This document shows, piece by piece, positions 1 through 36,798 of a DNA stretch of 36,798 nt. The stretch lies in the IMG/VR virus record IMGVR_UViG_3300009146_000026, positions 1 through 36,798 of that record. The stretch is one strand, 5' to 3'. The notes under the pieces are model-generated. The model had not been told where the DNA came from and did no database searches. It worked only from the letters and a program-made list of their open reading frames with translations. The position numbers were made by a program, and so were the translations under genes. The DNA is from a virus. How positions within the stretch are numbered: the first letter of the stretch is position 1; each line of letters begins with the position of its first letter.

Positions 1-169
1 CCACGTCATAGATCACATCCGCATCAGGCGGCATGGTTCCCTCCTCGTATTCGTAGCCATCTCCCTGCACGCTCTTGAAGAAGGCGATGAGCCCGTGCTG
101 GTTGGCAGGGCGGTCTACCACCGAGACCTCGTCGATCTCGATGTCAGTCAACTTCCGCACGCGACTCAT
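1..169 (-). CDS. Head morphogenesis protein with VDRPAN motif, partial (N-terminus only)
   Basis: Only the first 56 residues are in the window; the gene runs off the left edge. The protein starts MSRVRKLTDIEIDEV and continues SVVDRPANQHG. This I-x-E-V-S-x-V-D-R-P-A-N pattern is typical of phage proteins encoded next to prohead proteases and capsid genes (protease, scaffold or capsid-assembly proteins). The ATG has a GAGG Shine-Dalgarno 6 nt upstream and lies 27 nt after the preceding gene of the same leftward unit. Its position downstream of an S78-like protease suggests a scaffold or capsid-assembly protein, with the major capsid gene probably next. The exact role cannot be settled from the fragment. 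Confidence 0.75.
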   Translation of the reverse strand, partial: MSRVRKLTDIEIDEVSVVDRPANQHGLIAFFKSVQGDGYEYEEGTMPPDADVIYDV

Positions 170-196
170 GTTGTCCTCATCATCACGGACGCGATA

Positions 197-652
197 TCAC
201 CGCGCATCGACGGCGAGCCCATTTTCTGCGCGCCTGCGCTTGTAGGCGTAAGCCCCACCACCCGCTGCGGTGCCTGCGAGGATCGCCGGAAGCGCGAATC
301 GACCACGGCCACGACCTGCGACGGACGCCGCAGCGCCACCGGGGGCCGAGGGAGGCCTGGGCACTGCCACCCCGCTTGAGGAGCGCAGAGCCACCGTGCC
401 TGGACCACCAGCCCCGACTGCTCCTCCGCCACCAGGACGATGACCGAAGTTGCCACCGGCATGGGGGACCAGGGAGCCGCCGCTCGGAGCGGTGAACGGG
501 CTGCGGACGTTGGTGCTGGCCGCGCCTCCTCCGAATGGGCTGCGGTTCTGGATCTTCGCCTGCACGTTGTGGTGCTTGCGCTGAGCCTGCTTGCGCTTGC
601 GCTGCTCAGCAGACGCCTTCGAGATCGGCACCAGGTACCCGATCAGTTCCAT
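197..652 (-). CDS. Hypothetical basic Gly/Ala-rich head-module protein
   Basis: This 151-residue protein is not recognised by family. The N-terminal third is very basic (AEQRKRKQAQRKHH near residues 15-28). The middle is a low-complexity Gly/Ser/Pro region. The C-terminus has a short hydrophobic small-residue segment (PAILAGTAAGGGAYAY) flanked by GRGRGR before it and KRRR after it. That basic/Gly-Ala/basic pattern recurs in neighbouring proteins. The gene overlaps the upstream gene by 10 nt, so the two are probably translationally coupled. A virion-internal or membrane-associated role is inference from context only. Confidence 0.7.
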   Translation of the reverse strand: MELIGYLVPISKASAEQRKRKQAQRKHHNVQAKIQNRSPFGGGAASTNVRSPFTAPSGGSLVPHAGGNFGHRPGGGGAVGAGGPGTVALRSSSGVAVPRPPSAPGGAAASVAGRGRGRFALPAILAGTAAGGGAYAYKRRRAENGLAVDAR

Positions 653-1392
653 GGGTTGTTCCTCTCTGAGATACCGCGCCGATAGGCGTTCGCTCCGTAG
701 ACCCCGCTGCCGACGGCACCGAGCGTGAGTAGTGCTGCGGCCTTGCCGCGACGGGGCTTGATGGCGATTCCCCGGACCTTCTCCCCGGAGGGCAACTGGA
801 CGTTGCGGGTGTACTTCGACGCCGCCGCACTGCCCAGGACGAGGGCACCTCCCGCTCCAGCACCTGCCGAGAGTCCGAGACGGCGCTGCCGGTCGGCCTC
901 CGGGTCGTAGCGGCGGTAGGCCTTCTCGATGGAGCCGTAGCCCGTGGTGCGATCGTCGTCAGAGATGTAGATGTCGGTGATCGACTCCATGCTGAAATCC
1001 TTCTTCACCTTCGTAGGGGCCACGGGCTGCTTGGCGCTGCGTGCCAGCACCCGGTTGGCCACGACATCACCTCCGACGTTCCCCGCCTGCAGGGCCAGCG
1101 CCCCGCCTGCGAGCAGGGCTGCCTTCTTCGGAGTGAAGTTCCTGGTGAGTCGTGCGATGGGCTGCGGAATCCTGTCGCCTTGACGAGCGATCCAGTTGGC
1201 AGTCTTGCCAGCGCCTTCGGCTCCGAACCTGGGATCGCGCAAGGCTGCCGCTGTGGCTGCGCCACCTGCGGTCAGGCCCAGCACGTTGGAGCCCAGGCCG
1301 ACCCGAGCCTGGGTGCGCTGCTTCTTCTGCTCCGCCTTCTGCTCCGGGGTGAGCCGGGGACCGCGCTTGGCGATCTCGGACAGTGCTGTCAT
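643..1392 (-). CDS. Hypothetical protein with several Gly/Ala-rich hydrophobic segments
   Basis: This 249-residue protein is of unknown family. It starts MTALSEIAKRG, which resembles the start MTALADIGKAA of the 784-residue protein encoded at 4252-6606. It contains at least four short stretches rich in Gly/Ala with GxxxG-type spacing (for example LSAGAGAGGALVLGSAAA), each preceded by Arg/Lys clusters such as DRQRR and PRRGK. A central acidic strip (YISDDDRTTGYGSIEKAY) follows a VKKDF motif that is also found in the 183-residue neighbour encoded at 2699-3250. Its start codon shares a base with the stop of the upstream gene. It is likely co-expressed with the head genes; function is unknown. 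Confidence 0.75.
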   Translation of the reverse strand: MTALSEIAKRGPRLTPEQKAEQKKQRTQARVGLGSNVLGLTAGGAATAAALRDPRFGAEGAGKTANWIARQGDRIPQPIARLTRNFTPKKAALLAGGALALQAGNVGGDVVANRVLARSAKQPVAPTKVKKDFSMESITDIYISDDDRTTGYGSIEKAYRRYDPEADRQRRLGLSAGAGAGGALVLGSAAASKYTRNVQLPSGEKVRGIAIKPRRGKAAALLTLGAVGSGVYGANAYRRGISERNNPWN

Positions 1393-2699
1393 CAGAACAC
1401 CGACCCCCTTCCCACGGGGCTGTAGATCATGGCCCGGGAACCGGCGTAGTTCATCTCGTTGTGCGCCCGGCGTGAGAGCCGTCGTCCTCTGATCCGCTCA
1501 CCAGATGCTCTGGCCGCCGACTCCGCCATCACCCGGGAGGAGGCGAACAGGTCCAACGCGCTCATCGGGTTGCGCCGGGTGCGGATCGAGCCATAGCCGA
1601 CATCCTCGCGGATGTTCTCCGGCAGGTAGTCGTAGTCCTTGAGGTTGGTGCCCCGATTGGCCTTGCCGACACCGACCCACTCCGCCTTCATCACCGGGCC
1701 ACGTGCCAACTGCTCACGCTTGCTCCTGTCGCGGATGCGCTTGCCGCCGACAGCGGCTGTGGCCAGTCCAACTGGCGCGACACCTCGGCGAAGCCCCATT
1801 CCGAACGCGCCGTACACGTTGGCGAAGTACTTGGACTGACCGGCTGTGCCTCGCAGGTGGCCGAGATGTTCGATCTGCTTCTTGCTCGTTCCACGCAGAA
1901 CCTTCGGGGTGATCTCCACGTTGGACATGGTCGGCTTCACAACAGGAACCCCGTACCTCCGGCCAACTGTGTGGGCACCGGCCTCCGGAACAATCCTGCC
2001 CGCCTCGTTCAACGCTGCTCGCGACTGCGCAGACCACTTGTGCGCTTGGGACCGCAGCAGCCTGCCACCTCCGTAGGAGCCAGCGGCTAGTGTCCCTCCA
2101 GCACCCACCAGTGCCGTATCGAGGCGCTCCGGGTCGCGCTGAGCCTTCTCAACTGGCTTCTTCCTACCGGACATGCCATAGGCCAGAGCGCCCACTCCAC
2201 TCGCCAGGACCACGTTGGACGCGATCTTCCCCCGCCTCAGATGACCGATGATCTTCCTCTCGGACTCTGCCTTCCCTCCATACAGTCCGCGCAGGAATCG
2301 ACTGCTGCTTGAGTTGCCGGTCTGCGCGGCATGCTTGGGTTCCAGAACCACATCGTGGAGGATCTTGTGGCCGGTGTGCCGCAGACCGAAGGCCCCCGCC
2401 TGCCTCGCCCGCACCAGTTCCACGGGCTTCCTGTGATGAGGGGCGCTCAGGACATCAGCGGTCAAGCGCGTTGCCCTGGTTCCGGGGATACCACCGCCGA
2501 GCAGGCCAGCGCCAACCCCAACTGCACCAGCGCCAGTTGCAGCAGCCTTCTGCCGGTCCTCACGGCTCATCCGCTTGCCGACCTCGCTCAACTTGCGCTT
2601 CTTGCTCTTGCCCTCCCTGATCTCCTCGTCCCACTCCGATGCGATGCCCGGATGACGGGCATGCATGAAGCGTCGCTGCTTGTCACTGGCGTAGGGCAT
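1392..2699 (-). CDS. Hypothetical head-module protein, SDKQRRFMHA N-terminus
   Basis: This 435-residue protein begins MPYASDKQRRFMHARHPG followed by EWDEE. Short N-terminal sequences of this type (SxxQRRxxxAxxPxIAxxW) are widespread in small phage and plasmid proteins, but no function is assigned to them. The remainder is basic, with several Gly/Ala hydrophobic stretches (AAATGAGAVGVGAGLLGGG, LASGVGALAYGMSG, LVGAGGTLAAGSYGGG), each next to Arg/Lys clusters. A DVGYGSI motif in the C-terminal third matches GYGSI in the next gene. Start and stop codons overlap those of both neighbours, showing one operon. Structural or ejected-protein status is inferred. Confidence 0.75.
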   Translation of the reverse strand: MPYASDKQRRFMHARHPGIASEWDEEIREGKSKKRKLSEVGKRMSREDRQKAAATGAGAVGVGAGLLGGGIPGTRATRLTADVLSAPHHRKPVELVRARQAGAFGLRHTGHKILHDVVLEPKHAAQTGNSSSSRFLRGLYGGKAESERKIIGHLRRGKIASNVVLASGVGALAYGMSGRKKPVEKAQRDPERLDTALVGAGGTLAAGSYGGGRLLRSQAHKWSAQSRAALNEAGRIVPEAGAHTVGRRYGVPVVKPTMSNVEITPKVLRGTSKKQIEHLGHLRGTAGQSKYFANVYGAFGMGLRRGVAPVGLATAAVGGKRIRDRSKREQLARGPVMKAEWVGVGKANRGTNLKDYDYLPENIREDVGYGSIRTRRNPMSALDLFASSRVMAESAARASGERIRGRRLSRRAHNEMNYAGSRAMIYSPVGRGSVF

Positions 2700-3250
2700 C
2701 AGACACCCATGCTCCGGTACATCTTGGAGACGACGAAGTCCTTCTTGACCTTGTCCTTGTTCATGCCCCGCTGGTTCATCGCGGCTGCGGTGAGGCCGAC
2801 GCCGCCGTACATGGTCCCGGCGAGTATCCCAGCACGTCGCAGCCCGGCCTTGTTGCCAAGGAGCAGCGAACGTCCACTGGCGCGGAGGCCTTCCCTCCCA
2901 TGGTGTAGCGACGCGGCCCTGGCACGAGCCGACTGCTCATTGGACATGCCAATGCCGGTTCGGTACACGTTGCGGATCGAAGGGGACATCGACGGATTGG
3001 ACATGCGAGCCCGACCGATGTCCGCTCGGTTCTCCCATGTCTGACCAACCTTGGCGTACTGCCGGGAGAGGCGAGAGTTGAACCTCTGCTCATGCTCGGC
3101 GGCGCGCAACTGCTTGGGAACCCCGCGATAGGTGTATGCGGTGCCACCGGCCAGTGCTCCACCACCAGCGCCTATCGCCAGGCCAGCATTGCGGTCGCGA
3201 CGACGCTCGTCGTTGGCGGTGGCGGCCTTGTACACCGGGATCAGGATCAT
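2699..3250 (-). CDS. Hypothetical protein with two Gly/Ala-zipper segments
   Basis: This 183-residue unknown protein begins MILIPVYKAATAND. It has two clear small-residue hydrophobic segments: GLAIGAGGGALAGGTAYTY near residue 25, preceded by ERRRDRN, and AGILAGTMYGGVGLTAAAM near residue 142, preceded by LRR. Both could form short transmembrane or membrane-inserting helices with Gly-zipper spacing. The C-terminus KVKKDFVVSKMYRSMGV shares VKKDF with the 249-residue neighbour. It shares one base with the stop of the protease gene and one with the start of the next gene. Confidence 0.72.
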   Translation of the reverse strand: MILIPVYKAATANDERRRDRNAGLAIGAGGGALAGGTAYTYRGVPKQLRAAEHEQRFNSRLSRQYAKVGQTWENRADIGRARMSNPSMSPSIRNVYRTGIGMSNEQSARARAASLHHGREGLRASGRSLLLGNKAGLRRAGILAGTMYGGVGLTAAAMNQRGMNKDKVKKDFVVSKMYRSMGV

Positions 3251-4224
3251 CAGAACCCCTCTCGCCGGGACACCTCACGTGCCCTACGCCCGGTGCCCAG
3301 GTTCTTGCCGCCGAGAGCACCCTTGCTCTTCTGGGTCGCATACAACTGCCCTGAACGGTTCGCGGCGATCCGTGCCCTGGCTCCGCTTGAGATGCCTGGG
3401 ATGGCTGCCGGATGGACTCCTGTCGCCTCTAGGGCACGAAGTGATGACACCAGACGCTTCTCGACATCCTCCACGTCGTGGCGCTTGCCTCTGCCATGGA
3501 TGCTGAAGCCGGTGCGAACACCCTTCTTGATGTCCTGCCAGGCGTCCTCGTCATGGACCTTGTAGCCGACCCACCAGCCGATGGGAGTGTCCGCTGGCAG
3601 GCCCATCTTCTCGATCTTCTCCGGGGTCACCACGAAGGACTCGATCAGGGATGAGGCGTGCAGTGGCTGGTCCTGGTCGTCACGCTTGTGCTGGTTGCCA
3701 CCCCTGCGGTTCTCCAGCACGTACTTGTAGGCCGCCTTCTCGATCTCGTCCGGGGTGATCCAGTCACCCTGCCGGTCCACGATGGGCTTGCCGTTGATCT
3801 CCACCACAGAGGCCCATCCGAACGCCTGATGCTTGTCATCGTCGGTCTTGGAGAAGGTGCCCTCCCACACCACGTCCATCTCGTCGGACTTCAGCACATG
3901 CATCCCGTCGCTGTCATAGCGGCGCAACTGGGCTGGCTTGTCCGGCTTGGCCAGAACAACCGCACCGGCGGTGGCTGCCGTGCCTGCTGCGGCCTTCCCA
4001 CGGTTGCGCCGGATCACCCGCATCAGCCGCCCACCGCCTGACCTCACCGCCGAGGCGTCCGGCATCGCCTTGGCCACTGGGGCGATCTTCGCCAGCCCGT
4101 CCTGGGAGTACATGAAGTCCCACACGTCCGCTGGCTCGACCAAGTCCCCGAACAACGTCTTGCACAGTTGCTCGAACCCCGGATCGACCTCCAGCAGGGC
4201 ATCCACCATCTGCTTCGAGTCCAC
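3250..4224 (-). CDS. Prohead protease, XkdF-like (S78-type serine protease domain)
   Basis: This 324-residue protein would cleave scaffold and capsid precursors during head maturation. The protease-like region spans about residues 115-270. It has FGWASVVEINGKPIVDRQG, then PLHASSLIESFVV with the candidate catalytic His, then GWWVGYKVHDEDAWQDIK, then TGFSIHGRG with the candidate catalytic Ser. This order matches the XkdF-type putative protease family (Peptidase_S78_2). The first 110 residues are an extra domain ending in a basic segment plus Ala/Gly run (RRNRGKAAAGTAATAGAVV) like those in neighbouring proteins. The start is GTG with AGGAGG 5 nt upstream. Lying between portal and capsid-type genes fits the assignment. 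Confidence 0.85.
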   Translation of the reverse strand: MDSKQMVDALLEVDPGFEQLCKTLFGDLVEPADVWDFMYSQDGLAKIAPVAKAMPDASAVRSGGGRLMRVIRRNRGKAAAGTAATAGAVVLAKPDKPAQLRRYDSDGMHVLKSDEMDVVWEGTFSKTDDDKHQAFGWASVVEINGKPIVDRQGDWITPDEIEKAAYKYVLENRRGGNQHKRDDQDQPLHASSLIESFVVTPEKIEKMGLPADTPIGWWVGYKVHDEDAWQDIKKGVRTGFSIHGRGKRHDVEDVEKRLVSSLRALEATGVHPAAIPGISSGARARIAANRSGQLYATQKSKGALGGKNLGTGRRAREVSRREGF

Positions 4225-4251
4225 TACGACCTCCTGTGCTCATGATGATGG

Positions 4252-6606
4252 CTACGAGGAACGCTTTCGCGTTCGATGGCTCGGATCGTTCTGTGCCAGC
4301 CACTGCTCCGCAAGGTCCCCGCTTGGTCCTTCCTGACGCCGCTGGGTGTTCTTGGCCCCGTAGGCCACGTCCAGCACGTCCTCGTTGCCGAAGTCCTCAA
4401 GACCAACGTCCTGCCCGGGACGCGCCACCGTCTCTGGTCCTGAGACGAACTCCTCACGGGCACGGTTCTGCGCCTTCCACCGATCCTGCATCCGCTTGTT
4501 GGCAGCCAGATGGGCCTCACGGACCCGGGGATCGGAGTTGGACGCCACCTCGTCGCGTATCCGCTGCCGCCGGGCCTCCATGAACTCGATCCGCTCCGCA
4601 GCCAGGGGGAAGCCCATCCGCCGGGCCAGTTCGGCCTGAGCGGCTGACTCCTGCTCCGGGGTCGGGTTGTGGGGGAAGGCCTCCAACTCCTTGTCGGTGA
4701 AGAACTTCGCCGCAGCAGCGCCGATTGTGTTCCTCTCCCGCTGGAACGCCTCATGCTGGTCGATCCGGACCTGGTGGAAGTCGGCCCTGTTCTTGAGGTC
4801 CTGGTACTTGTCGGCGGTGATGATCTGGGAGCCAAGGCCGATCCGCTCCGCAGGGACGCTGATCCCGGGCAGGTTGTCGTTGAGCAGGTCGACGCCCTGT
4901 GACAGCGGGTACAGCCACTCCAACTCCTCCGCCGAAGCGGCGACCATCTGCGTCCCGGAGGGAGCGGCTGCCTGAGCCCGGGCCTGGGGCTGCAGGTCCA
5001 TCTGCCATCCGGTGGCCCCGGAGGCCTTCTGCAACTCGAACAGGTCCAGCGAAGCGGCCAGTTGCCGCTCCATATGCGCGATCTCCCGCTCGGAGAACTT
5101 CTCCTTCAGGCGATGCTCGATGTCCGGCTGGGGCGGCTTGATAACCTCGATGAACTTGCCGTGGGGGTCGTAGATCGGCTTGATGTGGAGCGTCTTGTCC
5201 CTGGTGCGCATGTCGGACAGGAACGCGTCGGACAGGAAGACGTGGTCCTCTTCGGACGCGGTGCCCGCCTTCACCCGGCCCAGAGCCTTCTGGGCGAAGT
5301 CGTAGTTGCGGTCCATCGTGTAGTGGACCGCTTTCGGGTTGCTGTTGGTCAGCAGGTCGAACTCGACGCCCTCGGGCAGATCGGGGATCAGGCGGGTGAT
5401 GGTCTTGTGGACCAGTTTCCGGTCCTGCTTCTTGAGGATCAGTTTCTTGATGCCGGGACGTGGACGGGAGGGGGCGGCTCCGGTCAGCGGTGCTGGAGCG
5501 GGAGCGCCTGCCGCCGCCATCGCCCTGCCGATCCTCCTGCGGCGACGCTTGCCACGGGCGATCCTCGGGTCGATGGGACGGCTGGGACCACCACCAGCCG
5601 CCCTGGTGAACCGTCCTGAGCGCAGATCGCGGGGGTGCTCCTCCGCCTCCCATTCCATGGCCTTGGACGCTGGCTTGGACTTGGGCGCTGGCGGGTTCGC
5701 CATGAACGTCTTGTAGTCATCCTTGGTGGAGGCGTGAATGTCGATGACCTTCAATGAGAAGGCGATCTGCTTCACAGGATCGTCCGGGTCAATCGCATGC
5801 CGATCCGCCCACGGATGTTCGATCAGTGATCCGTCGCTGGCGAAGTGCACCGTGTCCGCCAACTCAAAGGTCAGGTGACTGTACTGCCCCGCTTTGGCCA
5901 TATTCGGCTCGAAGATCTGCGGACCGCTGAGGGTCAGCCCACCTGTCGTCCAGTTCCCCTCATCGGCGTGGGTGAAGTCCGTGCGCAGAATCACCACATC
6001 GTCATCGGTGTCCCCGACCATCGAGCGGCGCATCTCATCCGCCACGATGCCGATCGAGTTCCTGTCGAAGGAGTTCAGTTGCGTCTTCCAGCGCAGGTTG
6101 GCCGCCCCGACCACCAGTGACCCGGTCTTGGCGAACTCCCGGGCCTGCTCCCCGGTGATCGGGATGTACTGGGTCTGACCGACCGGATGCCCAAGTTGCC
6201 CCTCCAGGTAGTCGATGTCGTCCAGTTCCACATCTGTGGCCTGCTGCTGTGCGGCAGGTCGGGGCGGTTGGACGCGGGAGAGGGGCTTCCTGGCGACGGT
6301 TCTGGCTGGCAGCAACTTCTGGCGCGTCACAGGCGGCAGCAGACGGAGGTCTGGCGGGGCCGCAGCAGCCTCCTGGGCTGCGACGAACGCCTGGGCCTGG
6401 GTTGCCCTCACTCCGCGCCGCAAACGGCGCAGACGGCGTGCTGTGCGCTCTGAGCGGGGGTCTCCAGGAGGACCGCCTGATCCTGATGTGAAGCGACCGC
6501 TCTCATCGCGGGGATGTTCCTGGTTGAAGTGGAACAGGTCAGAGCCACGCAGCGCATCTCCGTGCAGTGCGGCTGCGGCTTTGCCGATGTCAGCGAGCGC
6601 GGTCAT
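4252..6606 (-). CDS. Large head-module protein with duplicated HPRDxxGRF module
   Basis: This 784-residue protein is unknown overall. Two copies of one module are visible. Residues 30-60 read HPRDESGRFTSG, a Gly/Pro linker, then an Arg-rich helix (RRLRRLRRG). Residues 323-360 read HPRDLRSGRFTRAAGGG, a linker, then GKRRRRRIGRAM. Each module precedes a different globular region, at about 90-290 and 385-560, neither of which I recognise. The C-terminal 200 residues are charged and probably helical. The ATG at 6606 was chosen over one 42 nt upstream because it shortens the overlap with the upstream gene to 17 nt and gives a start (MTALADIGKAA) like that of the 249-residue neighbour. A virion role is likely but unproven. 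Confidence 0.75.
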   Translation of the reverse strand: MTALADIGKAAAALHGDALRGSDLFHFNQEHPRDESGRFTSGSGGPPGDPRSERTARRLRRLRRGVRATQAQAFVAAQEAAAAPPDLRLLPPVTRQKLLPARTVARKPLSRVQPPRPAAQQQATDVELDDIDYLEGQLGHPVGQTQYIPITGEQAREFAKTGSLVVGAANLRWKTQLNSFDRNSIGIVADEMRRSMVGDTDDDVVILRTDFTHADEGNWTTGGLTLSGPQIFEPNMAKAGQYSHLTFELADTVHFASDGSLIEHPWADRHAIDPDDPVKQIAFSLKVIDIHASTKDDYKTFMANPPAPKSKPASKAMEWEAEEHPRDLRSGRFTRAAGGGPSRPIDPRIARGKRRRRRIGRAMAAAGAPAPAPLTGAAPSRPRPGIKKLILKKQDRKLVHKTITRLIPDLPEGVEFDLLTNSNPKAVHYTMDRNYDFAQKALGRVKAGTASEEDHVFLSDAFLSDMRTRDKTLHIKPIYDPHGKFIEVIKPPQPDIEHRLKEKFSEREIAHMERQLAASLDLFELQKASGATGWQMDLQPQARAQAAAPSGTQMVAASAEELEWLYPLSQGVDLLNDNLPGISVPAERIGLGSQIITADKYQDLKNRADFHQVRIDQHEAFQRERNTIGAAAAKFFTDKELEAFPHNPTPEQESAAQAELARRMGFPLAAERIEFMEARRQRIRDEVASNSDPRVREAHLAANKRMQDRWKAQNRAREEFVSGPETVARPGQDVGLEDFGNEDVLDVAYGAKNTQRRQEGPSGDLAEQWLAQNDPSHRTRKRSS

Positions 6607-7141
6607 AGCCAGACACCCGGCCACCCATGCGTTCTCTGGATGCCACATCGCGCGCCCACAACATCAGCGCCCGATCAGCCAGATCCGCCTTGACCACCTC
6701 CGCCACGGTAGGGGCCTTCATGTGGAAGGCGTACTTGCCACTAGACGCAAGCGGCACGCCGTGCACCGCGATGGCCCGATCCACCGCAAGGGGCACCGGC
6801 AGGCCGGTGGCTGTCAGGGAGATGATCAGCCGAGTGGTGTCATCGACGGCTCTGTCGTGCGTGGAGTCGGCGAGGAGTTCGCCGTACTTGCCAGCAGCCG
6901 CGCCGAGTACCGGGCGCGTTGCGCGTCCAAGAGCCTTCGCGACGGGCGTGAGATCAACCTGTTCCGCAGTCGCTTGGACAAGACCCCCATCAACCAGAGA
7001 CTGTCGTCCAAGAGGGGCCAGCGCCCCCGTGACCAGACCGTGGTATCCGAGTACACAGGTAGCCACTCCTTGTTCCATGTCGGAGTCATCGACGAGGTCC
7101 AGCATCCGCAGTGACGCCTCTGGATCGGCCCACCACCTCAT
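6590..7141 (-). CDS. Hypothetical protein between AAA+ ATPase and 784-residue protein
   Basis: This 183-residue protein is not recognised. It begins MRWWADPEASLRMLDLVDD, is mildly hydrophobic in the middle and has no obvious membrane segment, zinc site or nucleotide-binding loop. Its ATG overlaps the TGA of the AAA+ ATPase gene in an ATGA arrangement, so the two are almost certainly translationally coupled and may act together, for example as an ATPase adaptor (inference). Its end overlaps the next gene by 17 nt. Confidence 0.7.
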   Translation of the reverse strand: MRWWADPEASLRMLDLVDDSDMEQGVATCVLGYHGLVTGALAPLGRQSLVDGGLVQATAEQVDLTPVAKALGRATRPVLGAAAGKYGELLADSTHDRAVDDTTRLIISLTATGLPVPLAVDRAIAVHGVPLASSGKYAFHMKAPTVAEVVKADLADRALMLWARDVASRERMGGRVSGYDRAR

Positions 7142-8178
7142 GGGTTCACCGGACGCAGCCGTCCCTCACCCTTGTGGCCCCGGACCCTTGATGAGGACTT
7201 CACCGCACGCATCGCCTGGTCCACATCCTCAGGATGGATCAGTTCCAGACGAGCCTGCGGATCATCGGCGATCCGGCGCGCCTGGGCGACACGCACCTCC
7301 TGCATCAGGTTGCGGACATCACGGGCGTTGCCATGACCCGGGGTGTTCGCGATCTGTCTGGTCGCCTCGGTGATCTTCGCTGCTGTGCCAGGCTTGCCGA
7401 CGTACTGGCCCTCCCGCAGCATCCCCCGACCGATCTTGTCCAGGTCGGACGCGCTGTAGGAGGGGAAGTTCAGGGTCTTGGGCAGACGGGACTTCAGCCC
7501 CGGGTTGGACTTCATCAGGTCGTTCATCTCATCCGGGTATCCGGCCATGATCACCACCGTGTCGTCGCGATGGTTCTCCATGTCCTGGATCAACTGGGAG
7601 ATGGCCTCCCGCCCGTACGGGTCCTTGTACCCGGGAGTGTCGTTGACCAGCGAGTACGCCTCGTCGATGAACAGCACCCCGCCCTTGGCCTCGGCGAACT
7701 TCCTGGCGGTCTTCGGCGAGGACTGACCGAGGAACTCGCCCACCAGATCAGATCGCTTGGCCTCCACGAACTTGTCGGTGGGGGTGATGCCCAGGCCGTG
7801 GTAGGCCTTGGCCAGTTCCCGGGCGATGGTCGTCTTCCCGGTGCCTGGTGGTCCTGCGAAGACCAGGTGGTTGGTGTCCTCGGTGACCGGAAGCCCTGCC
7901 TCCTTGCGACGCTGGTTGACCTTGGCGGTGGCCAGCAGATCGTCGAACTGACCGGCGACCGCCTTCATGCCGACCATCCCGTGCACCTTGGCCTGCACCT
8001 CTGCGACCACGTTCGGGTTGGGCCGCTTCACACCCTCGTCGGGACGTACGTCAGGCCCGCCAGCCTGCGGCGGCTGATCTCCCGTGCGAGGGGTGATGAG
8101 TCCTTGCTCACCCGCTCCAGTCTTGGTCGCGCCGGTCTCGAAGAGTCGGCCTTTTCCGCCTCCTCCTTCGGTGTCCAC
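7138..8178 (-). CDS. CbbX/CfxQ-type AAA+ ATPase, probably made as a -1 frameshift extension
   Basis: This is a 346-residue reading frame if started at GTG 8178. The AAA+ core covers about residues 57-300: Walker A GPPGTGKT (109-116), Walker B GVLFIDEA with D172/E173, then MAGYPDEM and the sensor/Arg-finger region NPGLKSRLP. The order and wording match the CbbX/CfxQ branch, which includes the C-terminal ATPase of EccA in type VII secretion; these enzymes remodel protein partners. The GTG has only a GGGG stretch as a possible Shine-Dalgarno, unlike the strong sites elsewhere here. The frame overlaps the end of the 1222-residue gene by 151 nt. A CCCAAAA slip site and hairpin sit just upstream, in the 45 nt between the last in-frame stop and this GTG, so fusion to the upstream protein is the preferred reading. 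An ATPase in a head gene cluster is unusual. Confidence 0.85.
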   Translation of the reverse strand: MDTEGGGGKGRLFETGATKTGAGEQGLITPRTGDQPPQAGGPDVRPDEGVKRPNPNVVAEVQAKVHGMVGMKAVAGQFDDLLATAKVNQRRKEAGLPVTEDTNHLVFAGPPGTGKTTIARELAKAYHGLGITPTDKFVEAKRSDLVGEFLGQSSPKTARKFAEAKGGVLFIDEAYSLVNDTPGYKDPYGREAISQLIQDMENHRDDTVVIMAGYPDEMNDLMKSNPGLKSRLPKTLNFPSYSASDLDKIGRGMLREGQYVGKPGTAAKITEATRQIANTPGHGNARDVRNLMQEVRVAQARRIADDPQARLELIHPEDVDQAMRAVKSSSRVRGHKGEGRLRPVNP

Positions 8179-11100
8179 AGGTCCCCCCGGAGGACCCCCG
8201 GGACTTTTGGGCCGCCTGTGACATCACCCCGCATCTCAAACGCGTTGATGGCACGTCCGGCGTTGACCAGCGTCCACGCCTGCTGGAGTTTCATCGCCTC
8301 CATCTCGGGCTGGGGCCAGGTCTCCTTCTTCAGTTTGATCAGGTCATCGCCGTAGGTGATCTTGCGACCGGCCATCTCCTCCAACTTGGCCTTGAACCGC
8401 TCCGGGTTGGCCGCGACGTTGTCGATGTACCAGTCAGCCTTGATCGGCACGCCCTTGTGACGATCCTCATCGTTGGCGGCGGCGGAGACGATCCTGTCCA
8501 GATCCTTCAGCACACCGATCCGCTCGGACACGTCGACGGCCACCTCCGCAGCAGCACGGAAGTCCTCACCACTCTCGGTGCTGCCCAGTTTCCGGGCCAT
8601 CTCGGCCAACGGCTTGTTATTGCTCAGAACGGCGTTCAACTGGCTGCTGTTGGTGATCCGCTCCACCGGGACGCCGTTGATGGTCAGCGCCTGTGGCCGA
8701 GAGCCGGTGTGGAAGGCGTTCGGCTTCTCCCCGGTCACCGGGACGAACGGCTGGGTCACCAGTTCGCTGTCCACCACCCTCATGGCCAGGTCGGCCACGA
8801 AGGCGGCTGCCTTCTCCGGGGTGTTGTTGCCAGGGCCGAACTCGTTGCCGCCCTCGAAGTAGTCCTTCCCGGCACTGCTGGCGAGCGCGTTCTTGAACGC
8901 CAGCATCACCGACGGCTTGTCGGACAGGGCTGCGGCGATCCGCGTCGCCTTGTCCGGCTCGGTCAGGGACGCCTTCGGGTCCAACTGGGAGAAGAACCAT
9001 GTGGCAACCCGGGCGTTGTTCCCGGTCTTCACCTGATCCCAGGTCAGGTTCGTGGTGGCGTTGTCGGCGCGCTGTCCGGCGAGGGTGGTGAACACGTCCT
9101 GGAGCGCGGAGATCGACCGATCCCGCTCGACCCGGGCGCTGTTGGCCATCCCAGCCATCCGCGAAGACAGAGTGTTGCCACCAGCGCCTCCAGCACCAGG
9201 AGCGCCCGGAACCCCAGGAGCACCAGGAGTCCCAGGAGCACCCCCAGGAGCAACCCCGGGGCCTCCCGGCGGGCCTTCAGGAGGAGGGGGTGGCTGATTA
9301 GCAGCCTCGGCCTGCTCAGCCTTGTACCGCTCACCGCCGACCGCAGCCTCCTTCGGGCGTGGAGCCGACGCGTCCGTGCGGTAGAAGCCGCTTCGCACTG
9401 ATGCGGCACGGGTGCCTCCGGGACGCATGTAGCCCTCATCGGTGGCCTTGAGCCGCTGGCGCGACTTGCCCGGGTTCGGGGACTGGCCGCGAGAGTCGAG
9501 GAAGCCCCGCTCGCCCTGCTTGGTCTCGGCAAGCGGCTCGTAGTTCACCGACCTGATGAAGTAGGGGAACTGCTGCTGAAGGGTCTGCAGCGCGACCTGA
9601 TAGCCCTCGGCGTTGAGGCGCAACTTGGAGGCCTTCTCGTTGGTCGCCTGCTCTTCGAGTTCCTGGTACACCTCGTCGATGCGGCGGTTGCGACCGACCT
9701 CGGTCAGATTGCGACCGTTGCCCTCGGCGTCCACTGTCTGCGTCGCCTGCTGGTGCAGGGAGTCCATCTCCTCCTCGGTCAACTCACCGATGGATGCACG
9801 GGCGTCGGACTCCAACTGCTTGTACGCGGTCTTGTACTCCTCGCTGGTGCGCGAGCCCGCGATCTCTGCGGCACGGGAGCGCAGCCGGGCCTTCTCGCGG
9901 GAGTCGATGTCCTGGGCGTACATCCCAGAGTTCTCCACCGCGTCGAGGATCTTCAGGTAGTTGCGGTACATCGAGCGGGCCTTGTCCGAGCCGCCACGAG
10001 CGCCACGGAGGTTGGGGTCGAACTCGATGGAGTGGACCCCGGACGAGGACACCACCGTCGCCATTCGGGCTCCGTTGCCCACCGCAGCCGCGATGTCCTC
10101 ACCCGTGAGCCCGCCCTGCACCCTGGTGCGGACGTACTGGCCACCCTTCATCGAACGCTTCATGTTGGCGTAGTCGAAGGGCAGATAGGTGTCGTCCCCG
10201 ACTCCCACGGCCTGGGACACCACATCACCGTCGGCGTCGATCAGCACCCCCTGCGAGGGGAGGATGCTGCCCGCCTTCTGGGACAGTTCGGCGACCCTGC
10301 GATCCAGCGGGATGGTCTTCAGCAGATGGATCGCCGCCACGTCGGAGCGGACCCGCATGTTCAACTGATCCTCGGTCAGGGACTCCTCGTTGAGCCGGGA
10401 CTGATCAAGGTTGTGCTTCAGCGAGCCCTCCACAGCGCCACGGATCATCATCTGGTCGCCCTTGCCGCGACGGCCCACCGCGTTCAGGTCGGACTGCGCC
10501 AGCACCAGGTCGGTGACCCTCCCGGCACCGCCCTCACCGGCAACAGCGTCAACTATGTCCATCTCCTTGGAGTTCATCTGCCGCATCAACTCGATGTCGG
10601 GCTCCTTCTCGGTGCCCCGGTAGCGGTATGCGGTCTGACGAACCTTGGGATCGAGCACCTTCTCCGCAATCGGGCCGTACTCGCCCATGAACCGGGCCAT
10701 TCCGGCCATCTTGTCGTGGCCAGTGGCCTCCAGGACATCGCCTCCGGAGCGGAACCTGCTGAACAGGCGGTTCAGCATCCCCTCCTCCGGGCCACGGGGC
10801 ATCAGGGCTGATGTGAGGGCGCTGCGCTGCGTGTCCCCGAGCGCGCCGATGGCAGCCATCTGCGAGCCGCCCATCGCCCCGAGAGTGTTGAACTGGGCCA
10901 CCTTGCGGCGGACATCCTCCTTGGCACCGGCGGCGGAGTCGATCTCGATGCTCAGGATCGAGTCCTCGACCTGGAGCCCGTTCTTGCCATAGGCGGAGTC
11001 CGGCATCCCGTGGGCGGCCATGTCCAGTGGAGCCTCGATGGTCTTGATGTCCCCGTTCTGACCCTGCACCTGGATCAGCGCCACGATCTTCTTGCGCTCA

Positions 11101-11696
11101 GCCGGGGAGAACGATGCGCCGAACTCACGGAGTATCTCGTCGGCCTGCTCGTACTGTGCCTGCACCCTGGCGGCCTGCTCCTCCGTCACCCCTTGTGGCA
11201 GGCCAGTCGCCGCGTTGACCGGACGATCCTTGGCCGCACGAAGAGGAGTGGCGCGCTGCTGCATCGAGGCGTACTGCAGTGGGTTCACCTTCCGCTGCTG
11301 GTTCACGCCACGGGAGAACCGGCCCCTGCTGTCGCGCTTGTGCTTGTTCTCCTCCCACTTGGCACCACCGGGAGGAGCGAACAAGTCACCATCATCGTCC
11401 TTGCGGATCACCGACTCGACAGCGAACGCCTCGACACCGGCCAGCCACTCAGCGGCCTTGTGCACCTCGTCGTCGGGGTAGCGGCCCTGAGCCACCTCAG
11501 AGGCGTACTGGCGCAGCAGTTGCCGCTTGGCCACGGCGACCCGCTGGCCCACATAGGCCGCTGCGGACTTGTTCAGAAGTTGTGCGTTGTCCAGGGCGTC
11601 ATCGGCAAGCACGTCCAGCACGATGTCGTCGATCATGCTCTCCGCAGCCTCGGGATCGACCTCGTAGACCTTGGCGAGTGCGTCCATCACGCTCAT
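8028..11696 (-). CDS. Giant 1222-residue head-module protein with collagen-like segment
   Basis: This long protein is of unknown family. The N-terminal 110 residues are helical and acidic. Near residues 119-130 is HKRDSRGRFSRG, a relative of the HPRDxxGRF peptides in the 784-residue protein. A long charged region with predicted helices runs to about residue 780. A Pro-rich linker and collagen-like Gly-x-y stretch (PGTPGAPGVPGAPG within about residues 800-842) separate it from a second globular region of about 330 residues. Length and composition would suit a scaffold-like or internal virion protein (inference). The ATG has GGAG 7 nt upstream. The last 151 nt overlap the AAA+ ATPase frame, and the slip site near the end would swap the natural C-terminus for the ATPase in a fraction of products. 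Confidence 0.8.
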   Translation of the reverse strand: MSVMDALAKVYEVDPEAAESMIDDIVLDVLADDALDNAQLLNKSAAAYVGQRVAVAKRQLLRQYASEVAQGRYPDDEVHKAAEWLAGVEAFAVESVIRKDDDGDLFAPPGGAKWEENKHKRDSRGRFSRGVNQQRKVNPLQYASMQQRATPLRAAKDRPVNAATGLPQGVTEEQAARVQAQYEQADEILREFGASFSPAERKKIVALIQVQGQNGDIKTIEAPLDMAAHGMPDSAYGKNGLQVEDSILSIEIDSAAGAKEDVRRKVAQFNTLGAMGGSQMAAIGALGDTQRSALTSALMPRGPEEGMLNRLFSRFRSGGDVLEATGHDKMAGMARFMGEYGPIAEKVLDPKVRQTAYRYRGTEKEPDIELMRQMNSKEMDIVDAVAGEGGAGRVTDLVLAQSDLNAVGRRGKGDQMMIRGAVEGSLKHNLDQSRLNEESLTEDQLNMRVRSDVAAIHLLKTIPLDRRVAELSQKAGSILPSQGVLIDADGDVVSQAVGVGDDTYLPFDYANMKRSMKGGQYVRTRVQGGLTGEDIAAAVGNGARMATVVSSSGVHSIEFDPNLRGARGGSDKARSMYRNYLKILDAVENSGMYAQDIDSREKARLRSRAAEIAGSRTSEEYKTAYKQLESDARASIGELTEEEMDSLHQQATQTVDAEGNGRNLTEVGRNRRIDEVYQELEEQATNEKASKLRLNAEGYQVALQTLQQQFPYFIRSVNYEPLAETKQGERGFLDSRGQSPNPGKSRQRLKATDEGYMRPGGTRAASVRSGFYRTDASAPRPKEAAVGGERYKAEQAEAANQPPPPPEGPPGGPGVAPGGAPGTPGAPGVPGAPGAGGAGGNTLSSRMAGMANSARVERDRSISALQDVFTTLAGQRADNATTNLTWDQVKTGNNARVATWFFSQLDPKASLTEPDKATRIAAALSDKPSVMLAFKNALASSAGKDYFEGGNEFGPGNNTPEKAAAFVADLAMRVVDSELVTQPFVPVTGEKPNAFHTGSRPQALTINGVPVERITNSSQLNAVLSNNKPLAEMARKLGSTESGEDFRAAAEVAVDVSERIGVLKDLDRIVSAAANDEDRHKGVPIKADWYIDNVAANPERFKAKLEEMAGRKITYGDDLIKLKKETWPQPEMEAMKLQQAWTLVNAGRAINAFEMRGDVTGGPKVPGVLRGDLWTPKEEAEKADSSRPARPRLERVSKDSSPLAREISRRRLAGLTYVPTRV
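8180..8211 (-). promoter_or_regulatory. Candidate programmed -1 ribosomal frameshift site
   Basis: On the minus strand the heptamer C CCA AAA (8211-8205) sits in the zero frame of the 1222-residue gene (Gly-Pro-Lys codons) and fits the X XXY YYZ rule. After an 8-nt spacer comes a GC-rich hairpin: GGTCC (8196-8192), 7-nt loop, GGACC (8184-8180). A slip to -1 enters the AAA+ ATPase frame exactly. That frame has a TGA at 8226-8224, just upstream of the slip site, so the site lies in the only short stretch where a shift can work. Slip site, spacer and stem are all visible; function is inferred. Confidence 0.65.
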
Positions 11697-11705
11697 ATGT
11701 GTCTC

Positions 11706-14027
11706 CTAGCCCATTGACCCACGACGGTAGACGGTCTTACCGGACGCTGTGCGAACCATCGCCCCAGTCTTCACACCACCGAAGCCGGTGGGAATCCTGG
11801 GGAACTTGGGCACTCGTATCAAGGCCTTGGCCACGTCCAACTCGCGCTGCTTCACCTTGTACGGGTTGCCCAGTTTGGGGTGCGGGTTCGTCCGGTAGAA
11901 CTTCTCCCCTAAGTCCCGGTAGCCCGGATTCGCTGCCTCTTCCGGATCAGGCTGACGCGGGGGAGGACGGGTGCCACGGGCTCGGTGCTCATGCACCAGG
12001 GCCTGGCGTGCCTTCAAGCCCCTGATCTCCGCCTTGGAGCGCCGATAGACGGGCTTCGGCAGACCAGCCTTGCGCCTGCGGGCCAACTCATCCGTGACTG
12101 CGAAGTCGTGGTCAGAGGGGTCCTTGCCACCGCTCGAATGGCGAATGAAGTTCTGCATGTTGACGAGACCCTCGACGGTCCTGCGCTGGCTGATCTCCCT
12201 GGCGACCCGTGCCTGCTTGGCTTTGGCCTTGTGCGGCGCGATGTTCTTGTCCATGAAGTGCTCGATGCGCTCTGCCTTGCTCCGACCACCATGTGCGATC
12301 CGGTAGTAGTCGTCCACATCCTGAAGGGTGCGCTGCGCTCCATAGGGATACTTGTTGGTCGCCAGAGCCTGATCGGCCCGTACATCGCCCATTTTGGAGA
12401 CCATCGCCCTGGCCACGTCGATCTGGCGGGTGCGGTCACCGGACAGGTGCATCTTTCTGACCTTGGTCTTGTTGGCCTTGTCGGCAGCACGCACCTGGGC
12501 GAGCCGTGCCTGGGATCGCTGTATCGAGGCTGCGATCTTGGGATCGTCCAGTGGCCCAGTGGTTCGGTGCCTGGTGAACGCTGACCCATGACCAGGTTGC
12601 CCGATCGGGACTTCACCCTTCGCACTTTGCCTGGCCTTGCTGCGCCATCTGGTCTCAGATGTGCGGTTGACGTTCTGGACGTGCTTGACCTGCTTGAGTG
12701 GCACGTTCCCCGGGTACATGTACTCCTCGGAGCCGCTGTGAATGTTGCGGGGAGGACGCCCGGCGCTGTCGTCGATGTGCATCACCCGACCGACGCGCTT
12801 ACCCGACCGCTTGTTCTGAGCGATCAGTTGCTCAGCCCGCTCCGGGGAGTTGAAGGCGCGGATGTAGTGGGGCTTCTCGCCATGGGTTGCGAAGCGCATG
12901 CCGTGGTCAAAGCCCGGGGTGGTGTACACCCCGGTGCCTCCGCTGCCTGGAGATGGCTTGAGGTGCCCGGCGCGCTTGATCCCCTTCCAGCCCTGGAGGC
13001 TGGTGCCGTGGTACAGCGCCTTCTTGACCTTCATGGCTCGGGCGCTGCGCTCATCGGCCTTGGACTCCGAACGCTGGATGCGGGCGAAGTTCAGCGAGCC
13101 CAGCGATCCCACACCAAGGGCACCAATACCCACCGTGTTGGACATCCCGGTTGCCGTTGGCGCGACCCCGCTCACCCGCTTCAGCGCCTTGACGTTGCGC
13201 AGCCGCTTGGCCTTCAGGGCCACATTGGCCAGGCGAGGTGCCTGCAGTCCAAGGGCTGCTGCACCCAGTCCGGCGGAGGCCAGGGAGTAGGTGCTCTGCT
13301 TCTTCTTGCGCGCCACCAGTTGGCGCTGCTCATGCTGGGCGAGGGTGTTGATGGCAGCGTCACCGGAGGCCAACTTGCTTACGCTGCTCTTCTTCACCCG
13401 GTAGGTGCCACGCTCGGTGGAGTAGTCGTACTTGCCCTCGGTGCTGCGACGCACCGCACGACGTGCGAATGGGGATGCCGCCACCGCACCACCTGCTGCG
13501 CCAAGAGCAGTGCTGGTGCCTATCGCGGCGAGACGCAACTTCCCCTTGGCAGCCCTACGTGCCAGAGATGATCCTGCGATGCCGCCCAACGTGGAGCCTG
13601 CGCCCACCGTGGCCAACTCAGCGGTCCTGGCCCGGTTCGACTGGTTCTTCTTGCCCTTGACGCTGGGCAGGCCCACCGCAGTGCGATCCACCGCCTCCTC
13701 CAGCACGTCCTCCTTCAGATCGGGTCGCTCGATCTTCTTCGGACGAGGTGCCAACAGGTTCTTGGCCCCCACTGCGGCAAGAGGCACACCAGCGGCTGCG
13801 ATACCGCGCGTGGACAGCATCCCGCCCACGTACCTGGCATGCCTCGGCTTGATCGTGCGTCCGCGTGCGACCTGCTTGGCAGCGTCCAGGGTGTTCTTCA
13901 CACCGGTGCTTCGGGACAGATGCTCCTGTGCCGCTGCCGCACCGCCGATCATCGAGCCGCCCACCGCAAGGTTGGCAGCGGCGATCCGCCTCCTGCGGCG
14001 CTCCTCCTGATCGCTCAACTCGGGCAT
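11706..14027 (-). CDS. Head-module protein with embedded ADP-ribosyltransferase-like domain
   Basis: This is a 773-residue basic protein. Residues 1-330 carry repeated Arg/Lys clusters next to Gly/Ala hydrophobic stretches (for example GAGSTLGGIAGSSLARRA). Residues about 335-445 look like an ADP-ribosyltransferase of the H-Y-E type: LYHGTS with His340, then GTGVYTT with Tyr368, then GSEEYMYPGNVP with Glu434/Glu435. This order and the EExxxPGNVP ending are typical of toxin-type ART folds, which move ADP-ribose from NAD+ to a target. The C-terminal 320 residues are highly basic and unrecognised. ATG 14027 is preferred over 14042 because it shortens overlap with the upstream gene to 13 nt. Placement among head genes recalls T4 Alt, an ART carried in the virion and injected. 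Activity is not proven. Confidence 0.78.
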   Translation of the reverse strand: MPELSDQEERRRRRIAAANLAVGGSMIGGAAAAQEHLSRSTGVKNTLDAAKQVARGRTIKPRHARYVGGMLSTRGIAAAGVPLAAVGAKNLLAPRPKKIERPDLKEDVLEEAVDRTAVGLPSVKGKKNQSNRARTAELATVGAGSTLGGIAGSSLARRAAKGKLRLAAIGTSTALGAAGGAVAASPFARRAVRRSTEGKYDYSTERGTYRVKKSSVSKLASGDAAINTLAQHEQRQLVARKKKQSTYSLASAGLGAAALGLQAPRLANVALKAKRLRNVKALKRVSGVAPTATGMSNTVGIGALGVGSLGSLNFARIQRSESKADERSARAMKVKKALYHGTSLQGWKGIKRAGHLKPSPGSGGTGVYTTPGFDHGMRFATHGEKPHYIRAFNSPERAEQLIAQNKRSGKRVGRVMHIDDSAGRPPRNIHSGSEEYMYPGNVPLKQVKHVQNVNRTSETRWRSKARQSAKGEVPIGQPGHGSAFTRHRTTGPLDDPKIAASIQRSQARLAQVRAADKANKTKVRKMHLSGDRTRQIDVARAMVSKMGDVRADQALATNKYPYGAQRTLQDVDDYYRIAHGGRSKAERIEHFMDKNIAPHKAKAKQARVAREISQRRTVEGLVNMQNFIRHSSGGKDPSDHDFAVTDELARRRKAGLPKPVYRRSKAEIRGLKARQALVHEHRARGTRPPPRQPDPEEAANPGYRDLGEKFYRTNPHPKLGNPYKVKQRELDVAKALIRVPKFPRIPTGFGGVKTGAMVRTASGKTVYRRGSMG

Positions 14028-14278
14028 TGCGCCGCCCACCACATGCTCAGGTCCTCGACCTTCTTCTGACCCCGGTCACCGAGCAGGGTGAGCGTCACGT
14101 ACACCGACGCGCTGAGCATCGAGGACAGCACGCACTCGTCGTTGGCACCACGTGAGTGGCACTCCCTGGAGTACAGGTCCATCAGCAGCGTCGCGTCCCG
14201 GGGACGATCGTCGTAGAGGCAGCCGAGCACCCCTAGCACAGTGGTCACGGACTCGCCCTGCACCACCTGTCCGCACAT
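14015..14278 (-). CDS. Small hypothetical protein with four cysteines
   Basis: This 87-residue protein begins MCGQVVQGESVTTV and contains four Cys (MCG, GCLYD, RECHSRG, DECVLSS). The spacing does not match a zinc ribbon I recognise. The middle is predicted helical and mildly hydrophobic. ATG 14278 was chosen over an upstream ATG at 14332 because it lies one base after the preceding stop, with no long overlap. It overlaps the ART-like gene by 13 nt, which suggests coupled translation; an accessory or chaperone role for that protein is possible but only inferred. Confidence 0.6.
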   Translation of the reverse strand: MCGQVVQGESVTTVLGVLGCLYDDRPRDATLLMDLYSRECHSRGANDECVLSSMLSASVYVTLTLLGDRGQKKVEDLSMWWAAQCPS

Positions 14279-14279
14279 G

Positions 14280-15083
14280 TCAGTCCTTCCAGTACATCTC
14301 GCGGCGCTTGGTCCGACGGATGCCCATGCCACGCTCCACCCGGTTGCGGGCCTTCAGGTAGTCCTTTGGGTTGCCGGTGTCGTTGATGTGACCGGAGAAC
14401 AATGGCGCTTGGCTACCCAGCCTGCGAGTGGCTCGCACGTCAGCACGGGCCTCCTCACCCATCAGGTACTTCTGATTCGCCCTGGTGCCTACCACCCGGT
14501 ACTTCTGCTCAGCCTTCAGAGCGCGCTTGCCACGTGAATCAGCCCCGATGATCCGGGACAGCACTTTCGGGTTCTGATCCATCATCTTGCTCTGGACCGC
14601 CAGCGTTCTGGAGAGCCCGGAGCGACGGTTGACGTTGGCATGCTCCAGTTCATGGGCATTGATGAAGGCCTTACGGGTGTGGAACTTCAGCCCGGTCTGC
14701 TCCCGGCCAGCCCCCAGTTTTCGCATGGCGGGATTGGATTTGCTCGACATGAGGGACACATGCGCCTTACCACCATGGGCCACTGGGCGGATCACATGCG
14801 GTCCAGCCTTGCTTTCCAGACCTGTGGTGGCGTTGTGGCGACCTACGCGTCCCACCACATTGGAAGCCACTCGCGAGTTCTTGTACTCACCGGCAGTCCA
14901 TGCGGCGGTCATGTTCCGAGCCTCGTTCACACCTGCGAGGTGCTTCTGACCGAAGCGACCGCGCTTCACCGAACGCAGCACCTTGGCTTTGGGCAGTGCT
15001 GTGATCGGAGTCCAGCGCCCATTGATGTAGGACTTCTCCACCTTCCGCTGCCACCGTTCGATGGCGTACGTCTCACGGCTCAT
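14280..15083 (-). CDS. Putative zinc metalloprotease (HExxH) downstream of portal
   Basis: This 267-residue basic protein has the zincin motif H144-E-L-E-H148 in AHELEHANVN. A second conserved-looking site lies about 62 residues later, GEEARADVRATRRLG with E210/E211 and D215. HExxH followed by ExxAD is the arrangement of gluzincin-type metalloproteases such as the M48 group, in which two His and one Glu bind zinc and the first Glu is catalytic. The rest is Lys/Arg-rich and not recognised. The start is the ATG that overlaps the portal TGA (ATGA). Since a serine-type prohead protease is also present, this may process other virion proteins or act in the host after injection. Function is inferred from motif only. 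Confidence 0.7.
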   Translation of the reverse strand: MSRETYAIERWQRKVEKSYINGRWTPITALPKAKVLRSVKRGRFGQKHLAGVNEARNMTAAWTAGEYKNSRVASNVVGRVGRHNATTGLESKAGPHVIRPVAHGGKAHVSLMSSKSNPAMRKLGAGREQTGLKFHTRKAFINAHELEHANVNRRSGLSRTLAVQSKMMDQNPKVLSRIIGADSRGKRALKAEQKYRVVGTRANQKYLMGEEARADVRATRRLGSQAPLFSGHINDTGNPKDYLKARNRVERGMGIRRTKRREMYWKD

Positions 15084-16633
15084 TGCGGCGGACCTCCCGG
15101 AGGCGGCTGTGACGGTGGCTGCCCGCCCGGAGCCGGACCACCCGGCTGCGCCGTGCCGGGCTGGGCAGCCATCGGGTTCATCGCCATGGCCATCTGGTTG
15201 CGAGCGGTGAGGTACTCCAGGTTGGTCTGGGCGAACTGGGTGGCCTCGGAGCGCATCTGCATCATGCGGCGCTTCTCCACCTGGTCGTCGTCCAACTTGG
15301 GCAGACGTGCGGCATCCCTGACGAAGTTCTCCAACTCGCCGTCGGGGAACCATGTGACGCCGGTGCCAGCCAGGGCGCTCATGAACTGCGCCAACTGGGC
15401 GATGTCCGGTGAGTCCACATCGTTGGGGACGATCTTGGGCAGCGCCTCGGGCTTCCAGCCGTTGGCCCTGAAGAGGCGTGGCAGGGCCGACCTGTTCAAC
15501 TCATCTGCGATGGACTGGCTGATGCTGTTGAGCGAGGTGCGGAAGATGCCCGTCTTGTCGGTGTGCAACGAGTAGGAGCCAACGGACTGATGGCCGACCA
15601 TGATGAAGTCCGCCAGGACGGTCTGGAGTATGCGCTCTTCATAGCGCCGGATGATCTGATCGGTGTTGAATGCGCGTCCACCACCACCACCGAGCAACTC
15701 GAAGGTGTAGAGCGGCTGCTTGGAATCCTGGTCGTACGCGATGGGGAAGACAACGCCTTCCTGCTCATTGCGCCGTACTCCCTTCACCATCTTCTTGAAG
15801 GCCTCTACAGTCTTGGCCTGCTCGGAGCCGGGCTTCGCCTTGAGGTACTCGGCGGGCACCTTCACAACTGGCATGCCCGCAAGATCACGTTCAACACCAA
15901 CAGCCTCGAACTCCTCCAGCCGCTTCTTCATGTACCAGGGGCGGTACATGGTGCGCAGCATGGACATGCCCTCTGGATTCCCCTTGTGATGGCGGTAGCG
16001 GAAGAGCAGGCTCCGTGATCTGGGCAGCGTGGTGGTCTGGTAGCGGGGTGGGGCCAACTGGATCATCGCCAACGTCTCACCAGAGTCGTCGAACACCCAC
16101 CGCAATAGCGTTTCCTGCGCCCTGATGGGCATCTTGCGCCATCCCACCAGTCCATCGGAGTGTTTGGACGCCTGCTGCGGGTTGCGAGCCCAGATGCCCC
16201 TTCTCTGCTTGTACACGACCTCGTGCCATGACCAGCCGTAGACGAGGCATGACAACGCCTCCGAGATGAAGTCATCCCAGGTGTGCTCCATGTCATCCAT
16301 GCAGTCCTCTACGAAGCGGGCCGCATTGCCATCGTCCTTGCTCTTGCCTGCTGGCTCCACCCGCCACTCCTGATTGCGCAGGAGGCGGTCGATGCTGAAG
16401 AGCAGCGCGCCCACGAGCGGCTCATTCTCGCTCATCTCCTTGAAGATCTGGACGGCCTTGCGCCCACGCAGTTGGGGAAGGAACTCCTCATCGAGGTAGC
16501 CGGACGCGCGCTTGAGGCCGGTGACACCCAGTTCCCTGAACTCACTGAGACGCTCGACCTCGGCCAGCATCTGCTGATCGACCCCTGATGAGTCCTCAGG
16601 GCCGGTCTGGCGACGCTCCTCGATGATGCTCAT
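15080..16633 (-). CDS. Portal protein, DUF935/Mu gp29-like
   Basis: This 517-residue protein would form the dodecameric ring at the head vertex through which DNA enters and leaves. Typical features are an early ENEPLVGALLFSIDRLL helix, the LRNQEWRVEPAG strand, then YGWSWHEVVYKQR at about residue 135, a hallmark of DUF935/gp29-type portals, and later VGHQSVGSYSLHTDK. The C-terminus is a Pro/Gly/Gln tail (AAQPGTAQPGGPAPGG and onward). Length fits the family (about 450-550). It follows the 476-residue gene and the terminase, the usual order, and its ATG overlaps the upstream stop. Confidence 0.9.
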   Translation of the reverse strand: MSIIEERRQTGPEDSSGVDQQMLAEVERLSEFRELGVTGLKRASGYLDEEFLPQLRGRKAVQIFKEMSENEPLVGALLFSIDRLLRNQEWRVEPAGKSKDDGNAARFVEDCMDDMEHTWDDFISEALSCLVYGWSWHEVVYKQRRGIWARNPQQASKHSDGLVGWRKMPIRAQETLLRWVFDDSGETLAMIQLAPPRYQTTTLPRSRSLLFRYRHHKGNPEGMSMLRTMYRPWYMKKRLEEFEAVGVERDLAGMPVVKVPAEYLKAKPGSEQAKTVEAFKKMVKGVRRNEQEGVVFPIAYDQDSKQPLYTFELLGGGGGRAFNTDQIIRRYEERILQTVLADFIMVGHQSVGSYSLHTDKTGIFRTSLNSISQSIADELNRSALPRLFRANGWKPEALPKIVPNDVDSPDIAQLAQFMSALAGTGVTWFPDGELENFVRDAARLPKLDDDQVEKRRMMQMRSEATQFAQTNLEYLTARNQMAMAMNPMAAQPGTAQPGGPAPGGQPPSQPPPGGPPQ

Positions 16634-18060
16634 GGACGCGGCCTCTTGTGCCTGCCGAACCCTCCGCGATCCCTCTCGGCCTTGATGCCCGCGCCTATCG
16701 CAGTGGCTGCGCCAAGGGCTGCTACTGCTCTGCCTCCACGCACCAGCCTGCGTGCGCCAACACGACCTGCATTGTCAGAGGCGATCAGAGCAGGAGCACG
16801 CCTAGCAGCGGAGTCAGCGCGACCGGCCTCCCCTCCCCATATCGCACGGGTGTGAGTCGCCTCCAACTTGGCAGCCTTGTGGCCTCTAAGGACGCGCTGG
16901 ATGCCCGGATCATCGGAGATGGCTGTGCTGATCTTTCCTGCAGGGTCAGTGACACGAACCGTGGCCTTCTTCTCGGTGGCCCGAATGCGTCGCTGTGCCC
17001 TGGCAGCGGCCTTGTTCTCCTGCTCCGCGAAGCCCCGTGCGGCAGCAGCCTGAGCGCGATAGGACTCAACGCCTCTCGGACGCGGACGTGCCAGACGGTT
17101 GGAGCCGATTGCCACAGCCCCTAGACCCCCTGCAGCCACACCTGCCCCTCCGACTGCCACGCCCGCAGCCCTGCGGTCCTTTTTCTCCTCGCCACGCCAT
17201 GCCCGGCCCATCTCCATGTTGCCGCCGTAACGGGCCTGGGAGATGGTCTTGGACACCTCATCGGACTTCTTGAAGCGATCGGCCCACAGCGGAGAAGTGG
17301 CAGTCGCGATACCAGCGACAACCAGTCCCTTGCCTGCGCGCTTCATGTGCTTGGCACGCTGGGCCAGCACCTCGGGCTTCACAGCGGCCACGTTGTTGGT
17401 CAGCACCTGGCGGCTCTTGTCCGCAGCCTTCTGGGCGTCCATCAACTTGCGCTCGGAGCGCCTGAGCCTGCCCTTGTGGGTCCACTTCGCACCCACCGGA
17501 GCGGTCTGCCTGCGGCCCGTCTGGAAGTCGAACTCCTTCTGCGCACGATGCTGAAGGCCCGTGTTCTCGGCGTGGACGACCCGGGCGTAGTTGAGCCTCG
17601 AATGCGCGATGGCGGGAACCTTCTTGGCGTCCACCAGTTGCTTGGCACCAAGGGCGGTGATCCCAGCGCCTCCCAGAGCGACCTTCTGGCCGCCGGTCAT
17701 GCCCTGCCTCGGGTTGCCGTACTCGTCGTAGTAGACCTTGCTGACCCGGTTGCCGATGGAGAACTCCTTGACCTCCTTGGCGCTGGCCAGTTCGCCACCA
17801 GCCCGGTACACGCTGCGATTGCCATCATCGTCGCGGTACTCCACCAGAGGTCTCTGACCACGAACCTTCTTCGGCTTGCGCGATATCAGGCCCAGCGCCT
17901 TCTTCCGAGGAACCGTGCTATCAGGCGTGCCCGGCTCCAGCACCTTGTACTCGGAGTACAACTTGCTGATCCGCAGGATCAGCGGGTCAGCCGGGGCTAA
18001 CTTGGAGACCTCATCGGTCCACATGTGTCCAACGACAGCCGCTCCGCCGTACCTGCTCAT
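16630..18060 (-). CDS. Hypothetical basic Gly/Ala-rich protein between terminase and portal
   Basis: This 476-residue protein is not recognised. It is very rich in Arg/Lys and Ala and carries at least four short hydrophobic small-residue segments: GQKVALGGAGITALGAKQL, KGLVVAGIATATSPLW, AAGVAVGGAGVAAGGLGAV and VAALGAATAIGAGI, each flanked by basic clusters. VSK-containing motifs (NRVSKVYYDEYG, DEVSKT, DEVSKLAP) recur. Terminase and portal genes are usually adjacent, so an inserted protein here is notable. It is separated from the terminase by 9 nt and overlaps the portal by 4 nt. A DNA-condensing or membrane-active virion protein would fit the composition, but this is inference. Confidence 0.78.
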   Translation of the reverse strand: MSRYGGAAVVGHMWTDEVSKLAPADPLILRISKLYSEYKVLEPGTPDSTVPRKKALGLISRKPKKVRGQRPLVEYRDDDGNRSVYRAGGELASAKEVKEFSIGNRVSKVYYDEYGNPRQGMTGGQKVALGGAGITALGAKQLVDAKKVPAIAHSRLNYARVVHAENTGLQHRAQKEFDFQTGRRQTAPVGAKWTHKGRLRRSERKLMDAQKAADKSRQVLTNNVAAVKPEVLAQRAKHMKRAGKGLVVAGIATATSPLWADRFKKSDEVSKTISQARYGGNMEMGRAWRGEEKKDRRAAGVAVGGAGVAAGGLGAVAIGSNRLARPRPRGVESYRAQAAAARGFAEQENKAAARAQRRIRATEKKATVRVTDPAGKISTAISDDPGIQRVLRGHKAAKLEATHTRAIWGGEAGRADSAARRAPALIASDNAGRVGARRLVRGGRAVAALGAATAIGAGIKAERDRGGFGRHKRPRP

Positions 18061-18069
18061 GCCTTGAGG

Positions 18070-19596
18070 TTAGAGCCAGAACACGGTCGTTTCTGGCTCC
18101 TCCTTGATGGTGACCACCCCGTCCTGCGATGACTCGTAGAAGGGCGTGTCCGGTTCTGGGCGCAACGACTCCAGCGACTTGGGCTTGAAGTCGGTCATCC
18201 CGACGGTGTTCGGAGGGGCTGGTGGGGCCTGACGCACAACAGCCCGATGGCAGATGGCCATGGCGGCCACATCATCGGGCAGGTGGTACTTGCGGCCCAG
18301 TCCAGTCGAGTACAAGTCATCGACTGTGGCCGCCTTATGTGCCATATGCAGCGGAGTGTTGCGAGGTAGCACATACATCCCGCGCTCCACGGCGGCCACG
18401 TACTCGGTGAGCAGCAGCACCCGATCCCGGCCCACCATGACGACCTTCACGGTGCGCTCGTCGATCATGTCGTTGACCACGTTGCCAATGCCCGTGCCGT
18501 CATGGGCGCTGACTGCTGAGTAGTCGCGGGTGATCCTGTTGAACGCCTCGATCATCTCCGGCCAGGGCTTGCGGTTCATCCGGCGCACGTACACCACGCG
18601 ATACGGGGTCACATCGGTGCGCACAACGGTCATCACCGTCATGTCGCGCTCCTTGGCCCAGTCAGCGCCTGCCGCATAGGTGGCTGTCACTTCCGGCTTC
18701 GCGTAGACCCACTCGTCATCATGGCCCTTGTGGGTCTCATCGACTGCCGTCATGTCCACGCATGCCTGATCCAACTTGGTCAGGTCGAAGGCACGGGCGT
18801 CACCAGATGGTTCGCCCAGTTCGTACTCGACCCGGAACATCTCGGCTGGGACGGACTGCCGTTTGCGGTCGATGAAGTCCTCGTCCATCCACCCGTCTGG
18901 GTTGGTGGGCGTCTTCAGGACTTCGAGGAAGCACCATGTCCGCACTGGCTGACCCTTGAGCAGGGCCTCATCGCGGACTGACTGGAAGGTGCCCACGGGG
19001 TTCTGCCAGGTGGATGAGGCGACCACCATCTCAGGGACCACATGGCCCCTGGCGTTGGGCTTCTCCATCGCCTGGCCCATGGCCGCGTCGTAGATGGGGC
19101 GTTCCATCTCGTCGATCTCATCGAGCAGGGTCATGTGGGGGTGGGGACCACGCACAGTGCGCTGTGATGCCGCAAGGGGTCGCACCCAGTTATTGGAGTC
19201 GAAGAGGAGTTGAGTCTTGATCTGGCTCTTGATGGCATACCGAGGGGCGTTCGGTGATGCCAGGAGGGACTCCACATGCTCGTGGACGTTGTTGGACTGG
19301 GCCATCGACCCACCCAGCAGGGTGACGTTGATCTCCAGCGCGGCTGCCTTGGTAAGAGCGAGCAGGGCGAGCATCAGGGACTTGCCGGTACCACGACTCC
19401 CATACCAGAGCACCCAGTTGGTCGAGTTCCCGAAGTAGCCCTCGCAGAAGGCGTCGAATGGTGCGTCGTGGTCTGCGCACACCTTCATTCTGGGGATCGA
19501 GATGCCCCATGTGGTCTTCACGAACCACCAGAGTTCCTCGGGATTCTCCGGGGGCCTGGTGATCTGGATGCGCCGCTCTGGTGCGTCGATGCTCAT
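18070..19596 (-). CDS. terL: Terminase large subunit (packaging ATPase/nuclease)
   Basis: This 508-residue protein would drive DNA into the prohead and cut it. The N-terminal ATPase has Walker A GSRGTGKS (residues 66-73) and Walker B MTLLDEIDE with D159/E160. The C-terminal RNase H-like nuclease starts at AAGADWAKERD, with D312 as first metal ligand, followed by SAHDGTGIGN with a second Asp. Length and domain order are normal. Its ATG overlaps the stop of the small upstream gene. The usual small-terminase partner is not beside it; a candidate lies on the other strand at 35859-36317. Confidence 0.93.
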   Translation of the reverse strand: MSIDAPERRIQITRPPENPEELWWFVKTTWGISIPRMKVCADHDAPFDAFCEGYFGNSTNWVLWYGSRGTGKSLMLALLALTKAAALEINVTLLGGSMAQSNNVHEHVESLLASPNAPRYAIKSQIKTQLLFDSNNWVRPLAASQRTVRGPHPHMTLLDEIDEMERPIYDAAMGQAMEKPNARGHVVPEMVVASSTWQNPVGTFQSVRDEALLKGQPVRTWCFLEVLKTPTNPDGWMDEDFIDRKRQSVPAEMFRVEYELGEPSGDARAFDLTKLDQACVDMTAVDETHKGHDDEWVYAKPEVTATYAAGADWAKERDMTVMTVVRTDVTPYRVVYVRRMNRKPWPEMIEAFNRITRDYSAVSAHDGTGIGNVVNDMIDERTVKVVMVGRDRVLLLTEYVAAVERGMYVLPRNTPLHMAHKAATVDDLYSTGLGRKYHLPDDVAAMAICHRAVVRQAPPAPPNTVGMTDFKPKSLESLRPEPDTPFYESSQDGVVTIKEEPETTVFWL

Positions 19597-19835
19597 GGCA
19601 GGTTCAGATCAGGTGAGTTCCACGGATGGACGAACGGCGTGGGCTCGTTGACGATCTCGACGTACTCCAGGTCGGGTCCGAGGATCTCGTGCAATGCCTT
19701 CTGAGTTCGGTGCTTCAGTTCAGCCAAGGATTCGTCTGCTGATGAGAACTGCAGGCTGGCATAGGCCCACCAGGTGCCTGCCTCGTAGGTGTACTCGATC
19801 CGCACGCTGTAGGGATGCTCGGTGATCTTGCTCAT
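19593..19835 (-). CDS. Small hypothetical protein upstream of terminase
   Basis: This 80-residue protein is of unknown family. It starts MSKITEHPYSVRIEYTYEAG and contains aromatic residues in an alternating pattern that suggests beta strands, then a charged helix (LAELKHRTQKALHEIL). It has no membrane segment or Cys. The ATG overlaps the TGA of the LPXTG gene and the stop overlaps the terminase ATG, so it is one step in a coupled chain. Confidence 0.68.
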   Translation of the reverse strand: MSKITEHPYSVRIEYTYEAGTWWAYASLQFSSADESLAELKHRTQKALHEILGPDLEYVEIVNEPTPFVHPWNSPDLNLP

Positions 19836-20176
19836 AGCCGCCTCGCCAGACGTATCAGGAAGATGCCCCCACCTATCAGGATGAGGGCAGAGATGAGCAT
19901 GATGCCTACTTCAAACGGTCCGGTCTCTGGCAATGTTGGAGATGGCGAGGCGGTCCCTGACGATGTAGGGCTCGGCTCGGGCGTCGAAGCAAGAACACAG
20001 CCGTTGAGGTAGATCGCCTCGCCGCCAGGCCAGTTGCTCCCCTCGGTCACATCATCCACAGGTGGCCAGATGTCCATCTCATGGTTGTCATGGCCCTTCA
20101 GGGCTGAGGTGCTGACCTCTATCGCGTTCCAGTGTCCGCCCTCGGCCCAGTGACAGAGGACTATCCGGTTGCCGAT
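19832..20176 (-). CDS. LPXTG-type cell-wall-anchored small surface protein, probable ATC start
   Basis: From the proposed ATC the product is 114 residues; from the first ATG (20077) it would be 81. The C-terminus is a classic sortase signal: LPETG (residues 82-86), a hydrophobic stretch (VGIMLISALILIGGGIFLI) and the basic tail RLARRL. A Ser/Pro/Thr-rich stalk precedes it. The 33 residues upstream of the ATG include IVLCHWAEGGHWNAIEVS then ALKGHDNHEMD, matching a CH...GH motif of exported actinobacterial proteins, which argues that they are translated. In frame they contain no ATG, GTG or TTG, but an ATC lies 6 nt after a perfect GGAGG. No signal peptide is visible, so how it would be exported is unclear. 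It overlaps both neighbours. Confidence 0.72.
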   Translation of the reverse strand: MGNRIVLCHWAEGGHWNAIEVSTSALKGHDNHEMDIWPPVDDVTEGSNWPGGEAIYLNGCVLASTPEPSPTSSGTASPSPTLPETGPFEVGIMLISALILIGGGIFLIRLARRL

Positions 20177-20475
20177 GGCTCACCTCCGAAGGGCCTGCGG
20201 TACCAAGAAAGGGCCTTGGCCCGCTCGTCCACCATCTCATCTGTGACCGGCTCCAACTGCTTCACCGAGAAGGTCAGGGTGTATCGGCTGCTGGCCTCTC
20301 TGGTGGAGCCCTTGACCATGCTGACCACCAAGGTGTCCGAGAGCCCTTCACATGCCTCCACGAAGCGCCTGAGGTCCCAGAGATGGGGAGGGTTGGTGTC
20401 CCTGCCAGTGCCGTAGGGCTTTGCCACGTGAGTGACCTCGATGGTCCTCATCACGTACTCAGCCCTATCGGCCAT
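20161..20475 (-). CDS. Hypothetical protein
   Basis: This 104-residue protein is not recognised. It starts MADRAEYVMRTIEVTHV, has a middle helix (LWDLRRFVEACEGLSD) and ends with a short charged helix. No catalytic or metal-binding motif is seen. ATG shares one base with the stop of the DUF6378-like gene (TGATG). Its last codons contain the Shine-Dalgarno of the following LPXTG gene. Confidence 0.65.
   Translation of the reverse strand: MADRAEYVMRTIEVTHVAKPYGTGRDTNPPHLWDLRRFVEACEGLSDTLVVSMVKGSTREASSRYTLTFSVKQLEPVTDEMVDERAKALSWYRRPFGGEPSATG
20174..20187 (-). promoter_or_regulatory. Ribosome binding site deciding an ATC start
   Basis: GGAGG at 20187-20183 (minus strand, within GGAGGTGA) is followed after 6 nt by ATC at 20176-20174, in frame with the LPXTG protein. 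An in-frame TGA at 20182-20180 lies between them, so translation of this frame cannot begin further upstream. The upstream gene ends 13 nt beyond the ATC codon. Site and spacing are directly visible; use of ATC is inferred. Confidence 0.6.
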
Positions 20476-20951
20476 CAGTCACTGTCTACGCCAAGGGTGC
20501 GGGCCACATCAGCACCACATGCTGCGTACCCGGCAAGGTCGATCCAGGAGTCCTCATGTAAAGGGTTGGTGGCGATCCTGGCGATCTTCATCAGGGCCAA
20601 CATCGCTGCCACATCAGCGGCCAGAAGGGCATCCATCCCCAGATAGGCACCCCACATGGCTGCGATCCGCTCGAAGGACTGCTCCGGTGATCCGTACGCG
20701 ACGTTGCGGTCCTGGGTGACGATGTGGGCCGCTCTGCCAAGGATGTCCATCCGGTACTCGGCTGATGGGTCCAACTGTGGTTCGGGATCAGGCTCAGGCA
20801 CTGTCCCAAGGGGTGGTCCAGGATCAGGCCATCTGCTACCCGGTGGCCTTGGAACACTGAGGCTCTCCACCAGGTGAGGTGGAATCTCGTTGCCCTCGAT
20901 GAAGGCCTGGAAGTCGGGCTCGTCATCACGCTTGCGCTTCTGAACGGTCAT
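20475..20951 (-). CDS. DUF6378-like phage protein
   Basis: This is a 158-residue protein. The first 65 residues are a Pro-rich linker (repeats of PDPEP type). The C-terminal 90 residues match the pattern of the DUF6378 family common in phages: ILGRAAHIVTQDRNVAYGSP, then FERIAAMWGAYLG, then LMKIARIATNP, then SWIDLAGYAACGADVA. The family has no firm function. The gene overlaps both neighbours by 1-4 nt in the leftward unit. Confidence 0.8.
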   Translation of the reverse strand: MTVQKRKRDDEPDFQAFIEGNEIPPHLVESLSVPRPPGSRWPDPGPPLGTVPEPDPEPQLDPSAEYRMDILGRAAHIVTQDRNVAYGSPEQSFERIAAMWGAYLGMDALLAADVAAMLALMKIARIATNPLHEDSWIDLAGYAACGADVARTLGVDSD

Positions 20952-21220
20952 TCCATGTCCTCCGGCAGGTTGATGAAGACCGTGAGAGACAGGGTGGCCT
21001 CTCGGTTCGCTCCGAAGATGAGTTCCAGATCACTGCTCGCACTGACCTGATTGGTCTGTGGCAGCCAGGGGTTCTCCTCCAGAAGGGCCTCGTACAACTT
21101 CCTGGCCCTGTCGTTCATCAGTTCTGGTGGATACACCTCATGCGTCTCGAACTCTGCCGGGATGGAGGTGAGGACATAGTCCTTGGGGGTGTCCACCCAC
21201 TCACCGTTCTTGTCGATCAT
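20948..21220 (-). CDS. Hypothetical protein
   Basis: This 90-residue protein starts at MIDKNGEWVDTP. That ATG was chosen over one 24 nt upstream because GAGGAGACCAG lies immediately before it. The protein has a central helix with RARKLYEALLEENPWLP and no recognisable domain. It is acidic and probably soluble. It overlaps the next gene by 4 nt. Confidence 0.65.
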   Translation of the reverse strand: MIDKNGEWVDTPKDYVLTSIPAEFETHEVYPPELMNDRARKLYEALLEENPWLPQTNQVSASSDLELIFGANREATLSLTVFINLPEDME

Positions 21221-21249
21221 CTGGTCTCCTCGTGTCGGTTCCACACTAC

Positions 21250-21465
21250 TCAGGGTTCAACCAGTGACATGTAGACAGCCTTGACTCTCCGATAGCACAT
21301 CGGGGACCAGCCCCAGACCTCTGTCTCATGATCCTTGTCCGAGACCCTGGTCCTGACATAGCGGGACGGTCTTCCACCGGGAACCTCGACCCTTGCGGTC
21401 AACTCGTCATCCGGCATGTCCAAGTACTGACCGGAGAGAGGACCACCCACCAGAAGAGATTTCAC
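21250..21465 (-). CDS. Small hypothetical protein, first gene of the leftward unit
   Basis: This 71-residue protein begins MKSLLVGGPLSGQYLDMPDD, a GGPxxGxxxxxP start seen in many small phage proteins of unknown role. The rest is probably a beta-rich domain (RYVRTRV, EVWGWSPMCY). The start is GTG without a clear Shine-Dalgarno. As the gene nearest the divergent intergenic region it may be translated from a short leader or leaderless message; this is inference. Confidence 0.6.
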   Translation of the reverse strand: MKSLLVGGPLSGQYLDMPDDELTARVEVPGGRPSRYVRTRVSDKDHETEVWGWSPMCYRRVKAVYMSLVEP

Positions 21466-21527
21466 TGGACATGTCTAACAGCGTTTCAAGATCATTTCGA
21501 CTATCGTCGCCCCTAGTAAGCAAGTGA

Positions 21528-21566
21528 GGGAGCCTGCGACCTCGCTTGCGCTCGGTCTTGGCTCCC
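21528..21566. repeat. Imperfect inverted repeat in divergent region
   Basis: GGGAGCC (21528-21534) pairs with GGCTCCC (21560-21566). An inner GACC/GGTC pair extends the stem after a small internal loop, leaving a loop of about 12 nt. It is followed by TTTA on the plus strand. It may be a regulatory hairpin, operator or weak terminator. No gene enters the region from the left on the plus strand, so a terminator role there is unlikely. Confidence 0.5.
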
Positions 21567-21776
21567 TTTACATGCACTTCACCAGGTGAGTTCTTCCAGA
21601 GAAAATCTATTTGGGCTGTGAACTCCGCTGGAGGATCGCTCCTCTTCCGCGCCCTGCCGCCCTGCTTCGGCTTGTGGCCTCCGCCCCGGGCGTCTGGCGC
21701 GTCTTCGTCGCTCCTACTGGGGTAGCCCCGATCCTATCGGACCTGTCAAGTCCATGCAAGTTGTTGTCAGTAGGGG

Positions 21777-21805
21777 TTGCGTGGTGTCAGCATGTGTGAA
21801 ATAAT
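21777..21805 (+). promoter_or_regulatory. Candidate sigma-70-like promoter for the replication block
   Basis: TTGCGT (21777-21782) and AATAAT (21800-21805) are 17 nt apart. The -10 matches TATAAT at five of six bases and is preceded by TGA, an extended -10 element (TGn). The -35 matches only at TTG. It points rightward, about 145 nt upstream of the helicase start, in the least GC-rich part of the intergenic region. Confidence 0.5.
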
Positions 21806-21951
21806 GTTCTTACAGACGACGGGAGAACTCTGTCCACCTCGCAGTGGCGATCATCCCTGAATCTGTGGTTCGCTGCCCTTGCTTGAACGACCTGACACTC
21901 GTTCTGGTGAGGGCTTCTTGCTTTCCCAGGACCATCTGGAAGGAGACCAGA

Positions 21952-23196
21952 TTGGATGCTGTGCCGACCCATCTGTCCATCGTCACAAGTCAGACAGGAG
22001 AACAGGAACTACCGCCCGAGGCCTATGTGATCTCGGCCCTCGTGCAGGGAGGCAACTACAACCCGGAGGCTCACGGCATCACCGTGGACCACTTCATGGC
22101 CTACAAGCAGGTCAACCAGTTCCTCAGGCTGTACCAGCAGCAGGCCAAGTCCGCCCCTCCGCTGCAACTGCTCCTCGACAAGTTCCCCCGGTTCCCGTAC
22201 AGGCCGGGGGTTTCTGCTGTCTGGGCATGCAAGCAGTTGCAACGAGCCCATCAGGAGCGGCACATGCTGCGGAACCTGAGTAAGGTGGGCACCTTACTCA
22301 GCGAGGGCCGGATCGAGGATGCCGGTGAACTGTGGCGAACATCAGCACGGTCCACAGCCACCCCGATCGGGCAACTGCAGGTGACCAACGCCTATCTGCC
22401 CATCGTGCGTCCTGAGACTGATCTGGGACTTGTGGTCCCGGTGTTGGCAGGGACCATGTCCAACATCTGCCAGGGCATCCAGCCCGGCAACCTCTGGTAC
22501 ATCGCTGGGATGCCGGGGATGGGCAAGTCCTACCGGCTGATCGAGCACGCGATCATGGCCGCAGAGGCTGGTTGGGACGTGGCCTTCTTCAACCTGGAGA
22601 TGACCGCCCTGGAGACCGACGAGCGCATCCAGCGGATGCTCACCGCAGGGATTGATGTCGAGTTCGGCACACCCGAGTTCGACGAGATCCTTGCTGCCCG
22701 CACCGCTGACTACGGCGCTCTGACCATCTACACCGGCGCGACATCCATCGCTGACATCGAGTCAGTGGCGGAGGAGGGCACGATGGTGGTCATCGACTAC
22801 GTGTCGAAGATCAGGTCCCCTGAAGGTCTTCGGGCCATCACGGACTACCGGCTGGCTGCGGCCATCTCATCGGAGTTGCGCGACATCGCGTTGCACCACA
22901 ACGTCCCGGTGCTCTCGGCGCTCCAGTTGAATCGGAGCGCCTACAACGCCACCGAGGCGAAGATGAGCCAGACCGCCGAGACCGACCAGTTCAACAAGGA
23001 CCCGACGGTGCTCATCAGCATGTTGCGCATGTCCGAGACGGTGATCCTGAACACCATCCTGAAGAACCGGCATGGCGTGTCCGGTCGCAAGTTCTACACG
23101 CGGTTCACCCACGACTCAGCCAGAGCCGTGGAGATTTCCTTCGAAGAGGCCAACGAGGCCATGTACGAGGACGCGGAGAAATCAATCACTCACTAG
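21952..23196 (+). CDS. DnaB-like replicative helicase
   Basis: This 414-residue protein would unwind DNA at the phage fork using ATP. The N-terminal 150 residues are a helical domain. The C-terminal RecA-like ATPase has Walker A GMPGMGKS (186-193), an FFNLEMT motif, Walker B MVVIDYVSK with D282, then VPVLSALQLNR, matching the LSQLNR element of DnaB. The start chosen is TTG 21952, because AAGGAG lies 6 nt upstream and the residues before it look non-coding; GTG 21961 is an alternative. It is the first gene of the rightward block. Confidence 0.88.
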   Translation: MDAVPTHLSIVTSQTGEQELPPEAYVISALVQGGNYNPEAHGITVDHFMAYKQVNQFLRLYQQQAKSAPPLQLLLDKFPRFPYRPGVSAVWACKQLQRAHQERHMLRNLSKVGTLLSEGRIEDAGELWRTSARSTATPIGQLQVTNAYLPIVRPETDLGLVVPVLAGTMSNICQGIQPGNLWYIAGMPGMGKSYRLIEHAIMAAEAGWDVAFFNLEMTALETDERIQRMLTAGIDVEFGTPEFDEILAARTADYGALTIYTGATSIADIESVAEEGTMVVIDYVSKIRSPEGLRAITDYRLAAAISSELRDIALHHNVPVLSALQLNRSAYNATEAKMSQTAETDQFNKDPTVLISMLRMSETVILNTILKNRHGVSGRKFYTRFTHDSARAVEISFEEANEAMYEDAEKSITH

Positions 23197-23211
23197 CAGT
23201 ACAGGAGACCA

Positions 23212-23439
23212 GTGGAAGACGAAGTTGACGACCTGACAGACGACGAACTTTCCGTCTTGCAGGAGTGGAAAGAGATCGTCCCGGAGATGATGCAGAGCCT
23301 TCGAGTGAACGGCATCTACTCCTACGGGCTGACATCCGACGAGATGACGATGTTGCTGCATGAACCTGGGATGTCGGAGTTGTACGCCGCGCTCCAGCAG
23401 CGCGCACAAGAGTTGGAATCAAAAGGAGACCAGAAATGA
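23212..23439 (+). CDS. Small acidic hypothetical protein
   Basis: This 75-residue protein begins at GTG with AGGAGACCA just before it (MEDEVDDLTDDELSVLQEW). It is acidic and all-helical in appearance, and no family is recognised. It lies between helicase and BRO-type genes and overlaps the latter by 4 nt (ATGA). A helicase-loader or adaptor role is conceivable from position only. Confidence 0.68.
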   Translation: MEDEVDDLTDDELSVLQEWKEIVPEMMQSLRVNGIYSYGLTSDEMTMLLHEPGMSELYAALQQRAQELESKGDQK

Positions 23440-24125
23440 GTGCTGAGTTACAGCCCCTCGCATGGGGCGGAGACAACCTGGAGTTCAGGCCCGGTCCTGA
23501 TGGTGAGCCCTGGATCGTCCTGGTGACCCTCTGTCGGATGCTGGGCATCAACAACCACCGGCAGGTCGCTTCACGGTTGGATGACGACGAAAAGGGTGTC
23601 ATTACTAGTGACACCCTTGGCGGGCCTCAGGAGACGATCATCGTCAGCGAGACCGCTGCCTACCAGATCATCATGCAGTCGAGGAAGCCACAGACCAAGC
23701 AGTTCATACGGGTGGTGGCAGATCACATGAAGAGCCTGCGCAAGCATGGCCACGCCATGCCCGGTGTCTCGTCGGACAACATGGCTCGGTTGGTTGCAAA
23801 CCCTGAAGGAGCCATGCTCCTGGAACTGGTCAGGGTCAAGGCAGAGCAGTTGAATCTGATTGAGCGCACCAACGAGGTGGAGCGCAAGTTGTCTGCCATC
23901 GGTGACCTTGACGATGGGTACACGACCATCGTCGGGTACTTCAACCACATCGGTGGCTCAGTCGATGAGACCAACGCGTCCATCATCGGCAAGCGGGCCT
24001 CCAAGTTGTGCCGTCAGCGGGGCATCAGGATCGGCACGGTCAAGAGCGTGCGTTGGGGAGTCGTCCAGTCCTACCCGGAGTCAGTGATCGCCGAGGCTGT
24101 TGAGTGGTTCAGGGGGCGTGGCTGA
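23436..24125 (+). CDS. BRO-N domain antirepressor-like protein
   Basis: In this 229-residue protein residues about 12-105 match the BRO-N fold of phage antirepressors: WIVLVTLCRMLGINNHRQV, DDDEKGV, IIVSETAAYQII and KQFIRVVADHM. A linker and short coiled coil (LIERTNEVERKL) lead to a C-terminal DNA-binding-type domain (TTIVGYFNHIGGSVDET, KLCRQRGIRIG, then YPESVIAEAVEWF). Such proteins usually act as antirepressors or transcription regulators in phages. Shine-Dalgarno AAAAGGAG precedes the ATG. Confidence 0.85.
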   Translation: MSAELQPLAWGGDNLEFRPGPDGEPWIVLVTLCRMLGINNHRQVASRLDDDEKGVITSDTLGGPQETIIVSETAAYQIIMQSRKPQTKQFIRVVADHMKSLRKHGHAMPGVSSDNMARLVANPEGAMLLELVRVKAEQLNLIERTNEVERKLSAIGDLDDGYTTIVGYFNHIGGSVDETNASIIGKRASKLCRQRGIRIGTVKSVRWGVVQSYPESVIAEAVEWFRGRG

Positions 24126-24126
24126 C

Positions 24127-24270
24127 ATGGGACTCACCCATATCGAGATGCAGGCGTTGTCTGCACAGGTAAGCCAGGCACAGACGCAGAAGTTGATCCT
24201 CGACACGCTCATCGAGATCGGCAAGGCACTCGTGATCATCGCGGAGCGGATGCCGGAGAAGCCCGAATGA
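24127..24270 (+). CDS. Very small hypothetical protein (47 residues)
   Basis: ATG one base after the BRO-type stop opens a 47-residue frame, MGLTHIEMQALSAQVSQAQ then QKLILDTLIEIGKALVIIAE, ending EKPE. It reads as a single amphipathic or weakly hydrophobic helix. No strong Shine-Dalgarno is present (GGGGG only). Support comes from tight spacing and an ATGA overlap with the next small gene. Function is unknown. Confidence 0.5.
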   Translation: MGLTHIEMQALSAQVSQAQTQKLILDTLIEIGKALVIIAERMPEKPE

Positions 24271-24392
24271 GCCCCTGGCGGCTGCTGTGGGGGCTTGCGG
24301 CAGTGGTTGTGCTCATCTCCACGGTGTGGGCCGGAGTGGCCCATGCGCTGGACACACAGGACAGGTTGGAGGAGATCCCGTGGACGCACTGA
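24267..24392 (+). CDS. Small membrane or exported protein (41 residues)
   Basis: The frame starts at ATGA with the previous stop. The protein is MSPWRLLWGLAAVVVLISTV followed by WAGVAHALDTQ: a positively charged start, a hydrophobic helix of about 17 residues and a possible signal-peptidase site after AHA. It may be a tiny membrane protein or secreted peptide. No family is known. Its end holds the GGAGGAG site used by the next gene. Confidence 0.55.
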   Translation: MSPWRLLWGLAAVVVLISTVWAGVAHALDTQDRLEEIPWTH

Positions 24393-24661
24393 GCGAGCAC
24401 GCCACCAAGACGGCTGGTGAGGTGGCCGACATCTTGCTCACGGCGATCATCGAGGTGATCGGCCATCCCATCATGCGCATGGATGTGGGTGTGCCAGAAG
24501 GGCTGACGCCAGACCCTGAGGAGGCCTTCTACACGGGTGTTCAGTATGGACTGGCACTGGCGCTCACCCTGGCCAAGTCGATGGGCGACCAGGCCCACTT
24601 CACCCTCGAAGAGGCGAATGTCCTTCTGGAGAGGATGCAGTCCATTGACCACACTGGCTGA
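24380..24661 (+). CDS. Hypothetical protein preceding primase
   Basis: This 93-residue protein starts from GTG 24380, chosen because GGAGGAG ends 5 nt upstream and the frame before it is inside the previous small gene. It reads MDALSEHATKTAGEVADILL, then a helical body with EEAFYTGVQYGLALALTLAK. No domain is recognised. It overlaps the start of the primase gene by 17 nt. Confidence 0.65.
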   Translation: MDALSEHATKTAGEVADILLTAIIEVIGHPIMRMDVGVPEGLTPDPEEAFYTGVQYGLALALTLAKSMGDQAHFTLEEANVLLERMQSIDHTG

Positions 24662-25481
24662 GGCACTTGCGTTCGGCCAGGGCATCGAGCGTCCCTTCGT
24701 CTGTCCATCTCATGATGACACGCATGCCTCTGCGTCCGTGAACGTCGCCTTGGGGGTCTGGTACTGCTACGCGTGCCAGGCCCACGGGACGTTGGACGAC
24801 CATGTGCCCACGGTCGATGAGGCCCTGTCGGTGTTGTCCGGCAGGGCCAAGCCACGGGTGTACGCAGAGGCATGGCTGGACATCTTCGACGCCTACCAGC
24901 CATCTCCGTACTGGTCGAGTCGGTATGGGACTGAAGTGGCTGAGTGGTTCAGGTGTGGGACTCACCCGCTCACCGGCAATCCCACCTACCCCTTGCGTGG
25001 CCCTGACGGGCGACCGAGGGGTGTTGTGCAACGTCAGGAGGGCGATCCCAAGTACCTGTACCCGGCAGGTGCTCGGACCTCCGACACATTCTTCGGCAGG
25101 CTCGACCCCAAGAACGTGGTCGTCCTCGTCGAGGGTGCCTCCGATGTCATGGCGATCCACTACGACGGCGATGTCCCTGGGGACTGGTCCGTGCTGGGTT
25201 GCTATGGCTCGGGGGTGCATGTCCCGCAGATCGACCTGCTGCGGGATGCGGCACCGCGACTGATCGTCGCGGCGTTCGACGCCGACCGCGCTGGCTACGA
25301 GGCCAGTGAGCGGGCGGTGCGTGCCTGCTCCCCGATAGCCCGGGTCATCACCCATGACTGGGCTACTCAGGGAGTGAACGATCCCGGCGATCTGATGACC
25401 GGGAAAGCAATGTCAGGGCTCCGCAGTACGGTGGAGTCCATTGCACAGAGAAGGAAGAAGGAGACCACGCATGACAGATGA
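24645..25481 (+). CDS. DnaG-like DNA primase (zinc finger plus Toprim)
   Basis: This 278-residue protein would make RNA primers for phage DNA synthesis. The zinc-binding site is C20-P-S-H23 and C41-Y-A-C44 near the N-terminus, as in CHC2-type primases. A Toprim domain follows: VVVLVEGASD with E163, then VAAFDADRAG with D212/D214, then NDPGDLM. It is shorter than bacterial DnaG and lacks the helicase-binding tail. The start is TTG 24645, with a GGAGAGG 10 nt upstream; no ATG or GTG fits before the zinc site. Placement after a DnaB-like gene supports the role. Confidence 0.88.
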   Translation: MTTLAEALAFGQGIERPFVCPSHDDTHASASVNVALGVWYCYACQAHGTLDDHVPTVDEALSVLSGRAKPRVYAEAWLDIFDAYQPSPYWSSRYGTEVAEWFRCGTHPLTGNPTYPLRGPDGRPRGVVQRQEGDPKYLYPAGARTSDTFFGRLDPKNVVVLVEGASDVMAIHYDGDVPGDWSVLGCYGSGVHVPQIDLLRDAAPRLIVAAFDADRAGYEASERAVRACSPIARVITHDWATQGVNDPGDLMTGKAMSGLRSTVESIAQRRKKETTHDR

Positions 25482-25878
25482 GGAAGCCATGGAGCACAAC
25501 GACGCGAAGGACCTGGAGATCGAGATTCTCCGCCTTGAGAGCCTGAAGCAGCAGCGGGACGAGATCATCCTGGAGATCAAGGACATCGAGTCCTACCTCG
25601 ACAAGGTCGTGGCCAAGGACTACACGGTCGATGACGGTGATGATCGTGTTGTCGCCACCGTGGTCCGTGGCTACACCGACAAGTTCCAGGACGAGGTCAT
25701 CTCCAAGGAGTACCCCGAGATCTGGGAGATCGTCACCAAGCGGGTCGCTGACAAGAAGTTGTACCTGCAGGCGATCCGCGACGGGAAGATCACCGAGGAC
25801 ATGAACACAAGGTTCGTGATCTCAGTTCCCAAGCGGTCCTACACCTTGATCACCAGGGTCAAGGAGGAGACCGAATGA
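25471..25878 (+). CDS. Hypothetical coiled-coil protein
   Basis: This 135-residue protein is acidic. Residues about 15-50 form a clear coiled coil (EILRLESLKQQRDEIILEIK). The C-terminal half is mixed and basic (VPKRSYTLITRVKEE). The ATG follows GGAGACCACGC. No family is recognised; the location between primase and polymerase genes suggests a replication accessory role (inference). Confidence 0.7.
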   Translation: MTDEEAMEHNDAKDLEIEILRLESLKQQRDEIILEIKDIESYLDKVVAKDYTVDDGDDRVVATVVRGYTDKFQDEVISKEYPEIWEIVTKRVADKKLYLQAIRDGKITEDMNTRFVISVPKRSYTLITRVKEETE

Positions 25879-26111
25879 GCGGCCAGATGCCCATGGGACG
25901 CCCGGAGCAGGGCAACCAGGACCGTGCCGTCGCCAGCATCTCGTTCCAGTTCTACCTGAACGGGCAGCAGGCATGGGCCAGAGGTGAGTACGAGACCTAC
26001 GTGCACACCGGAGAGGTGCAGGAGGAGGCCATGCTGAGGGCCACCGACAACGCATTGGTCATCGCACTGGAGACCAGAGACGCATTCATCACCAAGAGCA
26101 AGGAGCACTGA
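25875..26111 (+). CDS. Hypothetical protein
   Basis: This 78-residue protein has a short disordered start (MSGQMPMGRPEQGNQDRA) followed by a compact strand-strand-helix body (SISFQFYLNGQQAWARGEY). No domain is recognised. ATGA overlap with the previous gene and a GGAGACC ribosome site support it. Confidence 0.65.
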   Translation: MSGQMPMGRPEQGNQDRAVASISFQFYLNGQQAWARGEYETYVHTGEVQEEAMLRATDNALVIALETRDAFITKSKEH

Positions 26112-26113
26112 GC

Positions 26114-27109
26114 ATGGACTTTGGCGAGTGGAACTTCCTCGACAACGAGGAAGCCGCATCACGTCCCGGACGTGGGGACCAGTCACGGGTCTTCATCACC
26201 AGCCTGAAGGCTGACACGCCCCACCTGTTCTACTTCCTCACCAAGCCCGGCTCGTTCGCGGGCGACTGGGTCAACTTCAGGGAACTGAACACCCGTGAGG
26301 GCCTGAAGGTGGGGCCGGACCTTCCCAGCGACATGCGCTTCGGGATCGCGGTGCGCGACTACCGCATGGTCGATAACCAGATCACCGGCAAGCGCGTCAA
26401 GGAGATCGACAACAACCTCGATCCCCTGACCGCAGGCGCTCCCGGCAACCAGATGTGGATCAACGGGTCGAAGAACACCGACGCCAACGGTCTGATCAAG
26501 GTGACCGAGCGGTGCGCCGTCAACGTGGTGGACGCCATCACCGGCTACCACAAGATCCTCAAGATGAGCATGAGCGCCCGGGATGACATCCAGGGGTACT
26601 TCGCCGGGAAGGAGAAGGAGGAGGAGAACTTCCAGATCCAGAGTCGTCCCTACGAACTCCTCTACACCGGGGAGGGCTACAAGTGGCGGGTGGCCATACA
26701 TGGGGTCCGTCCCGGCAGCACTGTGATCCGTGACGGCAAGGCCGTCGAGGTGCCTCCTCACCCGCAGTTGGGAGACGCCCTCGACATCAGGAAGGTGCTC
26801 ATCGAGCAGCGCCAGGAGTTGGACGCCATTCTGGCGTCCTTCCCCACCCGTTCGGGTCAGCCCATCGACACCTCCAACGCCCCTGACTTCGTGCAGGAGG
26901 CGGCTGCTGCGATGGAGGAGATCAACGCCGAGGCCTTCGACATCTTCAAGGAGGCCGCGCCCAAGGGCAACGGCGACTCCGCGAAGGAGAAGTACCTGGC
27001 GATGAGCCCGGCGCGTCTCCGTGCCATGCACGCCAAGGCTGGGCTCGATGTGGAGCGCGGCGTCACCAAGGAAGCACTCGCTGAGAGTGCTGCCGCGAAC
27101 AACCTGTAG
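26114..27109 (+). CDS. Unknown 331-residue replication-region protein
   Basis: Not recognised. The N-terminal 230 residues look like a mixed alpha/beta domain (SRVFITSLKADTPHLFYFL, DMRFGIAVRDYRMVD). The C-terminal 100 residues are helical and acidic, with a low-complexity linker. It sits directly before the polymerase and is followed by a strong intrinsic terminator. An upstream gene closed off in this way may be made in larger amounts than the polymerase, as would suit an ssDNA-binding or processivity factor. That is inference; no OB-fold signature is evident by eye. Confidence 0.75.
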   Translation: MDFGEWNFLDNEEAASRPGRGDQSRVFITSLKADTPHLFYFLTKPGSFAGDWVNFRELNTREGLKVGPDLPSDMRFGIAVRDYRMVDNQITGKRVKEIDNNLDPLTAGAPGNQMWINGSKNTDANGLIKVTERCAVNVVDAITGYHKILKMSMSARDDIQGYFAGKEKEEENFQIQSRPYELLYTGEGYKWRVAIHGVRPGSTVIRDGKAVEVPPHPQLGDALDIRKVLIEQRQELDAILASFPTRSGQPIDTSNAPDFVQEAAAAMEEINAEAFDIFKEAAPKGNGDSAKEKYLAMSPARLRAMHAKAGLDVERGVTKEALAESAAANNL

Positions 27110-27120
27110 TTCCGGTCACT

Positions 27121-27155
27121 GGGAGGGGGCGCGCTTCGGCGTGCTCCCTCCCTTT
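27121..27155 (+). terminator. Intrinsic terminator or attenuator before the polymerase gene
   Basis: A 14-bp stem (27121-27134 with 27139-27152, two G-T pairs) closes a TTCG loop flanked by C and G, the very stable cUUCGg tetraloop. TTT follows at 27153-27155. It lies 11 nt after the stop of the 331-residue gene and 15 nt before the polymerase ATG. The short T-run suggests partial rather than complete termination. Confidence 0.75.
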
Positions 27156-27170
27156 CCGTTGGGAGAACAC

Positions 27171-29897
27171 ATGGTTTGGACACACGTTCACAGCATGTAC
27201 TCGGCGAAGGATGCCCTCCCTCATCCGGTGGACATCGTCGCCCGAGCGAAGCAGTTGGGCTTTCCGGCGCTGGCTCTGACCGATCACGGCAATATGGGTG
27301 GGATCGTTCCGTTCTACCTGGCCTGTCGCAAGAATGGCATAGAGCCCCTTCCGGGCATCGAGGCTTATGTGGCCTTCGAGCGGAGCAGGGAGGGCAAGGG
27401 CCGCAAGCGGGCCGAGACCTTCCACCTCACGATGCTGGCCACCAGCCTGACCGGCTATCGGAACCTGGTGGCGCTGCACAACGAGAGCCATCGCCAGTTC
27501 TACTACCAGCCGGTCATAGACCTGGGTGATCTGGCGTACGCGGCTGAGAACGGGGGCCTGGACGGCATCTACGGGCTCTCTGGCTGCTGGTTCGGCCTTG
27601 GCCCCAGGATGCTGCGAGAAGGCTCTCCAACAGCCGTCCTGGGGCTCCTGAAGGCTTTGGACGGGTGGTTCGGCTCGGGGTTCGCCATAGAACTGATGCA
27701 CCACGAGATATCCGACCAGGCCCACGACGACACCGAGCACGTGAAGATGCTCCACGCGGTGTCCGAGCGGCTGGGGCTGCCCACCGTGATCAGCCAGGAC
27801 AGCCACTACGTGTACGCCCAGGACCGGGCAGACCACGACATGTACAAGTGGCTCACGTCCTGGGGTCGTCCTGACGAGGCGCAGTGGCCCGGCAGGTTGG
27901 GCTACCACATGGTGGGCTTCGACGAGGTCAAGCACCTCTACCCGAAGCACATCTGGGACAAGGCGATGGACGGGATGCTGGACCTCTACAAGATGGCCCA
28001 CGTCCGCATCCCGGAGTTGGAGTCCTACCACCTGCGGGTGCCCGACATGGCGCTCACCGAGGACCCGATGAGAACGCTGAAGACGATCTGCGACCACAAC
28101 CTCGCAGAGGCGATCCACTCCAAGCACATCGCCCGTGTCTCCGGGAAGACCTTCTGGAACCGGCTGGAGGACGAGTACGAGGTCATCGAGTCATCCGGGT
28201 TCGCCCCGTACCTGATGCTGGTCAAGGAGGTGTGCGACGAACTGGAGAAACGGGGGATCGTCTGGTCGGTTCGTGGCAGCGCCAGCGGGTCGCTGGTCTG
28301 CTACCTGCTGGGGATCACCTCGTTCGAGCCGATCAGATGGCGGCTGCGGTTCGACCGTTTCCTGTCCACGGATCGGACCAAACCCCCGGACATCGACATC
28401 GACATGGACCCTGAGTTCAGGGAGTCGATGTTCGAGTACCTGGGCAGCAGGTTCCACACCCTGCGGATCGGCACATGGTCGAAGTTCAAGTTGACCGCAG
28501 AGGATGACGACGACTTCGACCCCGCCAAGCCACAGCGGGGATCGTTGCCGGTGCAGTACAAGTACGCCCTCGGCAAGATCATCGAGGAGCAGCACGGGTC
28601 CGACCGCAAGAGGTGGCCGCGTGAAGCCCATGATCGGTGGAACGCAGAGATCCCGGCCAAGGACTGGAAGCGGCTGCAGGCGCTGGACAGGTACCGGGCG
28701 TACAAGAACTGGTCCACCCATGCCGCCGGGCTGATCATCACCGACGACGAGCAGGCGATCGCGGAGATCCCGCAACTGGCCGTCACCGGCAAGGACTACA
28801 TGGTCTCGGCGTTCAACAAGGACGACGTGGAACGGCTGGGGCTGGTCAAGTTGGACCTGCTCAACCTGAAGTTGCTGACCGCGATCCGGGTCATGCAGCA
28901 GGTGTCCGGGGTCAAGCACAAGGACGTGCCACCCGGTGACGGCAAGGTGTACACCCACATCAACCGGGGAAACGTGACCGGCATCTTCCAGTTGGAAGGA
29001 GGTTCCACCAAGCAGGGGATCAGGCGGCTGAGGCCATCCAAGATCGAGGACCTGGTGGCTGCGGTGGCCCTGTTCCGTCCGGCCACGATGGACTCCGGGG
29101 CCACCGATGACTTCCTGCGCCGTCGGAACAAGGAGTTGAAGGTGCCCGAACGGCATCCGCTGATCGCGGGCGTGACCAAGGACACCTACGGCATCCTGCT
29201 CTACCAGGAGCAGGCCATAGAGATTTTCCGTGGTCTGGGCATGACCATCGAGGAGATCGAGGCTGCCAGGGGAGCCATCAAGGCCTCAAACGCAGGTGTC
29301 CATGACGCCGGGCTCGTGCTGGCTGAGATGTCGGTGCGGATCGGTGAACTGGCCACTGGGCTTGGCATGTCCGATGAGGATCAGCGATGGCTCAGCAACA
29401 CGCTGGCCGCCTTCGCCGGGTACTCGTTCAACAGGTCCCACGCCGTGGCCTACGCCGTGTGGGCGTACAAGTCGGCGTGGTACTCGCTGCACCATCCGGT
29501 GGCGTTCTGGACCGGGATGCTCACCGCCCACTCGGGTGCCTCTGAGAAGGAGCGCACGAAGCAGTACCTGACGGCTGCCGTTGCCGCAGGGGTCGCGATC
29601 CGGCCCCCGAACGTGCGGACATCAGGTGTCACCTACCGGGCCGATCCACGGGCGCAGTTCATCTACAAGGGACTGCTCTCCATCAACGGGATCGGCGTCA
29701 AGACTGCGGAGGAGATCGTCCGCAACCAGCCGTACACGAGCCTGGACGACTTCGCCACAAGGGTGTCCAACAGGCTGGTGACCGGCAGCAAGAACCTCGG
29801 TCTGGGTGTCCACCCGGCTGAGTGCACTGGGGCAGTCGCCCTGCTTCACACCGCTGGAGCCCTCAAGGGGCTGGAGTTCGAGAAGGAGACCAGATGA
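27171..29897 (+). CDS. DnaE-type (family C) DNA polymerase III alpha with PHP domain
   Basis: This 908-residue replicative polymerase has an N-terminal PHP domain with THVHSMYSAKDA and ALTDHGNMGG; the metal-binding His residues appear kept, so a proofreading or pyrophosphatase activity is possible. The polymerase core has VRGSASGSLVCYLLGI, then PPDIDIDMD with D407 and D409, then LVKLDLLNLKLL with D562, equivalent to the E. coli DnaE D401/D403/D555 triad. A helix-hairpin-helix (SINGIGVKTAEEIV) lies near the C-terminus. It ends soon after, so the OB and tau-binding regions of bacterial alpha (about 1160 residues) are missing. ATG 27171 follows GGGAGA; an upstream in-frame ATG would overlap the previous gene. 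Confidence 0.92.
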   Translation: MVWTHVHSMYSAKDALPHPVDIVARAKQLGFPALALTDHGNMGGIVPFYLACRKNGIEPLPGIEAYVAFERSREGKGRKRAETFHLTMLATSLTGYRNLVALHNESHRQFYYQPVIDLGDLAYAAENGGLDGIYGLSGCWFGLGPRMLREGSPTAVLGLLKALDGWFGSGFAIELMHHEISDQAHDDTEHVKMLHAVSERLGLPTVISQDSHYVYAQDRADHDMYKWLTSWGRPDEAQWPGRLGYHMVGFDEVKHLYPKHIWDKAMDGMLDLYKMAHVRIPELESYHLRVPDMALTEDPMRTLKTICDHNLAEAIHSKHIARVSGKTFWNRLEDEYEVIESSGFAPYLMLVKEVCDELEKRGIVWSVRGSASGSLVCYLLGITSFEPIRWRLRFDRFLSTDRTKPPDIDIDMDPEFRESMFEYLGSRFHTLRIGTWSKFKLTAEDDDDFDPAKPQRGSLPVQYKYALGKIIEEQHGSDRKRWPREAHDRWNAEIPAKDWKRLQALDRYRAYKNWSTHAAGLIITDDEQAIAEIPQLAVTGKDYMVSAFNKDDVERLGLVKLDLLNLKLLTAIRVMQQVSGVKHKDVPPGDGKVYTHINRGNVTGIFQLEGGSTKQGIRRLRPSKIEDLVAAVALFRPATMDSGATDDFLRRRNKELKVPERHPLIAGVTKDTYGILLYQEQAIEIFRGLGMTIEEIEAARGAIKASNAGVHDAGLVLAEMSVRIGELATGLGMSDEDQRWLSNTLAAFAGYSFNRSHAVAYAVWAYKSAWYSLHHPVAFWTGMLTAHSGASEKERTKQYLTAAVAAGVAIRPPNVRTSGVTYRADPRAQFIYKGLLSINGIGVKTAEEIVRNQPYTSLDDFATRVSNRLVTGSKNLGLGVHPAECTGAVALLHTAGALKGLEFEKETR

Positions 29898-30223
29898 ACG
29901 GATTCGACGATGACGTTGGCAAGGCGCGGCGCGATCATCCCGACACAGCGCATGAGGCGGCCCGGATGATCCTTCCAAGATCAGGAACGCTGCGCAGGAA
30001 GGTCTACGACTTCATCGTCGACCAGGGCTACTACGGGGCCACGGACGACGGTATACGGGCGCACCGGTCGATGATCGGCAACACCGAACGCCCCCGGCGG
30101 GTGGAGTTGGTGGACGAGAGCCTGATCAGGGACAGCGGTGTGCGACGGGTGTCGCAAGGACGGAGACGCATCGTGTGGGTCGCCGTGTACGAAGACGAAC
30201 TGGAGGAGGAGACCAATGGCTGA
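29894..30223 (+). CDS. Winged-helix-type DNA-binding protein
   Basis: This 109-residue protein has a HEAARMILPRSGTLRRKVYDF stretch, then GATDDGIRAHRSMIGNTERPR, then a SLIRDSGVRR strand turn. This layout (predicted winged helix with NTxxxRRxELV) is common in small actinophage proteins placed near replication genes. It may regulate transcription or bind replication DNA. ATG overlaps the polymerase stop and is preceded by GGAGACCAG. Confidence 0.65.
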   Translation: MNGFDDDVGKARRDHPDTAHEAARMILPRSGTLRRKVYDFIVDQGYYGATDDGIRAHRSMIGNTERPRRVELVDESLIRDSGVRRVSQGRRRIVWVAVYEDELEEETNG

Positions 30224-30662
30224 CATCAGCAAGTTGAAGACGGTGCTGGGCATCGTCAAGGAGTTGGCGGCACTGCAGGAGCACCCCACTGCCAAGCCCA
30301 TGGACCACAAGTACCAGGGGCTTTTTTGGAAGCAGGACGAGTGGATCAGGGAGGCGTTCCCAATCGACCTGGTGGACATCGACCTGGTGGATAACGTGGA
30401 CAACGGCCCGTCCTGCGGCACGGCCATGTGCTTCGCCGGATGGACCGCGTACCTGGACGGGTTCACCGATGTCGATGGCTACGAGCGCGTGATGGTGAAT
30501 CCGACGACCGGGGAGACGTTGGCGATGGACGGCATCGAGGAGTACGCCACGGACTCCTTGGACCTGACCACGTATCAGGCCGATGACCTGTTCGAAGGAG
30601 GCAACGAACTCAGTGATCTGGAGGAGATCATCGACTTCATCGCCGAGCAGGAGAAAGGATGA
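30216..30662 (+). CDS. CGTxMCFAGW-family protein, copy 1
   Basis: This is a 148-residue acidic protein. The conserved core reads GLFWKQDEWI, then CGTAMCFAGWTAYLDGFTD, then MVNPTTGE, then ADDLFEGGNEL. The same blocks occur in the 151-residue protein encoded at 34283-34738, so the two are paralogs. The two closely spaced Cys could bind a metal or form a disulphide. Function is unknown. ATG 30216 follows GGAGACCA; the longer upstream frame lies inside the previous gene. Confidence 0.75.
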   Translation: MADISKLKTVLGIVKELAALQEHPTAKPMDHKYQGLFWKQDEWIREAFPIDLVDIDLVDNVDNGPSCGTAMCFAGWTAYLDGFTDVDGYERVMVNPTTGETLAMDGIEEYATDSLDLTTYQADDLFEGGNELSDLEEIIDFIAEQEKG

Positions 30663-30910
30663 CTGACCACGACCCGCTGTGTGCAATCAACACGGGCATA
30701 CCCGGCGACGCATGTGACTGCCTGCTGATCGCCAAGGTCCGTGCCGATGAGATGGAGAAGTGCTACGCCGACGTGATCCCAAGAGTTCGCATGGCCCATG
30801 ACCAGTTGCGCGCCAAGGTGGAGGCGTTGCTCAACGAGATGCACTCCGACTGGAGCAATCCTCGCTATCAAGCGGTCCTAGCCCTGATCGACGGGGGCGG
30901 CGATGAGTAG
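30659..30910 (+). CDS. HDPxC...CxC small protein, copy 1
   Basis: This 83-residue protein starts MTDHDPLCAINTG then DACDCLLIAKVRADE, with a helical body containing LRAKVEAL and ending LIDGGGDE. It belongs to a local family with the products of 30903-31187 and 31352-31678. C-x(n)-C-x-C could bind zinc. It overlaps both neighbours by 4-8 nt. Confidence 0.68.
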   Translation: MTDHDPLCAINTGIPGDACDCLLIAKVRADEMEKCYADVIPRVRMAHDQLRAKVEALLNEMHSDWSNPRYQAVLALIDGGGDE

Positions 30911-31187
30911 ATGGCAGGACGCTCACGACCCGATGTGCCCAGCATCCCGGGCGAAGAACTGGCAGGCGTGGTTCGCCTCCATATGGTGTCAGTGCTACCC
31001 GATCCGCTTGGGCAGGCTCGAAGGCGAGAAGGACGCTCGACGCTTCAGGAAGGCTGTCCTGACCGATTTCCGCGATCAAGTGGAGGCGCTGCGAACCAAC
31101 TTCAAGGACGACCTCGGTGAGATGTGGAACATGGCACTGGACCGGGTGATCACCCTGATCGACGGGGGCGACGATGACTCAGCCTGA
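30903..31187 (+). CDS. HDPxC...CxC small protein, copy 2 (diverged)
   Basis: This 94-residue protein begins MSRWQDAHDPMCPASRAKNW with WCQCYPIRLGRLEGEKDAR. It keeps the HDPxC and CxC elements and the VEAL and TLIDGGDDD ends of its neighbours, but the middle is different. Function is unknown. Confidence 0.65.
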   Translation: MSRWQDAHDPMCPASRAKNWQAWFASIWCQCYPIRLGRLEGEKDARRFRKAVLTDFRDQVEALRTNFKDDLGEMWNMALDRVITLIDGGDDDSA

Positions 31188-31359
31188 TACCGCGATCTGC
31201 GCCAACTGCGGCAAGCCGATCCGTCATCCGGAGTCGGGCTCGTACCCGCCGGAGGTTGAGTGGGTCCATGTGCGGAATCGGATGGGGAGCGGCAATCGGT
31301 ACTGCGGCATCGACGGATTCGTCGCCAAGCCCGCCCTGCGCGGGAGCGGCGATGACTGA
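31174..31359 (+). CDS. Small zinc-ribbon-like protein
   Basis: This 61-residue protein contains CANCGKPIRHPE near the start and NRYCGIDG later. CxxC and a third Cys suggest a small zinc-binding fold, though the fourth ligand is not clear. It lies within the run of Cys-containing small genes and overlaps its neighbours. Confidence 0.6.
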   Translation: MTQPDTAICANCGKPIRHPESGSYPPEVEWVHVRNRMGSGNRYCGIDGFVAKPALRGSGDD

Positions 31360-31678
31360 CCACGATTTGCGGTGTCCCGCTCCGCAGTACTGGCATTCTC
31401 CCGGAACGGCCATGGCTGCATGTCAGTGCGACTTGATCGCCAAGGTTCGCGCCGATGAGCGGGACAAACTGGACGCAGGCTGGCTGTACTACTCGGCAGC
31501 GGCGGCTGACGTTGTGCAGGCTGTTCGCCTCGATGAGCGTGCTGACCTCCGCGCCAAGGTGGAGGCGCTGGGTCACACCAACATCTGCTCCATCCAACTT
31601 CGCAGTCCCAAGTACCGGCAGTGCACCTGCTTCCAGAAGGATGTGCTCGCACTGCTTGTAGGAAGTGACGATGACTAA
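31352..31678 (+). CDS. HDPxC...CxC small protein, copy 3
   Basis: This 108-residue protein begins MTDHDLRCPAPQYWHS with ACQCDLIAKVRADERD and later LRAKVEALGH, closely matching copy 1 but with a 30-residue insertion. The DNA is also alike over the LIAKVRADE and RAKVEAL codons, which points to local duplication. An extra CTCF pair is present near the end. Function is unknown. Confidence 0.68.
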   Translation: MTDHDLRCPAPQYWHSPGTAMAACQCDLIAKVRADERDKLDAGWLYYSAAAADVVQAVRLDERADLRAKVEALGHTNICSIQLRSPKYRQCTCFQKDVLALLVGSDDD

Positions 31679-31886
31679 CCGCGACAGGTGCCGGTGGTGC
31701 GGACGGTTTGTTCCGGTCGGAACCGAGCCCACCACAAGGACCATCAAGAGCGCAGACGAGTCATGGCGCAGGGTGCAGCAGATGCTGTGCCCGCAACACT
31801 CACGGGACTGGTCTGTTGACCTTCCGTGGAACAGAGAGGCGGACCTGACGCTGCCTCTGGAAGTGCTAGGAGAGGAGACCGAATGA
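31671..31886 (+). CDS. Small zinc-finger-like protein
   Basis: This 71-residue protein has CRWCGRFV at residues 7-14 and CPQHSRDW near residue 40, giving a CxxC...CxxH set that could bind one zinc. A preceding GTG (31665) is an alternative start; the ATG was kept because AGGAAG is well spaced before it. The C-terminus encodes the ribosome site of the next gene. Confidence 0.62.
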   Translation: MTNRDRCRWCGRFVPVGTEPTTRTIKSADESWRRVQQMLCPQHSRDWSVDLPWNREADLTLPLEVLGEETE

Positions 31887-32194
31887 GTGCCGAACACCCA
31901 GCAGTGACCACCAACGTCCTCAGGATGCTCAACGAGGACGCCAAGAACCGGAACCGGGCACTGGAGCCGAAGTGGCTGGAGGAGCAGGTCGATCCGGAGG
32001 GACTACATGTCATCGACCGGGTCCTGCTGCACAACGATGTGGAGTGGAGGTGCCGCGTCTTCGTCAAGATCAAGGGATCGGAGCACCCGGTGATCGCCTG
32101 GATCGACATCTCGATGAAGAACTGGGAACACATCGTCGAGGCTGACGCCAAGATCAACGAGATCCTGAACAACGCCGTGGAGGCCTCCGAATGA
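31883..32194 (+). CDS. Hypothetical protein
   Basis: This 103-residue protein has an N-terminal helix (VLRMLNEDAKNRNRALEPKW), then strands (EWRCRVFVKIKG, VIAWIDIS) and a final helix. No family is recognised. ATGA overlap and GGAGACC support the start. Confidence 0.66.
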   Translation: MSAEHPAVTTNVLRMLNEDAKNRNRALEPKWLEEQVDPEGLHVIDRVLLHNDVEWRCRVFVKIKGSEHPVIAWIDISMKNWEHIVEADAKINEILNNAVEASE

Positions 32195-32358
32195 GCACGC
32201 CAGAGACCGTGACTGTGACTGTCACGTACAAGTTCGACTTCAGCCTGGCTGAGTGGGGTGAGAGCGACGACCCGGTGGGCATGGTGACCGGGGAAACCCT
32301 GTCGATGTTCGACTGCGTGGGCACGGAGCCCTTCGAGGTCAAGGTGGAGACCACATGA
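32191..32358 (+). CDS. Very small hypothetical protein (55 residues)
   Basis: ATGA with the previous stop opens MSTPETVTVTVTYKFDFS, then EWGESDDPVG and a C-terminal EVKVETT. It looks beta-rich. The final codons carry the GGAGACC site of the next gene. No family is recognised. Confidence 0.55.
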   Translation: MSTPETVTVTVTYKFDFSLAEWGESDDPVGMVTGETLSMFDCVGTEPFEVKVETT

Positions 32359-32504
32359 GTCCGCAGGAGCACTTCGTCAAGGTCAACCCGGAATGGGTGC
32401 GCATGGCTGCAGAGGACATGGAACGGGAAGGCCCTGACTTCTCTGTCACCTGGGAGAGCACAACCGGCGATCTGGTGACTCTGGTGTGGGAGGACGACTC
32501 ATGA
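32355..32504 (+). CDS. Very small hypothetical protein (49 residues)
   Basis: ATGA overlap at both ends and GGAGACC before the ATG. The protein reads MSPQEHFVKVNPEWVRMAAE followed by a short strand-rich acidic end. Function is unknown. Confidence 0.55.
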   Translation: MSPQEHFVKVNPEWVRMAAEDMEREGPDFSVTWESTTGDLVTLVWEDDS

Positions 32505-33262
32505 GCAAGTTCACCGACCAGGTCGCAGACCTGCTGATGGGAGGGGACAGGCCGGTCACGCAGGCCATGCACGACTGGGACGGTGTAATGACCGAAACCG
32601 CTGTTATGCGTGTGGCTGCTCAGGAGATCAAGGACAACAGCCCACACACCAACCGCTCCGATGGCCGGGGTCGGATCAGGCCGTCCAACCTGAACTCCAT
32701 GTGCGCTCGGCTCCACGTCTTCTCATGGATGGGAGCGCCCAACGAGAAGGGCGACACCACGCTCATGGATGACGGCACCCAGCGCCACTACTACTGGCAG
32801 AAGGCGGGCCTGAGCGCCGGGTTCCTGTCAGACATCGAGACCAAGGTGGAGGTGCCCGAACTGGGCATCCGGGGCGGTCTCGACGGGCTCATGCCGGACG
32901 GCTCGGTCTTCGAGTTCAAGGTCACCGGCCCGAGGCTGTTCGAGCAGCGGATGGCGGCACGGGAGCCCACCCGCTCCCACCTCCGTCAGGTGCACGCCTA
33001 CATGAAGGCGGCTGGCACCGACAAGGCGTCCATCGTCTACGAGCGGCGCTCCTACACGGTGGACTGGCACGAGTTCCGGGTCACCTTCGACCCGGCTGTC
33101 TACCGGGAACTGCAGGAATTGGCGCTGCCGGTCCTGGACGCCGTGGACCACGGGGTGCTGCCCCCGATGATCCCGGAGTGCGTCCCACTGAGCGGTCCCA
33201 CGTTCACCGGCTGCGGCTACCACCACATCTGCCCCTCGGCAGAGGCCTCCACCAAGTGGTGA
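32501..33262 (+). CDS. Cas4/RecB-like PD-(D/E)XK nuclease with Fe-S cysteines
   Basis: In this 253-residue protein the nuclease site is GGLDGLMPDGSVFEFK with D128, E138 and K140, followed by a QVHAY motif (Q163, Y167) typical of RecB/Cas4 exonucleases. Four Cys are placed as in Cas4/AddB: C68 before the nuclease core, and C227, C238 and C244 at the end (FTGCGYHHIC), which would hold an iron-sulfur cluster. It probably processes DNA ends in recombination or degrades host DNA. No CRISPR array or other cas gene is nearby, so it is a phage recombination nuclease. Confidence 0.82.
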   Translation: MSKFTDQVADLLMGGDRPVTQAMHDWDGVMTETAVMRVAAQEIKDNSPHTNRSDGRGRIRPSNLNSMCARLHVFSWMGAPNEKGDTTLMDDGTQRHYYWQKAGLSAGFLSDIETKVEVPELGIRGGLDGLMPDGSVFEFKVTGPRLFEQRMAAREPTRSHLRQVHAYMKAAGTDKASIVYERRSYTVDWHEFRVTFDPAVYRELQELALPVLDAVDHGVLPPMIPECVPLSGPTFTGCGYHHICPSAEASTKW

Positions 33263-33633
33263 CCAGCACCTCACTGCGGCTGCGCAACGACCTGTACGAG
33301 CGCAGTTCCGGTCACTGCGAGGTTGCCGGTGAGCCGCTCACCCACTCGTTCGCGGTGCATCACCGCAAGCGGCGCTCACAAGGCGGAACCGACGAGGTCA
33401 CGAACCTCATGATCACGTGCCACTTCCACCACAACGGAGGGACGCACTCGATCCACGCCCAGCCAGCCATGTCATACCAGCGTGGTTGGCTGGTGCGTGA
33501 AGCGGATGACCCTGCTGCAGTACCGATGCAGCGGTTCGTCCGGCTGTATGACCCGACAGGTGAATACCCCTTCTTCCTCCTGACGGAGGAAGGGCTGTAC
33601 GTCCCAACCGAAGGAGACCAGCATGGAGATTAG
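33259..33633 (+). CDS. HNH endonuclease
   Basis: This 124-residue protein has an HNH site with HH at residues 34-35 in AVHHRKRRSQGG, N49 in TDEVTNL and H58 in ITCHFHHNGG, with a further His in THSIHA. Zinc-binding Cys are fewer than usual (C20 and C54). The start GTG overlaps the Cas4-like stop, so the two nucleases are coupled. Phage HNH proteins act in packaging, recombination or homing; here the position next to a RecB-like nuclease favours recombination (inference). Confidence 0.78.
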   Translation: MTSTSLRLRNDLYERSSGHCEVAGEPLTHSFAVHHRKRRSQGGTDEVTNLMITCHFHHNGGTHSIHAQPAMSYQRGWLVREADDPAAVPMQRFVRLYDPTGEYPFFLLTEEGLYVPTEGDQHGD

Positions 33634-34051
33634 GAATCTCATCCGGCCCAACGCCACGGTGGTGCAGATCACCGAGATCGGCGTGGGCGACATCTACAAG
33701 CGGCTGGAGACCCCGTCCTACGGGGACCCCACCGTCGTCATGGGCACCGTCACAGAGGTGCTGAACAACGGCGAGCAGGCCTCGCTGGTCACCCTGGAGT
33801 TCACCCCGGAGGGCTACGGCCAGGACTACAAGGCCACCGTCAAGGTGTTCACCGACAAGTCCGAGGTTGCGCTGTTCCCGGTCACGGTGGACGAGTTCCG
33901 GGGGCACCTGAGCAAGGCCATCGAGAAGCAGTTGCGCGTGGTGGCACAGGCAGAGCGTGACCTGCGTATCAAGCGCACTGTGATGATGGCCATGGGTGAC
34001 GCCAGAGACTCCGCCCTGTCCATCCCGGTGGTCAAGGAGATCCAGGGATGA
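33623..34051 (+). CDS. Hypothetical protein
   Basis: This 142-residue protein has an N-terminal beta-rich half (ATVVQITEIGVGDIY, TLEFTPEGYGQDY) and a helical C-terminal half (EFRGHLSKAIEKQLRVVAQ). No family is recognised. The ribosome site is AAGGAGACCAGC. It lies between nuclease genes and may be part of DNA processing. Confidence 0.66.
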   Translation: MEIRNLIRPNATVVQITEIGVGDIYKRLETPSYGDPTVVMGTVTEVLNNGEQASLVTLEFTPEGYGQDYKATVKVFTDKSEVALFPVTVDEFRGHLSKAIEKQLRVVAQAERDLRIKRTVMMAMGDARDSALSIPVVKEIQG

Positions 34052-34290
34052 GCGACACCATCTCGGTCAAGAAGGTGTTCGGCACCTGTGTCCACTGCGG
34101 GCAGTTGAGCACGGTCGAGTTCGACGACAGCCCCGACGACCAGGAGGGCTTCACCGCCTGGTCCAAGGGCGAGTACATCCAGGTCGCCTTCGCCCACTGG
34201 ACGCCGGAGAAGCGGGAGATGCTGATCTCGGGCACCCATCCGCAGTGCTGGGATGCGCTGACCCTGCCTGAGGAGGAAGTCAATGGCTGA
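34048..34290 (+). CDS. Small protein with CxxC motif
   Basis: This 80-residue protein starts MSDTISVKKVFGTCVHCGQL and has a single CVHCG knuckle plus a later HPQCWDAL. A zinc-binding fold is likely, as in other small phage proteins of this kind. It overlaps both neighbours by 4-8 nt. Confidence 0.62.
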   Translation: MSDTISVKKVFGTCVHCGQLSTVEFDDSPDDQEGFTAWSKGEYIQVAFAHWTPEKREMLISGTHPQCWDALTLPEEEVNG

Positions 34291-34738
34291 CTTCGTGAAG
34301 TTGAATGCCGTGATGGCCGTGATCGAAGAGGTCGCTGCATTGCGGAAGGCCTCCGATGACAGCAAGTTCAAGGGGCTGTACTGGGACCAGGGCGACTGGC
34401 TCCAGCCATTGGTCATGTCCGCCCCGGACGGCAAGGGCGAGATGTGCGGCACAGGGATGTGCTTCGCAGGGTGGACGCTCTTCCTGGAGGGATACACCGA
34501 TCTGAATGCCGACGCCGGGGTGATGGTCAACCCCAAAGACGGCACCCATGTCGGTGTGGACGCGATCCCAGCGGTCGCTCGTGGGGTGCTGGACCTCCAT
34601 CTGCACGAGGCAGACAGGCTGTTCTCGGGAGGCAATGACATCCATCGTCTGTACGACACCATCTCGGACATCGCAGAAGGTCTGATTCGTCCCTACGATC
34701 CCGAGGACTACGCGGAGTACGAGGACGAGGATGACTGA
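34283..34738 (+). CDS. CGTxMCFAGW-family protein, copy 2
   Basis: This 151-residue acidic protein shares with copy 1 (30216-30662) the start MAD...KL, GLYWDQGDWL, CGTGMCFAGWTLFLEGYTD, MVNPKDGT and ADRLFSGGND blocks. A C-terminal acidic tail (YAEYEDEDD) is extra. The pair arose by duplication within this lineage or was acquired twice. Function is unknown. Confidence 0.75.
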   Translation: MADFVKLNAVMAVIEEVAALRKASDDSKFKGLYWDQGDWLQPLVMSAPDGKGEMCGTGMCFAGWTLFLEGYTDLNADAGVMVNPKDGTHVGVDAIPAVARGVLDLHLHEADRLFSGGNDIHRLYDTISDIAEGLIRPYDPEDYAEYEDEDD

Positions 34739-35096
34739 GCCTCTGCTGACGCCCTACGAGGTGGAGCGCAAGTTGCTCTCCCTCGGCGCTGCGCTGGACG
34801 AGGCCACGACCGATCTGATCGAGGCCGAGTCGGCGTTCACCCACAGCAAGCGTGTGCTGGAGATGGCGCTGGCACGGGCTCGGGCGGACATCTCCGAGAA
34901 GTACCGCAACGACAAGTTGACGGTGCAGGAGAAGGCCGACATCGCACTGCTCATGTGCGAGGAACAGGTCATCCAGGCGGACGCGGACGAGATCTGGGTC
35001 AAGGGCTCCAAGGCGATTGTGAGCAACCTGCGGTCGCAGGTTGACATCATCCGCTCGGTGGGCACGTCTGTCCGGTCGTCTATGGACATGGCCTGA
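34731..35096 (+). CDS. Hypothetical helical protein upstream of RuvC-like gene
   Basis: This 121-residue protein is almost entirely helical, with heptad-like patterns (EVERKLLSLGAALDEATTDL, EYRN-type turns, KADIALLMCEEQVIQ). Proteins of this look often precede recombination genes in actinophages, but no family can be named. It overlaps the previous gene by 8 nt. Confidence 0.66.
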   Translation: MTEPLLTPYEVERKLLSLGAALDEATTDLIEAESAFTHSKRVLEMALARARADISEKYRNDKLTVQEKADIALLMCEEQVIQADADEIWVKGSKAIVSNLRSQVDIIRSVGTSVRSSMDMA

Positions 35097-35112
35097 CAGG
35101 CACACTGGGATC

Positions 35113-35763
35113 GTGACCGATCCCTTGGGAGTGGACTACGGCAGTCGTCGGATTGCCGTGGTCCACTCCCTCTCTGCTTCCACCCATGTGATCCGGATGC
35201 CACCGGGTGACGACATGGTCAGCAGGCAACTGCTTGCGGAGTGGCTGTACGGTCACGTGCTGAGCACGAAGCCGGGCATCGTCGCTGTCGAGAGCCCCAT
35301 CGTCGGTGCCTCTCGCAACTACAGGACCGGGATCGGCCTGGCCATGATGGCAGGTGCTCTGACCGCAGCCGCTGGTGCAGCAGGCGCACAGGTCGTGCTG
35401 GTCGCGCCATCGGCCTGGAAGAAACAGGTGGTGGGGCGTGGCAATGCCAGCAAGGACGAAGTCGCCGAGTGGCTGGAGCGGGAACAACCCGTTCGCCACG
35501 GTCGATGCGACGCAGATCAGGACCTCATCGACGCCACGTGCATCAGCCTGTACGCCGCGGCCCTTCTGGAGGGAGTCAGCCCTCTGCTCCGGGATGACGG
35601 TGGACCTGTTCTTCGGCGGAAACGACGGGCTGCCGATGTCGATGCGACAGATCGAGATGGCCAAAGCCGTGTGCAGGCAGTGCCCGGTACAGCAGGACTG
35701 CTTGATCTTCGCGTTGCAAAGGCACGAGCCACACGGGGTGTGGGGCGGGATGGCGCGGCATGA
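35113..35763 (+). CDS. RuvC-like Holliday-junction resolvase
   Basis: In this 216-residue frame RNase H-fold acidic residues are in order: LGVDYGSRR (D8), GIVAVESPIVG (E60), and DADQDLIDATCISLYAA (D137, D140). It would cut branched DNA before packaging. The start is GTG 35113, chosen because the fold begins directly after it; the Shine-Dalgarno is weak. The domain ends near residue 155. The remaining 60 residues are Arg-rich and overlap the WhiB gene in another frame, so they look like read-on rather than selected sequence. Confidence 0.78.
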   Translation: MTDPLGVDYGSRRIAVVHSLSASTHVIRMPPGDDMVSRQLLAEWLYGHVLSTKPGIVAVESPIVGASRNYRTGIGLAMMAGALTAAAGAAGAQVVLVAPSAWKKQVVGRGNASKDEVAEWLEREQPVRHGRCDADQDLIDATCISLYAAALLEGVSPLLRDDGGPVLRRKRRAADVDATDRDGQSRVQAVPGTAGLLDLRVAKARATRGVGRDGAA

Positions 35764-35866
35764 GCGCGACCGATCCATGCTCAAGAACAACGGGGACATC
35801 AGCGCCGTGGTGCGAGACTACGAGGCACGAGTGCTTCTGGGAACTCTGAAGGAGCCTGATGACTAA
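35594..35866 (+). CDS. whiB: WhiB-family Fe-S transcription regulator, start uncertain
   Basis: From ATG 35594 the product is 90 residues: DLFFGGNDG, then VCRQCPVQQDC (C-x2-C-x5-C), then HGVWGG, the WhiB hallmark. WhiB proteins bind a [4Fe-4S] cluster with four Cys and modulate host sigma-factor activity. Only three Cys lie after this ATG. The fourth, in the same frame just upstream, is in WRESALCSG, at the family spacing (28 residues before the next Cys). The true start is therefore probably upstream, inside the RuvC-like gene. The only standard start there is ATG 35444. Phage WhiB proteins can shut down host WhiB genes. Confidence 0.82.
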   Translation: MTVDLFFGGNDGLPMSMRQIEMAKAVCRQCPVQQDCLIFALQRHEPHGVWGGMARHERDRSMLKNNGDISAVVRDYEARVLLGTLKEPDD

Positions 35867-36317
35867 GCGCCCACTCATTCGCGCGGTGCCAACCACCGCG
35901 CTGGAAGAGCAGGAAAGGCAGGACGAGCAGGCCCGTCTGGCCTACGAGATGCGCCAGGACGGCAAGAGTTGGTACTCCATCGCCAAGGCTCTTGGGCTCA
36001 CCGAGTCGGCAGCGAGCCAGTCGGTTGCCAGAGCGATGGAGCAGGCGGCGGCCTACGTGAGCACCGAGTCCAAGCGGCAGATGCTGGAACTCGAAGTGGC
36101 CCGGCTGGACCGCCTGCAGGATGCCTACTGGGCGCAGGCGATGGGCGGCAACCTTCGTGCCGCAGATTTCGCCCTGCGTGTGATCCAGGCCCGCGCCAAG
36201 GTGCTGCAACTGGACACCATCCCCGAGACCAACATCACCAACAACACCCTGGTCGTCACCGGCTCCTCCGAGGAGTACGTGGCCGCTCTCCGAGCAATCG
36301 CCGGGGAACACGGGTGA
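35859..36317 (+). CDS. Putative terminase small subunit (HTH)
   Basis: This 152-residue protein has a helix-turn-helix at about residues 37-58 (SWYSIAKALGLTESAASQ). A long helix with LDRLQDAYWAQAMGGN follows, then LRAADFALRVIQARAKVL, the pattern of actinophage small terminases that bind pac/cos DNA and recruit the large subunit. The large subunit is about 16 kb away on the other strand, which is unusual. An HTH regulator is the alternative. ATG overlaps the WhiB stop. Confidence 0.7.
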   Translation: MTKRPLIRAVPTTALEEQERQDEQARLAYEMRQDGKSWYSIAKALGLTESAASQSVARAMEQAAAYVSTESKRQMLELEVARLDRLQDAYWAQAMGGNLRAADFALRVIQARAKVLQLDTIPETNITNNTLVVTGSSEEYVAALRAIAGEHG

Positions 36318-36798
36318 GCATCGACTCCCTGTCGGTGCGCGGCGGGCTCGCGCCATGGGTGGACACGGTGATCGAGTGGGTCGGCACATCGACGACTTGG
36401 ACGCTGACTAACCTGGACACCTCACAGGTGCTCTACTCAGGCACCGGCACCCGCTATGACATGGCCAGCATCCCGGAGACGATCTACCGGCTGCGGCTCG
36501 CCGACAGCGCCGCCAACATCCAGGTCGCGACGTACGTCTCGCCACCGATCTCAGCCCCGGTGGACCTCACCGCCACTGACATCGCAGACTTCTCGGCGAC
36601 GCTTACGTGGATGCCCCTGGCCGCTGTCGACAACTACGAGGTGATCGTCGAAGGGGTCTCGCACTACGTCCTGCCACCTCCCCCTCCACCGCCACCAGAT
36701 CCTGGGGAGCCTGACAACCCGCAGGAGCAGCCAACGCTGCTGCTAGGTGCCCTTGAGCCGGATCGCACCTACTCGGCACAGGCGAGGGCGTACATGGG
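36314..36798 (+). CDS. Fibronectin type III domain protein, partial
   Basis: The first 161 residues are seen; the gene runs off the right edge. GTG overlaps the previous TGA. After a 70-residue N-terminal region comes a fibronectin-III-like domain: PVDLTATDIADFSATLTW, then YEVIVEGVSHY, and later TYSAQARAY. A Pro8 run followed by DPGEPDNP interrupts the domain between strands. Such proteins usually belong to phage tails, fibres or head decorations and bind surfaces or sugars. It may open a structural module beyond the window. Confidence 0.7.
   Translation, partial: MSIDSLSVRGGLAPWVDTVIEWVGTSTTWTLTNLDTSQVLYSGTGTRYDMASIPETIYRLRLADSAANIQVATYVSPPISAPVDLTATDIADFSATLTWMPLAAVDNYEVIVEGVSHYVLPPPPPPPPDPGEPDNPQEQPTLLLGALEPDRTYSAQARAYM

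What the first reader, a model, noticed from the sequence alone, without database searches (positions are those of the whole stretch)
8028..8226. Textbook -1 frameshift cassette fusing a 1222-residue protein to an AAA+ ATPase
Seen: zero-frame C CCA AAA heptamer, 8-nt spacer, GC-rich hairpin, and an ATPase frame in the -1 phase that opens at a TGA (8226-8224) only 13 nt before the slip site. The ATPase frame has no convincing ribosome site, while most genes here have a strong one. Known: this layout drives -1 frameshifting in phage tail-chaperone genes. Inferred: a minor product carries the ATPase at the end of a giant head-module protein. I know of no described phage head protein made this way.
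Basis: partly seen in the sequence, partly recalled or inferred. Interest (0 to 1): 0.85.

Follow-up and report, generated by a model that had tools for sequence, protein, structure and literature searches.

The report
Frameshift adds ATPase to phage protein
In a family of uncultivated tailed phages, a conserved ribosomal slip signal joins an AAA+ chaperone-type ATPase to some copies of a very large head-region protein; a second branch has the two fused in one gene but keeps the slip signal beside a stop codon, as if both the plain and the ATPase-bearing protein are needed.

Summary
Window 8211-8205 (minus strand) is C_CCA_AAA in the frame of the 1222-aa ORF. A hairpin follows after 7 nt, and the -1 frame reads into a CbbX/SpoVK/EccA-type AAA+ ATPase. 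IMG/VR searches gave 82 non-redundant homologues of the large protein. All 20 with the ATPase in the -1 frame carry CCCAAAA in the correct phase near the ORF end, although it occurs at 0 of 24,205 zero-frame positions elsewhere in these genes. A hairpin and an upstream Shine-Dalgarno-like element recur with it. In 11 of 18 loci checked, the ATPase frame has no start codon for at least 52 codons. Five relatives encode protein and ATPase in one in-frame ORF; four of these keep the heptamer as CCCAAAAGNTGA, so a -1 slip ends translation at once, as in dnaX. Five others keep the site but reach a non-ATPase extension. Both forms therefore appear to be selected. Frameshifting of phage capsid genes is known; I found no description of an AAA+ ATPase attached this way, or of both polarities in one family. 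Nothing was tested by experiment.

The parts
8028..11696 (-). zero-frame ORF: 1222-aa head-region protein; 1164 residues up to the Lys of the slip site, then a 58-residue tail made only in the short form
   Evidence: homologues in 82 non-redundant loci, window included; no Pfam, PHROG, NCBIfam or PDB sequence match
8222..8230 (-). Shine-Dalgarno-like stretch GGGGTGATG upstream of the slip site; comparable element in most relatives
   Evidence: in the window only top 11% of in-frame windows; across 33 loci median top 1.8%, strongest 11-16 nt upstream of the heptamer
8224..8226 (-). TGA that closes the -1 frame just upstream of the slip site
   Evidence: in the first seven loci the -1 frame opens 3-27 nt before the heptamer; farther in some others
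8205..8211 (-). slippery heptamer C_CCA_AAA in zero-frame phase, followed by G
8175..8201 (-). predicted hairpin; main 8-bp stem 8197-8190 with 8186-8179, 7 nt after the heptamer
   Evidence: -18.4 kcal/mol; top 0.8% of windows of the gene, median top 2.3% over 32 loci
8028..8204 (-). dual-coding stretch: zero-frame C-terminal tail and -1-frame linker are both read
   Evidence: substitutions fewer and spread more evenly over codon positions than upstream
7138..8211 (-). -1 frame from the slip site: 357 codons, linker then CbbX/SpoVK/EccA-type AAA+ ATPase, stop at 7138-7140
7252..7995 (-). AAA+ ATPase region by the NCBIfam spore_V_K match (Walker A GPPGTGKT about 7854-7831; Walker B FIDEAY)
   Evidence: TIGR02881 E 6e-66 and TIGR03922 E 1e-68, both below the equivalog cut-offs; CbbX 3zuh E 4e-49, EccA1 9lur E 6e-48; invariant residues in A7
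8176..8178 (-). rival start: GTG of the 346-aa ATPase ORF, preceded by GGGGGGA
   Evidence: counterpart at this position only in the nearest relative
15080..16633 (-). context: portal protein (Mu-type)
   Evidence: PF06074 E 6e-34; phrog_113 E 2e-82
18070..19596 (-). context: terminase large subunit
   Evidence: phrog_9 E 3e-9 and phrog_2 E 6e-9
3250..4224 (-). context: XkdF-like head maturation protease
   Evidence: PF14550 E 4e-20

Best explanation
This is a programmed -1 ribosomal frameshift near the 3' end of a large head-region gene. Most ribosomes read through C_CCA_AAA and stop at 8028, giving the 1222-aa protein. A fraction, slowed by the hairpin and by pairing of an upstream SD-like stretch with 16S rRNA, slip back one base and continue into the ATPase frame, giving a protein of 1164 + 355 = 1519 residues that carries an AAA+ ATPase on its C-terminus. 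Supported by sequence conservation: the site, its phase, the hairpin, the SD-like element, the absence of an independent ATPase start in most relatives, and the retention of a short-form signal in relatives whose genes are fused in frame. Inferred: that the two forms co-assemble, so that a limited dose of a CbbX/SpoVK-type remodelling ATPase is tethered to the prohead through the shared 1164 residues and acts there during head assembly, packaging, or on internal proteins. My confidence is about 0.95 for the frameshift and about 0.55 for tethering at a controlled dose.
For: Geometry in the window. In the window and the first six relatives the ATPase is in the -1 frame with CCCAAAAG in phase. 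In the wider set, 20 of 20 non-redundant -1-ATPase loci carry it near the end of the ORF. CCCAAAA occurs at 0 of 24,205 zero-frame positions elsewhere in these genes, and the codons used (xxC CCA AAA) are rare ones in the GC-rich members. Hairpins: mean z -1.5 over 23 loci, combined Z -7.3 in 30-nt windows; median top 2.3% of same-gene windows over 32 loci. SD-like element: median top 1.8%, Fisher p 3.5e-30, not corrected for relatedness. In 11 of 18 ATPase loci there is no ATG/GTG/TTG in the -1 frame for at least 52 codons after the heptamer. Five relatives are in-frame fusions; in four of them CCCAAAAGNTGA makes a slip terminate after one further codon, with a hairpin behind it. Portal, protease and, in relatives, scaffold and major head protein flank the gene. 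ATPase motifs are invariant.
Against: No protein or reporter data exist, and the phages are known only from IMG/VR contigs. In the window and its nearest relative a GTG with GGGGGGA upstream could start a free ATPase, and most relatives have Met codons at the start of the AAA core, though with weak SD matches. The individual hairpins differ in sequence, and a few (L051, L056, L117) are weak or absent. The statistics treat related sequences as independent. The fold and function of the large protein are unknown, so the tethering step is unproven.
Confidence: 0.85

Rival explanations
1. Two separate genes with a long overlap: the ATPase starts on its own at GTG 8178 by coupling or reinitiation, and the heptamer is incidental.
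For: GTG 8178 with GGGGGGA upstream is conserved between the window and its nearest relative; the ORF list starts the ATPase there.
Against: L006, L011, L013, L029, L032, L034, L035, L039, L041, L046 and L098 have no ATG/GTG/TTG for 52 or more codons. The heptamer is invariant where the surrounding protein sequence is not. Relatives with in-frame fusion exist.
Confidence: 0.05
2. Both occur: a frameshift fusion plus a free ATPase from internal initiation at the start of the AAA core.
For: An ATG 38-41 codons before Walker A is common in relatives.
Against: It codes the conserved M-x-G-M of the domain, SD matches are weak, and L008/L009 lack it.
Confidence: 0.1
3. The frame change is made by RNA polymerase slippage rather than by the ribosome.
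For: The site contains short homopolymer runs.
Against: The runs are only C3 and A4; efficient bacterial slippage was reported at runs of nine A or T (PMC5009743). A tandem-slip codon phase, hairpin and SD-like element are signs of ribosomal slippage.
Confidence: 0.02
4. The frame change is a sequencing or assembly error; the real gene is one in-frame ORF.
For: In-frame fusions do exist in relatives.
Against: The same frame relation recurs in 20 non-redundant loci, and the zero-frame tail beyond the site is conserved as protein.
Confidence: 0.01

Closest known systems
E. coli dnaX programmed -1 frameshift (tau/gamma)
   Same: SD-like element upstream, slippery heptamer and hairpin downstream (PMC3711429). 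In four in-frame relatives the slip leads to a nearby stop and a short form, as in dnaX.
   Different: dnaX uses A_AAA_AAG and serves DNA polymerase. In the window the polarity is opposite: the slip makes the long form.
Phage tail assembly chaperones (lambda gpG/gpGT type)
   Same: A -1 slip near the 3' end of a phage morphogenesis gene gives a longer, less abundant product (PMC5009743).
   Different: The gene lies between portal and head protease, not beside the tape measure gene; the protein is about 1,200 aa; the extension is an AAA+ ATPase.
Frameshifted phage capsid proteins (T3/T7 gene 10, Lactobacillus phage A2, Listeria A118/A500/PSA)
   Same: A head gene yields two products by frameshifting (PMC5009743); CCCAAAA is reported for the major head protein gene of phage BH1, which resembles that of A2 (PMC6950654).
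   Different: There the zero-frame product is a coat protein and the extension is often an Ig-like domain. Here a different protein is extended by an ATPase, and relatives encode a separate major head protein.
CbbX / SpoVK / EccA AAA+ ATPases
   Same: The ATPase matches all three families and solved CbbX and EccA1 structures; SpoVK is described as a dedicated chaperone (PMC10659427).
   Different: Scores lie below each equivalog cut-off; it is attached to a phage head-region protein.
Retroviral and totiviral Gag-Pol frameshifting
   Same: An enzyme is joined to a fraction of a structural protein, which helps to package it (PMC5009743).
   Different: Analogy only; packaging of the ATPase is not shown.

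Membership tests
bacterial programmed -1 frameshift signal (dnaX type) | X_XXY_YYZ heptamer in zero-frame phase | tested here: met
   window 8211-8205; 20 of 20 -1-ATPase loci
bacterial programmed -1 frameshift signal (dnaX type) | stable hairpin a few nt downstream | tested here: met
   exceptions L051, L056, L117
bacterial programmed -1 frameshift signal (dnaX type) | SD-like stimulator upstream | tested here: met
   family-wide; weaker in the window itself (top 11%)
bacterial programmed -1 frameshift signal (dnaX type) | signal conserved beyond protein constraint | tested here: met
bacterial programmed -1 frameshift signal (dnaX type) | trans-frame product detected | not testable with these tools
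   needs a reporter or mass spectrometry
tail assembly chaperone G/GT | gene beside the major tail and tape measure genes | tested here: not met
   lies between portal and head protease
frameshifted major capsid protein (T7 10B, A2) | zero-frame product is the major capsid protein | tested here: not met
   relatives carry a separate major head protein, phrog_1005; no capsid match for the large protein
CbbX/SpoVK/EccA AAA+ clade | sequence match and AAA lid | tested here: met
   PF00004, PF17866
CbbX/SpoVK/EccA AAA+ clade | intact Walker A, Walker B and arginine finger | tested here: met
   invariant in A7; identity of the finger residue is my reading
CbbX, SpoVK or EccA proper (equivalog) | NCBIfam equivalog cut-off | tested here: not met
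   205-232 bits against cut-offs of 423-467
MuF head morphogenesis protein | sequence match of the large protein | tested here: not met
   no match; in L016 a separate ORF matching head morphogenesis families follows the large protein

The most novel reading that the evidence does not exclude
A phage uses Gag-Pol-like recoding to build a small fixed number of AAA+ remodelling ATPases into its prohead or virion, anchored by a large head-region protein. The family holds the short-to-long ratio by two opposite recoding designs: a slip that adds the ATPase, or an in-frame fusion with a slip that removes it. A third group has other domains in place of the ATPase at the same site.
Probability: 0.35. 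Interest if true: 0.9.

Novelty: new variant of a known kind. Interest (0 to 1): 0.78.

Why it matters
It gives a strong case, from sequence conservation, of an AAA+ ATPase dosed onto a phage head-region protein by recoding. The same pair of products appears to be made by two opposite recoding routes within one protein family, which argues that the two-product ratio itself is selected. Gene callers would annotate the ATPase as a separate gene with a false start, so the fusion would be missed. It also offers an entry to an uncultivated phage family whose large head-region protein has no relative found among 50,697 phage records.

Tried and rejected
Adler phage AAA ATPase as a model: it is annotated with its own start, 4 nt inside the previous gene, with no frameshift. 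Isolated Arthrobacter and Microbacterium phages with similar portals (Laroye, Ottawa, ValentiniPuff) list no AAA ATPase in the head region shown. The genome-contig scan gave one weak, truncated hit. Fold of the large protein: an AlphaFold model at pLDDT 80 for residues 1-789 found no convincing solved structure; a separate model of residues 436-605 resembles dCMP deaminase and RadC only weakly (E >= 0.06), so I make no claim from it. One BFVD entry, A0A6J5RLS4, is a homologue (40% identity). The AAA ATPase of cluster O mycobacteriophages is outside the head genes. Searches of papers for frameshifted phage head proteins with an AAA+ domain found none, but the library holds open-licence papers only. 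A shared helical extension between L014 and L051 was suspected by eye and not tested (one search failed); L049 against L051 gave no match.

Full report
WHAT IS THERE. On the minus strand the 1222-aa ORF (8028-11696) reads ...GGC CCA AAA GTC..., that is C_CCA_AAA at 8211-8205. The -1 frame is closed by TGA at 8226-8224 and then open to 7138. After a slip the protein reads GPK-SP. A hairpin whose main 8-bp stem starts 7 nt after the heptamer is predicted. The -1 frame codes a CbbX/SpoVK/EccA-like AAA+ ATPase. The window is an IMG/VR virus record of 36,798 bases with terminase, portal and an XkdF-like protease around the pair, so this is the head module. In relatives the scaffold and major head protein follow further downstream, so the large protein is not the major capsid protein.

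RELATIVES. The ATPase alone found one close relative; the portal alignment found 17 loci, and an alignment of large proteins 79. In the window and the first six relatives with both genes the ATPase was in the -1 frame, with CCCAAAAG in phase; over the larger set the zero-frame stop lies 102-216 nt after the heptamer. Of 82 non-redundant large proteins, 20 have the ATPase in the -1 frame and all 20 have CCCAAAA in phase near the end of the ORF; 5 have the ATPase in frame; 7 have a heptamer but no ATPase; 39 have neither; 11 are truncated. In the set no locus without the site had an ATPase match anywhere in the stretch held.

CHANCE. In the 23 loci of the first non-redundant set the heptamer was absent from all 24,205 zero-frame positions upstream of the last 300 nt, while six XXXAAAZ heptamers of other kinds occurred. 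Pro-Lys is kept in an otherwise variable stretch, and with particular codons: CCA is 2-24% of Pro codons and AAA 1-45% of Lys codons, except in the AT-richer L006 (61% and 49%); L014 has GGA AAA instead. The product of codon fractions (10^-63.7) treats relatives as independent and should be read as an order of magnitude only. Hairpin energy just downstream lies at a median of the top 2.3% of windows in the same genes. An SD-like element peaks 11-16 nt upstream. The window is typical for the hairpin and only moderate for the SD-like element.

NO SEPARATE START. Of 18 ATPase loci, 11 have no ATG, GTG or TTG in the -1 frame for 52 or more codons after the heptamer. GTG 8178 has a counterpart at the same position only in the nearest relative. 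Met codons at the start of the AAA core are common, but SD matches are weak and L008/L009 lack them, so a free ATPase is not excluded.

BOTH POLARITIES. L183, L165, L153, L117 and L106 encode the large protein and the ATPase in one ORF. L183, L165 and L153 carry CCCAAAAGNTGA 72-73 residues before Walker A with a GC hairpin behind it, so a -1 slip gives one more residue and stops. L106 has the same arrangement much further upstream (442 residues before Walker A). L117 is weaker: the -1 stop is 14 codons away and there is no hairpin. In the tree these fusions fall in a different part of the family from the -1 group (quick method, long branches). Five members close to the -1 group (L014, L049, L050, L051, L056) keep the site, in L014 as GGGAAAA with a perfect hairpin, but the -1 frame gives other extensions, 10-244 residues beyond the zero-frame stop; these have no clear Pfam or PHROG match. 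L194 and L211 have an isolated heptamer inside the gene, which I did not follow.

MECHANISM. Shown by sequence: signal, phase, conservation, dual coding, natural in-frame fusions. Inferred: ribosomal slipping at some efficiency, and a mixed population of short and ATPase-bearing proteins that share 1164 residues. The likeliest purpose is to tether a limited dose of remodelling ATPase to the prohead. SpoVK is described as a dedicated chaperone within a distinct AAA+ clade (PMC10659427), which suits a role in assembly. Whether the ATPase stays in the virion is open.

COMPARISON. The signal works like dnaX (PMC3711429). I found no description of an AAA+ ATPase attached like this, within an open-licence library. 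Hence: new variant of a known kind.

LIMITS. No experiment; related sequences inflate the statistics; hosts unknown; the large protein has no assigned fold or function.

Noticed in passing
window 4252-7141 (minus strand): Two overlapping ORFs (183 aa and 798 aa) match parts of what is one ORF of about 750-850 aa in L006 and L039 (L024 and L040 match the first part); about 280 residues between them are missing here and the frame changes. Deletion, split gene or assembly fault; not resolved.
   Followed up: partly
L006, L011, L024, L034, L035, L039, L046, L029, L041 and others, -1 frame product: A short motif G-x-LVPT-G/S occurs in the linker after the slip site and, in some loci, at the C-terminus of the ATPase. 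Possibly a protease site or binding motif; in the linker it overlaps the zero-frame Ser-Arg-Arg-Val, so part of it is dual coding.
   Followed up: partly
window large protein near residues 110-125, and ORF 4252-6648: A repeated R-D-x-x-G-R-F type motif (KRDSRGRF, HPRDESGRF, HPRDLRSGRF) in two head-module proteins.
   Followed up: no
window 11706-14042 (minus strand): 778-aa protein with a segment YHGTSLQGWKGIKRAGHL...GVYTTPGFDHGMRFA that looks by eye like an ADP-ribosyltransferase fold; only a weak PHROG match (phrog_13493, E 0.004).
   Followed up: no
window 643-1392, 1392-2699, 11706-14042, 16630-18060 (minus strand): Several head-module proteins are rich in glycine/alanine hydrophobic stretches, as in membrane-inserting or ejected virion proteins.
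   Followed up: no
window 14280-15353 (minus strand): The listed 357-aa ORF overlaps the portal gene by 274 nt; its real start is probably further in, at MSRETYAIERW.
   Followed up: no
window 1152-1241 (plus strand): ARAGORN call of a tRNA with a four-base anticodon, opposite a likely coding ORF; no Rfam match, so probably spurious.
   Followed up: no
L194 about residue 974 and L211 about residue 667 of the large-protein ORF: In-phase CCCAAAA with a strong hairpin but no ATPase, inside a branch that otherwise lacks the site; possible independent recoding sites.
   Followed up: no
window large protein residues 436-605: Most conserved domain of the large protein; weak fold resemblance to dCMP deaminases and RadC.
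   Followed up: partly

What the first reader, a model, noticed from the sequence alone, without database searches (positions are those of the whole stretch)
19832..20187. Phage LPXTG surface protein that appears to start at an ATC codon
Seen: LPETG, hydrophobic segment and basic tail; conserved-looking CH...GH region lies upstream of the first ATG; GGAGG sits exactly 6 nt before an in-frame ATC, and no ATG/GTG/TTG exists in that stretch. Known: LPXTG proteins are anchored by sortase in Gram-positive hosts, and ATC starts are very rare. Inferred: a phage coats or alters its host surface with a tiny anchored protein whose output is limited by a weak start codon. The lack of a signal peptide is unexplained.
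Basis: partly seen in the sequence, partly recalled or inferred. Interest (0 to 1): 0.75.

Follow-up and report, generated by a model that had tools for sequence, protein, structure and literature searches.

The report
Relocated phage surface-protein gene, ATC start
An uncultured phage carries a small gene for a probable membrane- or wall-anchored protein that seems to have landed at the start of its DNA-packaging gene, losing its normal start codon on the way, so that the only well-placed start left is the very rare ATC.

Summary
On the minus strand, 114 codons (20176..19835) are open behind GGAGG + 6 nt + ATC, with no ATG/GTG/TTG before codon 34, and the frame encodes LPETG, a membrane helix and a basic tail. 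The 33 codons before the first Met are protein-coding: the nearest related phage encodes a 41% identical protein whose GTG aligns without gaps to the ATC, has Trp at the 'Met 34' position, and shows dN/dS about 0.23 over codons 2-33. Distant relatives occur in Arthrobacter phages, where they carry signal peptides. Neither the window protein nor its close homolog has one. The homolog lies in the early region of its phage and the two sites are reciprocally empty, so this is cargo that moved. In the window it sits exactly at the ancestral terminase start: GGAGGTGAGCCATCGG is a slightly altered copy of the relative's terminase start GGAGTGAGCATCG. The ATC is therefore probably a relic codon of that site, not a mutated ATG or a base-calling error. 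Translation from ATC is likely but unproven. Sortase anchoring is possible but not conserved: the homolog has CETG. The host is probably an actinobacterium.

The parts
19832..20176 (-). CDS of 114 codons + stop, ATC-initiated reading (CH domain, Pro/Ser/Thr linker, LPETG, membrane helix, basic tail)
   Evidence: homolog alignment
20183..20187 (-). GGAGG Shine-Dalgarno sequence, 6 nt before ATC
   Evidence: duplex energy -10.8 kcal/mol
20174..20176 (-). ATC codon, aligned without gaps to the GTG start of the homolog in G001
20162..20164 (-). in-frame ATA overlapping the TAG stop of the upstream gene (ATAG), an alternative near-cognate start with weak SD (-1.9)
19997..20164 (-). Cys-His domain, residues 5-60; Cys8 and Cys60 invariant in 7 of 7 proteins
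19934..19996 (-). Pro/Ser/Thr-rich linker, residues 61-81
19919..19933 (-). LPETG motif, residues 82-86
19835..19909 (-). membrane helix (residues 90-108) and basic tail RLARRL
20170..20189 (-). relic of the ancestral terminase start (aligns to L002 terL start; TCGGAGGTGAGCCATCGGCA)
19585..19596 (-). present terminase start ATGAGCATCGAC, the second copy of the TGAGC-ATCG sequence flanking the insert
19593..19835 (-). 80-codon ORF (ATG) inserted together with the gene; no relatives found
20161..20475 (-). upstream gene (104 aa); its homolog in L002 abuts the terminase directly
18070..19596 (-). terminase large subunit
31662..31678 (+). empty counterpart of the place where the homolog sits in G001 (neighbours 31178-31678 and 31662-31886 abut here)

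Best explanation
This is a mobile cargo gene of an actinobacterial phage for a small anchored protein with a Cys-His domain. It was inserted, together with an 80-codon ORF, exactly at the start of the terminase gene. In that move its own start (GTG in the nearest relative) was replaced by a remnant of the old terminase start. A GGAGG 6 nt before the remnant's ATC codon now makes this ATC the start, helped by coupling to the upstream gene, whose stop codon begins 11 nt after the ATC, so output is low but not nil. The product is probably inserted N-out/C-in by its single C-terminal helix, with the disulfide-capable Cys-His domain outside; LPETG could then let a host sortase fix it to the wall. 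Shown: the conserved frame before the first Met, its alignment to the homolog's GTG, the Shine-Dalgarno sequence, the two reciprocally empty sites and the likeness to the terminase start. Inferred: initiation at ATC, coupling, topology, sortase anchoring and any function at the host surface.
For: Homolog in G001, 41% identity over 131 aligned columns, E 8e-34, found as 1 of 61 related records with the profiles. Its GTG (L125:3186) aligns gap-free with the ATC, and Trp replaces Met34. Codons 2-33: dN 0.35, dS 1.51. That GTG has the best SD of the homolog's three in-frame candidate starts (-6.9, against -6.0 and 0.6). ATC has an SD of -10.8, matched by 0.8% of positions. The codons before the Met score +11.7 bits as coding, best of six frames. 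Site: in L002 the upstream gene and terminase abut. The 5' end of the window gene aligns to L002's terminase start, 17 of 18 paired bases identical with two 1-nt gaps; 1 of 3000 random L002 segments scored as high. The homolog's place is empty in the window. Topology: charge -10 before the helix, RLARRL after it. Cys8 and Cys60 are invariant in 7 of 7 proteins. Gram-positive host: among the 15 listed of 1315 records hit by the polymerase, all are Gordonia or Brevibacterium phages, and the CH family hits are in Arthrobacter phages.
Against: No expression data. AUC gave 0.1-0.3% of AUG activity in E. coli, though 5-20% in two clostridia (PMC9680021, passages read). Only one close homolog, and it has two further in-frame ATGs upstream of its GTG (L125:3150, 3162), so its start is not certain. 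dN/dS over the whole divergence cannot exclude a recent loss of function. No signal peptide. The homolog lacks LPXTG (CETG). The part after Met34 scores -3.7 bits, though still best of six frames.
Confidence: 0.5

Rival explanations
1. The gene is not translated as drawn: the insertion (or later small indels at the junction) destroyed its start and it is decaying, or the contig has a base-calling or assembly error just upstream of or in the ATC codon.
For: A GTG (20183-20181) lies close upstream but out of frame; the homolog and L002's terminase both begin GTGAGC.
Against: The ATC corresponds to an ATC in L002's terminase start, so it is not simply a miscalled ATG. The out-of-frame GTG has a weak SD (-2.6) while ATC has -10.8. 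The frame is open for 114 codons with an intact LPETG and helix. Terminase and portal genes of the contig align without frame breaks to L002.
Confidence: 0.3
2. Translation starts at another near-cognate codon, ATA at 20164-20162, by termination-reinitiation at ATAG where the upstream gene stops, or arises by a -1 frameshift from the upstream gene.
For: Neighbouring junctions of this operon overlap as ATGA (e.g. 19835/19832, 19596/19593), and ATAG has the same geometry. The frame relation to the upstream gene is -1.
Against: The SD before ATA is -1.9. The homolog's start aligns with ATC. No X XXY YYZ slippery heptamer lies between TGA 20180 and TAG 20161 (read). An upstream-gene fusion would add no signal peptide.
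Confidence: 0.12
3. The real protein is the 81-residue version from ATG 20077 and the CH region is untranslated.
For: It is the first canonical start codon.
Against: SD -1.5; Trp in the homolog at that residue; purifying selection upstream; half of a conserved domain would be lost.
Confidence: 0.03
4. The protein is made but is not a sortase substrate: it is a plain C-terminally anchored membrane protein (N-out or cytoplasmic), and LPETG is incidental or a decayed sorting signal.
For: No signal peptide in the window protein or the close homolog. The homolog has CETG. Across the 7 family members the motif is LPETG, CETG, MPDTG (twice), TPDTG, TANTG and LPEMG, while the helix and basic residues stay. 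TIGR01167 matches 0 of 49 related records.
Against: In the window the motif is canonical and passes the TIGR01167 cut-off, and four of seven members keep xPxTG.
Confidence: 0.45

Closest known systems
Hypothetical protein of phage record G001 (IMGVR_UViG_3300022893_000005), L125:3186-3596
   Same: Same Cys-His domain (37 of 56 domain residues identical), Pro/Ser/Thr linker, C-terminal helix with basic tail, no signal peptide
   Different: GTG (or upstream ATG) start; CETG in place of LPETG; lies in the early region next to small paralogous genes, not at the terminase
Arthrobacter phage Talia1610 gp190 / Racecar gp190 / Mimi gp189 / Atuin gp182 / Qui gp82
   Same: Cys-His domain ending in (N)GC, xPxTG-like motif in most, C-terminal helix and basic tail; profile-profile probability 94%, P 1.3e-7
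   Different: Have a signal peptide and a second region of about 100 residues before the anchor; sequence similarity is remote (single-sequence tblastn E 7-9)
LPXTG sortase substrates (TIGR01167 / PF00746)
   Same: LPETG, hydrophobic segment, basic tail
   Different: No N-terminal signal peptide; PF00746 below cut-off
Bacterial genes with AUU/AUC/AUA start codons (infC is the textbook case, recalled; AUC starts are described as rare in PMC9094748, passage read)
   Same: Near-cognate codon behind a strong SD
   Different: Here the codon seems to be a recombination relic, and no expression is shown

Membership tests
LPXTG sortase substrate | C-terminal LPXTG + hydrophobic segment + basic tail | tested here: met
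   TIGR01167 18.5 bits, cut-off 15.9; PF00746 12.8 bits, below its cut-off of 20
LPXTG sortase substrate | N-terminal signal peptide | tested here: not met
   No hydrophobic stretch in the first 40 residues of the window protein or homolog; an in-frame TGA lies one codon before ATC
LPXTG sortase substrate | Motif conserved in homologs | tested here: not met
   Canonical LPXTG in 1 of 7 proteins, xPxTG in 4 of 7
LPXTG sortase substrate | Host sortase that cleaves it | not testable with these tools
   Host not identified; actinobacterial by phage kinship only
Actinophage Cys-His surface-protein family (Talia1610 gp190-like) | Cys-His domain with invariant Cys8, Asp35, Gly46, Gly59, Cys60 | tested here: met
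   against: the two-row A6 profile did not find the Arthrobacter records and the pair HMM gave E about 1-2 for two of them
Actinophage Cys-His surface-protein family (Talia1610 gp190-like) | Signal peptide | tested here: not met
Actinophage Cys-His surface-protein family (Talia1610 gp190-like) | C-terminal membrane helix with basic tail | tested here: met
Non-AUG (AUC) initiated gene | Conserved coding sequence reaching up to the proposed start and no canonical start in frame | tested here: met
Non-AUG (AUC) initiated gene | SD at proper spacing | tested here: met
Non-AUG (AUC) initiated gene | Direct evidence of initiation (N-terminal peptide, profiling) | not testable with these tools
   none available

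The most novel reading that the evidence does not exclude
A phage cargo gene captured the translation start site of the terminase gene: the insertion replaced the cargo's own start with a relic ATC codon which, behind a newly formed GGAGG, now works as a genuine low-level AUC start, and the product is a wall-anchored phage protein that is exported without a signal peptide by N-tail translocation.
Probability: 0.25. Interest if true: 0.7.

Novelty: new variant of a known kind. Interest (0 to 1): 0.48.

Why it matters
AUC-started genes are rarely supported by comparative evidence. Here a homolog fixes where the start should be, and the neighbouring phage shows where the ATC may have come from. 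That gives a concrete, testable route by which cargo genes settle into a packed late operon by taking over a neighbour's ribosome-binding site. It also points to an undescribed family of small actinophage surface proteins (Cys-His domain + anchor), one branch of which lacks a signal peptide.

Tried and rejected
Direct homolog searches with the single protein found nothing in viral contigs or phages. The 60-residue domain found nothing in plasmids and nothing in solved structures. Degenerate DNA patterns for the CH/GH..H..D core gave only out-of-frame or unrelated matches in viral contigs and genome contigs (4 matches, none in a family frame). Alignments A3 and A4 found no relatives in viral contigs. 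Cyanophage NATL1A-7 (frame read) and plasmid StoSoilB13 (frame read) were rejected as lacking the CH motif. G013 gave a weak A6 match (E 0.013, 28 of 56 positions, one stop inside); I did not read it and treat it as chance. L052's LPTTG frame was rejected as an incidental hydrophobic frame. AlphaFold on the window protein alone and with its homolog gave a confident helix only in the first (pLDDT above 90) and low confidence in the Cys-His domain (below 65), so no fold search was made. A second gene with apparent conservation before its first start (25988-26113) was explained by an overlapping ORF in another frame. I found no print report of an actinophage LPXTG protein in the listings, and none on ATC-started phage genes in the listings; titles and abstract openings only were seen there. 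The paper search for Racecar/Mimi was empty. Papers read in passages: PMC10158994, PMC9680021, PMC9094748, PMC8299109.

Full report
1. What is there. The feature is on the minus strand of an IMG/VR virus record of 36,798 bases, no end repeats. GGAGG (20187-20183), TGA (20182-20180), GCC and ATC (20176-20174) are followed by 113 more open codons and TGA 19834-19832. No ATG, GTG or TTG occurs before codon 34. The product has a Cys-His region, a Pro/Ser/Thr linker, LPETG, a 19-residue hydrophobic helix and RLARRL. TIGR01167 (LPXTG anchor) is passed at 18.5 bits against 15.9; PF00746 is not (12.8 against 20). The upstream gene ends at TAG 20163-20161, so the two frames overlap by 16 nt counted from the ATC; the downstream 80-codon ORF overlaps the gene's stop as ATGA.

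2. Is the part before the first Met coding? Yes. A profile search through the records of related phages (terminase relatives) found one homolog: 1 of 49 records, 0 of the remaining 12. It is in G001, the nearest relative (terminase 81% identical). BLASTP: 54 of 131 aligned columns identical, E 8e-34; in the domain 37 of 56 residues are identical. Reading the homolog from its GTG (L125:3186), the first 60 residues align without a gap and that GTG falls on the window's ATC; residue 34 is Trp, not Met. Over codons 2-33 dN is 0.35 and dS 1.51; over codons 34-60 dN is 0.27 and dS 0.86 (Nei-Gojobori). A codon-usage score trained on nine genes of the window gives +11.7 bits for the 33 codons, best of six frames. 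Cautions: there is only one close homolog, and it has in-frame ATGs 24 and 36 nt upstream of the GTG. Of the three candidates the GTG has the best SD (-6.9, against -6.0 and 0.6 kcal/mol).

3. The start. Duplex energy of a 15-nt upstream stretch with ACCUCCUUU is -10.8 kcal/mol before ATC, -1.9 before the next near-cognate codon ATA (20164) and -1.5 before ATG 20077. Of 20 gene starts that I chose in this record only one is stronger, and 0.8% of minus-strand positions are as strong. ATC is therefore the best-placed start by SD and by homology. How well AUC works depends on the organism: 0.1-0.3% of AUG in E. coli but 5-20% in two clostridia in one study (PMC9680021, passages read). For actinobacteria I have no figure.

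4. Where the ATC may come from. In the relative L002 (a locus of G001) the upstream gene runs straight into the terminase, which starts TCGGAGTGAGCATCGCCA with GTG as start. The window has TCGGAGGTGAGCCATCGGCA at the 5' end of the LPETG gene: 17 of 18 paired bases identical with two 1-nt gaps; 1 of 3000 random L002 segments scored as high. The window's own terminase, downstream of the insert, starts ATGAGCATCG. So the insert (LPETG gene + 80-codon ORF) is flanked by two copies of a terminase-start-like sequence, and the ATC corresponds to the third codon (Ile) of the old terminase start. This argues against a miscalled or mutated ATG. It does not exclude an indel error nearby, nor that the gene is now silent. 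An out-of-frame GTG at 20183 has a weak SD (-2.6).

5. The gene moved. In G001 the homolog lies between a member of a small paralogous family (L125:2837-3172) and a gene whose window homolog is 31662-31886. In the window the corresponding genes (31178-31678 and 31662-31886) overlap with nothing between them. Each phage thus has the gene where the other has none. I read this as mobile cargo; independent acquisition is also possible. The 80-codon ORF had no relatives in viral contigs, only chance matches in phages and none in 15 of the related records.

6. What the protein is. tblastn of the domain against phages gave Arthrobacter phages Talia1610 and Racecar at E 7-9, which alone would mean nothing. 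Their proteins, however, have the same order of parts: signal peptide, ICH..., GH..H..DI, NW, NGC, then MPDTG, helix and basic tail. Mimi, Atuin and Qui have relatives. A profile of these five, run over 21,336 six-frame segments of what was held, ranks G001's protein first (E 0.006) and the window's second (E 0.011), with the next at 0.86. Profile against profile gives 94% probability, P 1.3e-7. In the other direction the link is weak: the two-sequence profile gives E about 1-2 for two of the Arthrobacter proteins and nothing. Cys8, Asp35, Gly46, Gly59 and Cys60 are invariant in 7 of 7. The histidines are not (Mimi has CQ), so a Cys8-Cys60 disulfide in an exported domain is more likely than a metal site (inference). 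Strand 4-10 and strand 16-22 of a low-confidence model lie wholly before Met34.

7. Anchoring. Both short proteins lack a signal peptide; the four Arthrobacter phage proteins examined have one. The net charge before the helix is -10 and the tail is basic, which favours N-out/C-in (positive-inside rule, recalled). Canonical LPXTG occurs in 1 of 7, xPxTG in 4 of 7; TIGR01167 matches 0 of 49 related records. Sortase anchoring is thus possible for the window protein but is not a conserved property of its branch. The family-wide constant is the membrane helix. Because a defining feature (signal peptide) was tested and not met, I do not file it as a sortase substrate; it may still work like one.

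8. Host. The DNA polymerase's 15 listed hits, of 1315 records with a match, are all Gordonia or Brevibacterium phages at about 30% identity, and the CH family is in Arthrobacter phages, so an actinobacterial host is likely.

9. Function, inferred. A small anchored domain made by a phage could alter the host surface during infection, for instance in exclusion of other phages; nothing here tests that. Its two positions, early region and late operon, suggest cargo rather than a structural part.

10. Verdict. The new points are the homolog that fixes the start position, the shared lack of a signal peptide, the relocation, and the likely origin of the ATC from the old terminase start.

Noticed in passing
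L125:2226-3172 (record G001) and window 30617-31678: Small tandem paralogous genes (...KVRADE...RAKVEAL...LALIDG..DE) in both phages; successive ORFs overlap.
   Followed up: partly
window 27021-29897, 32438-33262 and 23436-24125: DnaE-type DNA polymerase III alpha with PHP domain, a Cas4-like exonuclease and a Bro-N antirepressor-like gene.
   Followed up: no
window 20475-20951: DUF6378 domain at the C terminus; PHROGs calls the family phosphofructokinase, which looks like a misnomer.
   Followed up: no
Arthrobacter phages Talia1610 (L109), Racecar (L115), Mimi (L116), Atuin (L117): Signal peptide + Cys-His domain + xPxTG-like anchor protein at a conserved position, between a large gene (annotated minor tail protein in two of them) and a nucleotidyl transferase.
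   Followed up: partly
window 1152-1241: ARAGORN reports one tRNA-like gene with an odd four-base anticodon (tgac).
   Followed up: no
IMGVR_UViG_3300027749_000047 (135,953 bases): Two terminase matches at different places of one contig (L009 and L019), possibly a duplicated or concatenated assembly.
   Followed up: no
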